NCBI RefSeq assembly: GCF_963675165.1
Contig: NC_087379.1
Location: 8,028,339-8,092,338, forward strand
Length of the DNA stretch: 64,000 bases
Direction: 5' to 3'
Origin: Halichondria panicea
Taxonomy: Eukaryota > Porifera > Demospongiae > Suberitida > Halichondriidae
A program made the translations under genes and the position numbers. The notes under the pieces were generated by a model, which ran no database searches, was not told the DNA's origin, and was given only the letters and a program-made list of their open reading frames with translations. This document shows, piece by piece, positions 1 through 64,000 of this stretch. The number at the start of each line of letters is the position of its first letter. The stretch's first letter is position 1.

Positions 1-1
1 T

Positions 2-3000
2 GATGTTGTGCAGTGTGAAGGTCTTGGAGACAGTGTCCGACTGAGAGAGCACTCCAAACTCCAGAGAATCCTCGTCACTGTTCTCCAACAAGTACTGCAA
101 CCAATTAACCAACTATCAATGATGTTGTATATACATTGTAGATGTACATCTTTCAACAGCCATTAACTTAAGTATTGTTGATCCAATGTCAACAATTTTA
201 TGATTTTCTGAAAGCTTAGAAAGAGACCTTTCAAATGAAAATTTCGTTGAGGTACGTACGTCAGGTTAGTAGCATACATACAGGAAATGACTAGTCTTCA
301 ACGTCCTACGTCATGGACCGGCACAATGATTTGATTTTGGGACTCATGATCCTTACCGACTTCCATGTGGATTCAACTGAAATCAAACAAAAAAGATGAA
401 TCGCGAGAGCTAAAGTTATCATAAGCACACCAGGTGGAAACTATCTTACATTGGACGTATTTGGCCAAAATGTAGCAGCAATTGCTGAAATAGATGAAGC
501 CGAAGTCACTGCTGACAACCTAATCTCTGCACAGCCCTTCTCATGTTCTTATAATGGTACTGTCATGAACTCAGTTACGCGACCTTGATAACTACCAGTG
601 CGAATGTAAAATGCTTCTACTACATATACTAAATTAATAACCTTGAATTTAAATACAACATATTTCTTTTAATTCGTAAAACAAGCATGTTTTCTTACGC
701 TCGCCCCACAATGTTCAACATTCTCCTAGTATTATTATTGTCTGTCTCTTTCTTTGCAACCTCCCCTGGCAGAGTCTGCAGGAGGGCTGACAGTGACGAC
801 ATTGGACTGCATCTCAAGATCCTGTCCCTCCTCGAGAACCCGGCCGTCATCGTGGCAGCTGCATGCTGCAGCCGGAGATGCCAACACTCTCAGAGAGTTC
901 CTACGCAAACATCCCACAGAGGTGAGGACACGGTGTTATGCACTCTCTCTCCCTTCTTTCAAATTTGAGGACTCTTTCAGCTGCCATAACTTGAATTCCG
1001 TAGATCCAATTTCAATGATTTTTTGATTTTCCGAAAGCTTAGAAAGAGACCTTTCAAATGGTGTAATCAAATTTTATATTCCAGCAATAAAACTATTTGT
1101 CAATTTGGTTATACCGTGGATAATAAATAGCCCATGGTCCAAGGCGGAAAAATGACAAATTAGGGTCCCAACAAAAATAATGTTGGATTGAAACACACCA
1201 TTTAAAAGGTATCTTTGTAAGCTTTCAGAAAATCATGAAATTTTTGAAATTGGATCATCAGAATAAAAGTTATAGCTGCTGAAAGATCTTCAACTACACC
1301 ACCACCAACCCCGTTTAATTATTGCTTGGGAGACTCTTTCAGCTGCCATAACTTGAATTCTGTGGATCCAATTGCAATAATTTTTTTGATTTTCTGAAAG
1401 CTTAGAAAGAGACCTTTCAAATGGTGTCATCAAAGTTCATATTGCAGCAATAAAACTATTTGTCAATTTGGCCATACCGTGGATAATATAAATATAGCCC
1501 ATGGTCCAAGGCCGAAAAATGAGAAATTATGGCCCCAACGAAATTTCGGATTGAAACACCATTTGAATGGTCTCTTTCTAAGCTTTTAGAAAATCATAAA
1601 ATGTTTGAGATTGGATCAACGGTATTAAAATTATGGCTGTTGAAAGATGTTCCCTCTCCCCCTTCAGTTTAATCTTTAATCTCAGAATAGTACGATCTTT
1701 GGTTTAATCAATGGTTTGGGGATTCTTTCAGCTGCCATAACTTGAAGTCTGTGGATCCAATTTTAACTATTTTCTGATTTTCTGAAAGCATAGAAAGAGA
1801 CCTTTCAAATGACATCACCAAAGTTCGTATTTGAGCAATAAAACTATTTACCACACCATGTATAATAAATAGCCCATGGTCCAAGGCCGAAAAATGGCCC
1901 CGATGAAATTTTGGATTGAAACACATCATTTGAAAGCTCTCTTTCTAAGCTTTCAGAAAATCATAAAATTTTTGAGATTGGATCAACGGTATTAAAATTA
2001 TGGCCGTCGAAAAATCAGGTCTGTTTTTAGAGCTGTCTTTCAGAAGTCGTAACTTGTGTGGGGAGCATCCAGTAGCTGTTTGGTAGTATGTGGGTGGATG
2101 TCACAATGTTTAAGTTATTCAAAAACTAATACCTTATGATGTGATTTGTGTTGCCCAGGTGAACACCAAGGCAGCTGGCAAGGCAGCCATCCACTGTGCC
2201 TGTGCAGCTGGCAATGTGGACGTGCTCAAGGTCATCATGGAGTTCGCCCCCAATGTGGAAGTGGGGGTATGTGCATCATTCTAGCCTCTGCTGTATACAC
2301 TACATGTGTGTCTGTGGATGGTGTTATATTGTGCTGGTCTGCATTTCTAAATAGTGTGTGTTTCATTGCAGGCTGCTCGTATTGGGTTCCTACCGTGAGT
2401 ACTTGATCATGTGACATGGCAGGTCCTGTCAATTGTGTATATATAACATGGAGTACGAAAATAAAAGTTGTGTTTTGTAGCTGGCTTTAATATAATTATG
2501 TCTATAGATATGACTGTATGTTTTTGTTTTAACAGGAGTGCATTCCTGGTTTTAAGATTAGACGTTTCTAACTCAAATTATGGTCTCTCAAAGTTAGCTC
2601 CGAAAACAGTAAAATGATCATATCAAGGCCCTAGTATACACTGCATGTATAATCCATACTCTTATCCCCCCTGCAGAGCTGTGGAGCACTTCAACCGTCG
2701 GTTTGTGGAGCACATCAACGTGCTCAAGGACGACGGGTACACTCCCCTCCACCTGGCAGCACTCAATGATCACCTGGACGTTATCACTGCCTTCGCTAAA
2801 GTGGTGAGTGGCTGGCTGTAGATATGGTCTTACATGTACATGTAGTACTATAGTATTGTCACAATTGTTAGGAAATGGAAAGTACAACCCAAGAGTCAAA
2901 ACTTAGTGGAAAGCTTTATATTGCACAGATAATTATGTGACAATTTTAAGTTATTATACAGTGGCCTTTGTTGAGGAGTTGTTAAAATCTACATTATATA

Positions 3001-5400
3001 ATTATTAATTTGGGACCTTGTGCCTGGCTTTTATTGCAGTTTAACTTTCTTCAGGTGTGGCCATTATAATCTGACCTCTCCCCCAACAGGTGCAGTGTGA
3101 CCTCAATGCTAAGACCAACCAAGGTCAGACAGCACTTCATCTTGCTGTCCACCAAGGTCACGCTCGTATCATCGAGAGACTGGTGGGGTTCGGGGTAGAC
3201 ATGAATATTCTAGACAGTGATGGAGACACAGCTCTTCACATGGCCGTGGTCAAGGAGACAGTGGACAACCTCACACAAGAGACTCCTCAACTCAAGAAGG
3301 TAGGCTAGTAGGAATGCTAAAAGTTGTGGCTGTTCAAAGATGCTCTAGTTAACGCAGGGCCTTAGAGTCCTAGAGTTAGCTCTGTAACTAGAGTTCTGAT
3401 GATCCAAATTCAACGATTTTATGATTTTCTGAAAGCTTAGAAATAGCTCTTTCAGATGGTATGCTCAAATCCCAAATTGGGAACTGGCCATAATTTTCTG
3501 TTTTCGGGAAGATACCGTGGGGAAGATACCGTAGCCCATGGTATTTTGTCAAAATCAAGCCCAAATTAGACCTTTGATTTTAACACATCATCTGAAACGC
3601 CTCTCTCTAAGCTTTAAAAAAATCGTAAAATTAATGTGATTGGACCATCGGAACTAAAGTTATAGCCGTTCAAACATATTCAAATTGAACGCTGTGTCGC
3701 ATTATTACATGTATTTACCATCATGTGTACACTGTGCTTAGATTGCACTGTGAACATACACGTATGCCCCTCCCCCTCTACCAGGTGAAAGACAGGTTGC
3801 CTGGTCAGCAGCTGAAGGCGGTTATTCCGTGCTTCCTAGTACAAGAAGGTTCAGAGATGTTCAAGACTAACAAGAAAGGCCGGAATCCATTGGAGGTTTG
3901 CTCACCTGACGTAGCAACCATCGTCATGGGCTTCGACAAGGACGGGTGAGCTGGGGACACAATTATATATAGCCACTTCATTGTAATTTCACTGAATTTA
4001 TTCAATCCATTTTAAGACCTAAAATGCACTGTTGTTGGTAGCAAAAGCTCGATATAATTGCTAAATTTAACAGCAGTCCAAGGAAGTAGATAGCACAGCT
4101 GCAGCTAGTTGTGTACTAGGGTATGTACTAGCATACCTGTATAATGTTGTTGCTACTGTATAGATTTTGATTTTTAGTTATGTGTACTGAACTGCCTCCT
4201 TGCAGTGGAGGTGTGAAGTTCCATGGTAGTCTGAAATCACCTGCTCCCCCAGTGGTGGTTCAGGGCACACAGAGAGGACCTTTGGTGAGCCAGATACTGT
4301 TGCTTCTTTGATATACTAGCTTTATAAACAGTACATGTTGTTAACTGTATCCACTCTGAATTAGTCTTGCCCTTGCATCCATCAGGTGTACCCTACTCCC
4401 CTGCGTACTGGCAGTGCCACCCACCACCCACCCACAGCCTCTCTACCAGTTGGAGTTATGGACACTGCTGGAGCCACTGGAGGTGGTAAGAACAGTCTCT
4501 GTGCTGTACCTTAATTTGTCTCTTTGTTAGGGTGACCTTTCCAGTTATGTGTTTAGATACAAGTTTTGATAAATCTCATATTTTAAGTGGTCTTTACATG
4601 ACTGTACTTTATATGGTTGTGCATATTGCACAGAACCAACTCTGAGCAATTGAATTGTATATCCATACCACCCCCCTCCAGGTAGTGTGGGTGTGGCCAT
4701 TGAGCCGTGCTTCCTGTGTGAGGCTCCAGTGGACGTCAAGTTTGATCCATGTGGTCACGCTGTCATGTGTGCAGAATGTGCACAGAGAGCCAAGAGATGC
4801 CCCATTTGCAAAGTGAGTACTAATTAAGTACATAGCTACAATATAAAAGTTTCTACTTTATCCCAGTAACTTCCCAGATACAGTTTTTTTGACCTTCTCA
4901 AGTGCATATGTTGAATTTTATGATTCTTCCTTACACAGGCTGCAGTCAAGACTATCTCCAAGCTGTCCAAGGTTTGTGTGATGTGTAATGAAGAGGAGGC
5001 CACAGCCACTGTCAAGCCATGTGATCACACCTTCTGTCCAGGTACTGGTACTTAATGGTACATGTATCACTCAGAAACAGCCTCTCTGTGTATTATATAA
5101 GCCTCCACTATCCTCCACAGTCTCACCTTTCTTTCATATGTACTAGCTTTCATTTACTGTCTTCTCCCTCTCTCACTGTATAGAATGTGCCCGGAGGATG
5201 AAGACATGCTTCGAGTGTCGAGTGCTTATTACTGCAAAAGAGGGACTACGTACGTAAACTGCATTACAAGTTTGCACAAGCTGTGTTGCTTAATTAGATA
5301 ACCTCTATAACTGTATAGTACATGTACTTAGCAATATTGTGATTTTGTGTCAAATAATACCTCCCACACACATACACACATATACACATACACATACATC

Positions 5401-5439
<39 letters not shown>

Positions 5440-5633
5440 CCCCCGTCTCGGCCACCAGTGTCCATCCGCTGGCCAGCCCTGACTCTGAATCTAATTGTCC
5501 TATTTGTCTGACAGAGCCTAAGAACACGGCCTTCCTCTGTGGACACCAGACATGCTGGGACTGTGCACAGAAGGTCGACCATTGCCCAGTGTGCAGGAAG
5601 TTTGTGACTCACAGAATTCAGTTGTTCCAGTGA
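2..5633 (+). CDS. Mind bomb-like E3 ubiquitin ligase, 3' part (partial)
   Basis: Mind bomb proteins ubiquitinate Notch ligands to trigger their endocytosis. The N-terminal MZM/REP region lies before the window. Phase-consistent exons: 773-921, 2159-2266, 2372-2394, 2677-2803, 3090-3299, 3785-3945, 4206-4284, 4386-4485, 4682-4812, 4939-5041, 5184-5249, 5440-5633. An open stretch at 2-91 may be an upstream exon, but its phase does not join 773 directly, so one exon is missing or wrong. Ankyrin motifs include GYTPLHLAALNDH and GQTALHLAVHQGH. Three C-terminal RING fingers follow, starting CFLC, CVMC and CPIC, each with a CGH- or CDH-type centre, and the protein ends in HRIQLFQ, like the RIQIF end of MIB2. 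Three RINGs is the MIB1/D-mib number, while the linker motifs resemble MIB2, so orthology is open. Fewer ankyrin repeats are visible than in vertebrate homologues. The last acceptor directly follows a (CA)n tract. Confidence 0.88.
150..240. repeat. Solo arm of inverted-repeat element family 1
   Basis: Single half-element carrying the family core GATTTTCTGAAAGCTTAGAA and the following GACCTTTCAAATG. The facing arm is absent here. Confidence 0.6.
974..1285. mobile_element. MITE-like inverted-repeat element, family 1, copy A
   Basis: About 310 bp. The left arm starts CTTTCAGCTGCCATAACTTG and contains GAAAGCTTAGAAAGAGACC. The right arm is its imperfect reverse complement and ends in AGCTGCTGAAAG. 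It is non-coding and lies in the Mind bomb intron between 921 and 2159. The foldback shape with no ORF suggests a non-autonomous element. Confidence 0.75.
1336..1646. mobile_element. MITE-like inverted-repeat element, family 1, copy B
   Basis: Same structure and length as the preceding copy and in the same intron. Left end CTTTCAGCTGCCATAACTTG, right end GGCTGTTGAAAG. The central loop includes the family phrase AGCCCATGGTCCAAGGC. Confidence 0.75.
1725..2012. mobile_element. MITE-like inverted-repeat element, family 1, copy C
   Basis: Third copy in a row in the Mind bomb intron, slightly shorter, with a deletion in the central loop. The left arm matches copies A and B. The right arm ends near TTATGGCCGTCGAAAA. 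Confidence 0.7.
3371..3675. mobile_element. MITE-like inverted-repeat element, family 1, diverged copy D
   Basis: Diverged relative in the Mind bomb intron after 3299. Arms carry GATTTTCTGAAAGCTTAGAA on the left and CTCTCTAAGCTTTAAAAAAA on the right. The loop contains a short local duplication, GGGAAGATACCGT twice. Confidence 0.6.
5405..5439. repeat. (CA)n microsatellite at a splice acceptor
   Basis: A CA-dinucleotide run forms the 3' end of the last Mind bomb intron, and the acceptor AG is the end of the run. Confidence 0.85.
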
Positions 5634-7389
5634 CAATTTAGCATTTGTTTCGTTTCTTTCTTTTCTGACTTTGTATATCTTATGCAGACTGTTTTGATTT
5701 TATGGGCTCCGTTTTAATTGGTTTGTACACGTGCAGTGAACATTAGACAACTTTTGTGTGTAGTGTTAATTGTTGTTTCGTTATTTATGTCAATTATTAG
5801 TTACCATGTTTAATTGTATACTCTTTTGATAACGTTTGATAACGTAATTACACGAACAAAATTAAGTTAAACATTCTATATTGCATTATCTAGCTATCCA
5901 TAATTAATCCATATCCAGTAGACACATGCTCACATCCACAGACAGTCAGACAGAGGGGCACTTCCCGAACCAATCCATCATGTGACCATGCAGCACGCTC
6001 ACAATGCATGACCATATCATGATCACATGATAGACAGCAGTTAGAGTTCCCTGTACGTAAAGAATGCATGCCAGGGAGACAATCATTAATTAGGGAAGTA
6101 GAGATGGCTATAATTATAAGTGTCCATTATGCACACCTCTACACTAATATTGCACTGCCACCAATTATCCATAGAATCAGCTATACCATAAAGCCTGAGG
6201 CAGAAGAAGACATAAGAACCATGAATGAGTGTGCTTCACCTCTATAAATTTGTAATTTGGAGCTGTAGAGGTGCTTATGTTGACAGAGATACTTGTATTA
6301 TAGGGCTGTGCCAAAGACATACTTCCTGGCGTGTAAATCAGCCACCATCCATATGGTTGTTAGTGAGAAGATTATGAATAATAGACACAGTGAATTGTGT
6401 CCCTCGTCAGGAGTGCACTCTTGCCCTCATGCATTTACATTATTAAGACAAGGACTCAAAGACATTTTAAGTATTATAGTAATTAATTAAATTCCTTAAA
6501 ACGTGCTGGTCTAGACCTAACAAGTCTTGTACTATTTACATGAACACCAGTGCAGTGCAGTAGCCAGGTGTGACCTCTAGATCTAGCTATATAGAGCTTG
6601 TAGGAAATTCCTTACATTTGCAAAGCACCATACACCATAATTATCATGACTGTCTGCATGACTGTACAGATCTAAAGAAGTACAGGGTCCACTGACATTT
6701 ATCATACATACCATATTGCTAGACTTCCATGACTGGAACTTTCTGGTAGCTATCATCCTCAATGCAGTAATGCTTGTAGCCTCGACTCAAGTCCGCTTTA
6801 CAGCGGCCTTGAATCGAGGCTATAATGCTTGTTGTCTGGCATGGCCACATTGAGATATATTCAACAGAGGAGACCTCAAAACTGAGCTGCACTGTCCAAG
6901 TAGTCAGTCTATACTTGCACATCTGCAGGGAATCAAACCAACTCATAAGTTAGTATGTATATTGTATATCTTGATACAGCAAAGAATAGATTGGAATTTG
7001 AATTTGAATTTGAATGAGAACACAAACAAAAACACAGAATAACTTAGCATGGCAGTGCATGCTTACACAGTACAGTAAGGCATACTATTATGTGATGGAT
7101 GGAGCACAAGTGAGGATAATTAGAAGTCAAAAGGCACCTGATTAAGAGTTACAGAGCAGTAGTCTGAGTACACCAGCAGCTTTCCAGATTGCAAGGATTG
7201 TAATCTATTGCAGGATGTAAAATTAACATCAGGTCATTGTGTGGGAGAAAGGGGTCTATGCGGCGCTGCAGCACTTGGATTCTTCAGTCTAACGGCTTGG
7301 AGGTTCAGAGTGAAGAAATTTGACAAGGGAGTTCATCAAACTATCAGCTATCATCAACTATCATCAGTTATCAACAACTATCAAGCTCA
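5634..7389. other. Intergenic, no gene recognised
   Basis: AT-rich interval between the Mind bomb stop and the next gene. It holds short ORFs without family features and one hairpin (listed separately). I see no RNA gene. Confidence 0.5.
6775..6826. repeat. Hairpin of the TAGCCTCGA family
   Basis: TAGCCTCGACTCAAG faces CTTGAATCGAGGCTA across a short GC-rich loop. The same arm motif recurs at 39532 and 51665, so it is a dispersed short inverted repeat. Confidence 0.7.
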
Positions 7390-9615
7390 ATGGCCTCTGC
7401 ACCTCTGGTTACGCCGCCGGCAGCACCACCACCAAGACTGCCGAAGACCCAGCTGCACTACAGGTCTACCAACAATCCAGTGAGTTTTGCATGATAGATC
7501 TATAGATGTTCTGTTCTAGCTAGATCTCTATGCAGTAAGGATGCATGCATGTTCTAGCTATGCTCTAGCTATGCCAGCACAATCAAAAAATTATGGTTTT
7601 TGTGCAGCCGATAACGAAGAAGCACATAGTGAGCGTTCTCCGGTTTGGGAAGAGGAGTTGGGCCACAGACAAGTTATTGTGCCCACAATGCTATCTGCAG
7701 CCGAGTGGTCCGGTCACCGTAAGTCTAAATGCAGTATTACTCTATAGCTGCAGCCTAAGTCGATTTAATATGCTCCTGAAATTATCATGGCTACACAATT
7801 ATTTTTTTAAAGCTTGCAATTCATTTCCACCCCACAGACTGAGTTCTGGTGGAAGGGTGAAGCTCATCTTGGTGTCGGGGACCACTCTATGCGCGAGGCT
7901 ACACGCTACATTGAACATCTGCAGTTTGATCATCGTAAGTAAAATTATGCAACTTTACATTGTCGTAGTATTTAGTTCCCATGCTTTCAGATTGATTTTA
8001 ATGATATTAATGGGTTTTCCCAGGTAAATTTTCCGATTTTACTTTGCGAAATTTTATCGCCTATAATTAAATATAATATGTAGCTTGGACAGCATAATTC
8101 ATTAATTAGCTCATTAAGTACTTTATAACAATAATTTTATATTGCTCCATTTCTTATTTTACAGACACCGGCGTTTCCAGTCCAACAGTGCTATTTCTTG
8201 ACCACCAACTGAGAGATTTGGCCTATGCCCAGTGGCAAAGGGCAGTGAGGTTTCCCCCCATTGTTGCACGGGGGCCACCAGGGCCACCTGGTGTTGATGG
8301 TTTGGATGGGATTGATGGTGTGGATGGTGTGGATGGTAGGGCAGGGGTAGACGGGGTGAATGGTGTGGATGGTAGGGCAGGGGTAGACGGGGCGAATGGT
8401 GTGGATGGTAGGGCAGGTGTGGATGGTAGGCCAGGGGTAGACGGGGTGAATGGTGTGGACGGTGTGGATGGTAGGCCAGGGGTAGACGGTGTGGATGGTG
8501 TAGATGGACAACGTGGAGAGAGAGGAGAGAGGGGAGAGAGAGGACAAGGATTGGACACCAGAATGATAGAATCATTATTGGCACAAAATGTAAGTTGAAT
8601 ACATGCATGCATGCATGTGTATGTACTGAAAGTTCCTTACAATAAGGAGAAATTCCTTACAAATAAATTAATTTTATTGTGTATTACAATCATTGATTAT
8701 TTTTTCACCGTGTCCTTTTCTTGCAGAGAGCGTTAACAAAAGTAGTTCATCTACTCGCGGGACTACTCCCTCAACCTCTGCCACCCAACGTTGAGGAGGC
8801 TTTGAGGCTGACGACGGCTAGTGCTATGGAGGGGGCCGAAAATCCTAGATCAACTGTCGTCACCACCCCTCGTGGCCTTGTCGTCACCGCCCCTCGTGGC
8901 CCTGTCGTCACCACCCCTCGCGGCCCTGTCGTCACCACCCCAAGTGGCCCTGTCGTCACCACCCCTCGCGGCCCTGTCGTCACCACCCCTCGCGGCCCTG
9001 TCGTCACCACCCCTCGCGGCCCTGTCGTCACCACCCCTCGCGGCCCTGTCGTCACCACCCCTCGCGGCCCTGTCGTCACCACCCCTCGCGGCCCTGTCGT
9101 CACCACCCCAAGTGGCCCTGTCGTCACCACCCCTCGCGGCCCTGTCGTCACCACCCCTCGCGGCCCTGTCGTCACCACCCCAAGTGGCCCTGTCGTCACC
9201 ACCCCTCGCGGCCCTGTCGTCACCACCCCAAGTGGCCCTGTCGTCACCACCCCTCGCGACCCTGTCGTCACCACCCCTCGCAGCCCTGTCGTCACCACCC
9301 CTCGCGACCCTGTCGTCACCACCCCTCGCGACCCTGTCGTCACCACCCCGAGTGGCTCAGGGTCCAACGTTGGACCGTCTGCTAGTTCATCACGTAAACG
9401 AAAGAGATCACCCGCAACAATGAATTTACATTACGACTATAAAAAAAGGTAAGCGATTTCATGTGAAGAGTACTACAACAAATTTCTAAAAGGCCATGCA
9501 TGCACTTCATATTTTGTGCATCTTATAATACTTGTGTAAATTTCATCTCTTTCCCTTTCATACTTGCAGAAAAACTTTTGATGCTGCGCATGAACTTGAG
9601 GACAGGGGGAGCTAG
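7390..9615 (+). CDS. Unrecognised protein with collagen-like triplets and a VVTTPRGP repeat
   Basis: Six phase-compatible exons (7390-7479, 7608-7718, 7838-7934, 8165-8589, 8727-9448, 9570-9615) give 496 aa. The first ~130 residues match no family I know. Residues ~132-224 are 31 uninterrupted Gly-X-Y triplets, mostly GVD with GRA, GRP and GER. A linker follows, then about twenty copies of an eight-residue unit (GPVVTTPR, variants GPVVTTPS and DPVVTTPR). The tail contains RKRKR and KKR clusters. The start was chosen because the ATG at 7390 opens the first exon in phase. No hydrophobic signal peptide is visible behind it, which is odd for a collagen. A nuclear or cytosolic product, or an unseen 5' exon, is possible. 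The exon chain is well supported; the function is unknown. Confidence 0.65.
8281..8515. repeat. Collagen-coding minisatellite
   Basis: Tandem GGTGTGGATGGTAGGGCAGG-type units encode the Gly-X-Y tract of the surrounding gene. Near-identical copies indicate recent expansion that kept the nine-base triplet frame. Confidence 0.85.
8867..9356. repeat. 24-bp coding minisatellite, about 20 copies
   Basis: Repeats of GGCCCTGTCGTCACCACCCC followed by TCGC or AAGT encode GPVVTTPR or GPVVTTPS. The period is exactly 24 bp, so the frame is kept. All frames on both strands stay open, which produces several shadow ORFs. Confidence 0.9.
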
Positions 9616-10194
9616 GGGAAAATAATTGTATAGTGAGTTGCTTGAGGGCAGGCGGGGGCCATATTATGGTGTTTGAATAATTCATACTTATATAGGAGGG
9701 ACCTTTTCTTTTAAATATACAAACTAGATTTTCGATGTTGTTTGGCCGGCATATGGATTGTTCTGTATCTTGGGAATTCTTGCCTATAATTTGTAGTTAC
9801 GTTGTTATGCGGTGTAAAGGTTCTTCTTGTGTATAATATAGTGTTAGTGGGATGGTGCTTGGATTATGGATTGGCTTACTTCTTTGGTGACTCTAGTTAC
9901 TGCTGTATGTTATGTATAACGGCTTCTTCTTGACTATAATTATGGAGTATTTCATTTGGCTTTCTCTCGCTGATTACGTATGTCGTAAAAAAAAAAAAAA
10001 AAAATTGGCAGACCATGTGCTACCCTTTTTAGTTTGAATTATTAATGCTTGTGCACATTCTACAACATTGTGTGCATCAATTACTGTCATGCATGGAGTC
10101 ATCTGCAGTCTATCATTTGCTGATATTCATATCTCTCTCTACAAAACCTTTTGTAACCAAGCTTTGTAGCCTCTACAAGTCTGTGCATATCATA

Positions 10195-10660
10195 ATTACT
10201 CTCATAACCGAACAATTGTCTTCCTATAAAAACATAATTACATGTTGTATCAATTTTTTCTCTCATAACCGAACAATTGTCTTCCGAACATAATATTACC
10301 TCTTTCTCTTATAACCGAACAATTGTCTTCCCATATAACATAATTATTTCTTATTTCTCTCTCTCTCAACTCCGAACAATTCTCTTCTGAACATAATATT
10401 ACTTCTAATTCTCTCATAACCGAACAATTGTCTTCCCATATAACATAATTACATCTTGTATCAATTCTTTCTCTCATAACCGAACAATTGTCTTCCGAAC
10501 ATAATATTACCTCTTTCTCTCATAACCGAACATTATTGTCTTCCCATATAACATAATTATTTCTTATTTCTCTCTCTCTCAACTCCGAACAATTCTCTTC
10601 CGAACATAATATTACTTCTTTTTCTCTATAAATTACGAACAATTCTCTTCCTATAATTCT
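10195..10660. repeat. Tandem array around CATAACCGAACAATTGTCTTC
   Basis: Alternating units built on ATAACCGAACAATTGTCTTC, CCATATAACATAATTA and CGAACATAATATTAC, in a higher-order period of roughly 60-130 bp. Non-coding. Confidence 0.8.
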
Positions 10661-11204
10661 TGTGCTAAGATGCCATGTCATGTCATACTCCATCTTCCAT
10701 CCATGTATGTATGTCAATTCTCGATTGTTTTTGTGCATCCTATCTATTTACAACTGCACATCTTTCGGTGACGACCAGCTGGGACTAATGGAACATCTCG
10801 AGGACCTTGGATCAATATGCAGTGCAGCTAGTGCATTGAACTCTCAAACAACTCTAATAAATTATAAGCACTTCTATCTGAACACTATAATTATTATATA
10901 TACGCAGCACTGCGTGGGACGTGTCTACTGTGATGATGAAGCAGAAGACTCCTGGTTATATACCGTATACTGAAGAACTCTTCAATCTATGACTATACTA
11001 TACCTGGTGTACTCTCCATCGTTGTCGTGGGCAAGATACATTTCCAATGGCAGCCCCTCAACTCGAATTCGTGGCCACCAATATTTCTCAACACTACTGG
11101 TTAAATTTGATGCTGGAAAAACTTTTAACACCCGTCACCTCCCCTGATGATCGAAACAAAGGACTCTAAAAATCATGGATATCAAGTATGGCAACACAAT
11201 ACTC

Positions 11205-11460
11205 ATATTATCATGCATGCAAGCACACTGACTCTCTACTCTCATAATTATAACTGTATATCATGGAAGCACACTGGCTCTCTACCCTCATAATTAAAAC
11301 TGTATATCATGGAAGCACACTGGCTCTCTACTCTCATAATTATAACTGTATATCATGGAAGCACACTGGCTCTCTACTCTCATAATATATAACTGTATCA
11401 TGGAAGCACACTGGCTCTCTACTCTCATAATTATAACTCTACATATCATATCATGCACAC
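11205..11460. repeat. ~60-bp tandem repeat, about five copies
   Basis: Each unit contains CATGGAAGCACACTGGCTCT followed by CTACTCTCATAATTATAAC. Non-coding. Confidence 0.8.
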
Positions 11461-12244
11461 TGACTATATCTATCTATGGGGTCACTACTCATAATTTAAA
11501 TTTATAATTTGTAGTAATGTGGTCTGCCATTAATAAAATAAACGATTTGCTAATAATTATATTGCCTTGCTTTAAGCTCCTTCTGGACTACAGCTAGCTG
11601 TGGACGTTGTGTTGTGTCTCTGTGAAGTTTGATGTTCTGCATTGGGAGCTGTACTTGTGTCGGTGGTCGTTGTCTCTGTGGAGCTTGATGTTCTAGGAAT
11701 TGTACTCTTGTGTTGATGATGTGTCTCTGTGGCTTGCTGTTCTGGTGACTGTACTTGTGTCGGTGGATGTTGTCTGTGTTGATTGTCGGCCTCGTTGTTC
11801 TGATAGTGGGCTGTACTTGTGTCGGTTGATGTTGTTGGCTTAAGCTTGTTCTGCTCGGGACTGTGTCTACTGTAGAGCTTTGGTTGTTTGGTACGTTACA
11901 CTGACTTGTGTATCTCTTAAGCTTGTTGATGTATCTCTTTTTTTTTCATACGGTCCTAAAAGCCTAGGTAAAAAAAACAATTGAGAAAAAATATCCCAAC
12001 TTTTTTGTAGGATCTATGCCTGTCCCTTGACCTGCCTGCCCTCTAAAACTGCAAACTGCATGGGGGAGAATATAATGCATGCATTGTATTAATTACTGGA
12101 AGCATTTATCTAGTATAGATAGCTATAGTTAACTGTTTGCGTTAGAAGCTGTTAATTTCCGAGGCATTGCAACCGCGTTGAGCAGCTGAAATACATGATT
12201 GCTCTATGTTCGGCTCTACGCCTCGAGGTGTAATCTGTTGCAAG

Positions 12245-12370
12245 ATGGCGGGCGCTGCAAGTTTGCTGCTCAGAGGAACTATATCCTGTCTCCGTCAACG
12301 TCTCCGTCGACATCTCTCTCACAAGTCCCTCTCATCAAGTCTCTCACTCTCATCAAGTCTCTCTCATCAA
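12245..12370 (+). CDS. Possible first exon with a mitochondrial-presequence-like N-terminus
   Basis: An ATG in good context (AAGATGGCGG) opens a frame starting MAGAASLLLRGT, then rich in Arg, Leu and Ser with no acidic residue, as in mitochondrial presequences. The frame closes at a TGA after about 42 codons, so a real exon would have to splice out earlier. No donor gives the phase needed by the exon at 13263. Speculative. Confidence 0.25.
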
Positions 12371-12399
12371 TGAATTGGTGTCTAAATTAATTGTGCATG

Positions 12400-13140
12400 G
12401 GTATGTTTTCCTAATTGGTCTGTAAGGGGGTTGTGCATTCCCTTGTAAGGGGTTTAGTTCTCTAAGTAGGTTGTATATATGCCTCTCTCTCTAAGGGGAC
12501 TAGGTTGTACTGATGCCTCTCTCTAAGTAGGTTTGTTTGGTTGTGCATTCCTCTGTAAGGGAGTTTAGTTGTGTATGCCTCTCTAAGGGGGTTGTACTGA
12601 TGCCTCTCTCTAAGGGGACTAGGTTGTACTGATGCCTCTCTAAGGAGGTTTGTTTGGTTGTGCATTCCTCTGTAAGGGAGTTTAGTTGTGTATACCTCTC
12701 TCTAAGGGGGTTGTACTGATGCCTCTCTCTAAGGGGACTAGGTTGTACTGATGCCTCTCTCTAAGGGGGCTTGGTTGTACTGATGCCTCTCTCTAAGGGG
12801 ACTAGGTTGTACTGATGCCTCTCTCTAAGGAGGTTTGTTTGGTTGTGCATTTCTCTGTAAGGGAGTTTAGTTGTGTATGCCTCTCTCTAAGGGGACTTGG
12901 TTGTACTGATGCCTCTCTCTAAGGGGACTTGGTTGTACTGATGCCTCTCTAAGGGGACTTGGTTGTACTGATGCCTCTCTAAGGAGGTTTGTTTGGTTGT
13001 GCATTCCTCTGTAAGGGAGTTTAGTTGTGTATGCCTCTCTCTATATAAGGTGGTTGTGATTCCTCTGCAAGGGGGTTTGCCTCTAAGGTGGTTTGGCTGT
13101 GTAATGCCTCTGTGCATGGTTGTACCTCTGTATGGGGGTT
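12400..13140. repeat. Minisatellite of GGTTGTACTGATGCCTCTCT type
   Basis: Around twenty or more ~30-60 bp units mix two modules: GTTGTACTGATGCCTCTCTC with TAAGGGGACT, and TTGTGCATTCCTCTGTAAGG with GAGTTTAGTTGTG. Module order varies. Non-coding; perhaps intronic if the flanking exon candidates are real. Confidence 0.85.
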
Positions 13141-13262
13141 TGGTTTGGGTTTGTTGTCTCCATTGGTGGTTGGAACGGTCATGGAATAGCACTGGTGGGC
13201 TGGATGCTTCGGACTGCAGGTAGCTTGTAGCCCCTCGTGTAGAGTGGTCTATTCGACTGCAG

Positions 13263-15348
13263 ATAGCATTGTCTGGCCAGCTCAACTCCTTCGTCTGTAA
13301 CCGTCGAGACCTCCTACCGCTCTTCACGACCCTGCAGCTGAGGTACCATCATACTATCTATATCTGCATGCCCCCCTCCAAAGCCATTGCATTGCCTCGC
13401 CTGTGTTAATTAGGTTAGGCCAATTTGTTTGTGTTTCTACACTTGTAGCTTGATTTGTTAGGTATAGATAGATAGCTTTTTTTTTCTTTTCACATAATCT
13501 TGCACCAGCCAGATTATCAGATCCATGAGCATTAGTATAGATCTAATACCCTCAAAGTGAGGGTAATGATTCATATATACTATACTCTTTTTGTGTAATC
13601 ACTGTGTTTGTTTTTTTTTGTTCGTTATCAGACCAAATTCTCCCTTAGGCCAATTAGTGGTTGTAGTTCTGCACAGCCACTGTGTGGTTGTGCAGTTTAA
13701 TTTTTCTTTGTGTACTTACATTTATATAAATATCCCTACATACTCGTTATAGAAGTTATAAGAATCAGGCTTTATCACAATTAAATGCATGCAAGATTAT
13801 TAGAACCACCTTAATATAACCAAAAAAAAAAACCGGGTAACACCACCAAAAAAACCTTTTTTTGTTTTAGAGTAAGAGCTTTCATTCGTGCATACTTTAC
13901 TTACTTTGTGTTCAATCTTGTTTGTGCTTTTTTAGGATAGTTTAGTTTTTTTTTTTCTGTTCTATGTTTGTCTTGTCGGCGAGGCTTGTATGCAATTGGT
14001 GGCGGGTGGTGGTGGCCTCTGCAATGATCACGCACACACATGACTAGTCACCACAGAGGGGATACCTAATCCCGGGGTCAATGCTAGGCTCTACACTCAT
14101 TCTTACCAATGGCTGCAAAGCCAACTGAACTCAGGCAGTCCAGCTCAGAGCGAGCTCTTGTACTAACCAATGGCTGCAAAGCCAACTGTCCTGCTCAGAG
14201 CGAGCTTATCTAACCAATGGCAGGAGCACAAATGAAGTGCCTATTGCCCAATTCAAAGCCTCTTACTGAATGTTGGCTAATAGATCAGACTACTCCCAAC
14301 AAAGGAGAATGTCACTTAACCAATGACAATGACAATGGCACAATATGCCTGAAAGCCTTAATCAAGAGTTGCTGCATTGACCCCAGTGGTGTACTTATCA
14401 TGCAATATATGATGTGTCATGCAATGTGTATCACCATTATGATGCAACATGAGTATATTGTAGTCAGTAACTGCCTGCATGATTGAGTTACCTATATCAT
14501 CACTGATCATCGTAACAGTGACTCAGATTTGAACCCCTCCTAACCAGCACTCTCAGTGTTGCTCAGAGCGAACTTAGGCTATTAACAGCACAAATCAAGT
14601 GCCTGTTATAATTTTAACTGACTAAGTGTGTTGCCACTTTAAGCTCTGGAACTATGCTCTCTATAATCATATAGATCTAGCAGCATTGCAGCAGTGGGTC
14701 AAAGCACCAACTGTCGGCTGTGGTTGCTACCATGGCAACACTCTGTGTCATACATATAATTATAATTGTACTTATCCACTCTCTGTATATCTTTTACAAG
14801 AACAGATGATCACATGAGCAACAGAGCTGCTTAGTTGGGAAAACACTGCATACTGCCAGTGACAGGAAGAAGAGCACGGCACCTGTCTTGGCCTAGCTGT
14901 GTCAAGATCAATATGCCCCAGGGCACTGTACTGTGTCTTGTCTGTTGCTTGCTTGTATGCAGCCCATGCTGGCTAACCAGTGTCATGTACATGGTTGTGT
15001 GCATGTGCAATACTTTTTCCACAGGTTGCCATGTTAACAAATAGTTAGCCTAACCTGTATTGATTTGCTTTCAGCTCATATGCCTCTGAAGGTTCAGTTC
15101 GTGAGCCTATCTCTCCAGTACGTGCACGTAGTGATGGTGGCCGCTGTGACCCGTCAATTGCAAACCAGTTCATCCACTATACTATCAGGTTCCAATCGTG
15201 TACTTTGTATTATCGTGTTTCTTTACGCTTACCTGTGAATGGTCATGTGTGTACTTCTAGTACAAGCCCCTCAAGAACCAATAGTAAGCTCCATTGTGTA
15301 CTTTGTAACCTCTTGATTTCAGACCAGTATGTGTGCGTACCTCAATAA
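13263..15348 (+). CDS. Candidate gene leading into the micro-exon array
   Basis: Two exon candidates join in phase: 13263-13342 (acceptor CGACTGCAG, donor after CTGAG) and 15075-15188 (acceptor TTGCTTTCAG). Translations include LNSFVCNRRDLLPLFTTLQL and ASEGSVREPISPVRAR, which look like genuine non-repetitive protein. The second ends in the phase that accepts the first micro-exon at 15261-15283 and then the next unit at 15323, where the frame stops at 15346-15348. I do not recognise the product, and the 5' end is unknown. If correct, the downstream array arose by tandem amplification of this gene's terminal exon and intron. Confidence 0.35.
14100..14600. repeat. Degenerate repeat with AACCAATGGCTGCAAAGCCA
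   Basis: Several copies of AACCAATGGCTGCAAAGCCA paired with CTCAGAGCGAGCTT over about 500 bp. No gene recognised here. Confidence 0.6.
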
Positions 15349-18300
15349 CCAACAGTAAGCTCCATTGTGTACTTTGTAACCTCTTGATTGCAGACCAGTG
15401 TGTGTGCGTACCTCAAGAACCAACAGTAAGCTCCATTGTGTACTTTAATTTGTAACCTCTTGATTTCAGACCTGTGTGTGTGCGTACCTCAAGAACCAAC
15501 AGTAAGCTCCATTGTGTACTTTGTAACCTCTTGATTTCAGACCTGTGTGTGTGCGTACCTCAAGAACCAACAGTAAGCTCCATTGTGTACTTTACCAGCA
15601 ATTATTGCTGAATCAGCTAAAACGCAGCCACGCCCACGATTTTTAATATGTTTTGTGTGTAAAAAATTAGTTTAGCTACTTATCTTTTTTAGTTCTAATT
15701 CCGGAGGTCTAAACCTTCCTTTAAGCTCAACATTTTTAGTGCAGTAGGTAGTTCAAAGGTTTGTGCAGACTATTCAATCGGGAGGAAGCATGGTACTCTA
15801 TGCAAAGTAAGTTATTAGCTTTTACATTTAAAATTAACAGCTAGAAAACTACGTTTTTTGCAAAATCTCACCTTTGGCTGAATGAACAGCTCCCTCCCGA
15901 TTGAATAGTCTGCACAAACCTTTGAACTACCTACTACACTAAAAATTTAGAGCTGAAAGGAAGGTTTAGACCTCCGGAATTAGAACTAAAAAAGATAAGT
16001 AGCTAAACTAATTTTTTACACACAAAACATATTAAAAATCGTGGGCGTGGCTGCGTTTTAGCTGATTCAGCAATAATTGCTGGTCCCAGTTGGTCCCAGT
16101 CCTTAACCTACCTGAGTGTGTGTGTGTGTGTGTGCGTACCTCAAGAACCAACAGTAAGCTCCATTGTGTACTGTGTAACCTCTTGATTTCAGACCAGTGT
16201 GTGTGCATACCTCAAGAACCAACAGTGAGCTCCATTGTGTACTTTGTAACCTCTTGATTTCAGACCAGTGTGTGTGCGTACCTCAAGAACCAACAGTAAG
16301 CTCCATTGTGTACTTTGTAACCTCTTGATTTCAGACCTGTATGTGTGCGTACCTCAAGAACCAACAGTAAGCTCCATTGTGTACTTTGTAACCTCTTGAT
16401 TTCAGCCCTGTGTGTGTGCGTACCTCAATAACCAACAGTAAGCTCCATTGTGTACTTTGTAACCTCTTGATTTCAGACCTGTGTGTGTGCGTACCTCAAG
16501 AACCAACAGTAAGTCCATTGTGTACTTTTTAACCTCTTAATTTCAGCCGTGTGTGTGCGTACCTCAAGAACCAACAGTAAGCTCCATTGTGTACTTTGTA
16601 ACCTCTTGATTTCAGCCCTGTGTGCATGTGTGTGCGTACCTCAAGAACCAACAGTAGGCTCCATTGTGTACTTTGTAACCTCTTGATTGCAGACCTGAGT
16701 GCGTGCGTACCTCAATAACCAACAGTAAGCTCCATTGTGTACTGTGTAACCTTTTGATTTCAGACCAGTGTGTGTGCGTACCTCAAGAACCAACAGTAAG
16801 CTCCATTGTGTACTTTGTAACCTCTTGATTTCAGCCCTGTGTGTGTGCGTACCTCAAGAACCAACAGTAAGCTCCATTGTGTACTTTGTAACCTCTTGAT
16901 TTCAGACCAGTGTGTGTGCGTACCTCAAGAACCAACAGTAAGCTCCATTGTGTACTTTGTAACCTCTTGATTGCAGACCTGTGTGTGTGCGTACCTCAAG
17001 AACCAACAGTAAGCTCCATTGTGTACTTTGTAACCTCTTGATTTCAGACCTGAGTGCGTGCGTACCTCAATAACCAACAGTAAGCTCCATTGTGTACTGT
17101 GTAACCTCTTGATTTCAGACCAGTGTGTGTGCGTACCTCAAGAACCAATAGTAAGCTCTATTGTGTACTTTGTAACCTCTTGATTTCAGACCAGTGTGTG
17201 TGCGTACCTCAAGCATCATCAGTAAGCTCCATTGTGTACTTTGTAACCTCTTGATTTCAGACCAGTGTGTGTGCGTACCTCAAGAACCAACAGTAAGCTC
17301 CATTGTGTACTTTGTAACCTCTTGATTTTAGACCAGTGTGTGTGCGTACCTCAAGAACCAACAGTAAGCTCCATTGTGTACTTTGTAACCTCTTGATTTC
17401 AGACCTGTGTGTGTGCGTACCTCAAGAACCAACAGTAAGCTCCATTGTGTACTTTGTAACCTCTTGATTTCAGACCAGTGTGTGTGCGTACCTCAAGAAC
17501 CAACAGTAAGCTCCATTGTGTACTTTGTAACCTCTTGATTTCAGCCCTGTGTGTGTGCATACCTCAAGAACCAACAGTAAGCTCCATTGTGTACTTTGTA
17601 ACCTCTTGATTTCAGACCAGTGTGTGTGCGTACCTCAAGAACCAACAGTAGGCTTCATTGTGTACTTTGTAACCTCTTGATTTCAGACCAGTGTGTGTGC
17701 GTACCTCAAGAACCAACAGTAAGCTCCATTGTGTACTGTGTAACCTCTTGATTTCAGACCTGTGTGTGTGCGTACCTCAAGAACCAATAGTAAGCTCTAT
17801 TGTGTACTTTGTAACCTCTTGATTTCAGACCAGTGTGTGTGCGTACCTCAAGCACCATCAGTAAGCTCCATTGTGTACTTTGTAACCTCTTGATTTCAGA
17901 CCAGTGTGTGTGCGTACCTCAAGAACCAACAGTAAGCTCCATTGTGTACTTTGTAACCTCTTGATTTTAGACCAGTGTGTGTGCGTACCTCAAGAACCAA
18001 CAGTAAGCTCCATTGTGTACTTTGTAACCTCTTGATTTCAGACCTGTGTGTGTGCGTACCTCAAGAACCAACAGTAAGCTCCATTGTGTACTTTGTAACC
18101 TCTTGATTTCAGCCCTGTGTGTGTGCATACCTCAAGAACCAACAGTAAGCTCCATTGTGTACTTTGTAACCTCTTGATTTCAGACCAGTGTGTGTGCGTA
18201 CCTCAAGAACCAACAGTAGGCTTCATTGTGTACTTTGTAACCTCTTGATTTCAGACCAGTGTGTGTGCGTACCTCAAGAACCAACAGTAAGCTCCATTGT

Positions 18301-18360
18301 GTACTTTGTAACCTCTTGATTTCAGACCAGTGTGTGTGCGTACCTCAAGAACCAAACAGT
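15261..18360 (+). repeat. 71-bp micro-exon/mini-intron tandem array
   Basis: Roughly 36-38 units of 71 bp. Each holds a 32-nt block, ACCAGTGTGTGTGCGTACCT plus CAAGAACCAACA, preceded by a splice-acceptor-like CTCTTGATTTCAG and followed by a donor-like GTAAGC. The remaining 39 nt have every part of a minimal intron: donor, a TGTAAC branch-point-like motif, pyrimidines and AG. Units vary by point changes such as CAATAACC for CAAGAACC. The array is interrupted by a foldback element at 15594-16083. Confidence 0.9.
15594..16083. mobile_element. Large foldback element with ~200-bp arms
   Basis: The left arm begins ACCAGCAATTATTGCTGAAT and the right arm ends in its reverse complement ATTCAGCAATAATTGCTGGT. 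The arms are near-perfect over about 200 bp around an ~85-bp centre. It has no ORF and sits inside the 71-bp array, so it inserted after the array formed. Consistent with a non-autonomous foldback or MITE element. Confidence 0.85.
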
Positions 18361-20570
18361 AAGCTACATTAATAGTTCTACATGTGCTGTGGAATACTCT
18401 GTCTCTTTTATTTCAGCCCTGTGTGTGTGCGTACCTCAATAACCAACAGTAAGCTCCATTGTGTACTTTGTAACCTCTTGATTTCAGACCAGTGTGTGTG
18501 CATACCTCAAGAACCAACAGTAAGCTCCATTAATAGTTCTACATGTGCTGTGGAATATTCTGTCTTATTGATTTCAGACCAGTGTGTGTGCGTACCTGAA
18601 GAACCTACAGTAAGCTACATTAATAGTTCTACATGTGCTGTGGAATATTCTGTCTCTTTGATTTCAGACCAGTGTGTGTGCGTACCTCAAGAACCAACAG
18701 TAAGCTACATTAATAGTTCTGCATGCGCTGTGGAATATTCTGTCTCTTTAATTTCAGACCAGGGCTCTAGGGTTAGGGTTAGGGTGTGTGCATACCTCAA
18801 GAACCAACAGTAAGCTCCATTAATAGTTCTACATGTGCTGTGGAATACTCTGTCTCTTTGATTTCAGACCAGTGTGTGTGCGTACCTCAAGAACCAACAG
18901 TAAGCTACATTAATAGTTCTACATGTGCTGTGGAATATTCTGTCTCTTTTATTTCAGACCAGTGTGTGTGCGTACCTCAAGAACCAACAGTAAGCTCCAT
19001 TAATAGTTCTTCATGTGCTGTGGAATATTCTGTCTCTTTGATTTCAGACCAGTGTGTGTGCGTACCTCAAGAACCAACAGTAAGCTACATTAATAGTTCT
19101 ACATGTGCTGTAGAATATTCTGTCTCTTTGATTTCAGACCAGTGTGTGTGCGTACCTCAAGAACCAACAGTAAGCTACATTAATAGTTCTACATGTGCTG
19201 TGGAATATTCTGTCTCTTTTATTTCAGACCAGTGTGTGTGCGTACCTCAAGAACCAACAGTAAGCCTCATTAATAGTTCTACATGTGCTGTAGAATATTC
19301 AGTCTCTTTGATTTCAGACCAGTGTGTGTGCGTACCTCAAGAACCAACAGTAAGCTACATTAATAGTTCTACATGTGCTGTGGAATATTCTGTCTCTTTT
19401 ATTTCAGACCAGTGTGTGTGCGTACCTCAAGAACCAACAGTAAGCCTCATTAATAGTTCTACATGTGCTGTAGAATATTCAGTCTCTTTGATTTCAGACC
19501 AGTGTGTGTGCGTACCTCAAGAACCAACAGTAAGCTACATTAATAGTTCTACATGTGCTGTGGAATATTCTGTCTCTTTTATTTCAGACCAGTGTGTGTG
19601 CGTACCTCAAGAACCAACAGTAAGCCTCATTAATAGTTCTACATGTGCTGTAGAATATTCAGTCTCTTTGATTTCAGACCAGTGTGTGTGCGTACCTCAA
19701 GAACCAACAGTAAGCTACATTAATAGTTCTTCATGTGCTGTAGAATATTCTGTCTCTTTGATTTCAGACCAGTGTGTGTGCGTACCTCAAGAACCAACAG
19801 TAAGCTCCATTAATAGTTCTACATGTGCTGTGGAATATTCTGTCTCTTTTATTTCAGACCAGTGTGTGTGCGTACCTCAAGAACCAACAGTAAGCTCCAT
19901 TAATAGTTCTTCATGTGCTGTGGAATATTTTGTCTCTTTGATTTCAGACCAGTGTGTGCGTACCTCAAGAACCAACAGTAAGCTACATTAATAGTTCTGC
20001 ATGTGCTGTAGAATATTCTGTCTCTTTGATTTCAGACCAGTGTGTGTGCGTACCTCAAGAACCAACAGTAAGCTCCATTAATAGTTCTTCATGTGCTGTG
20101 GAATATTCTGTCTCTTTGATTTCAGACCAGTGTGTGCGTACCTCAAGAACCAACAGTAAGCTACATTAATAGTTCTGCATGTGCTGTAGAATATTCTGTC
20201 TCTTTGATTTCAGACCAGTGTGTGTGCGTACCTCAAGAACCAACAGTAAGCTACATTAATATAGTTCTACATGTGCTGTGGAATATTCTGATTTCAGACC
20301 AGTGTGTGTGCGTACCTCAAGAACCAACAGTAAGCTACATGAATAGTTCTACATGTGCTGTGGAATATTCTGTCTCTTTGATTTCAGACCAGTGTGTGTG
20401 CGTACAAGAACCAACAGTAAGCTACATTAATAAATCTACATGTGCTGTAGAATATTCTGTCTCTTTGATTTCAGACCAGTGTGTGTGCGTACCTCAAGAA
20501 CCAACAGTAAGCTCCATTAATAGTTCTGCATGTGCTGTGAAATATTCTGATTTCAGACCAGTGTGTGTGT
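18361..20570 (+). repeat. 90-bp version of the micro-exon array
   Basis: About 24 units carry the same 32-nt block, the same GATTTCAG acceptor and the same GTAAGC donor, but the middle is replaced by a 58-nt intron-like segment containing AATAGTTCTACATGTGCTGT. Because 90 is divisible by three, long ORFs run through it (for example 18786-19991, unit containing QCVCVPQEPT); these are repeat artefacts rather than evidence of a protein. Some units are shortened or lose two bases. Confidence 0.88.
18773..18786 (+). repeat. Interstitial telomere-type repeat
   Basis: CTAGGGTTAGGGTTAGGGTG replaces the end of one 90-bp unit, giving about three tandem TTAGGG copies. The animal telomere repeat is TTAGGG. 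Confidence 0.75.
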
Positions 20571-20599
20571 CTAGTACAATTAAGCCCTCCTAGAAACAG

Positions 20600-21950
20600 T
20601 GAGTTCCCTGGTGATAGCAAGCTAGGGTGTGTAATCCGCTCGCCTTAAAGTACTCCAAAATATGAGAAGAGACGAAATTGCTAGTAAAGTGTTTAAACAT
20701 TGCCTAGAGAAGGAACAATGAACTGTACACTTGATCATAATTATAATTATTGTTATTTTAGCATTATTTGTTTTGTGCCTGTTATTTATGAATCGGTTTG
20801 CTTGTATTATAATTTGTGAATGTCTTGATACATAATTTGTATATAATTATGTGCAGTATCAGTAACGTATTTAATTATTATGATGGTTATAATTATATAT
20901 CCCCATGCCATGCACGGATTGTTGGCTGTGTATATTGTTTATACCTTATATCACCTCATGTATTAATATTCTTTCTACATTTCTTGTATGTACCGTTATC
21001 ATTCTATTTTAGCACCAGCCTCGGTTAGGACGCCCTCTTTTATAACGCCTATAATTATACTACCATATAAAATCACGTACATTGTTTTTAGAAAAATAAT
21101 TATTTTTTACTGGATCACGGTATGCATGTATAAGTATACATTACCCGGCAGGTCACAATTGTTAATTATTAAAATGGTTAATTCATATAATGCCAAGACA
21201 CAATAATGTCATCAGCTAGCTACTAAACACATACAGCTCTCAAAATGACAACTGAACGATCTACTAGTAGCTACACGATAACAATAATAAACTAGATAGC
21301 TGGCTAGATAATCACTCGCTAAAATGCTGATACTAGAGCTAATAGCAGACAACTCAATTGAAATGAGGTTAAGTTGAAATCGTTATCCAAAATTCATAGT
21401 CCAAATCGTTGCAGTAGGTCAGAGGGGTTTACTCAGTCTTGCTTAGTGGGGGTTCAGATTTATGTTGGGCCCAGGAAAGAAGTGTTGAACTATCAGCGTT
21501 GCTCAGACTCCAGATACTTTAGTTCTCAAAGAGGTCATAGGTGGTGGCTGAGAGTGTGGTGTCCTCGGAGGGTGAGGTTGGGTCGGTGGTGCCACTGCTG
21601 ATAGGGGGCTCATATCGGAGGTGATGTCATTACTGTAGAATGGAGCATCTGCTGACCACATGTTGGTGCTGTCCCAGTTAGGACTGGTGCTCTGCAGAGA
21701 GAGGGGGGGCATCATGATCAGATAATATACACAGTGTAGGTCTGCTAAAACATACAGTACATTATACAGTACAAGTTTGTGTGTGGTCAATGTACACTAT
21801 AAAATCCTAACATGTGTATCAACTTTCTAACACAACACCCACACCGCCCACACCACCCACACACACACACACACACACACAATACCTTCCTCATCCACCA
21901 CCACACACACACACACCACACCTTCCTCATCCACCACCCACACACACAAT
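20600..21950. other. Intergenic / probable 3' region of selenoprotein K
   Basis: AT-rich up to about 21350. On the minus strand, 21503-21698 follows a good acceptor (CTCTCTCTGCAG) and stays open, and could be a last exon or 3' UTR of the selenoprotein K gene. Its reading frame after splicing is not settled. A CA-rich tract at 21840-21950 lies just beyond the Sec codon. Confidence 0.35.
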
Positions 21951-21951
21951 A

Positions 21952-22690
21952 CCTTCCTCATCCACCGCCCATGGGGGGAGGTCCAGCACCACCACCAGCA
22001 CCCTTACCAACACGACCAATACGTCTCCCTTGATCAGCACTGCACACACAAAGGTAGGAATAATAAATACCGTATAGCGCGAAATTTTCGAGGGGCTTAA
22101 TTTTCGCGGATTTCGTGGGTTGGAATTCTACACGAAAATTAAGTCCACGAAAAGTGTTCGTTAATAAGAATTACCTGCTATCATGCAAATATTTAAAGGC
22201 GTGGCTTCCGGTAAGCAGTCATTCCGCGAACATTGTGCAACGAAATGGCTTTTAGAGGCCAATCCACGAAATATAAGTGCCTCGAAAATTTCGCGCTATA
22301 CGGTACTAGGTAGGCATAAAATTGGCAACACAAAACAAAACAGTATAAGAGACACTATAAACGCACACTCCAGATCGCCTATAGTCTGTGCTGCGTGATG
22401 GTCCAGTAGCACTAGCTCCAGGGCTTATTAGAGTCTTGAAGCTGTGAGAGCAGGGAAGGGTTGAAACACACTGGCATGATCAGGGTGTGTGTAACTTACA
22501 ACAAGACAAAGAAGTTAATGACAGCCCAGAACAAGTCAACGATACCGTCCACACTCAGCCATGACCTGTTCTCAAGGACTTTACCTGCACACAGTAGAGT
22601 ATGGAGTGTGTGTCAGCTAATATCACACTCACACTTACCTCCTGATAAATACACCAGAGCTTCCTTGAATCTTCTTGTATGGAACTACTT
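21952..22690 (-). CDS. SELENOK: Selenoprotein K (in-frame TGA = Sec)
   Basis: Selenoprotein K is a small single-pass ER membrane protein; vertebrate SELENOK is linked to ER-associated degradation and DHHC6-dependent palmitoylation. Exons on the minus strand: from about 22657 down to 22639, 22584-22500, 22441-22367, and 22039 down to about 21952. Translation runs VYLSGGKVLENRSW, then the membrane segment DLFWAVINFFVLLFFKTLI, a Gly/Pro/Arg-rich stretch, and GPPPMGGG-U-GR, where U is TGA at 21960-21958. The human protein has the same plan ending PPPMAGGUGR. The frame does not stop straight after GR; it either splices at GGAAG|GTATTG or runs through the CA tract. The expected ATG is CTG. I could not locate a SECIS element by eye. 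An MITE lies in the last intron shown. Confidence 0.8.
22069..22304. mobile_element. MITE, family 2 (TATAGCG ends), copy 1
   Basis: Terminal inverted repeats: ACCGTATAGCGCGAAATTTT at the left, AAAATTTCGCGCTATACGGT at the right, flanked by TA. Internal sub-terminal repeats such as CACGAAAATTAAGTCC are also palindromic. About 235 bp, non-coding, inside a selenoprotein K intron. The TA target site suggests a Tc1/mariner-type source. Confidence 0.85.
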
Positions 22691-22857
22691 GCACCACTTG
22701 TACATGTACACATACTAGAACTCAGCTAGCTAGCTAGCTCTTTGATCTATTGTATGGAGACCACGCCCCTTCTACTGTGGGTGGCAGTAGAAAGGCGTGG
22801 TCTTGATCTCGTGAGGGCAAACAAACAACAAATGGGCGTACCTGCTACCTGATAATA
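22691..22857. promoter_or_regulatory. Shared head-to-head promoter region
   Basis: Selenoprotein K (-) and the ankyrin/death-domain gene (+) start about 170-200 bp apart, facing away from each other. Between them, 22759-22802 is an inverted repeat: GACCACGCC, then TTCTACTG, a short loop, CAGTAGAA, GGCGTGGTC. The CACGCC/GGCGTG arms resemble GC/CACC-box sites. Bidirectional promoter activity is inferred from position only. Confidence 0.5.
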
Positions 22858-25800
22858 ATGGCCGACATACTCAGTGCTGCCAGGGCTGGTGACTTGAGTG
22901 CTTTGCGAGATGCTATCAAGAGGGGAGAGGATGTCAACAGTGTGAAGGTAAGCTGGTTTGCAGAGCTAAAGCTGTGAAAGTCTATTTTTGCTGTCATGCT
23001 ATAAATTTAATACCTACCCAATCAAAAGTTGATTTGGGCGCTGTAAACTACGCTCACTGCACACTCAGTTTGGGGCAAATGGTAAATTCCAAAAAATAAG
23101 TGTAACTATGATCACACAGATGTGTTGTCAGAAGTTATTATTATGCTCTCACTCTTGTAGGATGGGTGGACTCCACTCATGTCGGCAGCCAGGGGAGGGC
23201 ACACTGACTGTGTTATACAGCTACTCTCCTCAGGAGCAGTGGTGGACCTGGCTAACAAGGTGAGTATCTGATACTAAACTGATGGTCTATAGGAGTTATA
23301 ATTATACATGGACATTGCCTTAAAATCACCTCTATGCTGAATAATTGTTGACAAGCATTCCATGGAATTGATTGGGTTGACTATTATTTTGGTTTGTGTG
23401 GATTTTAATCTACCGTCACTCAACTACGAGCTAACTTGCTGAAAGGTTAGAGTTAGTGTTATGTACTTTTGTGTGTGTGGATGGATGACGTCAGATGCAA
23501 CCACTCTATTATAGTAAATATTGCCAATCCTTACTTTATTTGTAATTACAGCACCAACTCTGACTGAATTCCATTATTTAAGTCCTCCAACGGTTGCTGT
23601 AATTAAAAGACGTAATTATTTGTGATGTCAGGCTCAAGGCAGTCGGCTTTTCTTTTATTATGCACATGCATTTGATTTGTAGAGCTGCTGTAAAATACAG
23701 AGACGAAAAATCAAACCGTACAGTTGGTCCACTGCATACTGAAAGATTGCACTCAACACTAGAATAGCTGTGCGCTTAAGCGCCACCATAATATTTTTGA
23801 GGTTATAAAAGTTGATTTAGGCGCTGTAAACTACGCTCACTGCACACTCAGTTTGGGGCAAATGGTAAATTCCAAAAATAAGTGTAACTATGATCTATCA
23901 CACAGATGTGTTGTCAAAAGTTATTATTATGCTCTCACTCTTGTAGACTGGGTGGACTCCACTCATGAAGGCAGCCAGGGGAGGGCACACTGACTGTGTT
24001 ATACAGCTGCTCTCCTCAGGAGCAGTGGTGGACCTGGCTGACGAGGTGAGTATCTGATACTAAACTGATGGTCTATAGGAGTTATAATTATACATGGACA
24101 TTGCCTTAAAATCACCTCTATGCTGAATAATTGTTGACAAGCATTCCATGGAATTGATTGGGTTGACTATTATTTTGGTTTGTGTGGATTTTAATCTACC
24201 GTCACTCAACTACGAGCTAACTTGCTGAAAGGTTAGAGTTAGTGTTATGTACTTTTGTGTGTGTGGATGGATGACGTCAGATGCAACCACTCTATTATAG
24301 TAAATATTGCCAATCCTTACTTTATTTGTAATTACAGCACCAACTCTGACTGAATTCCATTATTTAAGTCCTCCAACGGTTGCTGTAATTAAAAGACGTA
24401 ATTATTTGTGATGTCAGGCTCAAGGCAGTCGGCTTTTCTTTTATTATGCACATGCATTTGATTTGTAGAGCTGCTGTAAAATACAGAGACGAAAAATCAA
24501 ACCGTACAGGTGGTCCACTGCATACTGAAAGATTGCACTCAACACTAGAATAGCTGTGCGCTTAAGCGCCACCATAATATTTTTGAGGTTATAAAAGTTG
24601 ATTTAGGCGCTGTAAACTACGCTCACTGCACACTCAGTTTGGGGCAAATGGTAAATTCCAAAAATAAGTGTAACTATGATCTATCACACAGATGTGTTGT
24701 CAGAAGTTATTATTATGCTCTCACTCTTGTAGACTGGGTTGACTCCACTCATGGTGGCAGCCAGGGGAGGGCACACTGACTGTGTTATACAGCTACTCTC
24801 CTCAGGAGCAGTGGTGGACCTGGCTAAAAAGGTGAGTATCTGATACTAAACTGATGGTCTATAGGAGTTATAATTATACATGGACATTGCCTTAAAATCA
24901 CCTCTATGCTGAATAATTGTTGACAAGCATTCCATGGAATTGATTGGGTTGACTATTATTTTGGTTTGTGTGGATTTTAATCTACCGTCACTCAACTACG
25001 AGCTAACTTGCTGAAAGGTTAGAGTTAGTGTTATGTACTTTTGTGTGTGTGGATGGATGACGTCAGATGCAACCACTCTATTATAGTAAATATTGCCAAT
25101 CCTTACTTTATTTGTAATTACAGCACCAACTCTGACTGAAGTCCATTATTTAAGTCCTCCAACGGTTGCTGTAATTAAAAGACGTAATTATTTGTGATGT
25201 CAGGCTCAAGGCAGTCGGCTTTTCTTTTATTATGCACATGCATTTGATATGTAGAGCTGCTGTAAAATACAGAGACGAAAAATCAAACCGTACAGTTGGT
25301 CCACTGCATACTGAAAGATTGCACTCAACACTAGAATAGCTGTGCGCTTAAGCGCCACCATAATATTTGTGAGGTTATAAAAGTTGATTTGGGCGCTGTA
25401 AACTACGCTCACTGCACACTCAGTTTGGGGCAAATGGTAAATTCCAAAAATAAGTGTAACTATGATCTATCACACAGATGTGTTGTCAAAAGTTATTATT
25501 ATGCTCTCACTCTTGTAGTATGGGCGGACTCCACTCTATTGGGCAGCCAGGGGAGGTCACACTGACATTGTTAGACAGCTGCTCTCCTCAGGAGCAGTGG
25601 TGGACCTGGCTGACAAGGTGAGTATCTGATACTAAACTGATGGTCTATAGGAGTTATAATTATACATGGACATTGCCTTAAAATCACCTCTATGCTGAAT
25701 AATTGTTGACAAGCATTCCATGGAATTGATTGGGTTGACTATTATTTTGGTTTGTGTGGATTTTAATCTACCGTCACTCAACTACGAGCTAACTTGCTGA

Positions 25801-28800
25801 AAGGTTAGAGTTAGTGTTATGTACTTTTGTGTGTGTGGATGGATGACGTCAGATGCAACCACTCTATTATAGTAAATATTGCCAATCCTTACTTTATTTG
25901 TAATTACAGCACCAACTCTGACTGAATTCCATTATTTAAGTCCTCCAACGGTTGCTGTAATTAAAAGACGTAATTATTTGTGATGTCAGGCTCAAGGCAG
26001 TCGGCTTTTCTTTTATTATGCACATGCATTTGATTTGTAGAGCTGCTGTAAAATACAGAGACGAAAAATCAAACCGTACAGTTGGTCCACTGCATACTGA
26101 AAGATTGCACTCAACACTAGAATAGCTGTGCGCTTAAGCGCCACCATAATATTTTTGAGGTTATAAAAGTTGATTTAGGCGCTGTAAACTACGCTCACTG
26201 CACACTCAGTTTGGGGCAAATGGTAAATTCCAAAAAATAAGTGTAACTATGATCACACAGATGTGTTGTCAAAAGTTACTGTATGCTCTCACTCTTGTAG
26301 GATGGGTGGACTCCACTCATGAGGGCAGCCAGTAGAGGGCACACTGACTGTGTTATACAGCTGCTCTCCTCAGGAGCAGTGGTGGACCTGGCTCACAAGG
26401 TGAGTATCTGATACTAAACTGATGGTCTATAGGAGTTATAATTATACATGGACATTGCCTTAAAATCACCTCTATGCTGAATAATTGTTGACAAGCATTC
26501 CATGGAATTGATTGGGTTGACTATTATTTTGGTTTGTGTGGATTTTAATCTACCGTCACTCAACTACGAGCTAACTTGCTGAAAGGTTAGAGTTAGTGTT
26601 ATGTACTTTTGTGTGTGTGGATGGATGACGTCAGATGCAACCACTCTATTATAGTAAATATTGCCAATCCTTACTTTATTTGTAATTACAGCACCAACTC
26701 TGACTGAATTCCATTATTTAAGTCCTCCAACGGTTGCTGTAATTAAAAGACGTAATTATTTGTGATGTCAGGCTCAAGGCAGTCGGCTTTTCTTTTATTA
26801 TGCACATGCATTTGATTTGTTGAGCTGCTGTAAAATACAGACACGAAAAATCAAACCGTACAGTTGGTCCACTGCATACTGAAAGATTGCACTCAACACT
26901 AGAATAGCTGTGCGCTTAAGCGCCACCATAATATTTTTGAGGTTATAAGAGTTGATTTAGGCGCTGTAAACTACGCTCACTGCACACTCAGTTTGGGGCA
27001 AATGGTAAATTCCAAAAATAAGTGTAACTATGATCTATCACACAGATGTGTTGTCAAAAGTTATTATTATGCTCTCACTCTTGTAGGATGGGCAGACTCC
27101 ACTCTTTTGGGCAGCCTATAATGGTCACACAGACTGTGTTAGACAGCTGCTCTCCTCAGGAGCAGTGGTGGACCTGGCTGACAAGGTGAGTATCTGATAC
27201 TAAACTGATGGTCTATAGGAGTTATAATTATACATGGACATTGCCTTAAAATCACCTCTATGCTGAATAATTGTTGACAAGCATTCCATGGAATTGATTG
27301 GGTTGACTATTATTTTGGTTTGTGTGGATTTTAATCTACCGTCACTCAACTACGAGCTAACTTGCTGAAAGGTTAGAGTTAGTGTTATGTACTTTTGTGT
27401 GTGTGGATGGATGACGTCAGATGCAACCACTCTATTATAGTAAATATTGCCAATCCTTACTTTATTTGTAATTACAGCACCAACTCTGACTGAATTCCAT
27501 TATTTAAGTCCTCCAACGGTTGCTGTAATTAAAAGACGTAATTATTTGTGATGTCAGGCTCAAGGCAGTCGGCTTTTCTTTTATTATGCACATGCATTTG
27601 ATTTGTAGAGCTGCTGTAAAATACAGAGACGAAAAATCAAACCGTACAGTTGGTCCACTGCATACTGAAAGATTGCACTCAACACTAGAATAGCTGTGCG
27701 CTTAAGCGCCACTATAATATTTTTGAGGTTATAAAAGTTGATTTAGGCGCTGTAAACTACGCTCACTGCACACTCAGTTTGGGGCAAATGGTAAATTCCA
27801 AAAATAAGTGTAACTATGATCTATCACACAGATGTGTTGTCAAAAGTTATTATTATGCTCTCACTCTTGTAGGATGGGGATACTCCACTCAATTCGGCAG
27901 CCAGGAGAGGTCACACTGACTGTGTTATACAGCTGCTCTCCTCAGGAGCAGTGGTGGACCTGGCTCACAAGGTGAGTATCTGATACTAAACTGATGGTCT
28001 ATAGGAGTTATAATTATACATGGACATTGCCTTAAAATCACCTCTATGCTGAATAATTGTTGACAAGCATTCCATGGAATTGATTGGGTTGACTATTATT
28101 TTGGTTTGTGTGGATTTTAATCTACCGTCACTCAACTACGAGCTAACTTGCTGAAAGGTTAGAGTTAGTGTTATGTACTTTTGTGTGTGTGGATGGATGA
28201 CGTCAGATGCAACCACTCTATTATAGTAAATATTGCCAATCCTTACTTTATTTGTAATTACAGCACCAACTCTGACTGAATTCCATTATTTAAGTCCTCC
28301 AACGGTTGCTGTAATTAAAAGACGTAATTATTTGTGATGTCAGGCTCAAGGCAGTCGGCTTTTCTTTTATTATGCACATGCATTTGATTTGTAGAGCTGC
28401 TGTAAAATACAGACACGAAAAATCAAACCGTACAGTTGGTCCACTGCATACTGAAAGATTGCACTCAACACTAGAATAGCTGTGCGCTTAAGCGCCACCA
28501 TAATATTTTTGAGGTTATAAGAGTTGATTTAGGCGCTGTAAACTACGCTCACTGCACACTCAGTTTGGGGCAAATGGTAAATTCCAAAAATAAGTGTAAC
28601 TATGATCTATCACACAGATGTGTTGTCAAAAGTTATTATTATGCTCTCACTCTTGTAGGATGGGCAGACTCCACTCTTTTGGGCAGCCTATAATGGTCAC
28701 ACAGACTGTGTTAGACAGCTGCTCTCCTCAGGAGCAGTGGTGGACCTGGCTGACAAGGTGAGTATCTGATACTAAACTGATGGTCTATAGGAGTTATAAT

Positions 28801-31800
28801 TATACATGGACATTGCCTTAAAATCACCTCTATGCTGAATAATTGTTGACAAGCATTCCATGGAATTGATTGGGTTGACTATTATTTTGGTTTGTGTGGA
28901 TTTTAATCTACCGTCACTCAACTACGAGCTAACTTGCTGAAAGGTTAGAGTTAGTGTTATGTACTTTTGTGTGTGTGGATGGATGACGTCAGATGCAACC
29001 ACTCTATTATAGTAAATATTGCCAATCCTTACTTTATTTGTAATTACAGCACCAACTCTGACTGAATTCCATTATTTAAGTCCTCCAACGGTTGCTGTAA
29101 TTAAAAGACGTAATTATTTGTGATGTCAGGCTCAAGGCAGTCGGCTTTTCTTTTATTATGCACATGCATTTGATTTGTAGAGCTGCTGTAAAATACAGAG
29201 ACGAAAAATCAAACCGTACAGTTGGTCCACTGCATACTGAAAGATTGCACTCAACACTAGAATAGCTGTGCGCTTAAGCGCCACCATAATATTTTTGAGG
29301 TTATAAAAGTTGATTTAGGCGCTGTAAACTACGCTCACTGCACACTCAGTTTGGGGCAAATGGTAAATTCCAAAAATAAGTGTAACTATGATCTATCACA
29401 CAGATGTGTTGTCAAAAGTTATTATTATGCTCTCACTCTTGTAGGATGGGGATACTCCACTCTATTGGGCAGCCAGGAGAGGTCACACAGACAGTGTTAG
29501 AGAGCTGCTCTCCTCAGGAGCCGTGGTGGACCTGGCTAACAAGGTGAGTATCTGATACTAAACTGATGGTCTATAGGAGTTATAATTATACATGGACATT
29601 GCCTTAAAATCACCTCTATGCTGAATAATTGTTGACAAGCATTCCATGGAATTGATTGGGTTGACTATTATTTTGGTTTGTGTGGATTTTAATCTACCGT
29701 CACTCAACTACGACCTAACTTGCTGAAAGGTTAGAGTTAGTGTTATGTACTTTTGTGTGTGTGGATGGATGACGTCAGATGCAACCACTCTATTATAGTA
29801 AATATTGCCAATCCTTACTTTATTTGTAATTACAGCACCAACTCTGACTGAATTCCATTATTTAAGTCCTCCAACGGTTGCTGTAATTAAAAGACGTAAT
29901 TATTTGTGATGTCAGGCTCAAGGCAGTCGGCTTTTCTTTTATTATGCACATGCATTTGATTTGTAGAGCTGCTGTAAAATACAGAGACGAAAAATCAAAC
30001 CCTACAGTTGGTCCACTGCATACTGAAAGATTGCACTCAACACTAGAATAGCTGTGCGCTTAAGCGCCACCATAATATTTTTGAGGTTATAAAAGTTGAT
30101 TTAGGCGCTGTAAACTACGCTCACTGCACACTCAGTTTGGGGCAAATGGTAAATTCCAAAAATAAGTGTAACTATGATCTATCACACAGATGTGTTGTCA
30201 AAAGTTATTATTATGCTCTCACTCTTGTAGAATGGGAGTACTCCACTCATGTGGGCAGCCAGGGGAGGTCACACTGATAGTGTTAGACAGCTGCTCTCCT
30301 CAGGAGCCGTGGTGGACCTGGCTGACAATGTGAGTATCTGATTGTGTTTATAGGCAGCATGTTTGTGACCATTAATTTTCATCATTTGGTAAATGAAATA
30401 TTTGCGCATGTACTTACAATTATGCACATTGCCAGTATTTTAATTGTTACGTTTTGCTTATAATTTTACGCTTATCTTGCTTATTTGTGTCTAAGTTGAC
30501 GAACTGGGCTACATACGTTTTCGTGGATATGTTGTACACAAATGAATAATTATGATACGTAGCACTTAAAAGGTTGTACAGTTTAATAACATAGCTGGAT
30601 AGTTGCATTTTTGCTCTTTGCCAATCCCTTTCCTTTACTTTATTTATGGTCTATCGCACAGATGTGTTCTCAAAAGTTACTGTATGCTCTCACTTTTGTA
30701 GGGTGTCTGATTTGCTAAATTTTCTGTGACGTACATACGTATATATACATGCTGTTGTAGGTGTACTGTCATCATTGTTAAGTACATGTACTGACAATCA
30801 CATGCATGACTGTACATTTCCTTAGTGCTTTAAACTGATGTCCCAGCCGGTTTTAATTTTTTATGTACTGTACGAGGTTGTTGTGCTTGTGTTCTCACTC
30901 TAGGATGTGGTTGGAAATGTAGAGCAGTGAATGTCTGTATTGTTCAGTTTACATTCATATTGTGTTGTCACTGTCTCCACTCTTGCAGGATGGGGACACT
31001 CCGCTCATGGAGGCAGCCCGCAGTGGACGGAAAGATACAGTAATACAGCTTCTCTCAGCAGGGGCTTCCCCTCTCTCCACTAATAATGTGAGCACATGTA
31101 CTTTATAGAGTACATAGTTGCGTAGTTATACTTAATGAACAATTTTACATGTACTGTACACCTATACCTCTTACAGTAGTTAATGACTGAACAGAGCTGT
31201 CATTTGTACCTTAACAGATAACTCTTAATGTGCTATTACCATTGCCAGTATCGCTCTGTCAGCAAAGTACATGTCATACACATTAGACCACTTTTACCTT
31301 TTACAATGTACGTCTCATCCCTTCATATGGTCATCATCACAGGATGGAGAGACTCCTCTGACGATGGCCAAGAAATCACCTGACTCTACCCCTTCAGTAA
31401 TAAAGCTGCTGGAGGAAGCTACTGAATCACATGTGAGTCCATACCTCAATAATGCACACACTGATCACAGAGGAGGTACAATTAGCCTCCTCTGCATTGA
31501 TCATAAGTGTTTTAGTTTAAGAGTTTGTTGTTCCTGAATTACAAATACTGTAACATTCATCAAAAACACATTAATCAACCTTTCACCAAGAGGAAGAGTA
31601 CGCAACTCCACTTAAAACAGTAGTAGGCGTTTCTTCAACCCTCCGTCACAACCACATGCTGTTGCATAAACTGTGAAATCAAATTTGCAATGAATAACAT
31701 AGTGAACAAAAATTAAAAACAGAGTAAAGACAACGGATTTAGAGCTTGTCAGAGGTCATGGTGGTGTAAACTTACTTCTCTAGAGTACCTCCCAGCCCTG

Positions 31801-34800
31801 AGTGATCGCTAGTAGATAGGAGAGCTAGAAATAGTTGAAATAACAACCCGAGTACGGTCAAAACGAAAATATTTGCGGGCGCAAAATCATAACGCGAAGT
31901 GTTTCAACCATTTACACAGGGAGGCCTGGTCCCCTTCCTTTTCGGTATAGCCTATTATTGTATATTGTTGTGGCTCATGTTAGTATCTGTGGTGATGATC
32001 AAGAGGTGTTGTTAGCATTCAAGCTATAGGTGTACATATTGTACAGTATCGATTAGTATTCTAGTAGACGTGCATTGCATGGATAATTGAAGCGTGGAAT
32101 ATGTATTATATTGTATTGCTCTTCACAGGACCATGATACAGTCAGAGAAGAGGTGTCTTCTAAATTAGGTATGTCAGCAAGAACAAGGCTATAACTATAA
32201 TATTGTGTGTGGAAGTGTTCTACAGTAGCGGTCAATATAAAGTACAGTGACGCTACTGTACCAAACACAGTTCTTGTCTCACTATAATCTGAACTAGCTT
32301 ACGTCAGCTGGTAATTTACCAAACTCAGACTCAGTTTTACTCATTCTGCAAAAGAATATAATTTACTTACTTAATAGGCATAATTATTCTATACTGCAGA
32401 TAATTCACCTGCCCCATATCTTACCATCATTATGTCTCCAATATTGAGTATGTAAGCTTAGCTGCATTGGTGTTATGGTAATTGTTCACGCCACTAATCA
32501 ATGTATAATTATAGGACCATCCGCTAAACGAGTCACTCTTCAAGAACTAGTAGAGCAATACAATCTGACTGACGAGCAACTCAACAGTGAAATAGATGAC
32601 CCTGATACTCCCAAATTGGCCTTATTTTTTGATGATGTGGAACTTTATTCGAGTGCAATGGGGCTAGCTATTGCTGAACAAGCCGATGTGAACCAATCAC
32701 GTGGAACTCAAGCAGCCATGATGAAGTGCTTGCAAATCTGGAAACAACATAATCCTTCACAAGCAACTTACAGAGCTCTACTGGATATCGCACTGAGATT
32801 GGGGAAAGGAGACACAGCTCATCAAATCTGCCAGCAACTGACCCAACGTAAGTACATGTACACATGTTACTACATGTCAGGTGATAACCACCCTCCACCT
32901 AAGCCCTCTACTAAGTAGCTATTCGACTCATATCCATAATTACCGGTATTAATATTGAAATCACAACAGAGAAGACAATCCCTATAGATTGTGACCATCA
33001 TGCATGCATGCTTGTACACATCCCTCCTAGACAGCACTGTTGAGTATAAGCGAGGTATAGGGTAATGTGTTTGTGTGTAGACTGTTAGAGCTGCTCAAGG
33101 ATCAATGAATGCAAGTAAGAGTTTCTATAAGCTTCTAGTCATGTTTTCGTATTTGTGGATTTGCAAAATAATGCTTTGTTCTCGAGTTATGCCTAGTTTT
33201 GCTTACTTGGAATGCCATTGCAGCCTTTTCTTTTCAGAAGAGTCCGTAGCAAAACTTGTTTACCGAGTGTTGCTACTCTACTTAGTATAGTTAGCTCTGC
33301 ACTAGAACGCTAGCTATTGGTAGCTGCAAGAGTGAGAAGAGAGCTGCAAGGCTCTGCTGATGGCAGCCATTAATTTTAGACTTGAATTTTTGGCATTGAT
33401 CGTTTTTAACAACAATCATCGTCGATCATTACCCACTATTTGAGTTTCCCTGTGATTGTGTATTCTGCGCAGCAAAATTAAAAATGTTTATCATGATAAT
33501 TATAATCAGCGTGTGTATAAAAGCTAGCTATTAGTAGTTTTATGCCGGTTATGTAGCTTTGGCACCTCCACCGAGGCATCAGCACCCGCGATGCTTTCAT
33601 TATTTATATCAATCTGTGTATAAAAGCTAGCTATTAGTAGCTTTATGTTATGTATCTTTGGCACCTCCACCGAGGCATCAGCACCCGCGATGCTTTCATT
33701 ATTTATATCAATCTGTGTATAAAAGCTAGCTATTAGTAGCTTTATGTTATGTAGCTTGGCACCTCCACCGAGGCATCAGCACCTGCGGTGCTTTCATTAT
33801 TTATATCAATCGGACCTCAATTTTGATACAAAAATGTGCCACAAAAATAATAATTATTTACCACTACTTTGGTTCAATAATATTACCGATTGTTTACTTT
33901 TTTACAGTCAATATTCAAAACCGAACCTACTTAAAAAAACTGGATGAGCTGATGGCCGACACAAGTGGCACTATAGAGCTACATTATCTCAAGACGCACT
34001 TTATTGGTCCCTCGGGTCTTGGCAAAACGACCACTCGACAGCGGCTTGTTGGATCCATCACTAACCTGTCTTTGCTGCCTGAAGATCAAAGGAAACGTTG
34101 CAGTACATTACTAGCCGAGTGTGAACAAGTATTGGCCTTTGTGGACAAATCTGGAACAAAGCTTGAATTCAAAGCATCTTCAAGTCTAGAGGAAGAAACA
34201 CAGTTTATCTTCTCTTACCTTATGTCCTGTGAACCTATTGAAGACAGCACTGTCAGCAATACTAGTACACCTAAGGAACAGCCCAAAAAAGAAACCACTA
34301 ACCCAAAGAAGCAAACTCAACTCAAGATCGATGAAGCTGCTACTGTACCCAAAGAAACGGTATCACCAACACCAGAACCACCGGAAAAGGTCGTGAAAGT
34401 GACCACTGTAGATGTTGGAAAGGTTGTCTCGAGACTCCGGAGTATTGTGGGTTCAGGAGAGTACACTAAAGAGCTGCTGAACAAAGTCCTACTCAATCTA
34501 GTCGATATAGGTGGGCAGCCTGGATTCGTGGAGATGTTTCCTTTTCTAAGCAAAGGCGCAGGGATTTTCCTAGTATTCTTTCGACTGGACAAAGACCTCG
34601 ATGACATGTGTCAAGTCTCCTACGAACGAGGAAAGGACAAGATCACACCGTACGATTCAACGTACACAAGCAGAGAAACGGTCTCTCAAATCCTGTCAGC
34701 TATCAGCCACCATACCAAGATTGACTCGGACATTGACAGAGAGCAGTGTAGTAAACTGGGCAATCTAGGCTCTGCTAAGCCTGTTGCTACCCTCATAGGT

Positions 34801-37800
34801 ACTTTCAAGGATGAACTGGCAATGCAAATCAAAGTCGATCTCCTGTACGAGAAATGTTGTGCCTCCACAAAAGCTGTCAGCAAAAGCGATAGTACCACTG
34901 CCAGCAAGAGCGATAGTACCACTGCCAGCAAGACCACTACCAGCAAGACCACTGCCAGCAAGAGCGATAGTACCACTGCCAGCAAGAGCGATAGTACCAC
35001 TGCCAGCAAAAGCGATAGTACTACAGCCAGCAAGAGCCATAGTACCACTGCCGACAAGAGCGATAGTACCACTACCAGCAAGAGCGATAGTACCACTGCC
35101 AGCAAGAGCCATAGTACCACTGCCGACAAGAGCGATAGTACCACTTCCAGCAAGAGCGATAGTACCACTTCCAGCAAGAGCGATAGTACCACTGCCAGCA
35201 AGACCACTACCAGCAAGAGCGATAGCACCACTGCCAGCAAGACCACTGCCAGCAAGAGCGATAGCACCACTGCCAGCAATACCACTACCAGCAAGAGCGA
35301 TAGTACCACTGCCAGCAAGAGTGATAGTACCACTGCCAGCAAGACCACTGCCAGCAAGAGCGAAAGCACCACTGCCGACAAGAGGGATGGCACCACTGCC
35401 GACAAGAGCGATGGTACCACTGCCAGCAAGAGCTATGGCACCACTGCCAGCAAGAGCGATAGTACCACTGACAGCGAGAGCGATGGCACCACTGCCAGCA
35501 AGAGCTATGGCACCACTGCCAGCAAGAGCGATGGCACCACTGCCAGCAAGAGCGATGGCACCACCGGCAACAAGAGCGATGGCAACACTGCCAGCAAGAG
35601 CAATGGCACCACTTCCAGCAAGAGCGATAGTACCACTGCCGACAAGAGCCTAAATGAACACGAACAAAAGAAAGCAATTCGGAATATTTTGACTCAACTG
35701 AAGAGTGATGAGCCTGCTAACGTCAGTGCAGAAGACATGGCTGCCATTGAGCAAACAGTCAGCCAACACCTCAACTCAGACACTTTCAAGAAAGATGTCC
35801 AAGACCGCTTAGAGCAAAAGTTGACAGAGAAAAACGAAGCTGTGAGCAAGATTACCAGCAAGTTTGAGAAATTACTTTCACACCCAAAAGACAAGAAGTT
35901 CATAGCAGTCGACAACTATGAAGGCACTGATTCTGATATGGAACCTCTTCGTGAACATCTTCATGGCATATTCAGTAGCTATTTCAAAGATGCCAAGCTT
36001 CGAATTCGCCCACAACAGCTTTTGTTGGGAGTTGTACTGAGAAAAGAGTATGACATTGTGTCTATGGAAGAATGCATTCGTATCGGTACCGAGGGGTTAA
36101 AGATGAGTGAGGAGGAAGTTCGATTCACCGTTTGGTACCTTGATCGATTTGTCGGAGCTTTGATATATCATCCAGAGATCAAGGATAAAGATGGTTGGTT
36201 TGGAAACTTTGTCATTTGCAACCCCCAAGTGGTATTCAACAGCCTCAGTGTTCTCGTTGTCAATCCGCTGCTGGAGCTCCATTCTGAAGAGGGCAATATT
36301 CAGTTTAACGATAATGAGAGAAAAAATTGGATACTCAAGGGTCAATTCTTACTGAAAACAATCACTCGATGCCATTCGGAGGAAAACCAGGGGGTGAAGA
36401 AAGACCAGTTGATTCCTGTTGAGAAGCTGCTCATACTGCTCGAGCATTCCCACCTTTTGGCCAAAATCACAACAGTGGAGGAAGACCATACCACAGAAGA
36501 AGTTGAAACGACATATTTCATCCCCGCTATTCTCAAGTGTGCATCTCGCGAGGAACTAACGAAACCACCCCCCACTGGCATTGATACACCCTCTCCAATC
36601 AAGATCACATTCAAACCCCAATACGTTCCCATTGGAGTATTTTGTGCCATGATCAGTGAATTGGTCTCAAGGGGGAGTACTGGAATTCTGGGCATGACTT
36701 GGAAACTTGCCACTGATACCTCAGTAAAGAGAAACCTCGTCTCCTTTCACATTGACGAATCTGCCAAGCATTTTGTTACCCTTATCGCTAACGTCGATTG
36801 CTATGAGATACGGATTATTCGACAGGACAGGGACCATACGATGCACGAGCTTTGTTCCTACGTCCTCTCAACCCTCCTGTTGGTGATGAAGGACATCAGT
36901 CCACTACTCACTCCAATCATTGCCTTCGACTGCTACTGTGGCAAACATGAAGATGGTTCCAAGCTTTGTCTCCTCACACCTGGAGCTGATCCCTGCTTTA
37001 AATGCACCAGCAAAGTCTCTCTGAGTCCTCACCAAGAATGCTGGTTCGCAGAAGTAAGTGAACTAACAGTTACAGTGTATGCACTATAAGAATTACCATT
37101 CCTGTGTACTAGCATTTAATTTTAGTATCAGATTATAACAGTTTTTTGTGTATTTAACTATTAATATTATGTGTGCAAGCATTCATTGTACATTGTTTTT
37201 TGTACAAAGATCAAAGGAAGAACTATGCAAATGCCATAGACTAGGATCTACAACTGTAGTAAACAGAAACTGTGCTCTATTATTCTGTGGTTGGAATTTT
37301 TGGTAGTTAGAGCACGGTTGGTGGTCAAAATAATTGATTTTAAGCCATAGAATTTTATAATAGCTACAACTGCTCCATGGTTGCAATGCGAGTACAGCTA
37401 AGTGATTCTATAAGCTTCTAGCAATGCTATCTTTCTAACAAAGGCTTTATTCTCGAGTAAAGGCTAGCTTTGCTTACCAGTACGTTGAAGGCCATTGCAG
37501 ACTCTCCAGAATCAGGAATAGCAAAATATTTTCGTAGAAAGTTGCTATTCTACATACTAGAGCCGATAGCTATTGGTAGCTGCAAGCAACTAAAAGTTAC
37601 AAACCAGTTAATGCACTGTTTTATGCTCGTGCTCTATGGATATTTTGGCCTCGCGGAAGTTCTCGAAGCATCATGTAGCACTTGGCTTCGCCTCGAGCTA
37701 TTGGCCAATAATATCCATAATATATAGAGCACTTGCAACCGTGCATTAACTAGTACGTATCCCTGTGTACAGGAAGTCAGTCTGAGAGAGGATGTTACTC

Positions 37801-39372
37801 TCAAGGCTCTGCCCTTTGCCTCTAGGCGAGAGTTGAGGGACAAGAGCCTCTCCTTCGAGTGGAGCAAAAGAAGTCCTGAAATTGATGGTGATGAACACAA
37901 GTTGGAATTCAAGGCTTCGTCACATGGTCACTTCAAGGGCTTTATCAGTTGTGAGATCTCCAAGAACCAGAAGCATTTCTTCACCGTGTACCACTGCCTC
38001 AAAGAGAGTGTTGGTGAGAATAATGTTAGAGCTTGTATGCAGATTATAATGTGTGTAATGTGTACATGTATAATACATTGTTACGTGTGTACTGTACATG
38101 TATAATCATCTATTTACAATTTCAATTGATACAGAGAACACCTCCAGCTCTGAAACTGATCAGCTGTTTGCAGATGTGAAGGAAGTGATCAAAGAGATAC
38201 GCTCTGACTGGTACAGCCTGGCTATAGAACTGGACATTGACTATGCAACTAGGAAGGTGAGACCTTAAGAATGTGTCCCTCCACCACCTTGAGTGTATTC
38301 TCCCAGTGTAGTCCTAATTATGTGTGTGCACTATTTAATTGACTGCTGCGGTTATTTAATGGTTGAATAGTGAGCATTTAAATAATACCTTTTTAGAATG
38401 AGGTGTCTATAGCAATGCTGACTCTGCATATTTGATGTGGTCTTGTATGAAGTACCAACCTATTTAACAGGTTACTATAGCAACGTAATGTTGAGGCTCT
38501 TACTAAGTATTTAATACTGTGTTTCACTGTGTGTACCGATACAGAGTCTTGAGAAGGACTATCGCTGGGTTGAGCCGTGCTTTGAGGCCATGCTGACACA
38601 CTGGGTGAAGCGCTCCTCTCCTCCCCCCTCCTGGTCTGCCCTTGTTAGAGCACTAGAGTCTCCCGCCATTGCTCGTGGAGACATTGCAACAACCATTAAG
38701 GTTGGCAACTATATTACAATTGAAAACTTTATTTTGTATAAATTGTTGCAGTACATGTTCTATCCTCTACGTTATAAACGCAAGTAGCTAATATTTGATT
38801 TCTCTTTACAGACAAAAGCTACCAGCGACATCTCTCCTGATATTTGTCATCTCACTCACGGTGTGCTGCCATAGCTTGTATTGTATAGTATTACTGTATC
38901 AACCGTAAAATAGCTAATGCTTGCTCTTCATATCTGTCGTTCTATATTCCATTCCATTCCGCATTCCTCCTTTTACAACATGCCTTTCCACTTCCTCCTA
39001 TTGTGTACTGCTATTAAATTTTGTTCACATTACATGTACTTAGGTCTCCAGTGTAACCATTTCCTCTCACCTGCAGGTAACGCTGGCTACAGTGTGCTGG
39101 TGAGCTTCAGTGAGAAGATAGTCCAGTCACTCTCTCATGAGCCCAAAGCCCTAGCTGTTAGTTTCCTGTCAGTCGGACTCATCACTGAGCGTGTGTTGCG
39201 AGAGACTAACGAGCTGAACGAGATCAAAGCTGACAAAGCCACTAGACTGTACACTGCCCTGCTGGGTGTAGTCAAACACCACCCCCACAAGTACCACGAG
39301 TTTGTCTCCACTCTCAGACTCAACCCACTACACACTGACTTGGTCACACTATTAGATAGCAAGTACAAGTAG
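22858..39372 (+). CDS. Ankyrin / death domain / Roc-like GTPase / COR-like / Ig-like / death / CARD-like protein
   Basis: 21 phase-consistent exons give 1883 aa. Exon starts: 22858, 23161, 23947, 24733, 25519, 26301, 27087, 27873, 28659, 29445, 30231, 30989, 31343, 32129, 32515, 33908, 37773, 38135, 38545, 38812, 39077. Residues 31-423 are ankyrin repeats, one 33-aa repeat per phase-0 exon. Residues ~465-545 form a death domain ([19 protein letters not shown]). A Roc-like GTPase follows with P-loop GPSGLGKTT (~581), G3 DIGGQPGF and a degenerate G4 (GTFKDE). A Ser/Thr/Lys repeat insert spans ~868-1128, then a COR-like region, an Ig-like segment (~1597-1677, W and paired Cys), a second death domain ([14 protein letters not shown]) and a C-terminal CARD-like helical domain. 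Roco-type proteins are GTP-regulated dimers, and death folds recruit signalling partners. A sensor or adaptor role in immunity or cell death is inferred. Confidence 0.85.
23161..30329 (+). repeat. 786-bp tandem array of ankyrin exons
   Basis: Ten units, each a 99-nt ankyrin exon plus an ~687-nt intron. Exon starts are spaced 786 bp (one spacing is 782). Introns look nearly identical, with only scattered substitutions. Exons vary mainly at ankyrin positions 1, 3, 7-8, 11-13, 17-20 and the last two. The exons at 27087 and 28659 are identical, and intron variants (GACACGAAAAATC, ATAAGAGTTG) recur two units apart, so a two-unit block was duplicated recently. Every exon starts and ends in phase 0, so any unit can be lost, gained or skipped without a frameshift. 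Confidence 0.93.
30989..31432 (+). other. Two divergent terminal ankyrin exons outside the array
   Basis: Exons 30989-31087 and 31343-31432 ([16 protein letters not shown] and [15 protein letters not shown]) have unrelated introns and are older than the amplified units. They cap the ankyrin stack. Confidence 0.85.
33105..33330. repeat. Dispersed repeat, copy 1
   Basis: Contains GTTTCTATAAGCTTCTAG, TTCTCGAGT, GCCATTGCAG and CTAGCTATTGGTAGCTGCAA. A diverged copy lies at 37405-37595. Both are in introns of the ankyrin/GTPase gene. Confidence 0.6.
33500..33805. repeat. ~100-bp tandem repeat, three copies
   Basis: Each copy carries TGTATAAAAGCTAGCTATTA, GGCACCTCCACCGAGGCATC and a GATGCTTTCATTATTTATAT end. 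Intronic. Confidence 0.85.
34870..35650 (+). repeat. Coding minisatellite (SKSDSTTA) in the GTPase gene
   Basis: 24-bp units, AGCAAGAGCGATAGTACCAC plus TGCC, encode SKSDSTTA with truncated 12-bp versions (SKTT). The repeat sits after the degenerate G4 motif and before the COR-like region and adds about 260 residues of hydrophilic, probably disordered linker. All units keep the frame. Reverse-strand ORFs here are artefacts. Confidence 0.9.
37405..37595. repeat. Dispersed repeat, copy 2
   Basis: Matches the element at 33105-33330, including GATTCTATAAGCTTCTAG and GCTATTGGTAGCTGCAAG. Confidence 0.6.
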
Positions 39373-40468
39373 TTTGTCCACACGTATATACGCATAATTA
39401 TTTTTTGTGTACATTCTTTTTGTTTATCCTTGATTTAATTTTGTCTGAGTCTTGAATTTCTATACTGAATTACATTCTTAACACAAAATTATAAACTCTG
39501 CAGATATTGCATGCATGGATGCCTAAAATTGTAGCCTCGATTCCAGGCCGTTATCAAAAAAGTCCTGGGATCTAATGCTTTATATGACTGCATTAATTAA
39601 TTAATATCACTTAATTGGGATACTAAGCGTTGAAAATATTTCGTAGATCAGTCCATTTCAGCTCTTTCATATAGCTCTATTGACGCATTTTATGATATAC
39701 CTACCAGTAAGGCCACTCCAAGTGACACTCTGGTTTCTGGTCCTGAACACAGGGCCAGAAGTGGTAGTTTACAGCTTGTAAACTATGTTTGTACTTGCGA
39801 GTGTACATCATAGTTTACAATGTTGTTGAATTTTAGTTCATCTACAATAGTTTCCTTCATAGTTTACAAAGAAAGTTGATAGTGTACAACGTTGTATACT
39901 ACTGTAAATGAACTCTTTTGGCCCTATGGAAGTTTTTCTAATTGCATGCGGACGGGCGGCTTTTCTCATTATGTCATTATCAATTTCACCTTATGAATCT
40001 CATTATTTTGCAAATGAATATCATTATCACACTATATTTTGTACCACATGGACCATTCTGCGCATGCGTAGTAGAAATAATGAGATAGAAATCCAATAAT
40101 GAGATAGAATAAAATCTGATGCGGGCAGTGGACCAGAAACCAGAGTATCACTTGGAGTGGCCTAATTATGTATACCACCTGCAGCTTAATTGTACATTGT
40201 ATATACATGTATATACAGCTCAGAATAATGATGTAATCCACAGCCTGAGCCACCTCCTAGCGTTTATAACAAAGCAATTGATTTCACCCCCTAGCTAGCG
40301 TTTATAACACAACGAAACAGTAATTGAAATAAGATACAGCACGAAGTATCTTGACACGACACACACACACACATATATACATGACAGATAGAATGAATTT
40401 ATAATAGTCTGGTAGTAGCAGTAACTATTTAGTTTGTTCAGTAGGTTGTGAGGTGTAGCCATTAGATA
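39373..40468. other. Convergent intergenic region
   Basis: Lies between two genes that end towards each other. It holds a hairpin fragment (TAGCCTCGATTCCAGGCC at about 39532) and one terminal-inverted-repeat element. No gene seen. Confidence 0.6.
39711..40162. mobile_element. Terminal-inverted-repeat element, ~450 bp
   Basis: Left end GGCCACTCCAAGTGACACTC then TGGTTTCTGGTC; right end GACCAGAAACCAGAGTATCA then CTTGGAGTGGCC. The flanks are TAA on both sides, a probable 3-bp target duplication. The interior has repeated TAGTTTACA motifs and no real ORF. Non-autonomous DNA transposon. Confidence 0.8.
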
Positions 40469-43260
40469 TCAGAAGAAGGAGAATGATGACTCACCACTGG
40501 CTGTCTCATCTCCCCCGAATAAGAAACAGAAATCTGTGTCTGCGTGTGTGTGAGGAGGTAGATGGAGTCATCGAAAACAGGCTTTAATTTATAATTTTTA
40601 TAGCCCACACTTTTTGAAAACAGAAGATTTGGGCCCGAAAGTAATCGCTGACCTAAGCACATCATATTGTAGCACTATACCAACAGCTACTAAATGCATA
40701 TTTTAGATTTGAAATTGAACGTTCCCAACACAAGTTATGGGCTAGCATGACAAAGAGCAACACAAATTGCTACTACTATACACAGCACACACCGTAAAAA
40801 GTGCATTTCTATTATACAGCATACTAAAAGTAGCCCCATGCATGCAAATGAGTTTACCTGTGGCTCCAGTGGTTGTCTTGCTGACGTCAGGTGCCTCATC
40901 TTGTGAGAACAAGTTGAATCCTCCTCCATCATCATGAGCAGACTCTGAGCCTAACCCAGCAAACATGTCCCCAGTAGCACTCGTATCTATGCAATGAGTG
41001 CATTGTCAATATAAATACATGGATAGTGAAGTACCTGGCTGATTCCCTAGTTCGGATAGAGAGCCTTCCATTCCATAAAACAACCCATTGTCATCTTCTC
41101 CAGTAAACTGCAAGTGTGTGAGTGGGTGTGCATGAAGGCTACATTACTGCAATCATTGTATGCAACTATATCAAAGAAATGGGAGAGATCTAGAGTGAGA
41201 AAGAAAAGAGGCCTGAGGCAGTGGGGAATAATGGGAAAATGAAAGAGTGGGGGACATAATTATACAGGGAAAGAAAAAGGACAAAACACAAATGAAATGC
41301 ACGCGGTGAGCATCATACTGACATACCTCAAGTTGTTGCTGATCATTCACAGAGCTCTCCTGATAGTGTACAGTCTGCCCAAAGTCACCAGCATAGTCTG
41401 TGCACTCCTGACCACTGTCACTGGTGAACAGAGTAGCAAATGATGTACTCTCCTGAGAAGCATTGCTTAACTCAAAACCACCCGACTCCTGCTGCAATGT
41501 TTGATTATCCATTTCAGCCACAGAATCTTGAATTTCAATGCCTACATTATTTGTTGCTTTTGATAGGGACGATGGTTGCATGGGAGCTTGGTTATGACCA
41601 GCTTGTGGTACAGTGGTAGTTGGTGTCTGCACTGTTGATGAGGACTGGCTTGTCGCTAAGGTTGATACAGTAGGCCTAATATTCGGTGTACTAAGAGTCA
41701 CTTGAGGTGTTGACCTGGCAGTGGGTGGAGTGAACGATAGCAACCTTGGCCTCTGTTGTACTGGTGTGTGCAATAGAGGTATGCACGGTCTAGGAGGTGT
41801 GCTAATGGCCAGGGTGGGGATCTGGAAGTTTGAGCGAGGTCGATTAGTAGGTACTTTGAACACTGGTGATTGAAATGCTCCGGGGGATTGTGATATGGAG
41901 GCCCTGATAGCGGGTACACGTGAGGGCATGGTTAGTTTAGGGATCTCAAGTTGGTAGCGTGCACGTGATGGAGTGCTTTGTTTCGGTGGTACTGTCAATG
42001 GTAGGATTGTTGGTGGTAGTATTCCAGGAGTACGTGGGCGTTGGGGTGTGTGGGTTGATTGAGTAACCATAGCTACAGATGTAGATTCCTCAGTGTCCAT
42101 ACGATTATCCTGTACGTAAATAATAATTATAGCAAAGCTAATATTAGAAGTTTTATTACCTGTACTTTATTTTGACTGTCTCGTTTCTCTTTTTCTTGTT
42201 GTTTTTTCATCTCTTCAGCTTTGATCTTCTCACGAAGGACCTCAATATCTTTCTCTAGTAGAGTAGCTTGCTGAGGGTTGTCTGTTGTCATTTCCTGCCT
42301 CACTTTAGTTGTCTCCACATGAAGCTCAGCCCTGTCAAAGATAGTAACACAATAATGTCCATAGCGAGGACAACCTACATTTTGAGAACAAATGCGACCA
42401 GGGAAATTCTCTCTCCTATGGAAACAAGATACAGTACTATCAATAAATAGTACATACATAGAATTATATACAAGTACCTTTTTGCTTTAGAGCAAAGATG
42501 GCTTCTTTTATTTGGTTGATGTTCGTTTCCAGAGTTGAATCTACAGAGAGGCAAGTGATAAGTAGTAATAAACGGATTGTCAATACTCTCACTCTCTTGG
42601 CGAAGATTGTTCAGCTGTGTCTCAGTTGCCTGGATGCCCTGAGCTTTCTCTGTGCTGTTGTACTGAACTCTGTATCTCTCCCAGACACTCTCATACTTGG
42701 ACAAGGATTCATTTTGCTCCCATCTGAAAAACGCAGTCTCATAATTATTAATTAATGCAACTTGTGTGTACTTCTCTGACTCCACTTCTTTCTGTGTTGT
42801 GAGTAGTTTCCCCTTCAGTGCATCCTCATGATCAGCAAGGACAATAGCAGTGCGTTTCAAACTTTGGTGGATTAATTTTAATGTTGATACAGCAATGGAA
42901 GTCACTACCTTTCACAGTTGTCTCTGTTGATGAGGAATTGCTTGTGGAGTTGTTTTGCATGCTCGTCCAAATCACTGATTGTTTTCTGAAACTGGAGTAT
43001 CTGCTTCTGCTTTTCTTTGAGTTGAAACTGGCAGGCTAAATAAAACTCAGAATAATTATTTTATACGACAATTTACAATCAGTTTACATTGTGCTCTTTC
43101 TTGCTCGGCTTTGATAGCCTTCAATTGATGGTCGTTCTCGAATTCTGCAAAACAAAGGAACGATTAATTTTAACACAATGAGCATAATGCATGTAACAGA
43201 ACCTGTATTCTTCAGTATTTGGTCGAAGCCAGAGCCAGCTTCCTGTGCAGAGGTAGCCAT
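40469..43260 (-). CDS. Coiled-coil, proline-rich protein
   Basis: Ten phase-consistent exons (43260-43203, 43144-43088, 43035-42909, 42861-42772, 42723-42478, 42415-42160, 42109-41327, 41107-41035, 40986-40858, 40533-40469) give 627 aa starting MATSAQEAGSG. The N-terminal ~190 residues are helical and charged, with NRDNCESLKR and VLADHEDALK. A Cys/His-containing stretch follows, then a second coiled coil (EKDIEVLREKIKAEE), a ~200-aa Pro/Ser/Thr-rich region and an acidic tail with aromatic motifs (GGFNLFSQ, FCFLFGGDE, SSFSFF). The N-terminal pattern faintly resembles the synaptonemal-complex protein SIX6OS1, a guess not backed by alignment. It is head-to-head with Dishevelled, 554 bp apart. 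Confidence 0.7.
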
Positions 43261-43267
43261 TATTGTA

Positions 43268-43400
43268 TTACTATGACAGCATCCTCTTCCCCTCCTTTGT
43301 CGCCTTCTTTGAGCTATGACAACGTCCTCTTCCGCTCCTTTGTTGCCTTCTTTGAGCTATGACAACGTCCTCTTCCGCTTCTTTGTTGCCTTCTTTGAGC
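43268..43400. repeat. 49-bp repeat, three copies, upstream of two starts
   Basis: Units GCTATGACAACGTCCTCTTC plus CGCTCCTTTGTTGCCTTCTTTGA, directly 5' of the coiled-coil gene's ATG and within the interval shared with Dishevelled. Possibly 5' UTR or promoter sequence. Confidence 0.8.
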
Positions 43401-43814
43401 TTTTAATTAACCCTCATGCACAAACCGCATGCATTTATAATTACTAATTCCAACGATTCTTATAATACTAGCCAGAGAGTTGTGTAGGTCTAAAGAGAGA
43501 GTACTGAACAGCGTTGCTACTACAACACGGAGACGGTGAAGCGGCCCGAATAAAGCCAATCGCTCTACAGAAGAAACCAGTGGCAGTGAACACAGCAGAC
43601 AAGGACAAAGAGAATTATTATTGATTTTGATAGGAGGTGATTTGTCACATACGTTAATAACTAAATGCTCTCACTGGTTCACCTAGTACCTATATAAGCA
43701 CACGCTTGATGTGTTGTGAATGACTTGCGTTACCATTCTAGTGATCCTGAAAGTGAATTTATTAATATAGCAAAACTTTCTCTCTAGCTGCTCGATCAAA
43801 ACGCCAGCCATATT
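43401..43814. promoter_or_regulatory. Bidirectional intergenic region before Dishevelled
   Basis: About 410 bp between divergent starts. No coding potential seen. It should hold the promoter and 5' UTR of Dishevelled and perhaps of the opposite gene; no motif was confirmed. Confidence 0.4.
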
Positions 43815-46800
43815 ATGGAGGAAACGAAAGTCATATACTACATTGATGACGAGGAAACCCCGTACCTGATGAAGATAGGTAAGCCACCAGAGCTGGTTAC
43901 CCTTGGAGACTTCAAGGGACAGCTCAATCGCACATACATCAAGTTCTTTTTCAAGTCAGAAGACGATGATTTTGGGTGAGTTTAAAAATGGGACGTTATA
44001 TTTTATTTGATGCTCTTGGAGAATAATTATGATAGGCACAAGGTCCATTGATTACTAGCTTGAGTCAATTAAGTTCCTTGTAGGGAATTGCAATTCAAAT
44101 ACACACTGTTGATAAACTATATTTGTGTGTGCTTGTGTGTCAGTTTTCATCCTAATCTAATAATGGCCCCATTCCATTTCACACCTCAAGGTCTTAATGG
44201 ATCCATTTCGCACTATTCACACACACACACTAGCTCTCCTTATGTTGTCTGTGTGTAGCCAGGCCCCCATTAGGATATGTTTGACTCAATCAGGTTTACT
44301 TGTACCGCACTGCATAGCTTGGCAGTGATGTGTGTTTCTTGGAAATTTCTCGTACAAAAAGCAAATTTTTGGGCACTTGCTTTCTTATTAAAACACCTGC
44401 TGCTGTGTTGGTCAATGTGTGGCAGGAAGGTAATATAATCATTGGTACTTAATGACATCCTTAGTGGATAGCCTAAACTATATGTTGTGGTGTTGAGGTC
44501 ACTTTGATGTTTCCTTTGATCTCTGACCCACATCCAGGGGTAGTTGTGATCTAAGAGAGGCTCTGTCTTTATTCATAGTTTGTACAGCTGATTAGTTGCC
44601 AAGTAACTACTATTAACTCTTTAGCCTATTAACTCTTTTAGCCTTGGCCTGTATATAGAAACTGTGAACTGTATGTCTACCTTTGATGACTCTGGCCATC
44701 ATTGTCATTATAGAATGTATATAGTAGTATATAGCGGGTAGATGAGGTAGACACATTCCCATAGCTAGCACTGTTGATTGGGATTAATGTCAGGAATTTC
44801 CAATAATGAGTTCACTCTTCTTTTGGCGGCTGTTGTTTCATGTGTTAGTGTTGTTGTTCCAGTGTATCTGTATCTGTAGTCCTGTCTCTTTGAAGTTGAT
44901 TATCTGTGATCTTGGAACAGTGTTTGTTTTATCGCACTCAGCTGAAGTCTGTAGGAGAAAGGATAATTGTTTTGTGTATCAGATGTCAGTCCAAAATATG
45001 CAATATATATATATTATACAGTAGTCTATCCTTTGTACTGACAATTGGCATGTACTCTATAGCTAGTGTGTATAGCTAGCATGTAGCATATCTCTGAGAT
45101 GGCTTATGTGTCATCTGTACGTGGGTGTGTGTGTGTGTGTTTGAAGAGGACCAGTTTCCCTGGAGCACCTAGGCAAGGGTTGCTAGTGGATACTGTCTAG
45201 CTGGCTGTGAAATGGCTTAGTTTGGTAATAAGTCTACTGAATTGAAAGGTGGATCTGGATATTACTATATACAGCTGTGTATCTCTTAGACTGACTGTGT
45301 GTGTCTTTAACTTCAGCTGGTGCTGTTCATTCATCTTTTGTTGGGGTATTTGGCAGGTGCTCCAGCACTTGTAGGGCTCCCAATGCTTTGGTCCTATTGA
45401 GCATAATAGCCTCAGAGGGTAGTCTGCTACACTGGCTGTGTGTGCCCCCATGGTTTCAGGTCAGCATACCCAGGGAAAATGGAATTAATTAAATTACTAA
45501 TGACACAAATTCAGTTAGCTAATTATAGACTAATGCAAAACTCCTCTGTCTGTTGTGTGTGGAGCATATTATTTCAAGGGATTCCACAGGTAACAAGATA
45601 GTTTTTATATATGCGGGGAGAGATGCCCATACATTTTTTGTTATTTTTCACATCATGGTTATATTCACTGTGGCTTCATTATGTATGCAGTGTTGTTAAG
45701 GAAGAACTGGCTGAAGATGATGCTCTACTGCCCCAGGTCAATGGTCGCGTTGTGTGCTGGGTAAGTACCTCACTATATTACGGTGTGTGTGTTATGTCTA
45801 TGTGTTATGTGGTGCTCAAGTTCAAAGCATATTTTGTGAAGGTTTTAGTGATCACCATGGCCACTGTTCTGTGGTTAATTGCTGACTATATAGATAGTCC
45901 AGACCTTGTTCTGTGTGTGTGTGTATTCCAATTAGCTCTAGTAGAATGCGTTTCTCACACTTATGGCTGGTGTTGCTAATATCACCACCTTAACACTCCA
46001 GCCAGGTGGTGTTGCCAGTAGTTGCCTACCACACTCTTCTCCCCCCCCCCCCAGTAGTTGCCTACCACACTCCTCTCCCCCAGTAGTTGCCTACCACACT
46101 CCTCCCCCCCAGTAGTTGCCTACCACACTTCTCTCCCCCAGTAGTTGCCTACCACACCCCCTCTCCCCCTCCAGGTGGTCACAGAGTCCAATGTGTCAGG
46201 ATCTGAGGCAGGTGGCTCCAAGGGAGACTCTGAATCTGTGTAAGTATTCTACCTCCTAGTATTTGGCAATATTGATATAGAGGGTGTTGCATTGCAAGGC
46301 AGGTTAGATAATTTGTTTCTTGATGTGTGTATTAGTTCTGGTTAGGTTTGGCATGTGTGTAGTGTTCAAACAAGCCAGCAACGATAACTGTACAAGCTGA
46401 TGGGATCAAATAAAGGCGCTGGCCACCACCTACATAGATACATTGCTGTATACATCTCCTGTTTAGTAGTCAGCTTGTACAGTGGTTATGATTGATGTGG
46501 TCTGGTGGTTGTGGTTTTGGTGTTGTAATCACATGATGTGTCTTTGATCTCACAGGAGAGGGGGTAAAGAAGCTGACGGAATGTCGATTATCTCAGGGAG
46601 TAAGTACATCTTGGCAAATTATATATAAGCTATGCCTAATTACAATAGTCACGATGTGCATTGCCAAAATCAAAAAATTCCTAGAATTTGTAATTTAAAT
46701 AGTTTATTCCTTAACTTCCGCTATTCCTTGGTGACATGTACATGATTGTATGCCCACAAGCTACAATATTATATCCCCAACATTGCCATGTAATTACACA

Positions 46801-48993
46801 CGTATATTTTCCGCCCACTCCACACAGCCTCTAAGGCCTCGCGTCGTCACCATCACAAGCATCGTCACAGCTCCTCGGGTCGACAGCACCGCTCACACAG
46901 ACATCGCGTGGGCGGGGGAAGCACAGTGAGCGGCACTGATCTAGAGTCTGCCACGGACTTCACCACGGAAACAGAGACCTCTTGCTGCGATACTGAAGAC
47001 GCTACAAGGTAAGCTTATAATGTATGAATCTGCACACACGATATTTATCCCATCATAATAATTATTATCGCTAGCTTACAGTGATACCTTCAAGTATGGT
47101 ACAATTGTGTATTTTAAGTTTCAAAGGGGGCCTCTCACACACACACACAACGCCCCCTCTCACACTCACACACACACACACACACGCCCCCTCACACACA
47201 CATACACTTTAGCCGTGTCAGCTCCAGCACTCTCACATCACTTAGACCACGCAAGAAGATTCTCACCAAACACCGACCCAAACTACCTCGAGTAAGTCTG
47301 TCCCTTTATCATCAATATGGCGTGTGTGCGTGTGTGTATGTGCACTGTGTGCATGTGCATGTGCGTGGGTGGGTGGGCGTGTGTGTGTGTCTGTACTAAG
47401 CTAGATTCAAGTGTACAGTGTGAATGAGATAACAATGCTCCAAACATACCGATTTCCATTTAGCGATTCATGCTTTGGTGAGAAAATCCCACATTGTATA
47501 AGGTCTCAGCTTTTAGCTCCTATTAGCGTGAACTATTGACTGGGCACTCAGACCATTTTATGACCCATTGTCTTGCAAGGTATACAAATCCCCCTTCACT
47601 ACAAGGGTATTAGCAGTCATCAAAGCTGAACAAGTGTTAGAACACATACAGCCCTCTTGTTCACACAGAGGTAGTCTCTGTACTTGATTGCTTTGACTCG
47701 TGGCATACTAGGGCAAGATGAACGAATTAAAGGATTTGATTGCCAAGTATTTTGTTTGGAAACAGTTACTTTTGATGTATTTAACTTGTGATGGGCTTGT
47801 GGTCTCAGCATATGTTGTGGTAGTGTGTGTGGTGTGGGATAAGGCTGCCCCAGACCACAACACAATTCCTCAAGAAGCTGTGCAGTTTATACTTAATATA
47901 TGTTACTTGATATTCTGACCTTTGTCTGTATACCATATAGCGGGTATATTTCGAGGGTATAAATGTTTGTGGTTTTCGCGGATTAGGCATGTACCGCGAA
48001 TTTAATATCACATGCATGCATGCTGCAAAAAGGCGCTATTCCACGAAAATTAAATCTGCGAAAACCTTTCTAAAGGCATTTCCGCGAAGATTTGTACCCT
48101 CGAAATATACCCGCTATACAGTACCTTATGCACTACACTGTTGTGTGTGTGGGGGTGGGTGTGTGTGTGGGTGTGTACTGACTCCCCTCTCCTCACAGAG
48201 CATCTCCACCAGCACCATAACAACCACCACAATGACAGATCTCTCCACCACACAGATTGTTAAAGTCACACTCAATATGGGTAAGTAGTTATACTCTAAT
48301 TATACAGAGTACGTTATTCGTGGCGATGGATGGATTCTCTCTTAATTCTTAAAACAGTAGTTTACCTTTTACACACTATTATAATTTGTACAAATTGGAG
48401 CAGATTATAATTATGATTTCTGTATAGAGTGATTAGACTGGTTAGTGTAGTACTCAGTGAATCACCATCATCACATGCGAACAGTTCAAGGTTTGTTTCT
48501 TCTCCTGCAGACACTGTTAATTTCCTTGGTATCAGTATAGTGGGACAGACCAATGAAGAAGGAGCAGGAGGCATCTATGTGGGCTCAGTCATGAAGGGGT
48601 GAGTATCGCTATGTGTGCATCTATTGTAACTAGAGCTCTTTGTTACATTGCAACAGAACTTTTATTCAACATAATTATTCTAACGGCCCTAACTTTAGTA
48701 CCGTTGATCCGATATCAAAAATTTTATGATTTTCTGAAAGCTTAGGAAAAGACCTTTCAAATGGTGTGTTTCAATCCAAAATTTTGTCAGGGCCATAATT
48801 TGTCATTTTTCGGCCTTGGACCATGGGCTATTATTATTCATGGTATAGCCAAATTGGCAAATACTTTTATCTCTCAAATATGAAATTTGATGACAACTTT
48901 TGAAAGGTCTTTTTCTAAGCTTTCAGAAAATCATAAAATTGTTGAAATTGGATCCACGGAATTCAAGTTATGGCAGCTGAAAGAGTTCCCAAA

Positions 48994-49050
<57 letters not shown>

Positions 49051-50207
49051 GGAGCAGTGGCAGCTGACGGGAGGATAGAGCCTGGGGACATGTTGTTGGA
49101 GGTTAACGACATCTCCTTTGAGAACATGAGCAATGACGATGCTGTGAGGACACTCAGGGAGATTGTACAACACCCTGGGTAAGTCATCCATACCATACAG
49201 TAACAGTAGTGAGGGTCAAGTACTGGCAGCTTCTTTCTTCCTTGATCTCTCCCACTCTCTCTTCTTTCTTCCCTGGTGGCACTGCACATGTAGTGCAGCT
49301 AGCTAATGCTTCTCTTGTATGTAATTACATTACTCAAATTTATGGTGCTATTCTGATGTACAGTGTAATGGTGGGCATAATATTGCATGGTTGTGTACAA
49401 GTACATCACTCTGACTCTAGTAATATAATTAAAGGAAGGATACATGTATTAGGCATATTGGAAGGTTATTGTTTCATGGCCCCCCTCCCACTGTTGTGTG
49501 GCATGCTGACTGCCTTGACCCCTCCTCCCTCCTACAGGCCCATCACACTGACAGTGGCCAAGTGCTGGGAGCCAGAGCCAATAGTGCCCAACTTTGAGCC
49601 AAGATGTGAGTACACAAAACATCTGCTTCATATCATCATTAAGACTTCAAACATAACGAAATGTTTCGTCTAATTGTTGTTAGATGTGTGTGTCCATGGT
49701 ACCTGTTATATCCACTGTTTATACAAATAATAACTATTATTATTATGACCAGTTGTTTTCTATACTCCAATCTTGTTATTTCTACTTGTGCAGTGGAGCC
49801 AATTCGTCCTATTGACCCGTCAGCCTGGGTCATGCAGACCAATCAGCATCAAGCTGACTACCAAGCCTATCGTCGCCAGTTTGCCGGGAGCCCCACTCTG
49901 AGTACTATGACCTCAAACTCCTCCCCAAGCCTCACCTCATCCATTCCTGAATCTGAACGTGAGTACATCACTCCCAGTATTAATCAGGTTTCAAATAATG
50001 CGACGTTCTTTTGATTGCTTTTTCGCATAATTCGCAATTAAAAGACATGCAAGAGTGAGCATGCGCGTGTATTTTCCCATGTGTTGTATGCATCGCAATA
50101 GTTAGAAATGTGATCAATATGCTTGTACCAGTGTCATTCACAATCAATTAACCTCGTATTCGAAACCTGATATAAGATACGAATAGCAAGCATTTTGTGA
50201 TAATATA

Positions 50208-50262
<55 letters not shown>

Positions 50263-52227
50263 GTGATCTGGTAAAGCTCACGCTGACCACGCCCATGTAT
50301 AGGATAGCGAAGGCACTGGCCACACCTAAATCTGGACTAGAAGTGAAAGATCGAATCTGGCTCAAAATGACCATTCCTAAATCCTTTATTGGTAAGTCAA
50401 TATCTCAACCCCACACACGTGTGAAGTGTAAGGCTGCTGATTACTATTTTGTAGCATCTATGTAAATATTGTGATCCTTCCCGTAACTGTGCCCTTTGAT
50501 AATTAAAACTTCACACGCCACGCTGTGACACACGCATACCTCTGCACCACAAAAGCCTAGACGTGTGGCTATGGCTGCCCACATTATAATTATACCAAAT
50601 AGCGGGTAATTTTTGTGGGCAAGCTGACCTCGACGAAATTTTACCCACGAAAACCTAGGCGTGGTTTATTGGAAATCACGTACAGTGCCTGTAATGAAGC
50701 AAAAAATGACATTTTAGCTAATTTTTCACCCCACGAAAATTACCCGCTATACGGTAGTCGATATCTATAACTGTATCCATCATCCCCCCCCTCTCCCGTG
50801 TAGGCTCTGACCTGGTGGACTGGTTGCATACCAATGTGGATGGATTCATCGATCGCCGCCATGCTAGGAAGTACGCCGCTCTCATGCTCAAGCATGGTTT
50901 CCTACGTCACACGGTCAACAAGATCACATTCTCTGAGCAATGCTATTACGTGTTTGGGGACTTCAAGGCAGCTGCCAATTCACTGCCCTCAGGTAAGTAC
51001 TTGTACACACACAGTGTGATGCTATGTACATACATGTAGAGGTATAGGGTAGTGCTTTTAATAACATGGATGTGAGGGGCTCTTAAATAAGCTGAAAATG
51101 AAATTATCGATAATAATTATAGTGGAGTACAACTGTAGCCATTTGTACTTGCTAAGAGGCTCTTGTGGCCATCTTTTTGTAACTCTGACAAATAAGTTGT
51201 GTCAGGAGTAACCTATTCCTAGGTCCTAGCTGACAGCATAAATATCACTACTTTAATATTACTTGTTGTATGTCTCATAAATTAGCGTGTGAGAGATTTC
51301 TATATAATTTGTATTCACACAAACTCCTCCTCCTTCAGAATTCAGTCACCTTGCCCTCAGCAATGACTCGGGAGACGCGGACACTCTGGGTCCGTTGCCA
51401 GGACAACACGGAGGCTGGGGTTCATCTGATGGAGAGTTCTCTGTTGCATACGAGTATTACCAGCACAAGCAGCCAGGGCAGATGTCCAACTCCAGCAAAT
51501 CAAGCTCCCCATCTCCTGGTGAGTGGTGATTGAACCATCTAGCTAGTATCAGGATTTACTACTGTTAATATTCTTACATTGTACCCTTCCTTTCTTCCTC
51601 ACTATCCACCACTCTCTCTCCTTTTATTTCTAAGCAAGCCACTTAAGTATACACTGTACATGTATATACTAGCCTCGATCCCAGGCCTCTTGGTGAAAAG
51701 AGGCCTGGGATCGAGGCTAGTATAATATTCGTCTTCTTGAAAGTGGCCTGGAATCGGGGCTAATATTATTATACTGTCATATACATGTATAGTTCACTTC
51801 TGTTACAACCCCGCCCCCTTCCTCTGCAGGAGACAAACAGCAGATGTATGCTAGCAGGTCATCTGGTAGCAGCTCCGCCAGTGGCACCTCTAACTCTCAA
51901 CAATCTCGTCAACAACGCCCCTCGAGCGGAAACTCTAACTCTAATAACCGTGGCAACATGGCTGTTCATCCGTACAATCCTAACATACGTCGTTCACCAT
52001 CAATAAGCTCGTCAAGCGAGTTTACGAGTGTCTCCCAGCAACAGATGCCCCCACCCCCGCCATACCAACATCCTCAAGGAGTTGGGGTTTTTGTGGAGCC
52101 GGACCGAGTCAGTGTACGTAGCGACCATATCGGGAATCTAGGTGTGACTGCTCATCTTGCCAACAGCAGAGAGAGCTTCCAACAAGCACTGGATAATCCC
52201 TGTGAATATTTCATTGATGTTATGTAG
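43815..52227 (+). CDS. DVL: Dishevelled (Wnt signal transducer)
   Basis: Dishevelled relays Frizzled signals to the beta-catenin and planar polarity branches. Fifteen exons (starts 43815, 45691, 46175, 46556, 46828, 47213, 48199, 48511, 49050, 49538, 49794, 50263, 50804, 51339, 51830) join in phase to 675 aa. The DIX domain begins METKVIYY-like ([12 protein letters not shown]) and includes FGVVKEE and NGRVVCW. A basic His/Arg-rich linker follows, then PDZ ([44 protein letters not shown]) and the post-[14 protein letters not shown] carries [20 protein letters not shown] and [15 protein letters not shown]. The C-terminus [10 protein letters not shown] matches the conserved NPSEFFVDVM of DVL. 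Two internal acceptors (49050, 50263) end CA microsatellites. All family domains are present. Confidence 0.96.
46020..46170. repeat. ~30-bp tandem repeat in a Dishevelled intron
   Basis: Five copies of CCAGTAGTTGCCTACCACAC plus a CTCTCCCC run, ending at the acceptor of exon 3. The pyrimidine-rich units may serve as the polypyrimidine tract. Confidence 0.85.
47932..48122. mobile_element. MITE, family 2, copy 2
   Basis: Ends ACCATATAGCGGGTATATTT and AAATATACCCGCTATACAGT, flanked by TA, in the Dishevelled intron before exon 7. The interior palindromes include TTTTCGCGGATTA. Confidence 0.85.
48682..49049. mobile_element. Inverted-repeat element family 1, copy E, fused to a (CA)n tract
   Basis: 48682-48983 has the family arms (GATTTTCTGAAAGCTTAGGA on the left; CTAAGCTTTCAGAAAATCAT on the right, ending GGCAGCTGAAAG). 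It is followed at once by a (CA)n run to 49049, whose last AG is the Dishevelled exon 9 acceptor. Confidence 0.8.
50208..50262. repeat. (C)n(CA)n tract at a splice acceptor
   Basis: A poly-C run then a CA run, ending ACATAG at the acceptor of the first DEP exon of Dishevelled. Confidence 0.85.
50594..50755. mobile_element. MITE, family 2, copy 3
   Basis: Ends ACCAAATAGCGGGTAATTTT and AAAATTACCCGCTATACGGT, flanked by TA, in the intron before Dishevelled exon 13. The shortest of the three copies. Confidence 0.85.
51665..51724. repeat. Perfect 27-bp-arm hairpin (TAGCCTCGAT family)
   Basis: TATACTAGCCTCGATCCCAG plus GCCTCTT faces its exact reverse complement across a 6-nt loop. A partial third arm, GGCCTGGAATCGGGGCTA, follows at about 51744. 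It lies in the last Dishevelled intron. Confidence 0.85.
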
Positions 52228-53141
52228 TGATGTAAGCCCTGCACATGTGTAGCTATAGCAATTAATAGCAATTAAAACTTCAAAAAAGACTGTTTAGATA
52301 ATTATTGCATCATGTATCATTAGCTTACACTAACTGTTATTATAGATCTTTAGTTACTAAAACTGAATTTCTGTATACAGTATATATTATTTTTTCACTG
52401 TTTTTGAACTCTGGGTTTTTGTTTACTCCAGGGAGGGAGTCGCCAGCCCTGCTCACTGCACCACAAACTGTCCTCTGATCTGTTCAACAACTTTATGTAA
52501 GCAAGTTCCTCTCGTAGCAGCTGTACACGCAGTTAGTGTGTGTGCAGGCAAGTACTTTATTATTGGACACTTTAAAATGTATTATTATTATTATTATTAT
52601 ATTGTTTTGTTACATACATTCGTATTGTTGTTGTACATTATTATATTTGTTGAGTCAGCCAATTTTCTACCATGCACCTTTAATCTCAATAATTATTTAG
52701 AAATTGTTGATCAATCGCTAGCTGCATGTCTTGTAGGTTATGAGTGAGTGTTTGCATGCGTAAGGAAGACACCACTATATAAGTTTTGATCTTACAAGTA
52801 CATGGGAATGAACACTGAGCCGTGAAGATACAGTCACTGTGATAAGGGTCAGGTACACAGAACACCCTGAGGCTGTGTAATTATTGACAGAATGCATGCA
52901 TGCATGCATGTACATGGTTTATTACTTTAGCTGATCATTAAGCTTTTTGGCACGCCTATATATAATAATAGTTAATGAATTGTACAAAATAATTGGGCAA
53001 AAATGTATATAGCATAATTCAAGTGATGAAAACGTAGAATAATTATAGCAATTAATTAAGTGACTTGTTATAAAGAATTCACAAAAATATATTATACCTG
53101 TGTAATGTTAAGAGTGTAAAATAATCGTTCGCTAGTTGTCC
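52228..53141. other. Convergent 3' region
   Basis: AT-rich interval between the stops of Dishevelled (+) and the ankyrin-Roc-COR gene (-). No gene seen; probably two 3' UTRs and a short spacer. Confidence 0.6.
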
Positions 53142-56100
53142 CTATTCAAACCACACCTGCAGTTTACTGGGGGCATCCCCCACGTTCAATACTGTGTGCC
53201 TCCAGTGCTGATTCAGCACAACGGGCGTGGAGGCACTCGTTCGTTCGGCAATGTGTAGCCGTAGCCCTGGTAACCAACAGTCGCACAAAAACTGTAGATT
53301 AGATCTGAGGAAACGCAGCACTTGTGGACAGACGCTCTCCAACGTAGTACAGTCGTCTGATAGCGATAGGTGAAGCTTCGGGTCCACTCCGCTGTTTGTA
53401 GACGAGTCAATCAACCGTGAAATGTTATCTGATGGCATAAGATCGGTCTGATCCCCTATTAGGTGTGCTATGCTTGAGCAGGTGGGGGAGAACTCGTATT
53501 GTGCTTCTTTCGACTGACAAGTTGAGCAGAAATGGGTCACGTTTGATTGCACAAGACAAGCAATTGAAGTGTGCTCCTTCCACAGAATGAGATGGTGTGT
53601 GGAGTTGAGTCGAATGTGGGCCATTTGGTAGTAGAAGGTCGGCTCGTACTGACAACTTCGTACACAGCGTACTACAAGCTGGGTGAAGATAGCAATAGGA
53701 AGGGCAGACTCTCCGGCCGTAAAGTAGAGGGGGGTGGGGTCTGTATCCATGGGGATGTAGAACGGATCGGGGGCTCCAACTACGACCATCGCCGGTAGAT
53801 AGTACGAATTTTTCTCGTGCAGTGAAGGATGACAACAGATAATGTCCATGCAGTTAAGAATGAACAACATTTCGTTCCAGTGCCTCTGGCCCATGCGTGC
53901 ACAGCGGTAGGCCAGACTCAGCATGTCCCTACTGATCACTCCTTTCTTGCCGAGCTTCGTGAATGCATTCTGTACCTCCGGAGTGACCCAGTTGCCGGGA
54001 TGGGAGGTGATGATCGAACCAAGCGACGAGGCCAGCCATTGTGGACGAATAATCACCAACTTGCTCAACTCGGGATGTCGATAGAAGAACACAATCGTGC
54101 CCATATCGTGAAACTGAGAGAGAACCGGTAGAATACGAAGTGGCCCAGTCATCGAACAATGCTCGCTGATGTACTTTGAGAGGTCATCGTACAGAAGTAT
54201 CACTTTCTTTTGCTGCTGTAGACCACACAATAGTTGCTCAAACTTGACCCACTGAATCGGAACCTCGTCACAAATGTACGGCATCTGACGAGCCAAATAG
54301 TCGACTTCACGACGCAAAATATGGTGCCCACTGTAGTGAAACTCTTCGTCCAGCTCCTCGCTGCTGTTGAAGATTGTCTCCGAGTGGTTGCTCACTCCAA
54401 CAGCTGTCGGATTTGAGTACTCGACCAAATGCTTTTGGTATGTTTCGAAAGACTTTCGGTCGAAAAACCGGACAAAATCGGTTGCAGACTCCTGGCCTTT
54501 ACCGGCATCGATCTTTGTGCAGGTGATGATGATGGGTGGTAGCACTGGTGTCTTGTTGGTACACTTGAAAGGTAAGGCTGGCGTCTCTTTAGTGTGGGCA
54601 GTAGCACATCCAATCCAACTTTCCAGTACTTCGGCATTCGTGGGGAAAGATCCATCAACGTTTCGGAGATCCTTAGATTGATAAGATTCACACACATCGT
54701 CTAAACCATGAGTGATGTCATAGGCAGTGATGAAAATGGAGCGATCGGAATAGAAGAAGGGTACAAAGTTCAACTGCAGGGGATCACCTGATGCGTCCCA
54801 CACGTTCATCATGAGGCGATTTGAGTTGAGCTCAGAGCGATCTTGAAACTGTTCGTCTCCAACCGGCCATCGAATTATCATTCTCCTCAGCATTTCTGAC
54901 GGCATTTTCTCCGCTAGTAATCGCGATGGCTCTCGTGTCGGACGAATAAAGTTAAAAAGTGGCGGAGGAGGAGACTCGGCCTTGGCCTGCTGCTGTGAGC
55001 TCTGACTGCTCTCCTGGCGGTTTGCAGCCGAAGGTGTCAGGTTTAGCCGGGGTTTCATGATAGGAGAAACACGTCCGTTGGTGGAGGGCGGGTCGGCCAG
55101 GAGGTAGCTGTCTGGAGAGTCAGGGCTGGTAGTGGGAGTTATTTCTCGGTCCAGTTCAACTAGACGACTGATTCGATCGTCGTCTTCTGAGGGTTCTTTA
55201 ATACGCACACCAATCGTCGTCGATGGGTTATCATTTACGTGTACTTCTTCCTGCCATTGGACAGTTTCGTTTCGTTTCGTCTCCTCATTGGCTGGATTTG
55301 GTGGTGGTTGGTGTTTTGATACTACCCCGGGAGTTTTGCGGAGTATTCCTCTGATGCTGACCTCTGATCCCTCACTGCTAACGGAGGTGGGGCTAGATGG
55401 GGACGAATGGTCGGAAGGGGGTGTGTCAGTTGCCATGGTTTTGTTGTTGGGTTCAGCAGAGTTAGCGAGGAGGCTACTTGATGATAGTTCAGTGGGAGAG
55501 GGCTTGTTCGGGATGATACTATCCGTGGCGTTGAAATTGACCGATTTTGGACGTTCTTTCTCCTTTTGGAAGCCCATGGATTCTATCATCTCATCTTGAA
55601 CAACCTGAGCATGCAAAGAGAACAAGTCAAAACATCACATCTTTGTGCCTATAATAACATACATTCTAATACAATTGTTCTAACTACACACTGGCATACA
55701 ATCACAGATCCCATGTAGATTAAAAGTCTTATCCCCAAAATAGATTTTCTAGAGTACTAGAGTCGGCTCTGTAACTAGTGAAAACTTAGAAGGAGCTCTT
55801 TCAGTTGGTATATGCCAAATTTGGAATGAGTTAATTTTTGGAAAAGAATGAGTGTGGTCGCACTCCTGATTGGTCGCCACTCCTGATGTGGTATTTATCA
55901 CCGAGAATAGACCTTTGATTTTTAACACATCATCTGAAAGGCCTCTCTCTAAGCTTACAGAAAATCATAAAATTTATGTTATTGTACCAACGGAACTAAA
56001 GTTATGGCCGTTCAAAGATGCTCTGTTTCAGAAAAATACCATGGGCTAGCTACTAGAACAGAATGTACAGTGAACTGAATGGCCTCCTACGGCTTCTGTC

Positions 56101-56529
56101 AATATAAACAACAGTATACAATTACTGATCCACTAATCCAGTCTCAAAGAACATTAGAAGCTCTTAACAACCACAAAACAAAATCCATTACTGACATTTT
56201 TTCAATGAAACTGTATCCACCACAAAAATAGCACTGATATTGTTTCTACATGCCTTACAGTATTCATATGTGCTCCCAGAGGCATTACGCACGTGCACTC
56301 ACCCGTGGCTGCCTCAGGAACTTGATCACATAGTCGATGATGCTGTCAATGTACTCGAGATTGAGGCGATGGCTGTCGTCCTTTGTTGCCGGTTGTTGGA
56401 CCCACTCCCTGTATTGTCGGAACGTTATTCGTGTGGTGGATGGGTCTGCCCAGATACCAGAGCTCGGGCGCTCCTGGGGATTATACGGTTCACCAAACAT
56501 GGTCTTCTTGAGACTGGTCTTGCCTGAGG

Positions 56530-56596
<67 letters not shown>

Positions 56597-57124
56597 GTTG
56601 TGTGGGTAATGATCTAATAATATCAATTCCATGATTGAAAGTATAACCATGCAGCTATTGCCAATCAATAACAAACATAAAGCAATTGATATCAAATACT
56701 AAAGATCAAAAGATCAAAAGATATACACAGGCACCAGAACATGGCTAAATCATAACAGCTGCACACACACACCCCACACACACACCCCACACACACACCC
56801 CACACACACACACCACTTTCACACCACACACCCCACACACACACACCACTTTCACACCACACCCCACACACACACACCACTCCCACACCACACACACACA
56901 CACACCACACACACCCCCAAACCACACCACACACATGTATACCTGTTCCCCTGGCTCCAGTGAGGACAATGCGAGCCTTGGACTCGGTGTGACTGGCGTA
57001 CTTGAGTGCTCTGATGTAAGCACGGATCAGCTCCTTCTCTCTGCGGTTCATCTCCTTGATGGCACTATCGGCTGTAGAGGGTGTGAAATATTGTCATCCT
57101 TTGTTCTCTGATACAAAGATGGTT

Positions 57125-57157
<33 letters not shown>

Positions 57158-58138
57158 CAGGAGTGCATGAATACAATTACTTGTATATAAGTCCCTAACC
57201 GCACGAGTTCTATAATTAGAACATTGGGACTAAAAGTAAATTGATAATTGATAACTGGAAAAAGTGGCAAATGAAATTGTTTAGAAAACTTACACAATCT
57301 CATAAGATGAAACCTAAACTGAAAACAAACAATAAAGAAACCCACCAAACACACCCTCACACCTCACACACACTCACACCCACTCACACCTCACACCCAC
57401 TCACCATGTTGTTGCTCCACGTTGAGGAGCAGTCTCTCTGCCTCCAGCTGCTCAAACTTGCGAGCCACCATGTAGGGGGTTTCCCCGGCATTGTTCTCAA
57501 TCAGGCGGTCGGCCCCTGCCTTAACGAGGATCTCGATGAGCTCCTTGGAGCCGTGCTTGGCTGCATGATGGAGAGCAGTGTAGCCGGCATCATTCTGTGA
57601 GTCTACTGTCTCTGGGTCCTGATCACGCCCTGTGAGGGTGTGTGAGGTGTGAGGGTGTGTAGTGTGAGGTGTGATGGTGTGAGGGTATGTGGTGATGTGT
57701 GTGGTGTGAGGGTGTGTGTGGTGTGTGAAGTGTGAGGGTGTGTGTGAGGGGGTGTACAAAGCAAGAAAGGGCAGTGTGGAAAGAATTAAAGTACAGAAAA
57801 CTATATATAAAAAAGCCATATTTGAATATACTTGCAGTGAAAGTGAAAGATGTATTTAACTCACCGACTATAGCACTGACAGATGCCACATGACCTCCCA
57901 CAGCTGCTCGATGGAGGCAAGTCTCACCACGGTTGTTCCTGACGGTTACAGAGGCTCCAGCGGCTATCAACATCTGACAGATTTCCCCGTTGCCAGCCTC
58001 GGCTGCGAGATGCAGGGCAGTGTCGCCCCACTCGTTGCGGTGGTTTAGCCGAGCTCGGCAGTTCTTGGACTGGAGAAGGTGACGTACAATGTCCGTGTTC
58101 CCATCTCGAACTGACGAGAATAGATCAAACGTTGTCAT
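53142..58138 (-). CDS. Ankyrin-Roc-COR (Roco-type) GTPase
   Basis: Five phase-consistent exons (58138-57865, 57629-57405, 57071-56943, 56523-56303, 55604-53142) give 1103 aa. Residues 1-165 are ankyrin repeats (GDTALHLAAEAGNGEI, GETCLHRAAVGGHV, GYTALHHAAKHGSKEL). A basic linker leads to the P-loop GARGTGKTSL (~205-214), split by an intron. A ~270-residue Ser/Pro-rich, probably disordered insertion precedes G3 (WDASGDP, ~550) and G4 (TCTKID, ~645), so the Roc domain is unusually extended. The COR region follows (VIIRPQWLASSLGSIIT), with the typical hydrophobic core and several Cys. No kinase, LRR or death domain is visible, unlike LRRK or DAPK1. Roco proteins work as GTP-switched scaffolds; the partner is unknown. 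The ATG at 58138 starts the first ankyrin exon. Confidence 0.85.
55755..56015. mobile_element. Inverted-repeat element family 1, diverged copy F
   Basis: Related to copy D at 3371 (shared GGCTCTGTAACTAG, TTAACACATCATCTGAAAGG). Located in the intron before the last exon of the Roco gene. The arms are degraded on one side. Confidence 0.6.
56537..56596. repeat. (GT)n microsatellite near a minus-strand acceptor
   Basis: A long GT run (CA on the coding strand) ends about ten bases before the acceptor of the exon that completes the P-loop of the Roco gene. Confidence 0.85.
57610..57760. repeat. GTGTGAGG minisatellite
   Basis: Irregular repeats of GTGTGAGGTGTGAGGGTGTG, directly intronic to the second ankyrin exon of the minus-strand Roco gene. 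Related CA-rich tracts fill 56760-56930 and 57355-57400. Confidence 0.75.
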
Positions 58139-58905
58139 GACCACTAGCACTTGGTCTGTTGTTGTGGGAAATATAGTGTAATCTTATATAGCTAATCATT
58201 GTGTATGTCTATGTAGCTAGGGATTTGATAGGTCTGTACAGACACCTGTATCTGGTGTACTGTGGCCCTATACTGTGCAACTGTAGACTACTTAACATAT
58301 TATAGGGAAATTTGATACCACCAACTTGCCAAATAGTAGCCAAATTAAATAGTATTGAGCTAAAGCTAGCTACGGTTTATTAGAATTTGCCCATACACAC
58401 AAACGCATGCATCAGACCTCAAGTTAAGGCTATTGCTTACGTTTTTGCTCCACTTGAGTAGCTAGCTGGTTAGAAAACAAAGAGAGGTTGTTTCAGTCTC
58501 AACATATTAGGAGAGCAGATTGCAGAGATAGTGCGAGGGGGGAGGGGCTGATGGTCTCTCCACCTATTTAGCAGTTTACTTCCTAAAAAGCAATGCATTC
58601 CAGAAGTACAGAAGGACTGCAACAATTAATTAATATGGCTTTAGTATGTTATTAGGCAGCTAGCTATAGCTCTACACTGTCAGCAACTCGATGATCTCTG
58701 GCCTCGCTTCTAGCTCGGTAAGATAGCCCCCTTTTAAATATATGAGTGAACCTATAAACCAAGGCCTAGCCGGCCCATGCTGCACAGATGTCATGAAGTG
58801 TGCTGGATCATTGAACATAATTGATCACATGAATAGTTGCATGGGTCCTGTCTAGCTAGCTGTGTATCAGTGAGTTATTTTCTCTCTGCAGCATGCAAAT
58901 GAAGT
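58139..58905. promoter_or_regulatory. Divergent intergenic region, Roco / Kelch-like
   Basis: Separates the starts of the minus-strand Roco gene and the plus-strand Kelch-like gene. A strong acceptor-like TTTCTCTCTGCAG at 58879-58891 just before the Kelch-like ATG suggests a 5' UTR intron. No other motif confirmed. Confidence 0.45.
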
Positions 58906-61399
58906 ATGGATCGCCATGGAAAACAACAGCAACGTGTCAAAGCATTATCTGATGGTTCTCTACAGTTTAACTCCAACTACCAATTTGTCGGTTCCTTCAA
59001 AGCGATGTCGGCCATGAGAAAATCCAGAGAACTGTGTGATGTCGTATTGATAGTCGATGGGGAGCCGATTCATGCCCATCGCATTGTCCTCTCATCTCTG
59101 AGCCCGTATTTCAAAGCTATGTTCACCGGTGACATGGCCGAGAGCAAGCAGAGGGAGATAACGATCAACGGCATCGACGCCGATACACTCGAGAGCATTG
59201 TTGACTATGCATACACTGCGAATATCAAGATAACTGAAGACAATGTGCAACTGCTGCTACCAGCGGCTAGCATTCTACAGTTTGAGGAAATCCGACAAGT
59301 CTGCAGCGATTTCATGCTACACCGATTGTCGACCGATAATTGCCTCGGAGTTAGGATATTTGCGGAGATACATGGCTGTCCACACTTAGAATCTGCTGCA
59401 TCTGTATTCTCTCAGAGTCATTTCCCTGAGGTTTCCAAAAAAGAAGAGTTTCTGAATTTCACCGTAGATCAGCTGAAGGAGTTGGTGGCCAAGGATCAAC
59501 TGAATGTGCAGAGCGAATTTGAAGTATTTGAAGCTCTCATGAATTGGATTGAGCAAGACAAAGAAAGCCGTCAAAAGTACATAGCTGATCTTGTTAAGCA
59601 AGTTCGTCTGCCCCTCCTCTCTGTGAAAGAGCTGCTTCAAGATGTGGGCAAGAATCCGTTGGTTCTTGGGGACTCAAAGTGTGTGGAGCTGCTCCTAGGG
59701 GCAGTGGAGCATCACCTTCTGCCAAGTGCCATCAAGGTTTGTTTATTATGTGTGTTGATGCACATTTATTGTGCTTTGGGGAATTGCACACTCAAAGAGT
59801 GTTTTATCTAGAGGGACAACAATTATGTGCTTTGCTTAATTAGGTGTGACATGTACACTGTATATACATGTTTACATTGCATTTGGATAGGTATTTGGTT
59901 GATCTTAGCTCCCCACATCCAAGGGTAAGTCATAAGGCTTGCAACATGCACACTGAAGCTGCATATGTTTCATAACAATCCCAGCCATGTGGATAGCCCA
60001 CTCATTAGCACCCCCAGGTCATATTGTACTGTATGGCCTCAGGGCACCTCTGGAGCATGCAGCTGCTCCTATTGTCTGGGAGCTGCCTGGTGTCTTTGTG
60101 TGTCACTTAATTAGTTGTTTGTGCCCTAAACCTGTTTACCTGGACCCCAATTAGTCCCTGTGGTGTTGTTCTGAGATCTGTAGACCTGATGAGGTTTTTC
60201 CTCTTGGTCATGTTGAGGGCAGCTCTGTTAGTAACCTGCTCTTGTTTGAGGTCTAGTAGACCATGCACTGACATCCTTTATCATGTTGTACCATTATCAC
60301 ATCATTCAGATGTGGTTATAAGGTAGCTCTCTAAATGAGATTTAAGCCAACCAACTCTATCTTTAGGCCATCAAGTCAGTACTTTCCCACTTTGAGCTCA
60401 AAGTGGGAAAGTAAACCTCAAAGCAAAAACTTGAAATTCTAGACACTAGTGTGTATGTCAGTGCATCCAAGCCTATTTATCGTGATTAATTTTTTGTTTT
60501 CACTGCAGGCAGAACAGAAAATCAACCCAAGGAACTCCCCTAAGAAGCTGTTTGCCATTGGCGGCTGGGACGGCGCCACCGCTATTGAGATTGTCGAGTA
60601 TTACGACACTGAAACGGGGCTATGGGAGAATGGACCGTGTACTATTGCTGCTCGTAATGGAGTCAGTTTGGCTGTTCTGGACGACAAATTGTATGCCGTG
60701 GGCGGGCATAACGGGCAAAAATTTCAGCAATCTGTGGAAGTGTACGATCCTCGCGTGAATGCATGGCAGTACACCGCCTCGATGAAACATAGACGAGCGA
60801 GTTCAGGGGTCACAGGTCACAGAGGGTACCTGTACGCTGTGGGGGGTCAAGACAGCAGCGTGAGATTGAAATCTGTCGAGAGATACGACCCGGAAAACAA
60901 CAGCTGGCAGTGTATGATGAACATGAACATGCGGAGGGATAGCCCTGGAGTTGTGAGTCATGGCGACTATATTTACGCTATCGGAGGCTGTCATTCGTGC
61001 ATGTTTTTAGACACAGTTGAGAGATTCGATCCAAAGGCTAATCAGTGGATCTCCGTGCAAAGTATGTCTCATCGCCGTAGCGCTGTTGGTGCCGTCTCAA
61101 TGGGCAGTTTTATTTACGTTTTCGGAGGGCACGACGAGCAGAATAACCTCTGCACTCTGGAGCGGTACGACCCCTCCACGGACGCGTGGGCGACGCTAAG
61201 TCCGATGAATTCTACTCGAGCAGGAGTGGGCGGGGCCATCTTAAACGGTAAGATAGTTGCCATCGGCGGTTTCGATGGAGTTGAACAACTGAACACTGTC
61301 GAGGAATATTGTGTGGAGACTGATAAATGGCGTTACACCACTCCAATGAAATACGAACGAAGCTATGTCGGAACTGTCACCATGACTAAAATTGTTTGA
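58906..61399 (+). CDS. BTB-BACK-Kelch protein (Cullin-3 adaptor type)
   Basis: Kelch-like proteins bind CUL3 through the BTB domain and present substrates held by the Kelch propeller for ubiquitination. Two exons (58906-59736, 60509-61399) give 573 aa, the usual family length. BTB is at ~30-135 (LCDVVLIVDGEPIHAHRIVL, SPYFKAMFTGDMAES), BACK at ~140-245 (STDNCLGVRIFAEIHGC, EFEVFEALMNWIEQD), and six Kelch repeats run from ~290, each with a GG pair followed by Tyr and Trp (LYAVGGHNGQ, YIYAIGGCHS, IYVFGGHDEQ, IVAIGGFDGV). Closest in style to KLHL2/3/17/20, but the exact orthologue cannot be set by eye. The second exon is frame-continuous from ATCAAG into GCAGAACAG. It converges with the next gene, 273 bp between stops. 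Confidence 0.93.
60380..60413. repeat. Perfect 34-bp palindrome
   Basis: TACTTTCCCACTTTGAG joined directly to its reverse complement, centred on GAGCTC, in the single intron of the Kelch-like gene. It has no loop. Confidence 0.9.
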
Positions 61400-61672
61400 C
61401 TTTATAAGTAGTTTATATAATTTTTTCTGTGTTTCTACATTCTCATTTCTTGTTTCTCACACATCAATCAACTCACAAATTATTATTTAATTGATTCAAT
61501 TTGCCACAAAAAATGATAGTATTGAAAGCATGCTGCAGACAAGAAACATGTAGGTAGGTAACCATAACAACGAACATAATTATGTTAGAAGCCATACGAA
61601 AGCAAAACAATATATAAATATTGGTGCACGAAAAATAGTCACGATCGAGTATTCAATATTACTTTATTCTTA

Positions 61673-62975
61673 TTATTCATCTTTCTTTGGTTTTGGCTTT
61701 CTGATGACGTTGGCTAGGACGGTGTAGAAGAGGAAGCACCAAACGATCACAATGATGTGGTCCATGAAATACACAGAGCTCATAAACTGCAAGTGGAGGG
61801 AGAAAGAGGAGTAATCATAACATAACAACTGGTAGTGTACACAGAATGCAGGCTAGGGACACTACTGTCTACAATGCAGGCTAGGGACACTACTGTCTAC
61901 AATGAAACCACAGCAAATTGCCAATAGCTATTACACAGACACGCAAATTAGCTTGACAAGGATTTAATTGGTGTAGGACAGATAGCATGCATGTTATCTA
62001 TAGTGGCAGTCAAGCACTAGTAACCACAACAAGATTGCTTCCAAGATACATAATTTGTACCAGACAATGGCCTAAAGGGACGCCTGGGTAGTGTTAGTAA
62101 AGAGACAGACCTTGAAACACAGGTCCCAGGAGAGGAGCATGAAAAGCATGAGAGGGTAGAAGAGGAGGACATTCCTGAGGATAAAGGCTGCCAGTGTGAG
62201 GAGAGCTCTGAGGGGCAGGCTAAACTCTGACAGTGTACCACCGAGCAACCATTTCATGAAGCTGATGAACTGCAGGCATGCAGGGAAGGGGGGTATTAAC
62301 ATGCAGCTGTGTACATGTTAGGGGGGGTAGGGGGTAGGGGGGTAGGGGGGGGGGGTTAACATACAGCTGTACATGTTAGGGCTTGCAACAAATAACAGGA
62401 CAATAGCCTCCTAGTGACAGATTAGGTTACCAGGGAGGCAGTACATCAATGAAATACTTCTAAGTGGAGGGGGGGCAGTTAGAAGCCAATGATACTCATA
62501 ATTCTAATGTGATTATCTTGAGACTGCACGTACACTCCTCTCAGCAAACAGCAGCATGAACTCCAGTGAGAAGCACAGAGCGTAGCCCGGCCATACGCCA
62601 TGCCACAGGGAGACAAAGGTGAGGGAGATGAGAAGAGAGAGAGTCTTGCTTCCCAGAAACCTGAGTCGCTTGAAGACGTACCTGTATAGTGGGCGTGGAG
62701 TGTGTGGTGTGTGGAGTGGGTGTGGAGTGGGTGGGCTTACAGTGCAATCCATTTGTTGGTGTTGATATTAAACGACTCAACGATTCCCTGTAGCAGATAG
62801 TGAAAATAAGTGTACATAGCAATGAACGCTAGTAACACAGTTTACATGTAGTGTGATGGAGGTCTCTGCTTTGAGCAGGTGAATATTGGAGAGGCCGTAC
62901 CAGTCCACAGAACCAGATTTGTCCACACCATTGTACATATACCGGTGAGTATACACGAGCCCTCCTGCAGTCGAA
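61673..62975 (-). CDS. LPCAT3-like MBOAT lysophospholipid acyltransferase, C-terminal half
   Basis: LPCAT3/MBOAT5 is a multi-pass ER enzyme that transfers polyunsaturated acyl chains to lysophospholipids. Exons on the minus strand: 62975-62846, 62787-62741, 62681-62534, 62269-62111, 61786-61673. Motifs: YNGVDKSG, ESFNINTNKW, YVFKRLRFLG, then SLWHGVWPGY with the MBOAT catalytic His, three hydrophobic membrane segments, and a lysine-rich end KPKPKKDE like the dilysine-type ER tails of the family. Human LPCAT3 has matching SFNINTNAW, IFKRLKFLG and LWHGLHSGY. The N-terminal ~280 residues of the family, with most membrane helices, are not found in the remaining ~1 kb of the window. The gene may extend beyond 64000, or be truncated or fused. 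Confidence 0.8.
62317..62354 (+). repeat. G-rich tract
   Basis: Runs of G separated by TA (GGGGGGGTAGGGGGTAGGGG and on) in an intron of the acyltransferase gene. G-quadruplex potential on the plus strand. Confidence 0.75.
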
Positions 62976-63127
62976 CTGTGCATGTGTGTAAGGCGGAGGA
63001 GGGTACTATAAAATGACCTCTTGTAATTAATACACAATTTCCATATAGAAGGATAAACGATTACTACTCTTGACGACATATTAAGCCCTCAAAGGTAACC
63101 GGTACGTGCGTGTAGGCAATGACTCAC

Positions 63128-63563
63128 TCATTGATATCCTTGATTGCCCCTAGGTTATCACCAGCCACCTCTACGTACGGCTCCACCGCCTGCAGGGGGT
63201 ACATTTACATGTATTAACGCTGACTGTGGGGGGTAACAATACTGCCAGTACTTACTGTGTGTCGGAGCAAAGGCAGCTCCTTCTGACAGCGCTGCACCAC
63301 TCTTGAGAGATACTCAACCTGTGAACAGAATAATGGCTGCATGAAACTGGTCAGAGGGTATATAGCTCTTACATTTTCAGAAAACCAGTTCTTGACTCTA
63401 ATTTCGAGGTTAGACCCAGCGAAGGATTACTCGGAGGCTAGGGAATGGTTTAGGAACATTAACTTACTTATAATTAGAGAGTGTGTCTTACCAGTTCTCG
63501 TAGCAGAGGGTGAAGAGATTTGCAGTATTTATCCAGCTCAGTTCGAAACATACATGTATGCAT
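63128..63563 (-). CDS. Three small in-phase exons, unrecognised
   Basis: 63563-63492 (ATG at 63563, MHTCMFRTELDKY...), 63318-63256 (VEYLSRVVQRCQKEL) and 63189-63128 (VEPYVEVAGDNLGAIKDIN) join in phase 0 with good splice sites. The frame either stops at a TGA right after KDINE (a ~66-aa protein) or splices at the GTGAGT inside that point into the acyltransferase exon ending at 62975, with which the phase also agrees. The helical, charged sequence does not resemble the missing N-terminal half of LPCAT3. I do not recognise it. Confidence 0.4.
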
Positions 63564-63599
63564 CAGTTAAGGACGCATACAACCTGTGATACTTCTTAC

Positions 63600-63735
63600 C
63601 CCTCACACAGTTACTCCACCTCCACCACCCCACCACCCACACAGTTACTCCACCCCCACCACCCCACCACCCACACAGTTACTCCACCTCCACCACCCCA
63701 CCACCCACACAGTTACTCCACCCCCACCACACACA
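63600..63735. repeat. ~38-bp CCACC-rich tandem repeat, about four copies
   Basis: Units ACAGTTACTCCACCTCCACC plus ACCCCACCACCC. The minus-strand stretch just beyond it (63745-63836, LDEKNEEETLYLLSFMSIGK) is open and protein-like and may be another exon. Confidence 0.75.
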
Positions 63736-64000
63736 CACATAGGATACAGGTCGAGTCCTTGCTTCCCTATGGACATAAACGAGAGAAGATAGAGAGTTTC
63801 TTCTTCGTTTTTTTCATCAAGGCTGACCTCCACCAAACAGTGGTAGCTTTATGAGGAGGGAGGGAACAGTCTGAGGAGAAAGCATCGTATCAGTGACTCG
63901 TAACATTCATACGTACGAGGTAAAACTTCTACTGTACCCTCGCGATCCCCTATTAAGTCTAAAGTTATTGCAGAAAAGGGTGTGCGTATTTTCGTGAGGG

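Follow-up and report, generated by a model that had tools for sequence, protein, structure and literature searches.

In the NWD and HNWD genes of Podospora anserina (het-d, het-e and het-r), repeats are exchanged within and between genes, and in fungal NLRs diversifying selection acts on particular codons of the interaction face in WD, ANK and TPR repeats with high internal conservation (PMC1805685, PMC4986451). In these studies, 69 fungal WD repeat units yield 55 combinations at four sites, and RIP, a fungal-specific hypermutation, is proposed as a helper (PMC1805685, PMC4986451). Here we describe an array of ankyrin exons within a 64,000-nucleotide stretch of Halichondria panicea DNA (the window), and weigh explanations for the contrast between its diversified exons and its homogenised introns.

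The array gene and its relatives

A sequence-only reading of the window had described ten tandem 786-bp units, each with one 33-residue ankyrin repeat, whose introns were almost identical and whose exons were not. This layout was confirmed (Table 1): eight of the nine spacings are 786 bp and one is 782 bp (683-bp intron), and exon 1, the exon scanned, matched Pfam Ank PF00023 with an E value of 5.3e-9 (36.3 bits, cut-off 21.1). The contrast also held. Aligned over 688 columns, the nine introns differ by substitution in 14 and by gaps in 6 (mean p-distance 0.0049), with two of the 14 adjoining the gaps of the 683-bp intron, versus 29 variable columns among 99 in the exons. Five of these 29, the third bases of codons 13, 15, 16, 21 and 26, are synonymous. 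The residue pairs listed for repeat positions 7-8 match exactly in all ten exons, but two other positions said to vary need amending, since Gly occupies position 13 in every window exon, with synonymous differences alone, and position 18, within the span 17-20, is invariant in the window and variable across the wider family. Exon 8 repeats exon 6 letter for letter, and the introns preceding each have two SNPs in common, which marks a recent two-unit duplication.

Table 1. Features of the array gene, in window positions.
Feature	Position	Strand	Remarks
N-terminal exon, 90 nt, phase 0, ATG	22858..22947	+	putative half ankyrin-like cap
Ten 99-nt ankyrin exons (33 aa each), one array	23161..30329	+	phase 0; AG/GT borders
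Exons 1-5 of the array	23161-23259, 23947-24045, 24733-24831, 25519-25617, 26301-26399	+	
Exons 6-10 of the array	27087-27185, 27873-27971, 28659-28757, 29445-29543, 30231-30329	+	
Intron 1 of nine, 687 bp	23260..23946	+	byte-identical to intron 8 (28758-29444)
Putative transposable-element fragment inside intron (about intron positions 282-603)	23541..23862	+	in each array intron
Diverged cap-like C-terminal ankyrin exon, 99 nt, phase 0	30989..31087	+	four other genes have relatives (66-72% identity)
Last ankyrin-like exon, 90 nt, phase 0	31343..31432	+	relatives in 11 of 14 other genes
Possible short linker exon, 40 nt	32129..32168	+	suggested by AG/GT borders and frame
P-loop GTPase-like (Roc-like) ORF with C-terminal part	33823..37089	+	candidate output module of the window gene; low-complexity insert at 34874-35649
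Domain of unassigned family	39061..39366	+	67-88% identical relatives in 4 of 5 ZU5-type array genes

The window gene is one of 15 array genes retrieved from one contig, which together carry 84 ankyrin exons (2-10 found per gene among the 15 paralogs of this one assembly). We obtained 89 exon candidates from the retrieved regions and the window, kept the 84 that agreed with the consensus at 22 or more of 33 positions and excluded five C-terminal cap-type exons; the scan requires AG/GT borders and no stop, so that broken exons fall outside the count. Across the genome assembly (131.5 Mb in 39 contigs) the framework pattern occurs at 273 places and its reversed form at none. Array members lie on both strands and are joined to different C-terminal modules: after the array, six genes have a GTPase-like module and five a ZU5-like one. 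A copy or relative of the N-terminal exon was found by tblastn at all 15 genes, the window gene included.

The GTPase/Roc assignment of the window ORF is weak: the Pfam Roc match (E 0.0095, 16.6 bits) lies under the cut-off of 27, and the ORF carries recognisable P-loop and DIGGQ motifs. Relatives of this ORF in five other array genes are 88-98% identical (pN/pS 0.17-0.95), and it shows 29% identity over 80 aa to a COR-A-bearing ORF in the window. The window array gene gave no match to a COR domain, and the window ORFs tested gave no Pfam match to NACHT or NB-ARC. The single-sequence structure prediction for the GTPase-like ORF was unusable (mean pLDDT 36.9). Among ZU5-type paralogs, the one ORF scanned was borderline for ZU5 (21.0 bits versus a cut-off of 21, E 4e-4) and has relatives at five array genes, its own included. 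The downstream domain of unassigned family, which may be part of the window gene, had been read as a death domain; that label found no support, as no Pfam death match appeared up to E 10, and AlphaFold returned an all-helical, low-confidence model (single sequence, mean pLDDT 55.5). PDB sequence searches with the GTPase-like ORF and the helical domain gave weak matches only, none of them relevant for the helical domain. The window also contains a BTB-BACK-kelch gene.

Shared introns and variable codons

Window intron 1 also has a byte-identical copy in one intron of each of four other array genes, so that this 687-bp sequence is present in six copies in five genes spread over ~578 kb: two GTPase-type genes, two ZU5-type genes and one gene of unassigned module. 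The exons beside these introns were identical in none of 32 comparisons, with medians of 14 nucleotide and 8 amino acid differences. Because identical introns sit in genes with different C-terminal modules, recent whole-gene duplication is not the sole cause. Constraint on the introns was likewise judged an unlikely source of their identity, because the fragment that they carry, probably a piece of a transposable element, is 12-22% diverged elsewhere, with ten dispersed genomic matches at 78-88% identity (C1, C3:5.08 Mb, C5, C10, C11, C15). An Rfam scan of 22800-32500 found no family reaching its gathering score.

The reading had proposed comparing dN/dS and per-site identity between exons and introns. 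Run as pN/pS counts, the first comparison gave an overall pN/pS of 1.74 for the window gene, with pN of 0.522 at codons 1, 3, 7, 8, 11 and 12 versus 0.000 in 21 framework codons. In the second, the first and second bases of these six codons were far more diverse across the family than intron columns (Fisher p 5e-21). The same six codons are hypervariable in the family, codons 17-20, 32 and 33 are moderately variable, and most others hardly vary, in many cases not even at synonymous sites. Among 56 exons and 42 introns, π exceeded 0.1 at all 12 first and second bases of the hypervariable codons versus 8 of 687 intron columns; it did so at 9 of 12 such bases of the next six codons and at 4 of 16 framework fourfold sites, these four carrying the mean exon fourfold π of 0.107. 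(Of 69 between-unit intervals, 49 of 650-720 bp were aligned and the 42 close ones gave intron diversity.) In 28 units from eight genes, mean intron p-distance was 0.0069, exon pS 0.084, framework pN 0.013 and pN at the hypervariable codons 0.515; these values are counts, and the pairwise comparisons behind them are mutually dependent. Exon diversity leaks little into the introns, with single-base maxima of 0.05 in the first 40 bases and 0.09 in the last 20.

From the ankyrin consensus, we place the six hypervariable positions in the turn and first helix of the repeat; codons 17-18, which vary among small or hydrophobic residues, may by the same consensus be partly buried, a point against the binding-surface explanation given below. 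Placement on the repeat was guided as well by the fungal ANK study (PMC4986451). Taken together, the counts make diversifying selection on specific ankyrin codons within homogenised introns a well-supported reading of the sequence.

Exchange, selection and the competing explanations

Within the 99 nt of an exon, the variable codons are close to linkage equilibrium: all four gametes were seen in 360 of 448 pairs of variable sites, and mean Cramer V2 was 0.03-0.07 versus 0.027 in permuted data (a null computed on every third site). Two counts weigh on the other side: third-base sites gave only three gametes in 5 of 15 pairs, and 71 distinct six-codon signatures occur among the 84 units, fewer than the 83.5 under free assortment. 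Two exon sequences are common to different genes and three are repeated within one gene. Where a residue could be encoded by at least three codons, a single codon was used at a given position in 355 of 366 cases, so that such residues look shared by descent. Units resemble one another slightly more within a gene than between genes (4.35 versus 4.54 of 6, p 0.012), and selection for a diverse set of repeats in a single solenoid is therefore not indicated.

The explanation that we consider probable is ectopic exchange combined with diversifying selection on a putative binding surface, the arrays forming a recombining pool of ankyrin exons in recognition-like genes. Exon-plus-intron units, or pieces of them, have been copied from unit to unit and among genes as much as ~578 kb apart, which leaves the introns nearly or wholly identical. 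Negative frequency-dependent selection, the simplest cause of the observed pattern, would keep new or rare binding surfaces by acting on the first and second bases of the six turn and first-helix codons and more weakly on six more, while short-tract conversion or crossing-over inside the exon may reassort a limited set of codons. Spliced between cap-like repeats, the phase-0 exons would encode a solenoid whose concave surface is particular to each gene and which is linked to a GTPase-like or ZU5-like output module. Such a protein could detect non-self inside the cell, whether from microbes, symbionts or allogeneic tissue.

In a toy model (one seed per setting, run without an equilibrium check or an exon mutator), exchange with rare-variant advantage gave π of 0.23-0.43 at hypervariable codons, intron π of 0.002-0.015 and mean r2 of 0.01-0.05; hypervariable π without selection was 0.005-0.018. 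Modelled exon fourfold π was 0.007-0.037, below the observed 0.107, a discrepancy that counts against this explanation. A process that varies exons while copying introns, as the reading had offered besides diversifying selection, is thus only partly needed, since exchange and rare-variant advantage give most of the pattern in the model.

The exons might instead be Dscam-like splicing cassettes, picked singly or in subsets, with diversity serving isoforms. All ten exons are 99 nt long and in phase 0, and therefore any subset keeps the frame, but as single stacking repeats in an array closed by cap-like repeats they fit constitutive inclusion. We regard this as unlikely, and it is compatible with exchange and diversifying selection.

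Two further explanations seem to us less likely still, and about equally so. In one, a dedicated process active in germline or soma changes the variable codons by mutation, or copies exons anew from a template, and the introns are merely young. The extreme contrast across few bases fits such targeting, as do the ~75-fold excess of hypervariable pN over intron distance and the third base that is constant at codon 1 (NNT in 84 of 84) and nearly so at codon 8 (NNG in 81 of 84) beside widely varying first and second bases. However, codon purity and near linkage equilibrium favour reassorted shared alleles over fresh random mutation, codon purity also speaks against random rewriting by a diversity-generating retroelement, and the toy model accounts for most of the pattern with exchange plus selection. 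In the other, old exons are passively spared, because divergence blocks their conversion while introns homogenise, and there is no selection for diversity. Exon pS exceeds the intron distance ~12-fold, which makes the exon lineages look the older, and pS between GTPase paralogs (0.010-0.097) falls in a similar range. Yet the diversity is codon-specific: π exceeds 0.1 at 21 of 24 first and second bases of variable codons versus the 4 of 16 framework fourfold sites (p 1.3e-4), all 84 exons share one triplet at each of codons 4, 22-25 and 31, and 83 do so at codon 28, and pN at the six codons is 4.7-fold above pS.

We give slightly less credence again to programmed micro-conversion in the 99-nt exons, which would scramble the binding-surface codons of up to ~270 cassettes into an individual-specific, perhaps somatically varied, natural DARPin-like adaptive repertoire with two kinds of output module.

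As a control we used giant intronless arrays of the same genome (C12; 49 units, of which 37 are distinct, at six loci including the overlapping L005 and L006), chosen by a motif on positions 1-6. Entropy at positions 11, 12 and 17 was 2.23, 2.59 and 1.98 bits in the control and 2.91, 2.57 and 1.22 bits in the array family, and at positions 7 and 8 it was 0.18 and 0.36 versus 1.86 and 2.83 bits; as evidence that hypervariability is a general trait of ankyrin arrays here, the control is mixed, hypervariability being absent at 7-8 and present at 11, 12 and 17. Relaxed constraint, with surface positions merely tolerant and positive selection playing no part, is very improbable: several of the variable positions are solvent-exposed in ankyrin folds and the control is about as variable or more at 11, 12 and 17, but this explanation predicts pN at or below neutral, whereas hypervariable pN (0.515) exceeds both exon pS and intron distance, and positions 7 and 8 are nearly fixed in the motif-selected control.

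Comparison with known repeat systems

Like the fungal NWD/HNWD genes, the sponge arrays show exchange within and between genes, seen in the byte-identical introns in five genes, and diversifying selection on specific codons, as indicated by counts with surface location taken from the consensus. Many combinations result in both (here 71 from 84 units at six sites), and, as in fungal NLRs, one repeat pool serves genes with different other domains. Unlike the fungal repeats, each repeat here occupies a separate 99-nt exon, in most cases accompanied by a ~687-bp intron that gives a neutral control per repeat, and the modules are GTPase-like and ZU5-like, with NACHT/NB-ARC unmatched in the window ORFs tested. 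Most repeats come with a long intron that includes a transposon-like fragment. The effects of homogenising exchange can therefore be told apart from those of diversifying selection at the level of single bases, something that intronless repeat arrays do not permit.

PRDM9-type zinc-finger minisatellites combine homogeneous repeats with variation at contact residues, and lamprey VLR modules are repeat cassettes assembled modularly; both differ in fold from the arrays described here, whose units are separate exons read from genomic sequence. Compared with the randomised positions of DARPin designs, the array, which is natural and genomic, has extra variable positions at 7, 8 and 17-20. It shares with DARPins an invariant ankyrin framework, cap repeats and variable concave-face positions (PMC8229355). 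With Dscam arrays it shares tandem duplicated exons (PMC3236188), but it differs in intron homogeneity and in codon-level reassortment across genes. The arrays make the origin of large recognition repertoires in antibody-less animals directly testable, and if they encode a family of non-self receptors, the strategy of the fungal HNWD genes would have an animal example in them, and DARPin libraries a counterpart in nature.

Array exons, their introns and the extent of the family

Nine introns of 683–687 bp separate the array exons of the window. In a 688-column alignment they differ at 14 substitution and 6 gap columns, compared with 29 of 99 variable columns in the ten exons, five of the 29 being synonymous. 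Thus the sequence-only reading, that near-identical introns lie beside exons differing mostly by amino-acid changes, holds for this gene.

Features of the window and of related loci
Feature	Location	Strand	Description
24-bp repeat	window 8854-9349		20.7 copies; several frames open, both strands
Two adjoining minisatellites	window 16126-20549		71 bp x 31.6 and 90 bp x 22.9; 401-aa repetitive ORF
N-terminal cap-like exon	upstream of array		
Ankyrin exon array	window 23161-30329		ten exons, 99 nt each, phase 0
Parts following the array	3′ of array		two diverged ankyrin exons, possible 40-nt exon, long GTPase-like ORF
Low-complexity Lys/Ser/Asp/Thr repeat	window 34874-35649		separates the GTPase-like and C-terminal parts of the ORF in the array gene
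Likely further ankyrin + Roc-COR gene	window 53142-58150	minus	
COR-A (PF16095) of that gene	window 53142-55625	minus	
Ankyrin-like ORF of that gene	window 57623-58150	minus	recognised by eye
KLHL-like gene	window 58906-61399		BTB-BACK + kelch ORFs; hints at an animal genome
GTPase-like relative (L047)	G000:C3:8236695-8237909		
Array exon family (L048)	G000:C3:8265499-8265851		three units
Giant intronless ankyrin frames (L001-L006)	G000:C12:1.04-2.05 Mb		many; longest open stretch 4555 aa; motif hits spaced by about 102 aa

When the first window intron was used as the query, 142 matches were found in the genome (131.5 Mb in 39 contigs, a single assembly); the full-length matches were all on C3, the contig of the window (G000:C3:8028339-8092338), and all but one within 7.47–8.25 Mb. 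Twenty 10-kb tiles around intron-match places, covering part of this cluster, yielded together with the window 89 exon candidates. Of the array type were 84 (77 distinct in DNA, 75 in protein), belonging to 15 genes with 2–10 exons found per gene. The framework pattern with one mismatch allowed identified 273 candidate exons genome-wide, and the reversed pattern none. Among the first 100 of the 273 places, a set that ends inside C3 and so does not extend to later contigs, 99 were on C3 and one on contig C1; 61 lay outside the analysed arrays and varied at the same codons as the array exons, codons 7, 8, 11, 12 and 13 (picked by eye) giving 35 different combinations. Near relatives were also found by protein search on contigs C6, C8 and C16. 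At L048 the introns are 77 bp, compared with the usual length of about 687 bp, so units of this exon family can carry more than one type of intron.

Six places in five genes, on both strands and spanning about 7.480 to 8.058 Mb, hold byte-identical copies of one 687-bp intron; a single gene contains a further byte-identical pair (671 bp). The exons adjoining these introns were identical in none of 32 comparisons (median difference, 14 nucleotides and 8 residues). Mean pi over 42 close introns was 0.0075, with a peak of 0.051 among 18-nt windows, compared with 0.434 for the six hypervariable codons (1, 3, 7, 8, 11 and 12); single-base intron pi had a maximum of 0.05 in the first 40 positions and 0.09 in the last 20. 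Because ten dispersed copies elsewhere in the genome, which about half of the intron resembles, show only 78–88% identity, the intron sequence is probably not constrained.

Codon-specific diversity and reassortment

The comparison of exon and intron change that the same reading had asked for in the ten window exons was made in 28 units flanked on each side by close introns. At the six hypervariable codons pN was 0.515, well above the exon pS of 0.084, which in turn exceeded the intron distance of 0.0069; pN was 0.216 at the next six codons (17–20, 32 and 33) and 0.013 in the remaining framework. Pi exceeded 0.1 at all 12 first and second bases of the hypervariable codons and at 9 of the 12 corresponding bases of the next six codons; among framework fourfold sites it did so at 4 of 16, and among intron sites at 8 of 687. 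Across the 84 exons, the hypervariable codons encode 9, 11, 9, 10, 13 and 9 residues, respectively, and the next six 3–6 each; the triplet is identical in all 84 at codons 4, 22, 23, 24, 25 and 31, and in 83 at codon 28. Synonymous variation is present at codons 13, 15, 16, 21 and 26, the last with a common GCA/GCC split. The third base is T in 84 of 84 exons at codon 1 and G in 81 of 84 at codon 8, the first two bases varying in both.

The intronless ankyrin arrays of contig C12 are nearly fixed at positions 7 and 8, vary at positions 11, 12 and 17 about as much as the array exons or more, and show variation in the remainder of the repeat as well, a part that is frozen in the array exons. Because variability at 11 and 12 is thus shared, what distinguishes the array exon family is how sharply its codons divide into variable and frozen ones, rather than variability at these two positions in itself.

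When common variable sites in different codons were paired (448 pairs, 77 distinct exons), 360 pairs showed all four combinations, and mean association between variable sites was 0.03–0.07, compared with a permuted mean of 0.027. Among 15 third-base site pairs, 10 had the full set of four combinations and the other 5 lacked one; the pair at codons 21 and 26, which are separated by 15 nt, had an r2 of 0.01 and the full set. Residues with several possible codons seem to descend from shared alleles, because they used one codon per position in 355 of 366 cases. The 84 units carried 71 different six-residue signatures, fewer than the 83.5 expected under free assortment, in part because of recent duplicates, and units within a gene were slightly more alike than units of different genes (4.35 vs 4.54, p 0.012).

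A toy model in which 84 units underwent conversion and mutation (one run per setting) gave, without selection, a variable-site pi of 0.005–0.018 and an intron pi of 0.003–0.007. With a rare-base advantage at the variable codons, the corresponding values were 0.23–0.43 and 0.002–0.015, and codon association was 0.01–0.05. Observed exon fourfold-site diversity (0.107) was greater than that from the model (0.007–0.037), an excess that the model does not account for. The exons seem to go back to older lineages than the introns do. We infer that the array family may serve in recognition.

Modules following the arrays

Relatives of the GTPase-like ORF accompany five other array genes (one relative is cut by a tile end), and in five further genes the array is followed by a ZU5-like module; module type was assigned in fetched DNA for all but four of the 15 genes. 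One more domain occurs in the window; four of the five ZU5-type genes also have it. For the GTPase-like parts of five array genes, pN was 0.008–0.040 and pN/pS 0.17–0.95. The window gene had been proposed to encode a death-domain GTPase. Its GTPase-like part matches Roc only weakly and resembles the COR-A-bearing ORF of the same window over 80 residues; the death domain found no support in Pfam, PDB or a structure model. Because of one in-frame stop in its aligned stretch, the relative in array gene L047 may be a pseudogene.

Comparison with known repeat-based systems

The variable positions of the array exons resemble the randomised face of DARPins (PMC8229355). Among the titles and abstract openings listed by searches of open-access PubMed Central, there was no animal ankyrin-exon case. 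Of the known systems, the fungal NWD/HNWD family comes closest, together with other fungal NLRs that have internally conserved repeats. Papers on these proteins describe exchange of repeats both inside a gene and from gene to gene; selected codons number four in WD repeats and five in ANK repeats, the latter lying on the concave surface with one exception; such internally conserved repeats are few (0.8%) among metazoan ANK, WD and TPR repeats (PMC1805685; PMC4986451). The window ORFs tested gave no NACHT or NB-ARC match. We suggest that the array family would work like fungal NWD/HNWD, and do not claim membership in that family; unlike the fungal genes, it carries its repeats as separate exons.
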